DNA of 24,624 bases from positions 1-24,624 of IMG/VR virus record IMGVR_UViG_3300009423_000025, one strand, 5' to 3'. Shown piece by piece: positions 1-24,624 of the stretch. This DNA is from a virus. The notes below the pieces were generated by a model, which made no database searches, had not been told where the DNA came from, and was given only the letters and a program-made list of their open reading frames with translations. Each line of letters opens with the position of its first letter. Positions within the stretch are counted from its first letter, which is position 1. The position numbers and the translations under genes were made by a program.

Positions 1-109
1 CTTGACCCCATACTTCAGGTACAAATTCTTGTCCTACTGAGTCAGCTGCAGCAGCAGATGCACCACCTTGCAGCATATTAATATCTAATGGATCACTTAT
101 GTTTGCCAT
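1..109 (-). CDS. Major capsid protein, N-terminal fragment (runs off the left edge)
   Basis: Only the first 36 codons are in the window; the gene continues leftward past position 1. The visible N-terminus is MANISDPLDINMLQGG, then an Ala-rich stretch, then EFVPEVWGQ. An Ala/Gly-rich lead followed by F-(I/V)-P-E-(V/I)-W is typical of the N-terminus of many phage major capsid proteins. Context supports this, because the gene directly upstream in the same direction (ending at 128) is a scaffold-like coiled-coil protein, the classic partner of the capsid gene. The start ATG (complement 107-109) follows an A/G-rich leader. Identification rests on one short motif plus synteny, so a different head protein remains possible. 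Confidence 0.6.
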   Translation of the reverse strand, partial: MANISDPLDINMLQGGASAAAADSVGQEFVPEVWGQ

Positions 110-127
110 TTATAAAACCTTCTCTTT

Positions 128-646
128 CTATTTTTTAGCAAAAGATTTTACGATGTCTTTCCAATTTCTTTCTTTGTCTTGTTTTGACATTTTATGCCAA
201 TCATCAGACACAGGCTTTCCTTTAACAGTACCTCTAACACTTGGTTCTGTAGGAGTTACAGATTTTAGCTCTGACACCATAAACTCTAATACTTCTAAGT
301 CTTTGTTTTTGAATTGTTCACGCTTATCTTCAGGTAACTCAAGTAACAAATCAGATTTTCTCTTATCTATAATAGCTGTGTATTTTTCTTTATACGAAGA
401 TAAAGATTCATTTTCAGTTTCTAACTTTTCAGCTAGAGTCTTAAACTCTTCTTTTTCTTTTAGCTTTTTATTTTCTTGAGCTTCTAATTGTTTTGTTATT
501 TCAGCTAACTTATTTTCAGCTTCTTGAGCTCTTTTTCTATACTTCTTGCTTTCTGCTATGTACTCATTCTGAGCTGGTTCTTGAGTTACATTCTCTGTAC
601 CATTATCCACTACTGTTTCATTTGATACTGTTTTTTCTTCAGTCAT
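128..646 (-). CDS. Head scaffolding protein
   Basis: A 172-residue, highly charged protein with a Glu/Asn-rich N-terminus. Roughly residues 30-95 form a long Lys/Glu/Gln-rich coiled coil. The end is basic (SKQDKERNWKDIVKSFAKK). This matches small siphovirus scaffolding proteins, which form an internal core during procapsid assembly and bind the capsid protein through a basic C-terminal helix-turn-helix. The start ATG follows GGAGT at good spacing, on a transcript that reads on into the capsid gene only 18 nt further. A sigma70-like promoter lies just upstream in the divergent gap shared with terL. No protease domain is visible, so self-processing is not indicated. Sequence alone gives the coiled coil; the scaffold call also uses its position before the capsid gene. 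Confidence 0.75.
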   Translation of the reverse strand: MTEEKTVSNETVVDNGTENVTQEPAQNEYIAESKKYRKRAQEAENKLAEITKQLEAQENKKLKEKEEFKTLAEKLETENESLSSYKEKYTAIIDKRKSDLLLELPEDKREQFKNKDLEVLEFMVSELKSVTPTEPSVRGTVKGKPVSDDWHKMSKQDKERNWKDIVKSFAKK

Positions 647-684
647 ACTGACTCCTATATATTGTATATTTGTTGTTTCAAAAT

Positions 685-714
685 ACTATATCTTGCTTTT
701 TCCATACATTGTAA
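685..714 (-). promoter_or_regulatory. Sigma70-like promoter for the scaffold/capsid operon
   Basis: Read on the minus strand, TTACAA (709-714) and TATAGT (685-690) are separated by 18 nt. These resemble -35 and -10 boxes and lie about 40 nt upstream of the scaffold start at 646. The site is in the 90-nt divergent gap between the scaffold and terL genes. I see no equally good promoter facing terL. The DNA is AT-rich, so chance matches are common. Confidence 0.4.
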
Positions 715-736
715 CTTAACTTATAAAGGTAGAAAT

Positions 737-2047
737 ATGCAAGATTTAAATAATTACAAAAAAAAATGGTTTGATTATTTAGGTTACAAACCTCATGCAG
801 GACAAGATAAATTGCACTTTCCTACTAAAGAATCTGCAAGGTTTTTTGTTATGGTTTGTGGGAGGAGATTTGGAAAGACAACTGCAAGTGCTATGGAAGC
901 GACATTTTATGCCTCCCAGCCTAATAAAAGAATTTGGTTAGTAGGCTTATCATACGATAAAGCTGACCTTATGTTCCGAGAAATATGGCAACTTATGGTT
1001 ATAGGACGTTCTAATGATGTAATTAAAGCTTCTGAAAAAGAAAGATATATTAAGTTTAAATGGGGAACTACTGTTGAAGCTAAATCAGCAGACAACCCTG
1101 ATTCACTTGTAGGTGAAGGTTTAGACCTGCTGATAATAGATGAAGCTGCCAAAGTAAAGCCAAGAATATGGGATATGTATTTATCACCTACTTTATCAGA
1201 TAGAAAAGGTAAAGGTATATTTATATCAACACCTGAAGGGTTTAATTGGTTATATGATTTATTTTTATTGGGAAAAAGTGATGAACTTTGGGAATCACAT
1301 CAAGCACCATCTTGGGATAACCAATATTCATTTCCAAAAGGTCAAAGTGATCAATTCCTTATTGAGAGAAAAAGGAATATGTCTAAAGAACTTTTTGACC
1401 AAGAGTACGGAGCACAATTTACATCGTTTGAAGGTAGGGTTTATCCTTTTGATAGGAATATTGATGTCGGCTACTATCCTTACAATCCACATCTTCCTAC
1501 TTTTTGTAGTATTGATTTTGGGTACAGGATGCCTTCTGTGGGATGGTATCAAACCTACCGAGTAAATGGTGAATGGCATATAAACATGATAGATGAAATA
1601 ATACATCAAACAAATATGAAAACAGATGAACTTGTACAAATGATTAAGAGTAAACCATATAGAGTAGGTAGATACTATGGTGACCCTGCTGGTTTACAAG
1701 CATCAAGTCAATCAGGTGTAGGAGATATAGAAATTTTTAGAAAAATGGGTATCGTAGTAAACACAATAACAGACAAAGCATCGAGAAGTATATCTGCTGG
1801 TATAAACCATGTAAGAAGCTTTATTGAAAATGCTAATGGTGAAAGATACTTACATTTAAATAGCAATTGTATGGGTATGGCAGAAGATTTAGAAAGTTAT
1901 AGGTATCCTGAAGTAGTAGAAGGAAAAGATTTAAAACCTGAACCATTAAAAGATGGTTACCATGATCATGGATGTGATCAATTAAGATATTTTTTTATTA
2001 ACCATTTTCCAATTAAAAACAGAGAAATTAAAGTGAGGAAGAGATAA
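737..2047 (+). CDS. terL: Terminase large subunit (packaging ATPase/nuclease)
   Basis: A 436-residue DNA-packaging motor that cuts concatemers and translocates DNA into the procapsid through the portal. The N-terminal ATPase has Walker A GRRFGKT at residues 42-48, Walker B LDLLIIDE at 129-136 with catalytic Glu, and the coupling motif FISTPEG at 162-168. The C-terminal RNase H-like nuclease shows the expected acidic residues: D260 in SIDFG, D316 in YYGDPAG, and D414 in the HGCDQLRYF stretch. The frame is open from 662, but the ATG at 737 follows AAAGG at good spacing and begins a normal TerL N-terminus, so it is chosen. The stop overlaps the portal start (TAATG). Length and motifs indicate an intact enzyme. 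Confidence 0.95.
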   Translation: MQDLNNYKKKWFDYLGYKPHAGQDKLHFPTKESARFFVMVCGRRFGKTTASAMEATFYASQPNKRIWLVGLSYDKADLMFREIWQLMVIGRSNDVIKASEKERYIKFKWGTTVEAKSADNPDSLVGEGLDLLIIDEAAKVKPRIWDMYLSPTLSDRKGKGIFISTPEGFNWLYDLFLLGKSDELWESHQAPSWDNQYSFPKGQSDQFLIERKRNMSKELFDQEYGAQFTSFEGRVYPFDRNIDVGYYPYNPHLPTFCSIDFGYRMPSVGWYQTYRVNGEWHINMIDEIIHQTNMKTDELVQMIKSKPYRVGRYYGDPAGLQASSQSGVGDIEIFRKMGIVVNTITDKASRSISAGINHVRSFIENANGERYLHLNSNCMGMAEDLESYRYPEVVEGKDLKPEPLKDGYHDHGCDQLRYFFINHFPIKNREIKVRKR

Positions 2048-3375
2048 TGTATTCAGAGGCTGATGTAATAAAAGAGAGTTTAAAGAATTTAAAAGTATAT
2101 AATCATAAAGAAAGAGAAGGTTATGTAAATAAACTTCTAGATTATTATAATGGAAATGCAACATTCCAATATATATCATCGAGATTTGATTTGGAAGCAT
2201 TTAGCGAAGTTCCTCCATATGAAGCGAACATAACTAAAAAGTTTATAAATAAAATGTCAAGAATCTATACAGTAGGTGCAGACAGAAACATAAATAATAG
2301 ATATTCTGATTTAACTGCACTTAAAGACTCTAAAATGAAGCACATAGAAAGAATGACACGTTTAATTGGAAGTATAGCAACTAGAATTATGTATATTGAT
2401 GGTGAAATGCCTTACTTTGATTATCAGCCTATATTTTATTTTCACCCTTTCTTTGATGATGACCCATTTAGACCAGTAGCTATATCATATCCATTAATGA
2501 ATTATAGTGAAGATGCATCAAATGACAATGGTTTACAATATATACATTGGAATGATGTAGAATATGTTATATTTGACGAAGAAGGTGATATTTTAGAGCA
2601 AAAAGAGCATAATTTAGGTGTTTTACCATTTGTATTTACACATAGAGAGCATCAATGTGATTCTTTCTTTGTAGAAGGTGCAAATGACATAATGAACGCT
2701 AACGAACACATAAATATAACCATGACTGAGATGCAACTTGGTTTAAGGTTTCAAATGTTTGGTCAGCCAGTAGTTACAGGTGCAGATTTAGGAAATAGAC
2801 AAAGATTTGGCTCAGATGTCATATTAGAGCTTCCTGAGGCAGCTGATTATGATATAAAATCACCATCAGGAGATATTGAGAAAGTTATAGAGAATGTTAA
2901 GTTCCAAATGGAGCTTGTAGCACAAAATAACCACCTATATGTACAATTTGCACAAGATGGTGGTGAAACTCCTAGTGGTATAGCCTTAAAAATTAAAGAT
3001 TTAGAAAGATTTGAAGATTACCAAGATGATTTAGCACTTTGGACACAATATGAGTACCAAATGTATAATATTGAAAGAAATATTGCAAAATCTAGGAACA
3101 TTAGCCTACCTAACAAGTTAAAGTTAGATTTTAACGAACCTGACTACCCAATGACAATCCAGGATCAAATTCTTTTGGATAATCATAGATTACAATTAAA
3201 TTTAATATCAGAAGCAGAGCTTTTAGTAGAGTATAATAAAGATTTAACAATACAGGAAGCAGAGAAGAAAATTGCCAACAATAGACAAAAAAACAAAAAA
3301 CAGTCAATCTTTAGTCAAGCTCGTGAGCAGGTTGAAACAACTCAAGGACTTCAAACCGAAGCTACCGAAGAGTAA
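2047..3375 (+). CDS. Portal protein
   Basis: A 442-residue protein encoded directly after terL and coupled to it by a TAATG overlap, with GAGGAAG as ribosome binding site inside the terL end. It looks like an SPP1 gp6-type portal. There is an N-terminal helical region with the KLLDYYNGN stretch near residue 30, a central beta-rich clip region containing the NLGVLPFVF segment, and a helical stem and crown. A C-terminal Gln/Lys/Glu-rich helical tail ends with QGLQTEATEE. The portal forms the dodecameric channel at the capsid vertex and docks TerL. The order terL-portal-head morphogenesis supports the call. No catalytic motif is expected and none is seen. Confidence 0.88.
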   Translation: MYSEADVIKESLKNLKVYNHKEREGYVNKLLDYYNGNATFQYISSRFDLEAFSEVPPYEANITKKFINKMSRIYTVGADRNINNRYSDLTALKDSKMKHIERMTRLIGSIATRIMYIDGEMPYFDYQPIFYFHPFFDDDPFRPVAISYPLMNYSEDASNDNGLQYIHWNDVEYVIFDEEGDILEQKEHNLGVLPFVFTHREHQCDSFFVEGANDIMNANEHINITMTEMQLGLRFQMFGQPVVTGADLGNRQRFGSDVILELPEAADYDIKSPSGDIEKVIENVKFQMELVAQNNHLYVQFAQDGGETPSGIALKIKDLERFEDYQDDLALWTQYEYQMYNIERNIAKSRNISLPNKLKLDFNEPDYPMTIQDQILLDNHRLQLNLISEAELLVEYNKDLTIQEAEKKIANNRQKNKKQSIFSQAREQVETTQGLQTEATEE

Positions 3376-3526
3376 AATTGAAGATATAATTGACAATCCT
3401 GAAGAGTGGGCAGAAGAGTTTGCTCAATTTGTACTAGAAACTGAAGGTAAAAGAATATTAGAAGCAAGAAGATTTGGTGAAAGATTCGCTAAATCATTAT
3501 TAGAGGATAAAGATGCCATCATTTAA
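3272..3526 (+). CDS. Small head-region protein, unknown function
   Basis: An open frame of up to 84 codons overlapping the portal 3' end by about 100 nt and ending just inside the next gene. It has no ATG. Possible starts are TTG 3272, GTG 3323 and TTG 3332, none with a clear ribosome binding site, so translation may depend on coupling to the portal stop at 3375. The part after the portal stop is a clean amphipathic helical protein (IDNPEEWAEEFAQFVLETEG). That acidic helical composition, unlike out-of-frame sequence, argues that it is real. A connector accessory role is possible from position only. I do not recognise the family. Confidence 0.55.
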   Translation: MPTIDKKTKNSQSLVKLVSRLKQLKDFKPKLPKSKIEDIIDNPEEWAEEFAQFVLETEGKRILEARRFGERFAKSLLEDKDAII

Positions 3527-4016
3527 AGATGCAATACACAATAAAAGTGGTTTATCAATAGATATAAGGTTTGACTTAAAACCATTAGTTGAAGCATTAG
3601 AAAAAGCACCTGATGATTTCTTTTTTCAACAAGAATTAGAACCATATTTTTTAAGAGCTGTTGAAAAAGGAGCTAAAGCTAAGATTAAAAAAGGCAAAGC
3701 TGGAAGACAGCTTAAACCATCTACTAAAGAAATAAGAATTAAAAGAGGACAACAGCCTGGACCACCACTATTAGCATCAGGAAAACTATTTAAGAGTATT
3801 GAAGCAAGAAAAGATGGTTTATATGCTGTAGATTATGCTCAACATCATTTAGATGGGTATACTGTAAAGAAAAAAAGTAGTGAATTTACAAGATTTTGGA
3901 AAAAAGACCATAGAGTACCAAGACGTAACTTCTTACCTACTAAAGAAAAGCTAGATATTGGTAAAGGACAAAAATTGTTAGTTAACAAAATAAACCGACT
4001 TATAAAAAGGAAGTAG
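3513..4016 (+). CDS. Phage virion morphogenesis (neck/tail-completion) protein
   Basis: A 167-residue basic protein. The central segment around residues 77-100 reads KRGQQPGPPLLASGKLFKSI. The later YAQHHLDG and VPRRNFLP motifs complete the pattern seen in the phage virion morphogenesis / HK97 gp10-like family. In that family an R-G-x-PPLL-x-SG-L-S strand and a terminal P-R-R-x-F-L motif are diagnostic. Such proteins sit at the head-tail interface and are needed for tail joining or completion. The ATG at 3513 follows GAGGATAA and overlaps the preceding gene. The C-terminus is strongly basic (INRLIKRK). Confidence 0.72.
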   Translation: MPSFKDAIHNKSGLSIDIRFDLKPLVEALEKAPDDFFFQQELEPYFLRAVEKGAKAKIKKGKAGRQLKPSTKEIRIKRGQQPGPPLLASGKLFKSIEARKDGLYAVDYAQHHLDGYTVKKKSSEFTRFWKKDHRVPRRNFLPTKEKLDIGKGQKLLVNKINRLIKRK

Positions 4017-4022
4017 AAAGAG

Positions 4023-4517
4023 ATGGCAGATGAAGAAAGAATTGACCAAGAAGAACTTAACGAAGAAGAACAAGCAATCTTTAGATGGACAGCCTTCCAA
4101 CTCTCTTTCGCAATTGATGCTTTTACTCAAGAGCTTAGAAGTGAGATTAGAAAGCTTAGAGCTTCAGGCATTAGCAATGCTGAAATTGGCAGAGTCCTTG
4201 CAGACGATCTTGCCTCAGGAGGAAGAATCTTCGGAAGATATAGAAATTCTCTTCAACGAGGAATTGTATCAGGAATTATGCAAGGTCATAGGGTCGGACA
4301 AGATAAAGTTTATGGCGATAGCATAAAATTAAGATGGGTAAGTGTTGGTTCAACAAACATTTGTCCTGATTGTGAAAAAAGAATAGGAAGAGTTGAAGAA
4401 TGGGATATATGGGAAAGTCTAGGTTTACCAGCAACAGGTTTTTCGGTTTGTAAAGAATATTGTTACTGCCAGTTAATCCCAGTTAAATATCCAATACAAA
4501 ACAGAATATTAGTATAA
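4023..4517 (+). CDS. MuF-like minor head protein (C-terminal type)
   Basis: A 164-residue protein. Residues 22-100 are helical and contain the GISNAEIGRVLADDL and GQDKVYGD stretches. The C-terminal half has W105VSVG, a C114-P-D-C117 pair, GLPATGFSVC near residue 143 and C147-Y-C149, followed by LIPV. This W-(x)-(P/G)...CPxC...GLP-x-G-x-S-x-C...C-x-C-x-L-x-P layout is the hallmark of Mu gpF-like head morphogenesis domains. These are minor capsid proteins often ejected or needed for capsid maturation. It is shorter than full Mu gpF because the usual N-terminal part is missing or reduced. The start follows AGGAAG in the 6-nt gap after the previous gene. Confidence 0.78.
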   Translation: MADEERIDQEELNEEEQAIFRWTAFQLSFAIDAFTQELRSEIRKLRASGISNAEIGRVLADDLASGGRIFGRYRNSLQRGIVSGIMQGHRVGQDKVYGDSIKLRWVSVGSTNICPDCEKRIGRVEEWDIWESLGLPATGFSVCKEYCYCQLIPVKYPIQNRILV

Positions 4518-4526
4518 TGGAACAAT

Positions 4527-4907
4527 ATGGAAAAAGAATTAGAATCAGTAGCTCAGGAGTTTTTGGGCAATTATGGATGGATGTTTATCGCTGGTATTGC
4601 TTTATTTACTTTTCGTTCAGCAATAGAAGGTATAGTTGAAGGATTAAAAGTTTTTGTAGGTAAAGATTTAAATACAGATGATGTAATAACTATAGATGAC
4701 AGACCAGCAAGAGTAGTTAGAGTAGGAATATTTAAAACTACTTTTTTTGTCTATAATATTGGATGTGCTAAAGGAAAACCTTTTGTAAAAGGTGGTGCTA
4801 AAATGCAAATACAAAATAGTGTACTTAAAAACCATAAAATTGAAAAGCCACTTCCTATGTTAGATTTAAGTAAATGGGAAGAAGAATGTGAGAACGAAAA
4901 TGAATAA
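4527..4907 (+). CDS. Minimal MscS-like membrane protein
   Basis: A 126-residue protein that reads like the TM3 helix plus beta domain of the small mechanosensitive channel MscS. Residues 17-30 (GWMFIAGIALFTFR) form a hydrophobic segment, followed by an amphipathic helix to about residue 43. Next come VGKDLNTDDVITIDD (44-58), RVVRVGIFKTTFF (62-74) and MQIQNSVLKNHKIEK (93-107). These parallel the MscS pattern of F-x-x-GD-x-V-x-(I/L), V-x-x-I-x-x-(F/T)-TT and (I/V)-x-(I/P)-N-x-x-(I/L). The first two MscS membrane helices and the C-terminal portal domain are absent. The gene lies in the head operon, 9 nt after the MuF-like gene and overlapping a small membrane peptide. A role in lysis, entry or membrane sealing is speculative. 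Confidence 0.6.
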   Translation: MEKELESVAQEFLGNYGWMFIAGIALFTFRSAIEGIVEGLKVFVGKDLNTDDVITIDDRPARVVRVGIFKTTFFVYNIGCAKGKPFVKGGAKMQIQNSVLKNHKIEKPLPMLDLSKWEEECENENE

Positions 4908-5052
4908 ACAAACTAAAAAAATGACAATAGTAACACCTCTAGGTAGTCTTGAAAGTGATTCAGGTAGTCATTTAGTAGATGTAATAACAGTACTAGGCGT
5001 TATCTTAGCGTTTGTGATACTTAAAAAAGTAGTAAGTAAATACGTTAAATAG
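4900..5052 (+). CDS. Small single-span membrane protein (50 aa)
   Basis: Fifty codons starting at an ATG that overlaps the preceding gene's stop by 8 nt. Residues 1-25 are polar. Residues 26-42 (VITVLGVILAFVILKKV) form one membrane-spanning helix, and the end is basic (KKVVSKYVK). The coupled start, in-frame hydrophobic helix and operon position indicate a real gene. Its 3' end overlaps the convergent terS-like gene by 8 nt. It may partner the MscS-like protein. A holin-type role cannot be excluded, but no distinctive motif is present. Confidence 0.6.
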   Translation: MNKQTKKMTIVTPLGSLESDSGSHLVDVITVLGVILAFVILKKVVSKYVK

Positions 5053-5695
5053 ATTCAGCAGCTACTATTTTATCTTGCCACTCTTTCCTTTGTCCTGGAG
5101 TAGGTCTTTTAGACTTTAAAGGTTCTATACCAACAGCTTTAGCTCTCTTACGCCAATTATACCATTCTTTCTGCTTTCTATTGTATTCTTGACGCTTAAT
5201 CTCATCCTTAATAGTCTTATCAAGCTTTTTCTTTTCTTTCTTAGACCTATCTATTTGACTCTCAGTATTTCTAACTGGTAATTCACTCTCTATAGGTATC
5301 TCCTGGATCATCTCAACAACTTCATCATCCTCAACAATCTCTGCATCCTCAATATGGTCCACTTTCTTTAAAAACTTCTCAAAAGGACTATCTATAGTCA
5401 CATTAACATTCTTAACAAGTTTACCACTATGCTCTAAGACTAACCTACCTGCTTGTACATTACCAGCCTGTGCTTCTCTTACCATAGCCATAAGAACACT
5501 AGGTAATTGACCTCCAAACTCTACCATATACCTATCATATATAGCTTCAATGAAATTTACGTTCTTTCGCCACTTATATATAGTTTCTATAGGTACATTA
5601 CACTTATCTGCTACCTGCTGTGCTTGTATATTAGGCTGTGAAGCATAAAGATCAATAGCCATATCTTGTGCTGGGTTTTTAATTATATTGCTCAT
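5045..5695 (-). CDS. terS: Terminase small subunit-like DNA-binding protein
   Basis: A 216-residue protein using the ATG at complement 5693-5695. The frame is open to 5803, but that extension looks non-coding. Residues 15-45 form a helix-turn-helix (AQQVADKCNVPIETIYKWRK), as in phage small terminase subunits of the phBC6A51 HTH type. A helical oligomerisation region follows (LPSVLMAMVREAQAGNVQAG, about residues 63-82). The C-terminal half is acidic, then Lys/Arg-rich (KKEKKKLDK onward), with a final KEWYNWRKRAKAVG helix. In the known role it recognises the packaging site and recruits TerL. It lies on the opposite strand from terL, over 3 kb away, which is unusual. No good ribosome binding site is seen. 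Another HTH regulator is the main alternative. Confidence 0.65.
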   Translation of the reverse strand: MSNIIKNPAQDMAIDLYASQPNIQAQQVADKCNVPIETIYKWRKNVNFIEAIYDRYMVEFGGQLPSVLMAMVREAQAGNVQAGRLVLEHSGKLVKNVNVTIDSPFEKFLKKVDHIEDAEIVEDDEVVEMIQEIPIESELPVRNTESQIDRSKKEKKKLDKTIKDEIKRQEYNRKQKEWYNWRKRAKAVGIEPLKSKRPTPGQRKEWQDKIVAAESI

Positions 5696-5832
5696 ATGGT
5701 ATAATTTAACGCTTTTCAAAGTTCTTTTCAAACTTTTTATATTTGCCTGAATATTCAAAGTTATTATGCTAATTTTGTGTGGAATGTGAACCGACCCAAG
5801 CAAGAATTAACCTATCCCCCCATGCCCTAAAA

Positions 5833-5848
5833 TGACTATACATAATAT
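5833..5848 (+). repeat. Left copy of 16-nt direct repeat
   Basis: TGACTATACATAATAT is repeated exactly at 7565-7580 in the same orientation. The two copies bracket the two-gene minus-strand cassette, with about 1.7 kb between them. A 16-nt exact match is longer than expected by chance between two short gaps, even in AT-rich DNA. It could be a recombination remnant or a shared regulator or promoter site. Confidence 0.7.
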
Positions 5849-6009
5849 CAGTTATCAGAATAAGCACCTTTTTTGCACGTTTTTTAATAGTTTGAAAAAA
5901 GTTTGGGAGTGATACGAAATTGGATATACTTAATATTTCAACTTTGATTTTAAATTGTACTAATTATTATTCTTATATTTTATGCCTTAAATACGCTATT
6001 TTAAGAAAA

Positions 6010-6023
6010 AAAAAGATCTTTTT
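6010..6023. repeat. Palindrome AAAAAGATCTTTTT, left copy
   Basis: A perfect 14-nt palindrome centred on GATC, repeated at 7516-7529. Both copies lie inside the bracketing 16-nt repeats, left and right of the cassette. It may be a protein-binding site or part of the cassette ends. AT-rich palindromes arise easily, so confidence in function is low. Confidence 0.45.
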
Positions 6024-6180
6024 GGTTTAATGATATAAGTATTATTAATGTTTATTTATTGCTTGAATTGATTGTTTATTGTTATTTTAGGCATATTCTA
6101 ATATATTATCTATTATACCTTATTTTGTACTATGTATATATATAATATTAATATAATAGGTGGCAATTTATTCTAGATAT

Positions 6181-6207
6181 AAAAAAAGCCTGAAATTAAT
6201 CAGGCTC
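6181..6207 (-). terminator. Rho-independent terminator of the minus-strand cassette
   Basis: Read on the minus strand, AGCCTGA and TCAGGCT pair as a 7-bp stem (6187-6193 with 6200-6206) around a 6-nt AT loop, followed directly by seven T residues. This is a textbook intrinsic terminator about 110 nt after the stop of the gene at 6315. It ends the 7429-6315 transcript before the terS-like gene, so terS must be transcribed from its own promoter. Confidence 0.85.
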
Positions 6208-6314
6208 TTCTTACTTTCTTTTATGTTTGTTTATTTATTCATTTATAAAGCTTAATATTATTATTATAAAGATTAACAGTATACAATAATAAAAAGCTAA
6301 GGTATTAATAACGT

Positions 6315-7106
6315 CTAGCATATAAACGCCCTGTTATTACTTTGAACTACAAAGCCCGACTTTATACCTTCTAGTAATTGCTGCTGTTTGAATTGAGCTG
6401 GTGCTTTAAACTTTAAGCCTACAATAACAGGTTTACCGTTTATCTTTTCATCCAGTCTTAAATCTGTTTGATCACCGTTTATGACTGTATATTCTTTATT
6501 ATTGATTTTGATATTCGGTGGCAATTCATTAAAAACCATTGCCACGTTTAAACCAGCTTTTAACGCTTTGAGCGTTTCAAACATCTTACCATAATGAGAA
6601 TAAGTTAATTGATAATTACCAGGCGTTTTACGTTTAAGAATTTTTGTATAGTCGTAGAACTCTATATCAGGAAACAGCTCAAATATATTCTTATTATCTT
6701 TTATTTTATAGCGTTCCCATAATATATCAGAATAAGCGTTCAATCTAAATGAAGGTTTAAGACCTTTGTTTTTAGCCTGTTTGATTGCTTTTTCTATTTC
6801 ATAGACTAAAGAGTTTAAAAAATAATCACGGTCTTTAAAAAATGAGATTGTTTTTTTAATACGACTTTCTAATACGCTTGAATATACATTGGCCAGGCCA
6901 CCACCACCAACGCAACTTAAACTGCAAGCAGCTTTGGATCCTGAAAATTTACTGTCATTATTACCAATTAATAATTCAGCTTTTTGGCATACATTATACC
7001 CTGATAAATTAGAGTGAGCAAAATTCAGGCTGTAAGTCAAATAACCTTCTTTCATATTCTTTTTTATTTTACTATTTGTTACACCGTTTGATAATAGATT
7101 AAACAT
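6315..7106 (-). CDS. GP88-like protein of unknown function
   Basis: A 263-residue protein, second in a two-gene minus-strand unit, with TAATG coupling to the upstream gene. It has C40, C61 and C65 (AACSLSCVGGGG), then SRIKKTISFF (81-90). FRLNAYSDILW follows at 120-130 and FYDYTKILKRK at 150-160, with VVQSNN near the end. The order cysteine cluster, R-x-x-x-T, F-R-(x)-N/H-x-x-D, F-Y-x-(Y/F)-TK resembles the gene-product-88 family found in phages and plasmids, whose biochemical role is not established. Similarity is by eye and distant. Base-word use differs from neighbouring genes, with frequent GCGT/ACGC, suggesting separate ancestry. Confidence 0.5.
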   Translation of the reverse strand: MFNLLSNGVTNSKIKKNMKEGYLTYSLNFAHSNLSGYNVCQKAELLIGNNDSKFSGSKAACSLSCVGGGGLANVYSSVLESRIKKTISFFKDRDYFLNSLVYEIEKAIKQAKNKGLKPSFRLNAYSDILWERYKIKDNKNIFELFPDIEFYDYTKILKRKTPGNYQLTYSHYGKMFETLKALKAGLNVAMVFNELPPNIKINNKEYTVINGDQTDLRLDEKINGKPVIVGLKFKAPAQFKQQQLLEGIKSGFVVQSNNRAFIC

Positions 7107-7429
7107 TATTTACCACCTTTCAATTTATATTTAACATTTATATAATTTTCAGGCGTGGCGTTTTCAAACATGCTACACGCTTTTAAAATGTCAATTAATT
7201 CAAGTTTAATATTATCACTTAAACCAGGATTAAAAAGATTTTTATTAAGGTTTAAAAGCTGTTTTACGGTTTCAGCTTTTTTATTGGTTTCATAATAGCC
7301 CGTAACATTTGACCTTATATATATAACATCATTTTTATTATCACTTTTAAAAGCGTATAAAAATTCTGGTATATTATTTAAAAGCGTTTCAGCTCTTTTA
7401 TTATCATTATTATTTATTTCTGTTTTCAT
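7106..7429 (-). CDS. Hypothetical protein, first gene of the minus-strand cassette
   Basis: A 107-residue soluble protein, predicted mostly helical, with a polar Asn/Lys-rich start (MKTEINNNDNKRAETLL), DVIYIRSNVTGYYET in the middle and a Lys/Gly-rich end. No motif is recognised. The ATG has GAAAGG about 7 nt upstream. It is coupled by TAATG to the following GP88-like gene, so the two products probably act together. An inverted repeat (7452-7468) lies just upstream in the leader. Confidence 0.6.
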   Translation of the reverse strand: MKTEINNNDNKRAETLLNNIPEFLYAFKSDNKNDVIYIRSNVTGYYETNKKAETVKQLLNLNKNLFNPGLSDNIKLELIDILKACSMFENATPENYINVKYKLKGGK

Positions 7430-7451
7430 TGTGTAACCTTTCTTTTTTAAT

Positions 7452-7468
7452 TGATGTGATTAACATCA
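7452..7468. promoter_or_regulatory. Operator-like inverted repeat upstream of the cassette
   Basis: TGATGT and ACATCA form perfect 6-nt arms around a 5-nt centre, 23 nt before the start codon at 7429. AT-rich -10-like sequences (TATATT, TATTAT on the minus strand) lie just upstream. The size and symmetry fit a site for a dimeric HTH repressor. The window encodes one at 9883, but nothing in the sequence ties the two together. Confidence 0.4.
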
Positions 7469-7515
7469 TGTAATAATATAAATATAAATTATCATTATTT
7501 TTTAAACTTTTTTTT

Positions 7516-7529
7516 AAAAAGATCTTTTT
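7516..7529. repeat. Palindrome AAAAAGATCTTTTT, right copy
   Basis: Second copy of the 14-nt GATC-centred palindrome at 6010-6023. It lies upstream of the cassette's first gene and 35 nt inside the right 16-nt direct repeat. Confidence 0.45.
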
Positions 7530-7564
7530 TTAAGCTTTTTTTATGTTTTTTTTAGCATAAATTT

Positions 7565-7580
7565 TGACTATACATAATAT
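7565..7580 (+). repeat. Right copy of 16-nt direct repeat
   Basis: Exact copy of the 5833-5848 sequence, here preceded by TT so that TTGACT resembles a -35 box reading right. No -10 box sits at normal spacing, so a simple sigma70 promoter is not well supported. It lies in the 378-nt gap 7430-7807, which otherwise holds the cassette operator, poly-T tracts and two copies of a TATAAAT motif. Confidence 0.7.
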
Positions 7581-7661
7581 TTGAATTTTTAAATTTGAAA
7601 AATTATTAATCTTTTTTTTTATGATTTTTTTTGCAAAAACTGGGTTCAAGGGATCAAAACA

Positions 7662-7693
7662 CTTATAAATGAGAGGCGATGTAAAATTTTTTT
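7662..7693 (+). repeat. TATAAAT / GATGTAA / T-run motif, copy A
   Basis: CTTATAAAT, then seven variable bases, then CGATGTAAAA and a T-run. It aligns with 8515-8547 (CTTTATAAAT...CGATGTAA plus T-run) and more loosely with 7764-7795. The three copies are all in gene-free DNA around 7.7-8.5 kb. It may be a phage regulatory element or iteron. The T-run makes a transcription start or stop function conceivable. Confidence 0.4.
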
Positions 7694-7743
7694 AGGCATT
7701 TTCCAGGAAAAGTCAGTTTTTTAGAAGAAAATAATTAAAAAAC

Positions 7744-7772
7744 TTGCAAAAAGTGCCTACCCCCTTTATAAA
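7744..7772 (+). promoter_or_regulatory. Sigma70-like promoter for the rightward gene at 7808
   Basis: TTGCAA (7744-7749) and TATAAA (7767-7772) are separated by 17 nt, the optimal spacing, and point right. The predicted start is near 7780, about 28 nt before the ATG at 7808. The -10 box is also part of motif copy B (7764-7795). This is the best host-type promoter in the window and probably drives the 7808 gene and perhaps the early cluster. Confidence 0.5.
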
Positions 7773-7795
7773 TTTAGTAAAATGTAATATTTTTT
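7764..7795 (+). repeat. TATAAAT / ATGTAA / T-run motif, copy B
   Basis: CTTTATAAATTTAG, then AAATGTAATA and a T-run. It is the most diverged of the three related copies (A at 7662, C at 8515). Its TATAAA doubles as the -10 box of the promoter at 7744-7772, which hints that the repeated motif is promoter-related. Confidence 0.35.
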
Positions 7796-7807
7796 GTAAA
7801 TTATGGT

Positions 7808-8221
7808 ATGGAATTTGTTAATAAAGTATTTATATATGGTAATAATAAAAAAAGTCAGAAGATCCTGGATCAAATAGATTATGTAGATTATTTAGGTACT
7901 GGTGAAACTATAGCTGCCTTTGATATGGTAAATCTTGGAGGTTATCCTGGAATCCTTTATAATACAGACAAAAGGTATAAAATTTTAGGTGATGTTTATA
8001 GCGTTACTAGAGAACAGCTTAAAGACCTGGATCAATTAAAAGGTGAAGGTGTTATTTTTGAACGTGTTTTGGAGCAAATTTTTGTTATTAACAATAATCC
8101 TAGAAGGAATGGTGTTTTATTACAAGCATGGGTATATATTTTACAAGAAATTCCACCTATTTATGATTATTCTAATATCTTTTTAACTACTAAGAACTAT
8201 TTAACCTATGAGAGAATTTAG
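7808..8221 (+). CDS. Gamma-glutamylcyclotransferase-like protein, probable catalytic Glu missing
   Basis: A 137-residue protein with the GGCT/AIG2-like fold pattern: VFIYGNN (7-13), YLGTGET (28-34), GGYPGIL (44-50), LGDVYSV (60-66), LDQLKG (74-79), IFERV (83-87) and WVYIL. Active members of the family (for example YtfP-like proteins) have L-D-x-x-E-G, where Glu is the acid/base residue releasing 5-oxoproline. With identical spacing to the downstream aromatic-x-R, this protein has Lys at residue 78 in that position. It is probably a non-catalytic or re-purposed member. No clear ribosome binding site precedes the ATG. A good promoter lies about 36 nt upstream. It stands alone, between two gene-free gaps. 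Confidence 0.65.
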   Translation: MEFVNKVFIYGNNKKSQKILDQIDYVDYLGTGETIAAFDMVNLGGYPGILYNTDKRYKILGDVYSVTREQLKDLDQLKGEGVIFERVLEQIFVINNNPRRNGVLLQAWVYILQEIPPIYDYSNIFLTTKNYLTYERI

Positions 8222-8603
8222 AGATTTAGATAGAGGTTACCCTACCCCTAAGCTAGGAGCAGGAAACCCAATCTATTTAACCAACGAGCCGAATCTGTCG
8301 ACCTAGATAAACTTCTTATAAATACCTACAAAAGTTCGGACAATTATTTATTCATTAGTATTAATATAGCATCGCACTCAATTGCCTTCGGTTTGTGCTG
8401 TTATTATGATGCAAACCCCTTCTAGTGTAACTTTTGATCCTGGATAGCTAGAAGATTCAAACCAACCCTAACCAGGCTCACAAATATAAAAAACAAAGTA
8501 TGACAATTCCAAACCTTTATAAATTAGCCTCGATGTAATTTTTTTTTAAAGAAATATTTAAATAATAGTTGCACAGAATTAAAATTATGTTTAAAATAAG
8601 GCT
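8222..8603 (+). other. 382-nt non-coding region with several inverted repeats
   Basis: No ORF of gene quality is present. GC is higher than in the other gene-free gaps for about the first 260 nt, and several potential stems appear. These are GCATC/GATGC (8369-8373 with 8408-8412) enclosing GCAC/GTGC, GGTTTG/CAAACC (8390-8395 with 8412-8417), which competes with the first, and CTTCTAG/CTAGAAG (8419-8425 with 8448-8454). C-rich ACCCTACCCCT occurs near 8240, and CAACGAG at 8282 recurs in the element at 11468. These features suggest a structured RNA or regulatory leader. No known RNA family is recognised. Confidence 0.4.
8515..8547 (+). repeat. TATAAAT / GATGTAA / T-run motif, copy C
   Basis: CTTTATAAATTAGC, then CTCGATGTAA and nine T. 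It is closest to copy A and lies 57 nt before the first ATG of the early gene cluster at 8604, where a promoter would be expected. No matching -35 box is seen at 16-18 nt. Confidence 0.4.
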
Positions 8604-8783
8604 ATGAATGAGATACTAATACAATTAATCGAAAAAAGAGCTAAGTTATCTAAGATTGTTACTGATAATGACCCTGACAAGTTACAGGCTTTAGCAGAAT
8701 GGTTAGATTTATGTATAGAGATAAATCAACTATCACCATCTTATAGAGAGCTTACAATAAATGGAAAGGAAATTAATGGCTAA
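8604..8783 (+). CDS. Small hypothetical protein (59 aa), first gene of the early cluster
   Basis: Fifty-nine codons from an ATG preceded by AAGG. The product is helical (NEILIQLIEKRAKLSKIV) with DNDPDKLQALAEWLD in the middle. Its stop overlaps the next gene's start by 8 nt, the junction style used throughout this cluster, which supports it being a true gene. Family not recognised. Confidence 0.5.
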   Translation: MNEILIQLIEKRAKLSKIVTDNDPDKLQALAEWLDLCIEINQLSPSYRELTINGKEING

Positions 8784-9039
8784 ATTAATATTTGAACCTA
8801 TAGATGAGAGAAGTACAGAACAAAAGTATAAAGATATAGAAGCTAGAAATGCAAATATGCAAAAAGAATTAGCTAATATTTTAGAAAATTGGCAAGAGTT
8901 TAAAAAAGAATTTACTGATATACAGAAAAGAAGAAAGTCTAAAGTAGTAAAACAATACGATAGTTTATTTTATTGTTTTGTTGGTGTTATAAGTTGCTTG
9001 TTATTATTGTCAATAATTAATCTTATAGGTAAAATATAA
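8776..9039 (+). CDS. Coiled-coil protein with C-terminal membrane anchor
   Basis: An 87-residue protein. The ATG at 8776 is preferred over the in-frame ATG at 8761 because AAAGGA lies at correct spacing before it. Residues 10-55 form a charged helix or coiled coil (EQKYKDIEARNANMQKEL). Residues about 66-84 (FYCFVGVISCLLLLSIINL) form a single membrane span at the very C-terminus. The layout is that of a tail-anchored membrane protein with its body in the cytoplasm. Candidate roles include superinfection control or a lysis accessory; nothing seen decides between them. Confidence 0.6.
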   Translation: MAKLIFEPIDERSTEQKYKDIEARNANMQKELANILENWQEFKKEFTDIQKRRKSKVVKQYDSLFYCFVGVISCLLLLSIINLIGKI

Positions 9040-9338
9040 TGAGAGTTATGTCTACTGCTCCACCTAAACACCTTATAAAATTAATGCCTACTGAAGCCGA
9101 GCAATATGCTTACTGCAAATCAATAGGTTGTTATTTTGAGTGTGAATGGTGTGTAGGTTATTCTGAAAGTATTCCAGTACCTACAACGATGCCTATTAAA
9201 GAAAAAATAATTAAAACCGATACTAACCCTGGCAAATACGATAATCTTGCTAAAAAGTGTACTAATAAGGCACATTATGACCATGATCATCCATTGTTTG
9301 GATATATACTGGAGGTTTTTACTGATGAAAAAGCCTGA
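9039..9338 (+). CDS. Cys/His-rich (putative zinc-binding) small protein
   Basis: A 99-residue protein coupled to the previous gene by TAATG. Cysteines at 26, 31, 35 and 38 (CKSIGCYFECEWC) and a second cluster of C74, H78, H81 and H83 (CTNKAHYDHDH) could bind one or two metal ions. No named family is recognised. Its end overlaps the following small gene by 14 nt. Confidence 0.5.
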   Translation: MRVMSTAPPKHLIKLMPTEAEQYAYCKSIGCYFECEWCVGYSESIPVPTTMPIKEKIIKTDTNPGKYDNLAKKCTNKAHYDHDHPLFGYILEVFTDEKA

Positions 9339-9483
9339 TTTTAAACAAATGAGAATTATGTTAGCTAAAAATGAAGACCCTATAGCTAAAGAGTATATTC
9401 TAGATAAAATGCCTAATGATGAAGTTATATATCAATTTATAAAACAATTTGGTAGCAACCTGCCATTGAAGGATGCTAAATAA
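9325..9483 (+). CDS. Small hypothetical protein (52 aa)
   Basis: The ATG at 9325 is chosen over upstream in-frame codons because GGAGG (9311-9315) lies 9 nt before it. The protein is short, helical and charged (KKPDFKQMRIMLAKNEDP). It overlaps the previous gene and abuts the SEC-C gene. No family recognised. Confidence 0.5.
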   Translation: MKKPDFKQMRIMLAKNEDPIAKEYILDKMPNDEVIYQFIKQFGSNLPLKDAK

Positions 9484-9798
9484 ATGAGGCAGCTTGTTAA
9501 CAATCAAAATGATTTGTTATTAGATACAGGTGAAATATATAAACCTATATGGAAAGAACAAATGGATGGTAGTTATTCGTGTAATCCACCAAAATTATCT
9601 AATGGTAAAACAGATTATAATTTATTGAATTACAGTATAATTAATAAAAATGAAAACGAAAAACATGCAATATATATAAAAAATACAAAAAGAGCTGAAG
9701 CATTAGATTGGCAGCATAAAATTAAAAATATAGGTAGAAATGATAAATGTCCATGTCAAAGTGGAAAAAAATACAAAAAATGTTGTTTAAAATTATAA
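9484..9798 (+). CDS. SEC-C motif protein
   Basis: A 104-residue protein whose last 22 residues are a clear SEC-C zinc motif: GRNDKCPCQSGKKYKKCC, with Cys at 89, 91, 100 and 101. SEC-C was defined at the C-terminus of the SecA translocase, where it binds zinc and contacts SecB. It also occurs as an accessory module in many small proteins. The first 80 residues are polar, with no catalytic motif seen. The start follows the previous stop by one codon. Possible roles are binding SecB or ribosomes, or general protein-protein docking; these are inferences from the motif. Confidence 0.6.
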   Translation: MRQLVNNQNDLLLDTGEIYKPIWKEQMDGSYSCNPPKLSNGKTDYNLLNYSIINKNENEKHAIYIKNTKRAEALDWQHKIKNIGRNDKCPCQSGKKYKKCCLKL

Positions 9799-9866
9799 TG
9801 GGAGTGTCCTGCTATCGTGAGGTTTCAGGCTGCAATTACCTTTCTTTGTAGTGATTAGCACTCCCA
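9799..9866 (+). ncRNA. Structured intergenic element, three-way-junction type
   Basis: TGGGAGTG (9799-9806) pairs perfectly with CACTCCCA (9859-9866), enclosing 52 nt. Inside, CCTG/CAGG (9808-9811 with 9826-9829) and ATTAC/GTAGT (9835-9839 with 9848-9852, one G-U) can form two hairpins. The whole is tRNA-sized (68 nt) but lacks D- and T-loop signatures, so it is not a tRNA. It fills the gap between the SEC-C gene and the ribosome binding site of the XRE gene, so it may be a cis-regulatory leader or a processing site. No known family is recognised. Confidence 0.35.
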
Positions 9867-9882
9867 ATAAATTGGAGATTTA

Positions 9883-10083
9883 ATGATAAAAAATGAGATT
9901 AAAAAAAGAATTAAAAATGCTGGATATAGTATGAAGTTCTTAGCAGAACACAAATTAAATATTCATCATACAGAATTGTCAAATATCTGTGCAGGACGTA
10001 GAACTCCTACAAGAAAAACTTTGTCAAAACTAAGTCGCATATTGCGATGTAAAATAACTGATCTATGGGAAGAAAGGAGTTAA
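9883..10083 (+). CDS. XRE/Cro-type HTH regulator
   Basis: A 66-residue basic protein with a single lambda-Cro/C1-like helix-turn-helix. AGYSMKFLAEHKLNIHHTEL leads into SNICAGRRTPTRKTLSKLSR, then the terminal KITDLWEE typical of XRE proteins (residues 12-64). GGAG sits 7 nt before the ATG. It precedes the recombination genes with a 1-nt gap and follows the structured element at 9799-9866. It probably binds operator DNA as a dimer and regulates early genes. No integrase is seen, so evidence for a lysogeny switch is weak. Confidence 0.75.
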   Translation: MIKNEIKKRIKNAGYSMKFLAEHKLNIHHTELSNICAGRRTPTRKTLSKLSRILRCKITDLWEERS

Positions 10084-10084
10084 A

Positions 10085-10531
10085 ATGATACAAGAAAAAG
10101 ACTTGTATAAATTAAATGCTGAAACACCTGAAAATGAACGTAAATATCGTGTTGGCAATACTTTTACCTATCAAGGTAGAAAGATGGCTAATATGTTATG
10201 TTATGTTGATGCTAGGTATGTTCAGGATAAATTAGATGAAGTTGTTGGTCCATGTAATTGGTCTAGTGATTTTATTGAAATCAAAGGTAATTTGTTTTGT
10301 AAAATTACTATCACATTTCAAAGAGAAGATGGTACATATGGTACATCTACTAAAATGGATTGTGGTGTTGAGTCAAATGTTGAAAAACAAAAAGGTGAAG
10401 CTAGTGATGCTTTTAAAAGAGCAGCAGTTCAGTTTGGTATAGGTAGAGATTTATATAATTTACCTAATTATAGAGCTGAAATGACTGAGTATAATGGCAA
10501 ATGGTATCCACCTAAAAACTACAAACCTTAA
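10085..10531 (+). CDS. Rad52-family single-strand annealing protein
   Basis: A 148-residue protein with the Rad52/Rad22 core. CYVDARYVQDKLDEVVG (39-55) and CNWSSDF come first, then the beta hairpin FCKITITFQREDG. The diagnostic ESNVEKQKGEASDAFKRAA (about 95-113) and QFGIGRDLYNLP follow. These phage proteins form rings that anneal complementary ssDNA during recombination-dependent replication. The gene is followed by an SSB-like gene and a replisome-organiser-like gene, a common phage recombination/replication order. AAAGGAG before the ATG is strong. The length is typical for a phage version restricted to the annealing domain. Confidence 0.87.
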   Translation: MIQEKDLYKLNAETPENERKYRVGNTFTYQGRKMANMLCYVDARYVQDKLDEVVGPCNWSSDFIEIKGNLFCKITITFQREDGTYGTSTKMDCGVESNVEKQKGEASDAFKRAAVQFGIGRDLYNLPNYRAEMTEYNGKWYPPKNYKP

Positions 10532-10541
10532 AGGAGAATGA

Positions 10542-10826
10542 ATGTCAGACTATAACAATCATGGTAAAGCTACCATATTTAATAACGAAGATGCTAATGC
10601 AGAAAACAAAAGACCTAATTTATCAGGTATGATTGAGATAACTGAAGCTATACCAGCAGGTACAAAGTTAAGGATTGCTGGATGGGCAAATTATCAAGGA
10701 TCAATACTTAAAAGCGTAGGTATGAATTTATCTTCTAAAGTAGGTGGCGAAGGTGATTCTACATACCAAAAACAAGCTTCAGGTAAATCCTATGAAGTGA
10801 GTAAGGATGAGGATATTCCATTTTAA
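10542..10826 (+). CDS. Small protein with SSB-type acidic C-terminal tip
   Basis: A 94-residue protein. The body has an OB-like alternation (SGMIEITEAI, TKLRIAGWANYQGSILKSVGMNLS), followed by a Gln/Ser/Gly-rich linker and the ending KDEDIPF. The D-D/E-D-I-P-F tip is the conserved SSB tail that recruits repair and replication partners. The body is shorter than a bacterial SSB OB fold (about 110 residues), so this is either a minimal ssDNA-binding protein or a tip-bearing adaptor. It lies 10 nt after the Rad52-like gene and is coupled by TAATG to the next one. GGAG is used as ribosome binding site. Confidence 0.6.
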   Translation: MSDYNNHGKATIFNNEDANAENKRPNLSGMIEITEAIPAGTKLRIAGWANYQGSILKSVGMNLSSKVGGEGDSTYQKQASGKSYEVSKDEDIPF

Positions 10827-11320
10827 TGGAACATCAAATACTAATAAGAGAACCATCAGGTGAACAGAAATGGTTGCCTATTTCGGAGGTTTTTCGTATT
10901 GCGAGGAGTTACAAAAAGCCTACCCCTACACCTGTTGGTACTCTTGTTGGTTTCCAGGAATTTTGGGATTTATATGACAATAAAAAAGGCAGGTCAAAAG
11001 CTGAAATTGCTTGGAAAAGGCATGTCAAAAAGAATTTAGTAAAAATTATATTAGCACATGTTAAAAACTATGTAAAAGCAACTCCTGATAAACAATATAG
11101 GAAACACGCTTCTACATATTTAAATGGACATTCTTGGAACGATGAGATTACACAGCAAGAAGAAAAAATTGATTTAGATTTACATTACCCCCTAGATAAA
11201 ACTGGAAGAGCTAGACTATCTAGGTGTAGTAAATGCAACAAAATACATTTTGGTGATATATATAAAATATTATCAGAAGATTCAAGTTGTTGCAAAGTTA
11301 AAATTAAACAATATAGGTAA
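10826..11320 (+). CDS. DnaT/replisome-organiser-like protein with zinc-ribbon tail
   Basis: A 164-residue protein. Residues 43-107 (FQEFWDLYDNKKGRSKAEIAW ... YRKHASTYLNGHSWNDEI; two parts of one domain) match the F-x-x-FW-x-x-Y-P/D-x-K...AxxxW...ThyLnxxxWxDE pattern seen at the C-terminus of phage replication proteins. That pattern is shared with the ssDNA/helicase-loader-binding domain of DnaT. The tail has C134, C137, C155 and C156, perhaps a zinc knuckle. Its likely role is loading the host DnaB helicase at the phage origin. The usual N-terminal winged helix is missing; only about 40 residues precede the domain. Start by TAATG coupling. Confidence 0.6.
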   Translation: MEHQILIREPSGEQKWLPISEVFRIARSYKKPTPTPVGTLVGFQEFWDLYDNKKGRSKAEIAWKRHVKKNLVKIILAHVKNYVKATPDKQYRKHASTYLNGHSWNDEITQQEEKIDLDLHYPLDKTGRARLSRCSKCNKIHFGDIYKILSEDSSCCKVKIKQYR

Positions 11321-11323
11321 ATT

Positions 11324-11461
11324 ATGGAAGATGAAATTTTAGTTAAAGTATTAAATAAAGATTTGCAAATAGCTATTCAAGCTTTAAAAGCTATTATAAT
11401 CGAATCTAATGATGCTATAGCAGTTAAGATAGCTGAAGATACTTTAGAAATTATAAATTAA
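11324..11461 (+). CDS. Tiny helical protein (45 aa)
   Basis: Forty-five codons starting 4 nt after the previous stop. The product is a single amphipathic helix with regular hydrophobic spacing (LQIAIQALKAIIIESNDAIA). The tight junction and non-random pattern support translation. There is no recognised motif. It precedes the structured element at 11468. Confidence 0.4.
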   Translation: MEDEILVKVLNKDLQIAIQALKAIIIESNDAIAVKIAEDTLEIIN

Positions 11462-11467
11462 ACTTAT

Positions 11468-11543
11468 AGGGTAGGTACTATGTATAGCAACGAGTTCGCA
11501 CACTCGACATCGAAATCCCTCCTTAAGGATAACCTACCCTCCA
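11468..11543 (+). ncRNA. Structured intergenic element with 9-bp closing stem and encoded CCA
   Basis: AGGGTAGGT (11468-11476) pairs perfectly with ACCTACCCT (11532-11540), directly followed by CCA. Inside are a hairpin CGAGT/ACTCG with a 6-nt loop (11491-11506) and ATCC/GGAT (11515-11518 with 11527-11530). The size (76 nt), U at the position-8 equivalent and 3' CCA mimic a tRNA. However, the D-loop GG, a 7-nt anticodon loop and the T-loop TTCRA are absent. It fills a 95-nt gap just before the GGAG of the next gene. It could be a tRNA-like mimic, a regulatory leader or a processing signal. Confidence 0.35.
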
Positions 11544-11556
11544 TTTTAGGAGTAGT

Positions 11557-11784
11557 ATGAGAACAAAAAAATGTCCTATGTGTAAAAAGCACAAAACAAA
11601 AGATGCTTGGTCAAAAGGTGGTTGGGAACATATAACTTACTGCAAACCATGTATGTCTATTCATAATGCAAAAAAAAGAGATAAAGCTCATGATATAATT
11701 ATGAAAGCAACTAATAATAAAAAGTGTTGGTGGCTTTATCAAAGCATCATATCGGAAAGGAATTATAGGAAAAGTGGTAATTAA
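11557..11784 (+). CDS. Zinc-ribbon small protein
   Basis: A 75-residue protein with two CxxC pairs: C6-P-M-C9 and C29-K-P-C32, spaced as in treble-clef/zinc-ribbon proteins. The SIHNAKKRDKAH helix follows the second pair, as in some phage HNH/endonuclease VII-like proteins. The later catalytic His/Asn residues are not evident, so a nuclease call is not supported. The GGAG ribosome binding site is strong. DNA or RNA binding is the most likely role. Confidence 0.55.
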   Translation: MRTKKCPMCKKHKTKDAWSKGGWEHITYCKPCMSIHNAKKRDKAHDIIMKATNNKKCWWLYQSIISERNYRKSGN

Positions 11785-11899
11785 ACACGAATTAGATTTT
11801 GTATATATTACAAGCGATGGTAGAAGATTTTTAAATAAACAAGATGCTATTTTATGGCAGGAAGGAATAAGCGAAGATGAGCAATCCTCAGAAGAATAA
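11774..11899 (+). CDS. Tiny protein (41 aa), GTG start
   Basis: A GTG-started frame overlapping both neighbours, with GGAAA just upstream. The product is V-V-I-K-H-E-L-D-F-VYITSDGRRFLNKQ, then DAILWQEGISEDEQSSEE. The Y-x-T-SDG-(R/K)-x-F-x-x-x-x-x-A pattern is familiar from short phage proteins with a conserved beta hairpin, which supports translation. Function unknown. Confidence 0.5.
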   Translation: MVIKHELDFVYITSDGRRFLNKQDAILWQEGISEDEQSSEE

Positions 11900-12182
11900 A
11901 GGTTCTAGGTTTGAAAGAAAGATTGTAGAAATTTGTGAGCTTCATGATGTTAAAGCAGTTCGTGCATGGGGATCAAATGGATTAGCACTAGGAGAACACC
12001 CTGAAGTTGATGTGCTTATAAATGACAATATAAAAGTACAGGCTAAATGTAGAAAGAAAATAGCAACACATATGCAACCTAATGAAAATGTTGATGTACA
12101 AATAATCAAGCAAGACCGAGGGCCTGTGTTGGTAGTCCAAGAATTAAATGACTGGTTAGTTAATTTAAAGGAGAAAAAATGA
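11877..12182 (+). CDS. Holliday-junction-resolvase-like nuclease (PD-(D/E)XK)
   Basis: A 101-residue protein with the Hjc-like layout. KNKGSRFERKIVEICE (residues 6-21) carries E13, then AVRAWGSNG, then EVDVLIND with D45, then IKVQAKCRKK with Q55-x-K57. In Hjc-type resolvases E, D and E-x-K bind metal and cut four-way junctions; here the third acidic residue is Gln, as in some phage members. Alongside the Rad52-like and NinB-like genes it fits resolution of recombination intermediates before packaging. The ATG overlaps the previous tiny gene, and it overlaps the next gene by ATGA. Confidence 0.7.
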   Translation: MSNPQKNKGSRFERKIVEICELHDVKAVRAWGSNGLALGEHPEVDVLINDNIKVQAKCRKKIATHMQPNENVDVQIIKQDRGPVLVVQELNDWLVNLKEKK

Positions 12183-12451
12183 GTAAACGAATAGGAGGAC
12201 TTGAAGTGTTTACAGGAGATGATTTTGATAATTATAAAGACCCATCAGCAAACACGACTTGGAGGCACACTAAAAATTACATAAGTGCTACAGTAAAAGG
12301 TAGAGAATGGTATCACATAAGTAGAGATAGATGCCTAACAAAAGAACAGCAATTTGATTGGATATTACATATTGAAAAAAAGATATGGGGCAATGGATAT
12401 AAATTTAAAAAAGCATTTGTAAAAGCATTGAAAGAATGGGGTTTATATTAG
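12179..12451 (+). CDS. Hypothetical protein
   Basis: A 90-residue protein starting at an ATGA overlap, with GGAG just before it. It contains TWRHTKNYISATVKGREWYH and an aromatic, basic helical end (KKAFVKALKEWGLY). Several Trp residues and the net positive charge would fit nucleic acid binding, but no family is recognised. Confidence 0.55.
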   Translation: MSKRIGGLEVFTGDDFDNYKDPSANTTWRHTKNYISATVKGREWYHISRDRCLTKEQQFDWILHIEKKIWGNGYKFKKAFVKALKEWGLY

Positions 12452-12643
12452 ATGAGTATCTATTGGACAGATAATGAAGGTTTAGAACACTTAATAGAAT
12501 ATATGTCTGATAGATATTTATTAAATTGTATAAAGTTTGTAGAAAACAACATTGAAAGACAGCCAAACTATAGACCAATGCCTTCATATTATAACTTAAT
12601 AAAAGAATACAACAGGAGAATAAATGAAAGAGAAAAGAAATAA
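12452..12643 (+). CDS. Small hypothetical protein (63 aa)
   Basis: The ATG directly follows the previous stop. The protein is helical: SIYWTDNEGLEHLIEYM, DRYLLNCIKFVENN and a basic end NRRINEREKK. Similar MxDRYLxNAIxxxE segments occur in small phage proteins of unknown role. It overlaps the next gene by 20 nt. Confidence 0.5.
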   Translation: MSIYWTDNEGLEHLIEYMSDRYLLNCIKFVENNIERQPNYRPMPSYYNLIKEYNRRINEREKK

Positions 12644-12854
12644 TATGATGTTTCACAAAATAAATGGAGCAGATTTATTTCAAGAAGGAAAAAAAGATAT
12701 AAAATCTTCACTTCGCAGCAATTCACATTGTACTAATCTTCCACCTGAAGTTTGGAATGAAATAATGGGTTGGAAAATAAATGACAATATAGTTTTAACC
12801 ACAAATACACTTGCAGATACTATTACAATAAGAAGGGAAAGAAGAGATGGGTAG
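12624..12854 (+). CDS. Small hypothetical protein (76 aa)
   Basis: The start at 12624 is fixed by CAGGAG 7 nt upstream. The product has no recognised motif. It has a polar N-terminus, then LPPEVWNEIMGWKINDN, and a Thr/Ile/Arg-rich end (TLADTITIRRERRDG). Its stop overlaps the next start by 8 nt. Confidence 0.5.
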   Translation: MKEKRNNMMFHKINGADLFQEGKKDIKSSLRSNSHCTNLPPEVWNEIMGWKINDNIVLTTNTLADTITIRRERRDG

Positions 12855-12993
12855 AGCTACAGAATTTATAGATTTTATTAATCGTAAACCAATAAGAAGT
12901 GAAGAAGAAAGAGATTTTTTATATTCACATATAACTGTAACAGATAAACTTAAAAAAGTTAGAAAAGAATATCTTAAAAGGAGTAAAAAATGA
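12847..12993 (+). CDS. Tiny hypothetical protein (48 aa)
   Basis: Forty-eight codons from an ATG overlapping the previous stop by 8 nt, ending in ATGA overlap with the next gene. The product is charged and basic at the C-terminus (KLKKVRKEYLKRSKK). Both coupled junctions support it as a gene; function unknown. Confidence 0.45.
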   Translation: MGRATEFIDFINRKPIRSEEERDFLYSHITVTDKLKKVRKEYLKRSKK

Positions 12994-13088
12994 AATGGTT
13001 AAATATAATTGTTTATAGTGGTATTTTTTTAGTAGCTATGTTATTTTGGTATGCAGTTATAGTAAGATTTGTTAAGGCTTTTTCTTAG
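12990..13088 (+). CDS. Tiny single-span membrane peptide (32 aa)
   Basis: Thirty-two codons with GGAG 7 nt before the ATG and an ATGA overlap with the upstream gene. Residues 4-26 (LNIIVYSGIFLVAMLFWYAV, then IVR) form one membrane helix with a short basic end. It is one of three small membrane proteins in the window. A holin-like or inner-membrane adaptor role is possible but not shown. Confidence 0.5.
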   Translation: MKWLNIIVYSGIFLVAMLFWYAVIVRFVKAFS

Positions 13089-13130
13089 TGAGTTTTTTTG
13101 ATAAGAAAAGAATCACTCTTCATACATCCT

Positions 13131-13397
13131 ATGATTAACAGTAAAGAATATATTAAATTTGTAAAATCACATCATTGTCTTATATGTGGTAACAGTCCTG
13201 TTGATCCTGACCATTTAGAACATTTAGCAATGGGTGGTGCTAATAAAAATGGATTAAAGGATTTTTCTTGTATAAATCTTTGTCGCACTCACCATAGTGA
13301 AAGACACCATTTAGGCATAAAACGATTTGAAGAAAAGTACAATATTAACTTATGGAAAGAAGCATTTAATTTAATCAGAAAATACTTTACACAATAG
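13131..13397 (+). CDS. HNH endonuclease
   Basis: An 88-residue protein from the ATG at 13131; the frame is open from TTG 13098, and neither start has a strong ribosome binding site. C16-L-I-C19, then D27-H28 with H31, AMGGANKNG, INLC51 and RTHHSERHH (H54/H55). This is the beta-beta-alpha metal (HNH) fold with a structural zinc formed by the CxxC and C-x-x-HH elements, close to phage Ref/DUF968-like nucleases. It lies among the recombination genes, so it may cut during recombination or packaging. A homing role is less likely because it is not inserted within another gene. Confidence 0.72.
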   Translation: MINSKEYIKFVKSHHCLICGNSPVDPDHLEHLAMGGANKNGLKDFSCINLCRTHHSERHHLGIKRFEEKYNINLWKEAFNLIRKYFTQ

Positions 13398-13409
13398 AAA
13401 GGTAATTAT

Positions 13410-13925
13410 ATGAATACTAAATTTTTAAATTACAACACTTATTATAATTTGACTCATCAAGATAAAGAAATTATTGAAGAAATGGCAACTAATATTTGTA
13501 AACAAGATAGAAGCTATTTTTTAAATAATTATAAAATTGATAAAAATGTTAAATTGTATGAAATGAATTTAAATGGTTTTGGTGCTGAATTAGCTTTTTG
13601 TAGGCTTTGTGATGTAGAATTTGATTCTTCTACTATAGAAAAAGAAAATCATTTTAACAAAGAAGATGCTATATTAAAAAATGGAACAACTGTTGATGTA
13701 AAAAATACAATTTATCCAAATGGTAAACTGTTAGTCAGAATAGGTAAAGAAGAAAAAGATATAGATATATACGCTTTAGTTATAGGAAAGTTTCCTTCAT
13801 TTAAATTTGCAGGATGGGCATCTTATAAAGATATTATAAACCCTGAATTAAAAAAAGATTTAGGGTATGGACCTACATATTGTTTGCCACAAGATAATTT
13901 AAATAAAATACTTGAAATTAGTTGA
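13410..13925 (+). CDS. PD-(D/E)XK-like nuclease
   Basis: A 171-residue protein with a restriction-enzyme-like core. An N-terminal helix carries GFGAELAFCRL (E60), then EDAILKNGTTVDVKNT with D86 and D96-x-K98, followed by a beta strand NGKLLVR. A later strand DIDIYALVIG and the FKFAGWASYKDI segment are typical of phage-encoded PD-(D/E)XK proteins that resemble restriction or repair nucleases. The likely metal ligands are D86 and D96, with K98 catalytic. The start has AAAGG. It overlaps nothing upstream and sits 1 nt from the next gene. Confidence 0.62.
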   Translation: MNTKFLNYNTYYNLTHQDKEIIEEMATNICKQDRSYFLNNYKIDKNVKLYEMNLNGFGAELAFCRLCDVEFDSSTIEKENHFNKEDAILKNGTTVDVKNTIYPNGKLLVRIGKEEKDIDIYALVIGKFPSFKFAGWASYKDIINPELKKDLGYGPTYCLPQDNLNKILEIS

Positions 13926-13926
13926 T

Positions 13927-14280
13927 ATGAAATTTACAGGTAAAGTAAATAATGGTAAATTAACCTTAGATGATAAAGAGATGTTTAGGCAGTATTTGTT
14001 TAATTTTGATGGTTATGTGTCAATAGAAATAAAAGCTGCCGAAAAAGTACGTTCTCCACAACAAAATGCCTATTATAGAGTAATAGTTAGGGTTTTAGGC
14101 AAAGAACTTGGCTATACACAAGATGAAATGCATAAAGTTCTTAAAGATAAATATGAATTAGAATCGACTAAAGGTTTATCTGTCCAGGAATTTGGTGAAT
14201 ATATTGACCAAGTTATAAGATGGGCAGTTACCGAAATGGGTATTGTATTACCTGACCCTAAGCAAGTTCATCAATTGTAA
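13927..14280 (+). CDS. NinB-like recombination protein
   Basis: A 117-residue protein from the ATG at 13927 (a TTG at 13912 is in frame but less likely). RSPQQNAYYRVIVRVLGKEL and the following H-K-V-LKDKY resemble the NinB (lambda Orf) family, where RS-x-x-QNAxYW and a later H-x-x-LK are conserved. The end reads MGIVLPDPKQ, also typical. Lambda Orf binds ssDNA and helps load recombinase in place of RecFOR. The 3' end overlaps the convergent tail gene by 23 nt, and I see no terminator in the junction. Confidence 0.62.
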   Translation: MKFTGKVNNGKLTLDDKEMFRQYLFNFDGYVSIEIKAAEKVRSPQQNAYYRVIVRVLGKELGYTQDEMHKVLKDKYELESTKGLSVQEFGEYIDQVIRWAVTEMGIVLPDPKQVHQL

Positions 14281-15376
14281 CTTCAACTGAGTAAGTTCCT
14301 GGAGCAACTTGATCTACACTAAAAGTATTTTCTCTAAATGTACATATAGCAAATTGGTCAGGATTGCTGTTGTCTTTATCAGGTTGAAATATAAATGGCA
14401 GAGTTCCACCTAATGTACAATTCCATACAAAGTTAAAGCTATTATCTGATAACATAGGGTTAGGGTCGTTAAGTGTAGTATCAGTTTCACCATCACTTAT
14501 AAGTGTATTAGATACTTCATTTTCCATCCACATATCACTTTCTGCTATATAAGAGAATGTAAGTTTCCAACTTCTAAGTCCTTTTCTACCTAAACCACTT
14601 TTTGATATTTGATTAAAATCATTTGTTATCTCATTAATATCATCAGTAGCTGTATCGTCTGTGGTTGATGCAATTGTTGCTAAATCTAGTTCAAATGGTG
14701 GGTATTTATAAGTTCCATTAGGACCATTCATAGTCCATTCTGTTGGTCCATCATAGTATATATTAGATAACGTCTTACCACCTATAGTCTTTTGTGATTT
14801 AATGCCATCAAATCGTCTTGACATTGTAAGATTAAGGTCAGGCGAATTAGGACAATCAAAATACTTACCTACTACTAAAGAGCCTAATTGGTGTGTGTAA
14901 GTGTCAATACCTGATGGAAAAAAAACTGCAAAACTTCTCCAATAATCATCAAGACCATTTACATTATTAAAAGTCCATATACTTGTTCCATTATATTGAG
15001 GATTACAAAGGTTACCACTACTATTTGCATTTAATATATTTTTTTCAAATATATTAGAATCATTTAATTTAAATTCTCTTTCACCTGCAGATAGACCTGC
15101 TTTACCTGAAATTTTAAAATCGTTTGTATTAGAAGCAAAATTATGATTTAGTAATGCACAAAAATTAACAGGAAATGATGTTTTAGGATTATTGTTAGCA
15201 TTAGAACCTATTGTTATTGGAGAATTACTATCTACTTCTCTTAAATAAGGGTTAGAACAATTCATATACAATAATTCTGCTCCACCTCTTGTGTCATCCC
15301 AACCTAATTGTCCTGTGGCGTGTAAAAATGTAGGCATATCTACATAAAATCTTGGCGTTTTAACTTGTTTTCCCAT
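14258..15376 (-). CDS. Distal tail structural protein, unknown
   Basis: A 372-residue protein, the last gene of the tail operon, coupled to the upstream gene by TAATG. The composition is Asn/Ser/Thr/Gly-rich and beta-like, as in tail-tip or receptor-binding proteins. Landmarks are TPRFYVDMPTFLHATG at the N-terminus, CALLNHNF near residue 75, LGRKGLRSWKLTFSYIAESD about residue 260, and the closing VAPGTYSVEVTIDELA. I recognise no catalytic or carbohydrate-binding domain. The position after tape measure and tail-tip genes suggests a host-contact component. Confidence 0.55.
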   Translation of the reverse strand: MGKQVKTPRFYVDMPTFLHATGQLGWDDTRGGAELLYMNCSNPYLREVDSNSPITIGSNANNNPKTSFPVNFCALLNHNFASNTNDFKISGKAGLSAGEREFKLNDSNIFEKNILNANSSGNLCNPQYNGTSIWTFNNVNGLDDYWRSFAVFFPSGIDTYTHQLGSLVVGKYFDCPNSPDLNLTMSRRFDGIKSQKTIGGKTLSNIYYDGPTEWTMNGPNGTYKYPPFELDLATIASTTDDTATDDINEITNDFNQISKSGLGRKGLRSWKLTFSYIAESDMWMENEVSNTLISDGETDTTLNDPNPMLSDNSFNFVWNCTLGGTLPFIFQPDKDNSNPDQFAICTFRENTFSVDQVAPGTYSVEVTIDELA

Positions 15377-15945
15377 TAATATCCTCCTGAGCCTCCTGAA
15401 CTACCACCACCTGTTGTATATGAAGATGTTGTTGTTCTACGTTTTGTTTTAATTTTTGTTTTATCTACTGGCTTTGCTTCAGGTAAATCATCATCTATAA
15501 TGTAAGAAGTTTTCTTAACTTTACCATTGGGTGTAATATCTTTAAAATTATCCCAAGTATCTGCTTCTACATCTAAAGACCAATTTTGTTTAGTCCATTG
15601 TGATTCGTCTTTTTTAACAACACATTTAATTTGTTTACCTTCTACGTTTGCTACTATAGCTTTATTTAATTTTATTGTGCCTTCATATTGAAATAGTAAT
15701 TGATTTTTTATAGGAACATTTTGCATAGTAAAGATTATAATCTTACTAGAGTTACCTCTTAAATACCAACCTTCAGGTAATGTAGGTTTTATGTTAACTT
15801 TCCCTGTAAAATGTATTTCTATTCCCATTATGTCAGTATTAGACGATATTAAACACTCACCATTTTCATAACTAATTGTAGCAGTACCACTTGCTATTTT
15901 GCTACTAAAATCATAAACTTCTGATATTTTCTTTGCTATTGCCAT
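15376..15945 (-). CDS. Cohesin-like domain protein with Gly/Ser-rich tail
   Basis: A 189-residue protein lying between the dockerin-ended tail protein and the last tail gene, coupled to both by TAATG. Residues about 20-110 follow a cohesin-like pattern. A strand start CLISSNTDIMGIEIHFTG parallels the V-x-GFQF/I strand of cohesins. KIIIFTMQNVPIKNQLLFQY parallels their V-L-x-F-x-x-x-x-x-I-P-x-G-x-G-x-L-x-x-I-x-F strand pair. The middle (SLDVEADTWDNFKDI) and the low-complexity TTTSSYTTGGGSSGGSGGY tail are linkers. Cohesins bind dockerins, and the preceding gene ends with one. The similarity is a pattern judgement, not a search; another beta-sandwich is possible. Confidence 0.45.
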   Translation of the reverse strand: MAIAKKISEVYDFSSKIASGTATISYENGECLISSNTDIMGIEIHFTGKVNIKPTLPEGWYLRGNSSKIIIFTMQNVPIKNQLLFQYEGTIKLNKAIVANVEGKQIKCVVKKDESQWTKQNWSLDVEADTWDNFKDITPNGKVKKTSYIIDDDLPEAKPVDKTKIKTKRRTTTSSYTTGGGSSGGSGGY

Positions 15946-18900
15946 TATCCCCCTACAATTACCTGTACCAACATTACTATGTCTAACACATTAACTTGTC
16001 CATCACCATTCATATCTGCTATGTTTCTACCTTCATCATCTTTAGGAAAATTATCCCAATTATCAGAAACTATTGAAGTTACAACAGTAACTACATCTAG
16101 CACATTAATTACATCATCTTGATTAACATCTCCATATAAACCATTAAACTCAAATTCTTCTTCAGGCATTCCAAATTGTGTAAAATATGCTTCATCTTGA
16201 TAGTCTGCTGTATTTTTTACTTCTATAACAAATTCTATTAAAGCATTTTCAGGATATAATTCAAATTTCTTTTCTATTTGTAAAATACCATTATTACCAT
16301 CCATATTAAGTGCAACATTTACTAAATCACTAGCATCAACTTCACCTAAAGGTATATTTTCTGCTTCTTCATAAGTCGTATTATTATATGTAAATGTATC
16401 AGATATATTTTTTGCCCATATATTATATTCCCAAGTTTCATCCATATTAGTTGATACAAGTGCATAAACTGTTCCATCGTTTAAAATGCTACTTCCTGTC
16501 ATATCTAACCTTAAAAAAGGGTCTACAATAGAATCCCATTCTTCAGTATCAATAGAATCTTCGCTATAGTTAGAATCATCTCCTGGATCAGGTAGTTGAT
16601 AGTTTTCTGTAACATCATTACCATTACCATTAATAATATCACCTGTATCTTCTTCAGCTATGCTTGGATAACCATATTCGCCACGATGCACTTGTACTGC
16701 TTCAATCATTACTTTACTTAAATATTTAGATATTTTTGTTATAAAAAATACATCATATATAAGTTGTCCATTACGTTGCTCAGGTGTTGTATAATCATAT
16801 CCAAATGCAAGGTTACCACCTAATAACTCACTAAACTTAATATAATCACCTGCTTCTAGATACATATAATGTGGTGGTAAATCTATCTTAGTTACTAAAT
16901 GTTGATTACAATACCACATCAATAATCTTTTTTGTAATTTTTCTGCTGTATATTTATCTCTAATATAATCTGATTCTACTTCTAATTTTGATTCTGTTGA
17001 CAATTTACCATAATAATCAATACTATAAGCACTACCCTCAGAATATCCCAAACCATCTGTAGTTAGTTGATCATAATTTTCATAGATACCATTGTCTATG
17101 TTAAATCCAGTTTGACTATCATAATCACCACTAGCATAATTCTTTTTATAATGAACATTAACAGAATTATACACATCATCTAATTTCGTTAATTGAAATG
17201 AATAATTTAACACATCGTCATTACTTATAAATTGAACATCAGTATAGCTTTCTATAATTTGTTTTATGCCAATAAATTTAAATTGTCCAGCACTATTAAA
17301 TGTTGGTATCAAAAGAGATGATTTAAATATGCCTTCAAATATTTCTTTAGCTTCTATTTGCTCATTTACAGTAAATCCATATTGCCAATTATTTTGTATA
17401 TCAGTATTTTGGTTATCAACATTACCATCATACGACAACTCATCAGTAAGTATGTTTTCTAATATATCTTGTGCAGTTGTTATTATATTTCCATCTTTTA
17501 CCCTACCACCAACACTTGCATAATAATCTAGATTAGCATAATCTTCTAAAAGAAAATCTTGCAACACATATATTTCTTTTAGATTAGCTGAAACATAATT
17601 GACTCCAGTATTTGTAAAAGAAGGTGAGCCAAATTGTATAGAATCAAAAGCATTTGTTGTATTAAAAGATTGTATTATGTTACTAACACCATCTGTATTA
17701 TGTAATAGTCCATCTTCATACTCTAATCTTGCATAATCAGTATTATTTGTTTGTATTTCATTACCTAAACTACCATCATCTGCTCTTTCTGTAACAACCA
17801 TTTCATGTATACCATTTGGAAATTGTGGAGGAATTGCACCATAACTTGGTATATAAGATAACCATTCTTGTAAAGTGTTTATAAAAGTTGGGGTTGATGA
17901 CGCTTCAGGCATTAAAAATCGTTCTGCCCAAAAAGATGCAAATCTTGGCTGTGAACCTTGATAAACAAGGTTGTTTGGATTATCTATATTTCCATTAGTA
18001 AAAAAACAAGCATCATAGAATATTTTAGTTACACAAGGAAAATCACCTATTGTTGCATCTTGATTTAAAAATAATCTAGCAAAACTACCTGCTCCTTGTG
18101 TTTGACCATAACTAAGATTTGTAGCTGTTATATGTAAGCCACTATTTTCATCATTATTTTGTATCATATCAATAGGAAATTTAGCAGATTCTTCATACCC
18201 ATTGTAAAATTGCTTCCAATTCTCATCAATAACATCAGCTCTTATTTCTTCTGTATCTAATTCATAAGCATCATTAACTTGTGTGGGTTGCCAAAACTTT
18301 AACACATCACCCTCATTAGGTCCATTATCCCAAAATTCATTATATATATCTTGTGCCATTGACTCGCTGTTATCAGTTTCAGAATCTAGAAATATAGCTA
18401 TATTATTTATGATTGTTTGCATACTACCATCATCATTTTTATAACCAATAAACTTATTATTTGAAGCTTGAAAATAATCACTTTGATGATTAAGATTTTT
18501 AGCGTAAAATGTTGCATCTACTATAGGTCTATACATTCGTGATGGTATAGCAAATGTTTCTTCTTCATCACCTTCTTCAGTTGTATCTATATATGCATCA
18601 GCATTTAATATAATATTTGCTGAATTATCACTTGTTGCATTGTTAAAATTGTAAAACTCCAAATCTTCTACTTCATAAATGCCACTACCAAAATGTTTAG
18701 GTCCTTTTTCGTATATTGAAACAAAACCATCTTTGTATGCACTTAAATATTTGTTTTGTCTTAAATATCCATTTTCTACTAATGGATGACCTTCTTTAAT
18801 TGCAGGATTTTGATAGTAATCAGTTCCTGACCAAAAACCAAATATTTCTTTATTAGGCTTATCTATTTCAAGTGTATCTAAACCTTTCTTAATTGTTGGA

Positions 18901-19478
18901 CTATTATCTACATAACCATACACTAAAGGGTAAGGTTTACCAATGTCATCATGTTTATATTGTAATTCATCTTCTACTAATGTAGATGGTATTGTAGTTT
19001 TAAGTTTTTGTTCAGTTAAATCTTCTAAAGTAAGTTTAATGTCATTTTTAGATTGATTATAACGCCTAATAGTACCTGTATAGACAAGTAAACAATCATC
19101 TAGGGTGTCTAGTCCAGTAGCAGCATAATACACTTGTACTACTGCATTTAGTAGACTTGGAATATCATCTGAAAAAATCTTACCATTATAGGGAGCATTT
19201 GATATAGACAATGATACATTAGAAATTGTGTATTTATTGTTTATAATGTCTGCTTTTGAAACTATTTGGGGAGTGTTTAAAAGTAAAGGTAAATACCCTG
19301 AATATGTACCATCTAGATTTTTGATTGACGTTTCTTTTATTGATAAGTTTATTGATTCTGCATCATCAGGAATAGTATCATCTATCTGATAACCTTTATA
19401 AATTTTAACTAAAGGATATAAAGATGTTCTTGATCCTGGTCCTAATGCTTGTTTAAACTTTGCTGGTAATTGTAACAT
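15945..19478 (-). CDS. Tail-tip/hub protein with C-terminal dockerin
   Basis: A 1177-residue protein immediately after the tape measure. The N-terminus (ALGPGSRTSLYPLVKIYKGY, then YYAATGLDTLDDCLLVYTG and LTLEDLTEQKLKTTIPS) is beta-rich, as in tail-tip/baseplate hub proteins that open with a strand reading VSLSISN. The central region is Asn/Asp-rich beta sequence with aromatic residues. Residues about 1113-1177 are a complete type I dockerin (separate entry). The size and position suit the structure that closes the tail tube and carries receptor-binding parts. TAATG junctions link it to both neighbours. The role as hub is inferred from order; the dockerin is seen directly. Confidence 0.7.
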   Translation of the reverse strand: MLQLPAKFKQALGPGSRTSLYPLVKIYKGYQIDDTIPDDAESINLSIKETSIKNLDGTYSGYLPLLLNTPQIVSKADIINNKYTISNVSLSISNAPYNGKIFSDDIPSLLNAVVQVYYAATGLDTLDDCLLVYTGTIRRYNQSKNDIKLTLEDLTEQKLKTTIPSTLVEDELQYKHDDIGKPYPLVYGYVDNSPTIKKGLDTLEIDKPNKEIFGFWSGTDYYQNPAIKEGHPLVENGYLRQNKYLSAYKDGFVSIYEKGPKHFGSGIYEVEDLEFYNFNNATSDNSANIILNADAYIDTTEEGDEEETFAIPSRMYRPIVDATFYAKNLNHQSDYFQASNNKFIGYKNDDGSMQTIINNIAIFLDSETDNSESMAQDIYNEFWDNGPNEGDVLKFWQPTQVNDAYELDTEEIRADVIDENWKQFYNGYEESAKFPIDMIQNNDENSGLHITATNLSYGQTQGAGSFARLFLNQDATIGDFPCVTKIFYDACFFTNGNIDNPNNLVYQGSQPRFASFWAERFLMPEASSTPTFINTLQEWLSYIPSYGAIPPQFPNGIHEMVVTERADDGSLGNEIQTNNTDYARLEYEDGLLHNTDGVSNIIQSFNTTNAFDSIQFGSPSFTNTGVNYVSANLKEIYVLQDFLLEDYANLDYYASVGGRVKDGNIITTAQDILENILTDELSYDGNVDNQNTDIQNNWQYGFTVNEQIEAKEIFEGIFKSSLLIPTFNSAGQFKFIGIKQIIESYTDVQFISNDDVLNYSFQLTKLDDVYNSVNVHYKKNYASGDYDSQTGFNIDNGIYENYDQLTTDGLGYSEGSAYSIDYYGKLSTESKLEVESDYIRDKYTAEKLQKRLLMWYCNQHLVTKIDLPPHYMYLEAGDYIKFSELLGGNLAFGYDYTTPEQRNGQLIYDVFFITKISKYLSKVMIEAVQVHRGEYGYPSIAEEDTGDIINGNGNDVTENYQLPDPGDDSNYSEDSIDTEEWDSIVDPFLRLDMTGSSILNDGTVYALVSTNMDETWEYNIWAKNISDTFTYNNTTYEEAENIPLGEVDASDLVNVALNMDGNNGILQIEKKFELYPENALIEFVIEVKNTADYQDEAYFTQFGMPEEEFEFNGLYGDVNQDDVINVLDVVTVVTSIVSDNWDNFPKDDEGRNIADMNGDGQVNVLDIVMLVQVIVGG
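15948..16142 (-). other. Type I dockerin domain (two EF-hand-like repeats)
   Basis: The last 65 residues of the tail-tip protein. Repeat 1 is GDVNQDDVINVLDVV with D1117, N1119, D1121, N1125 and D1128; repeat 2 is ADMNGDGQVNVLDIV with D1155, N1157, D1159, N1163 and D1166. All ten calcium-ligand positions of the D-x-N-x-D-(G)-x-x-N-x-x-D loop are filled, and both loops are followed by the V-V/I-x-L-V-x-x-I helix. Type I dockerins bind cohesin modules with high affinity when calcium-loaded. Confidence 0.92.
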
Positions 19479-22063
19479 TAACCTATCCCAAAATCACTAC
19501 CCCTACGGACAGCTTCTTTAATTTGCTCTGCAAGTTCACCTTCTACAAAATCTTGTGTCATAACATTTCCTGATACATTTATTACTACATTACCACTAGC
19601 TGTACCACCACCTCTATTCATTTGATTAAGAGTTTCTAGTCCAATAGATTCTACAGCTCTTCTACTCATTACAAACTCACCACGTTCTGCTTCTATTAAA
19701 GTGCCACCTTCTGAATGTCTTCTACCACCTACATAACCACCATCTTCAAACTGTAAAGCACCACCAGGACCTGTAGGTTTACTTCCACCTCCACCACCAG
19801 CACCCATTTTACCCATAGAATTTTCTATTTGTGCTACAGCAGCCAATCCTGATACTAATATTGCAGCAGCTTTAACTGGTGTTTTTAATGCAGCAGTAAA
19901 GGCTTCGTATGTGTTTATAATAGCAGATAATTGTGAAAGTCTAGCAGCAACTTTTGCTCCTTCTTTATGTTGTGAAGCAGCAAGACCTAAAGCATCTAAT
20001 AATTGTACAGTAGAATCTTTTTCTGCTTTATTTCTAAATATAGATAGTTTATGTGTCTTACCATCTAAATCTTCTACCTCTTCTTTTTGTACTTTTAAAT
20101 TATGAATAGCTATAGCAAGTTCATTTGTAAGACCTATTTCTTCTGCTATTTTTTCTAGCTTTAATATTTTTGTATCTATTTCTTTTAATTCTGTTTGTGT
20201 TGTTTTTTCTAAAACTTGAGAAAGTATACCTTCTTCTTCTGATAGTAATTGCTTTAATTCTTTTTCTTTTTCAAATAAAGCGTTTAACTCTCTTATTCTG
20301 TCAGCGTGTTCTGTAGATATAACAACACCTTTAGCTGCTTGTTCATTTAAAAACATTTGAGCAGCACTTACACCTTGAACTTTTGCAATTCTTTTTTCTA
20401 GTCTTGCTATTTGATTAAGACCTATAGATTTGCCTTCAGTTACAATAAAATCTTCTAATTCATCTTTTAAAGCTTTCTGTGCTTCTTTTACATCGTTTAT
20501 ATTAATACCATATCTATCCATAAGCTCATTAGCAAGTCTTTGTTGTTGTATATCGCCATCAGTATTGTATTCTCGCATAGATACTTTAAGTTTATCCATT
20601 TCTTTGCGAACTTTTGCTTGAGCTTTACTAAAGTCTAGGTTAGTTCCTGTTAAATCAGCCAATCTTTTTTCTAACATTACTATTGTTTCTTGTAATACTT
20701 TAAATTCTGTTTCAGGCATTAATTTAATAGGTTCAGGTGTAGCTACTGGTTCAAAAGTTAAATCGACAGGCTCTAAAAATAAATTTTCATTAAGTTGTTG
20801 ACCCATAGCTTTTGTTTGTTCATCAGAAGTTTTTCTTAACTTTTCTAATTCATCTTCTATTTGACCTATTGTAAATAATTGTATTTGTTTATTATATTCA
20901 GTCAGCTCTTTGTTTAAATCTGATATTCCTTGAGTTGCATCATCAGTATCTTCTTTTGATGGAAATATTTTATTCCATATATATCCAAGAGCTTCAAATG
21001 CCAGTAATGCAATTGCAAAAATTTTAGAAGCTCTTATAAAACCTTTTGTTGCTTTTGTAGCAAAATCCATAGCAGTACCAAATGCTGTTGTACCTGCTTT
21101 AACTTTTATAAATTTACTTGAAAGTAAAGTAAGAACAGTTGCTAACCCAGCAAAAAATGTTTGTAAATCAGTTAATGGTTTTAATAAAGTTATAGTAATT
21201 TTTGCAAATGCTTTTACTACAGGCATTAACTTTTGACCCAATATAATAGCTGTTTCTTCAAATTCAGCACTTAATGCTTTCATTACATTAGCATAAGAGT
21301 CTGCTGTTCTTATTGCATCACCTTGTGCATCTGATGAATCCATTTGTAGTATTGCTAATCTTGCTAAAATCTTTTCTTGATCAGTAAGTGTTTCACCTGC
21401 TTCAATAAGACCTTGGTCCATAGCAACCTGTTGCATTCTAGCTTCAGATATTACTATACCATATTTTCTTACTGTTTCATGGTTGCCTACAAGAGCAGAG
21501 TTAAAATCTCTCATAGCATCAGATTCAGATACGTTATTGAAAGATGCTACGTCTATTGCAGTTTTTACTATTTCTTTTGATAAATTGGCAGCTTCGTGCC
21601 TTAACATACCCATAGGTACAAGTATATCCTGTACTGAGGCAGTCATTTGAATTAAACTAAATCTTGACCTTCCTGTTGCATCTGATGTTTGTTGTGCAAA
21701 ATCTAATACAGAATCTGTACTTGCTCCAAACACTACTGAAGCTTTAGCCATTTGCTCTTCAGCATCACCAGCCATGTTAGCTAGTTTTAATAAAGATGCA
21801 GCAAATAAACCTGAAGCAAATGATGCAAGAAGCATTTGTGACCTTAGAACAGAGAATGTTCCACCAACATTTCTAGCTGCTTTTTGTTGTGCAAGAAATC
21901 CATCTGCTGTTTTCTTTTGTGCTACAGTTAAAGGTCCTGAAGCACCAACTAACATTCTATTGTTAGCTGCTAATTGTTCTACTTGTTTATTTAATGATTT
22001 TACTGCTGCTATTACACCAGGATGACCCTGTGCAGCGAACTTTATATTAATTTTATTTGACAT
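19478..22063 (-). CDS. Tape measure protein
   Basis: An 861-residue protein that sets tail length and is later ejected. The N-terminal third (MSNKINIKFAAQGHPGVIAA) leads into SLLKLANMAGDAEEQMAKAS, MTASVQDILVPMGM and SFNNVSESDAMRDFNSALVG, the recognisable tape measure core. Hydrophobic segments are ITLLKPLTDLQTFFAGLATV and ASKIFAIALLAFEALGYIWN. Long coiled coils fill about residues 370-690. The Gly-rich C-terminus (GGYVGGRRHSEGGTLIEAER, GEFVMSRRAVESIG) is a common tape measure ending. If about 1.5 angstrom per residue holds, the tail would be roughly 130 nm. Confidence 0.9.
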   Translation of the reverse strand: MSNKINIKFAAQGHPGVIAAVKSLNKQVEQLAANNRMLVGASGPLTVAQKKTADGFLAQQKAARNVGGTFSVLRSQMLLASFASGLFAASLLKLANMAGDAEEQMAKASVVFGASTDSVLDFAQQTSDATGRSRFSLIQMTASVQDILVPMGMLRHEAANLSKEIVKTAIDVASFNNVSESDAMRDFNSALVGNHETVRKYGIVISEARMQQVAMDQGLIEAGETLTDQEKILARLAILQMDSSDAQGDAIRTADSYANVMKALSAEFEETAIILGQKLMPVVKAFAKITITLLKPLTDLQTFFAGLATVLTLLSSKFIKVKAGTTAFGTAMDFATKATKGFIRASKIFAIALLAFEALGYIWNKIFPSKEDTDDATQGISDLNKELTEYNKQIQLFTIGQIEDELEKLRKTSDEQTKAMGQQLNENLFLEPVDLTFEPVATPEPIKLMPETEFKVLQETIVMLEKRLADLTGTNLDFSKAQAKVRKEMDKLKVSMREYNTDGDIQQQRLANELMDRYGININDVKEAQKALKDELEDFIVTEGKSIGLNQIARLEKRIAKVQGVSAAQMFLNEQAAKGVVISTEHADRIRELNALFEKEKELKQLLSEEEGILSQVLEKTTQTELKEIDTKILKLEKIAEEIGLTNELAIAIHNLKVQKEEVEDLDGKTHKLSIFRNKAEKDSTVQLLDALGLAASQHKEGAKVAARLSQLSAIINTYEAFTAALKTPVKAAAILVSGLAAVAQIENSMGKMGAGGGGGSKPTGPGGALQFEDGGYVGGRRHSEGGTLIEAERGEFVMSRRAVESIGLETLNQMNRGGGTASGNVVINVSGNVMTQDFVEGELAEQIKEAVRRGSDFGIG

Positions 22064-22496
22064 TCTTTGCCTTTGCTTTCTGTTTTGCTTTACTTATCAT
22101 CATGCCTTCTTTTTTTGCAAATGCATTTTTAATTGCTATAAATCTTCTAACCCATTTTGCAGGTTGTTCTCCATATGATCCAGGGAATGGAGGTGTACCA
22201 CTATTTACACAATATGTGTATCTTTCTACATCTCTACTAATCTCTTTAGTGTAGAAATGATTGGTACAAGTAAAGAATGGTAATTGAGCAATAATTGATT
22301 TATCCTCATCAAAATTCGTTCCATTTGCATTACTTTCCCTAACTTCTTCTTGTAAAAGCCATATAACTTCCCATACATCATCCATAGAATTAAATTCTAT
22401 TTCTTTTCTTTTACCATCTATTGCTATAGGTGGTATAGCTTTGTAAGGAAATTGGTGGCAAGAACACCCCCCACACCCATCACTTATTAGTGCTAT
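22053..22496 (-). CDS. Tail assembly chaperone, second ORF (made by -1 frameshift)
   Basis: The frame is open from the end of the first chaperone ORF with no ATG, GTG or TTG before the ATG at complement 22383-22385, which has no ribosome binding site. The conserved part starts earlier: IALISDGCGGCSCHQF, YKAIPPIAIDGKRKEIEF, then MDDVWEVIWLLQEEV. A Cys/Gly-rich start in the -1 frame therefore requires frameshifting. Joining at the AAAA just before the first stop gives a 243-residue fusion, analogous to lambda gpG-gpT. Chaperones of this type bind the tape measure while the tail tube assembles. It overlaps the tape measure start by 11 nt. Confidence 0.7.
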   Translation of the reverse strand: MALISDGCGGCSCHQFPYKAIPPIAIDGKRKEIEFNSMDDVWEVIWLLQEEVRESNANGTNFDEDKSIIAQLPFFTCTNHFYTKEISRDVERYTYCVNSGTPPFPGSYGEQPAKWVRRFIAIKNAFAKKEGMMISKAKQKAKAKNVK

Positions 22497-22499
22497 TTT
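22493..22499 (-). promoter_or_regulatory. Probable -1 frameshift site at the first chaperone stop
   Basis: Read on the minus strand the site is A-AAA-TAG: Lys-AAA precedes the stop codon and is itself preceded by A, so tRNA-Lys can re-pair fully one base back and then read ATA. A G5 run (complement 22519-22523) lies upstream and is an alternative slip point. No lambda-type GGGAAAG heptamer is present in the correct phase. Confidence 0.45.
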
Positions 22500-22783
22500 G
22501 AGTTGGAGGGTTTCCCTTCCCCCTGATTCATAAACTCACTTTGCATAACAGAGAATATTTCTACTTTTTCTTCAAAAGTTATATCTTTGAGAAACTTATC
22601 TGATGTATCACCATCTAATCCTAATCTAATCCACTTTGTCATTGTAGAGTGCATCATTTTAATTTTAGTTGGATTCCCATCTTTGTCCATTTCCCATTCA
22701 ATAGCATCCATCATCTCATCTTGCTCATCTATAGAAACGTTTTTTAGTTTTAATTTTCTACCTGATTTGAGTTCAAACTTCAT
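22493..22783 (-). CDS. Tail assembly chaperone, first ORF (gpG-like)
   Basis: A 96-residue acidic helical protein between the major tail protein and the tape measure gene, the standard position of tail assembly chaperones. The N-terminus MKFELKSGRKLKLKNVSIDE and the EQDEMMDAIEWEMDKDGNPT helix, then TKWIRLGLDGDTSDKFLKDI, are typical. AAGG lies before the ATG. Its TAG stop lies in A-AAA-TAG, where the second ORF continues in the -1 frame. Confidence 0.75.
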   Translation of the reverse strand: MKFELKSGRKLKLKNVSIDEQDEMMDAIEWEMDKDGNPTKIKMMHSTMTKWIRLGLDGDTSDKFLKDITFEEKVEIFSVMQSEFMNQGEGKPSNSK

Positions 22784-22806
22784 GTATTTATTTCCTTATT
22801 ATTTTA

Positions 22807-23814
22807 TTAAGCTAAAGTAATATCAAGCACATTGCCTGATTCTTTGTTTAGTGCCTTCATTTCAACATCTAACATCATTATATCACCTTCGTTGTAGGCA
22901 ACATTAGTTAATACACCACATGGTATTGAAATAGATGCATTAGCAGCAGTTGTTTGTGTTAAAGTAAACAAATCAGCAGCATCATGTGTTGATTGTGTGT
23001 CAAATTCAGCAGGTAACTCCATAGTTACACTATCCAATTTAACTGTAGCATTCATTGTAATTGCTATTTCTTCACTTCTACCAAAACAAGCATAACCTGC
23101 TCCTTCGTCAACACCTGTATAAACAGCTGGACTATCAATTGTTACTCCAAATGATGATAGTATTGGTGAAGTTTTACTTGCAATTTTAACTGCTGAAACA
23201 TCAATACCTGACATATCAATATGATTAGCATCATAAGCTGTGCCTGATACTGCTGTATTATCTGTAAGGTCAGGAACTCTACCTGAACTTATTGTAGCAC
23301 TAAACTTATATTGACCACCATCTGTACCCATATCAGCGTTTAATGTAAAGTTAGTACATAAACATCCTTTTAAAACTATGTTCTGTGCATCACTTCTATC
23401 AGGTGATTGTATTACTAATGTAAATGTTTTGTTTTCTTCAGAAGCTCCATATCTACCTACTGTTGCAGATGGTGCAACACCTATTGTTACATCACCTACT
23501 GATCCTGGATTTAAAGCCATTGCTGTAACACTTTGCATTAACATTACATGACCACCATCTTTATGAAATGTTCCTGATAAAGACAATTCTACTGCTCTCA
23601 TATCATTATCTTGGAAAAAATCATCAATATGTGCGACTCTGCCTGTTTGACTTCTTACATTTGAAACTTGATTTACATTTAGTCCTGGAAAAGAAACTGA
23701 ATCTACATCTAACTGATATACATTTGCTGTTGATGTTAAATCGGTTGGTGTGCCTGTTGCTCCTGTTTCCTCAGATACAAACACCTTAAAATCTTTTGGT
23801 GAAAATACTGACAT
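22807..23814 (-). CDS. Major tail protein (tail tube)
   Basis: A 335-residue protein upstream of the chaperone and tape measure genes. N-terminus MSVFSPKDFKVFVSEETG, then YQLDVDSVSFPGLNVNQ and SGTFHKDGGHVML; later FTLNADMGTDGGQYKFSATI and a repeat of beta-strand patterns to the end. These features fit a siphovirus tail-tube subunit, possibly with a C-terminal surface domain. The start directly follows the previous stop with GGAGG upstream. No Ig-like domain is clearly recognised at the end. It is the most abundant tail component in such phages. Confidence 0.8.
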   Translation of the reverse strand: MSVFSPKDFKVFVSEETGATGTPTDLTSTANVYQLDVDSVSFPGLNVNQVSNVRSQTGRVAHIDDFFQDNDMRAVELSLSGTFHKDGGHVMLMQSVTAMALNPGSVGDVTIGVAPSATVGRYGASEENKTFTLVIQSPDRSDAQNIVLKGCLCTNFTLNADMGTDGGQYKFSATISSGRVPDLTDNTAVSGTAYDANHIDMSGIDVSAVKIASKTSPILSSFGVTIDSPAVYTGVDEGAGYACFGRSEEIAITMNATVKLDSVTMELPAEFDTQSTHDAADLFTLTQTTAANASISIPCGVLTNVAYNEGDIMMLDVEMKALNKESGNVLDITLA

Positions 23815-24003
23815 CTATTTATCCTCCTTCTTAGGTTGCTTTTTTTCAGCACCTACTGTTTCTACTTTATCTTTAATGAACTTGTTTATTTCGTCAAGTT
23901 CTACTGTTTTCCCTTGTTCTAGAGCAATCCAATCTTTATATGATAAACCACAATGATTATCCATAGATGATAGATGTACTCCTTTTTTTAGTTTTACTTT
24001 CAT
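23815..24003 (-). CDS. Small tail-region protein (62 aa)
   Basis: The start at complement 24001-24003 is fixed by a perfect AGGAGG 5 nt upstream; the frame extends to 24045 but that part overlaps the preceding gene. MKVKLKKGVHLSSMDNHCG, then DWIALEQGKTVELDEINKFI and a Lys/Glu-rich end. The KVxLKxG...Lxx...GxxVxL pattern resembles small FeS-like or structural phage adaptors between terminator and tube genes. Function unknown. Confidence 0.55.
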   Translation of the reverse strand: MKVKLKKGVHLSSMDNHCGLSYKDWIALEQGKTVELDEINKFIKDKVETVGAEKKQPKKEDK

Positions 24004-24011
24004 AAAACCTC

Positions 24012-24449
24012 CTATCCTACATTTGCTAAATGTTGTCCAATCCAAGTCAACTGCACAACATATTCGTTTTCGTCATCTAAGGCATTTAGCTCAGTTGTTT
24101 GAATACGACAATTAAAACATCTAGAGCTGTCAGCGAGTGTCATTGAGATGTTATCGTGTATTAATGCCTCAATCCTTGATGTTACTCTTAGAACTTGATC
24201 TAATGCATTTTTATTAACATTAGGTTCTGAAAAGTAATAATACATATCTATTGTAAATTCTCTTGTTTCGGCAGATATATCATATTTCAATAATTCACTA
24301 CCTATAGGGTCTAATCTTAAAAACTGTGTACCAGCATCTTTAGTTTCATGTCCAATATACACAGGCAGAGTAGACTTAAATTCTGTTCTAATTATACCTC
24401 TTAATTTATCAAGAATACCCTTAAAGTTGTTAGTAAAAGTTATAGCCAT
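24012..24449 (-). CDS. Tail terminator/tail completion protein
   Basis: A 145-residue protein located upstream of the major tail protein gene and coupled to the preceding gene by TAATG. IRTEFKSTLPVYIGHETKDA and SAETREFTIDMYYYFSEPN, then a central helix VLRVTSRIEALIHDN and the closing YVVQLTWIGQHL form the alpha-beta layout of tail terminator proteins. These cap the tail tube and bind the head connector. The call rests on layout and position; a minor tail protein is the alternative. Confidence 0.6.
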   Translation of the reverse strand: MAITFTNNFKGILDKLRGIIRTEFKSTLPVYIGHETKDAGTQFLRLDPIGSELLKYDISAETREFTIDMYYYFSEPNVNKNALDQVLRVTSRIEALIHDNISMTLADSSRCFNCRIQTTELNALDDENEYVVQLTWIGQHLANVG

Positions 24450-24624
24450 TAATATCTTCTTCCGTTACGTCTAATTCTTGTCATTTTTACAGCTTTACCA
24501 CTAGAAGCATCTACATCTTCATATCTTCCAAAACATTCTATTTCCCATTCATCGTTTTGAATTGCATCTGTATTACCAGCAAACCTTATTTGTAAACTTC
24601 CAGCTAAAGGTTGATAATCACCAC
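24449..24624 (-). CDS. Head-tail connector protein, C-terminal fragment (runs off the right edge)
   Basis: The last 58 codons of a gene reading leftward from beyond the window. Visible: GDYQPLAGSLQIRFAGNTDA, then WEIECFGRYEDVDASS and MTRIRRNGRRY, followed by a stop overlapping the next start (TAATG). A beta-rich end with a basic tail, directly upstream of the tail terminator, fits a head-tail adaptor or neck protein. The family cannot be fixed from this fragment. Confidence 0.45.
   Translation of the reverse strand, partial: GDYQPLAGSLQIRFAGNTDAIQNDEWEIECFGRYEDVDASSGKAVKMTRIRRNGRRY

Follow-up and report, generated by a model that had tools for sequence, protein, structure and literature searches.

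A type I dockerin on a phage tail-tip hub and a predicted cohesin-fold partner encoded next to it: a probable structural joint of the tail tip

Dockerins are known mainly from cellulosomes, and also from a range of other bacterial and archaeal proteins, and they dock onto cohesins. Type I dockerins fold upon calcium binding. The cohesin-dockerin pairs described from these sources are among the strongest non-covalent protein joints known. The hubs at the tail tips of phages T5 and lambda are trimers, with T5 pb3 carrying the central fibre and lambda gpJ carrying a receptor-binding domain covalently.

In one phage, Vibrio phage VvAW1, the authors reported that gene 40 resembles a dockerin type I cellulosome protein and raised the possibility that it is an attP-linked gene derived from bacteria; the text on this gene mentions neither a tail role nor a cohesin partner (PMC3558961). 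A search of the PMC literature, of incomplete coverage, returned no report of a phage tail cohesin-dockerin pair.

We analyzed a stretch of 24,624 nucleotides (the window, positions 1 to 24,624 of IMG/VR record IMGVR_UViG_3300009423_000025), which belongs to an uncultivated, probably marine phage group. The window and its relatives encode a tail-tip hub fold with a conserved dockerin, a linked neighboring protein with a predicted cohesin fold and, in two relatives, one fusion of each kind: hub with neighbor, and neighbor with a lectin domain. The phage tail tip probably uses a dockerin-cohesin pair as a structural joint from the hub to an adaptor. The features are listed in Table 1.

Table 1. 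Features of the tail-tip region in window coordinates
Feature	Coordinates	Strand	Basis
Tail-tip hub protein, 1177 aa	15945..19478	(-)	ORF; model matches DT57C baseplate, T5 and lambda tail tips, GTA hub
Hub body, residues 1-935	16674..19478	(-)	Conserved block in 30 homologues; hub folds
Beta-sandwich domain preceding the dockerin, residues ~989-1102	16173..16514	(-)	Nine strands; block pLDDT about 81-89
Type I dockerin (C-terminal 65 residues of hub)	15948..16142	(-)	PF00404; conserved in 35/35 distinct relatives
Calcium loop 1, DVNQDDVINVLD, residues 1117-1128	16095..16130	(-)	Invariant D1117, D1121, N1125, D1128
Calcium loop 2, DMNGDGQVNVLD, residues 1155-1166	15981..16016	(-)	Invariant D1155, D1159, N1163, D1166
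Adaptor protein, 189 aa, predicted cohesin-fold domain and disordered tail ending GSGGY	15376..15945	(-)	ORF; conservation
Predicted nine-stranded cohesin-fold domain, residues ~15-112	15610..15903	(-)	Block pLDDT about 89-94; ten best PDB matches are cohesins
Adaptor disordered linker and tail (predicted)	15379..15609	(-)	pLDDT < 50; conservation
Third tail-tip gene, 372 aa, candidate receptor-binding protein	14258..15376	(-)	Conserved ends, hypervariable middle
Tape measure protein candidate, 861 aa	19478..22063	(-)	ORF; directly upstream of hub; position and composition

The hub and its C-terminal dockerin

The hub gene sits directly behind an 861-residue open frame that, from its position and composition, would encode the tape measure protein, the placement expected of a tail-tip hub. 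An AlphaFold2 model of the hub was built from an alignment of 30 homologues and, with a mean pLDDT of 67, is of moderate reliability. Its best matches in the PDB were the baseplate protein of the T5-like phage DT57C (2.4e-15) and the T5 tail tip (2.6e-15), with the lambda tail tip (3.3e-9), JBD30, Chi and a gene transfer agent (GTA) also among the best. By its predicted fold, the 1177-residue protein is a siphophage tail-tip hub of the T5 pb3 / lambda gpJ class. We found 15 relatives of the hub in IMG/VR, no match among 50,697 annotated phage records and none in a host search of 84,980 genomes. The beta-sandwich before the dockerin is poorly conserved in sequence among relatives and is possibly Ig-like. 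Many antibody-fold (VHH) chains are among the lower PDB matches of the whole hub model; we attribute them to this domain by inference, as the structure-search output carries no query ranges.

The whole tail block lies on the (-) strand of the window (14258-24449), with the terminase large subunit and the genes following it on the + strand (662-4907). A gene of the Gene product 88 family (PF17338, E 2.5e-31) is encoded apart from the tail genes at 6315-7106 (-).

The Pfam model Dockerin_1 (PF00404) matched hub residues 1115-1171 over model positions 1-53 of 57 (E 6.6e-7) with 29.9 bits, the gathering cut-off being 22.9 bits, and a scan of the whole 24.6-kb record returned this single dockerin (E 1.2e-10). 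The pattern D-x-N-x-D-x-x-x-N-x-x-D is exact in both DVNQDDVINVLD and DMNGDGQVNVLD. Helices were predicted by AlphaFold2 at residues 1126-1138 and 1164-1175, matching those expected after each dockerin loop. In related contigs with 39-100% hub identity, the 35 distinct dockerin tails all retain both loops (70/70 loops), and eight calcium-ligand positions are invariant in the alignment of 30 hubs, so the match is not due to chance. Every hub homologue whose C-terminus is reached ends in a dockerin. This conservation indicates that the dockerin is maintained by selection, although the domain preceding it is poorly conserved. No match to the dockerin was found among annotated phages, with the qualification that the BLAST low-complexity filter may hide some. 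The preliminary description, made by reading the DNA alone, had called the protein a tail-tip protein and claimed a complete type I dockerin in its last 65 residues, with the loop pattern fully conserved in each loop and the accompanying helices. The structural matches bear out the label, the Pfam check it had proposed was positive, the pattern is as described, and the helices are present in the model.

The adaptor and the third tail-tip gene

What the preliminary description had missed is the gene beside the dockerin. The start codon of this adaptor gene overlaps the hub stop codon by one base (TAATG), and the two are probably translationally coupled. Every relative covering that stretch has the adaptor gene immediately after the hub and, within the close family, every adaptor gene in loci covering both sits directly behind a dockerin-ended hub.

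A cohesin was first suggested by the adaptor sequence on inspection. A model built from a 33-sequence alignment is confident for residues 15-112 only, and in it this part forms a nine-stranded jelly roll of the cohesin kind. When the model was compared with the PDB using Foldseek, ranks 1 to 10 were all cohesins (E 2.6e-5 to 7.8e-4, probability 1.00), including structures of cohesin-dockerin complexes (6kgf, 4dh2, 5k39). The TM-scores against cohesins are modest (0.30-0.35 by query, 0.34-0.45 by target), partly because 88 of the 189 residues are disordered. In a library of viral structure models, nine unnamed proteins match the adaptor at 1.4e-7 or better.

Sequence methods were negative throughout. 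The Pfam cohesin model (PF00963) had no match in any of 17 viral records (the window and 16 related ones), nor in any of 53 diverse adaptors. Adaptor profiles, including that of the 53, had no similarity to 20 clostridial cohesins by hhalign (probability 0.1-0.2), and the adaptor profile found no cohesin chain among PDB sequences. Pfam and PHROGs returned nothing for the window adaptor, and annotated phages gave no real match. We therefore do not class the adaptor as a PF00963 member by sequence score or profile similarity. Its N-terminal domain is predicted to adopt a cohesin fold and, in its genetic behavior, resembles a cohesin, an assignment drawn from the predicted structure together with the linkage described below. 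One diverse adaptor ORF matches phrog_347, 'tail terminator'.

Conserved features of the adaptor tail are W117, W131, (T)WDNFK, DLP and the terminal GGY, and a GGGGGY end recurs in an adaptor subfamily at ~20-25% identity. After the cohesin-fold domain, adaptors of the distant A9 and A11 families (such as L193:8835-9494 and L144:3377-3994) share a second motif, H-I-H-x-D-x-x-A-M-T-G-x-x-H, that is absent from the window adaptor. In another relative, L168, a Laminin_G_3 lectin domain (E 1.8e-23) comes after the adaptor domain.

The third tail-tip gene encodes a 372-residue protein with no Pfam or PHROG match. The adaptors encoded at loci L004 and L005 are almost identical, but their third proteins differ; in its C-terminal half, the L005 third protein matches that of L006. 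As judged from these sequences, the candidate receptor-binding protein appears to undergo mosaic exchange, and the difference between L004 and L005 is the pattern expected of a receptor-binding protein. In the window, this gene overlaps the convergent ORF 13912-14280 by 23 bases. The third tail-tip proteins encoded at L227:4305-5627 and L229:6642-8459 have their own internal dockerin between conserved blocks, and that of L227, at least, is homologous to the product of 14258-15376. Some relatives thus combine a single cohesin-fold gene with two dockerins, one on either side.

Linkage of dockerin and adaptor, and rival explanations

To determine how closely the two genes are linked, we scanned IMG/VR for a DNA pattern that describes one dockerin loop and takes no account of the adaptor. 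The scan found at least 119 stretches, and the matches listed comprise 111 loci with 3260 ORFs. Dockerins within 12 residues of the C-terminus of an ORF, of which there are 72 among the matches listed, were counted as C-terminal. An adaptor-family gene is directly downstream in 67 of the 68 C-terminal cases listed that have at least 400 bp of downstream DNA, compared to 8 of the 32 listed dockerins located elsewhere in an ORF (Fisher p 3e-15). Only 22 of the 67 adaptors listed belong to the close family of the window; the other 45 are distant. Conversely, all 75 adaptor-family ORFs among the 3260 listed are directly behind a dockerin ORF. As some loci are near-duplicates, these counts overstate independence; with identical tails removed, the linkage among the matches listed is 63/64.

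The linkage follows the hub. Among the matches listed, 68 of the 73 hub-like dockerin ORFs have the adaptor, and four of the five without it have little or no downstream DNA; in the fifth (L113) a wider profile detected the adaptor (E 2e-9). Non-hub dockerin ORFs have it in 7 of 35 cases listed; all seven are short and probably represent truncated hubs. The other 28 listed include trypsin-like and arylsulfotransferase proteins, and the sole C-terminal exception with room downstream among the matches listed, in L164, is an arylsulfotransferase. The latter, at L164:5535-6806, is secreted-looking and encoded in a viral contig, as are trypsin-like ORFs with dockerins in L134, L136, L141, L153 and L210. 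In the L210 protein, the stretch before the dockerin reads like a cohesin that Pfam does not detect.

We also searched in reverse from two distant adaptor subfamilies, with loci partly shared with the first scan. A dockerin-ended ORF is directly upstream of the adaptor in 15/16 and 19/21 loci (34/37). Hub-like ORFs without a recognizable dockerin are encoded directly before an adaptor-family gene at L247:1438-4998 and L251:2-1330. A mirror-tree comparison of the dockerin and the cohesin-fold domain gave a partial r of 0.09 (permutation p 0.023), the correlation being nearly all shared ancestry, and beyond that ancestry dockerin and adaptor show no useful co-variation.

In one relative the two proteins are joined. 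L234:1807-6669 is a single 1621-residue open frame with the hub N-terminus (E 9e-34), the hub core (3.6e-46) and the adaptor domain (1.9e-19), and is a natural hub-adaptor fusion. All that is left at the position where a dockerin could lie is a single degenerate EF-like loop, near residue 1305. A search for relatives returned that contig alone.

Other explanations of the dockerin and its neighbor are possible, though each has a low probability. The neighbor could be a beta-sandwich resembling a carbohydrate-binding module (CBM) that binds host glycans, the two genes being just neighbors within one conserved operon of the tail tip and their products making no contact. Consistent with this, the Foldseek matches from rank 11 onward include cellulose- and chitin-binding modules with a similar fold, the adaptor lacks sequence similarity to cohesins, and L247 and L251 have an adaptor gene without a recognizable hub dockerin. 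However, the first ten structural matches are all cohesins, and conservation of an operon alone leaves unexplained why the adaptor goes with the dockerin yet is missing next to dockerins on non-hub proteins. The fusion in L234 also argues against it, and residues such as LFxYxG are kept in adaptors down to ~20% identity, unlike what we would expect of a glycan binder driven by its host. We consider this explanation very improbable.

Similarly improbable is that the dockerin is itself the receptor-binding module, for a cohesin on the host surface, and the neighboring gene unrelated. The C-terminus of the hub does house the receptor-binding domain in lambda gpJ, and other contigs have dockerins on secreted-looking proteins (trypsin-like, arylsulfotransferase). 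This phage, however, seems to carry a cohesin-fold partner next door with near-complete linkage across highly diverged families, hub and adaptor domain are fused in L234, and the dockerin loops are without sign of receptor-driven diversification. Least probable is that the dockerin serves only the hub itself, as a calcium-stabilized C-terminal cap or as a folding or trimerization element, and binds nothing outside it: the calcium-dependent folding of type I dockerins and the trimeric hubs of T5 and lambda fit this, but neither the linked cohesin-fold gene in 67/68 cases among the matches listed nor the L234 fusion is explained.

The proposed joint and known systems

The combination of a hub dockerin with a cohesin-fold protein encoded by the next gene suggests that the parts for host recognition are probably clipped to the tail through this pair. 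In the dockerin-cohesin joint we propose, a hub of the trimer type would have no receptor-binding domain of its own and would terminate in a beta-sandwich followed by a type I dockerin. The N-terminal cohesin-fold domain of the adaptor would dock onto the dockerin while the latter is calcium-loaded, and the disordered adaptor tail would hold the next tail-tip protein, most likely the 372-residue product of the third gene acting as the receptor-binding protein. In some relatives a receptor-binding domain may instead be fused to the cohesin-fold domain. A docking joint would thus replace the covalent link to the receptor-binding domain found in lambda gpJ. We infer the physical binding, its calcium dependence and stoichiometry, the location in the virion and the role of the third protein.

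Three uses of the dockerin had been proposed in the preliminary description. Joining of tail-tip subunits and display of a receptor-binding module both gain support: the product of the adjacent phage gene is a predicted cohesin-fold protein accompanying the dockerin hub in nearly all relatives, and in one relative that protein carries a lectin domain. The third, binding of a host-surface cohesin, is unnecessary since the phage seems to supply its own.

A wider reading is more doubtful, and we offer it tentatively. A widespread branch of tailed phages may separate the tail tip from the host-recognition parts by a standard, reversible, calcium-gated plug and socket. Adaptors with different receptor-binding modules would then be exchangeable by recombination, or even between virions assembled in one cell, with calcium controlling completion of the tip.

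A joint of this kind between hub and adaptor in many diverse phages would explain how receptor-binding parts that can be swapped are fixed to these tails. It would also extend the cohesin fold by a very divergent family, offer a simple test of tail-tip assembly (calcium, EDTA, loop mutants) and be a source of new small cohesin-dockerin pairs for protein engineering.

Dockerins and cohesins were already known, while the proposed joint between a phage tail hub and an adaptor, and the divergent cohesin-fold family, appear to be new. Like the cellulosomal type I pairs (Acetivibrio/Clostridium CipA, OlpC, CaCohA2), the phage has a type I dockerin with both calcium loops, and the partner domain has a cohesin fold as judged by comparison of the predicted structure. 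Unlike them, the phage encodes a single dockerin and a single cohesin-fold domain, in neighboring genes, without scaffoldin repeats and with no enzymes seen; the record encodes neither a scaffoldin with several cohesins nor dockerin-bearing enzymes, and none of the ten window proteins scanned against Pfam is a glycoside hydrolase. The phage cohesin-fold domain is also shorter (~95 residues versus ~140 in cellulosomal cohesins), with no detectable sequence similarity. The Archaeoglobus fulgidus cohesin (2xdh) is similar to the adaptor in predicted fold (2.2e-4), with a target-normalized TM-score of 0.45, the best of the top ten. The phage family differs from archaeal and non-cellulosomal cohesins in being shorter, PF00963-negative and paired with a tail hub. 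As in X module-dockerin dyads (C. thermocellum CipA XDoc, 5g5d), a beta-sandwich directly precedes the phage dockerin; the latter, unlike in those dyads, is type I by Pfam and has a different partner. With T5 pb3 and lambda gpJ the phage protein shares the fold of the hub body and the position after a tape measure candidate. It differs from both in that its C-terminus is a dockerin.
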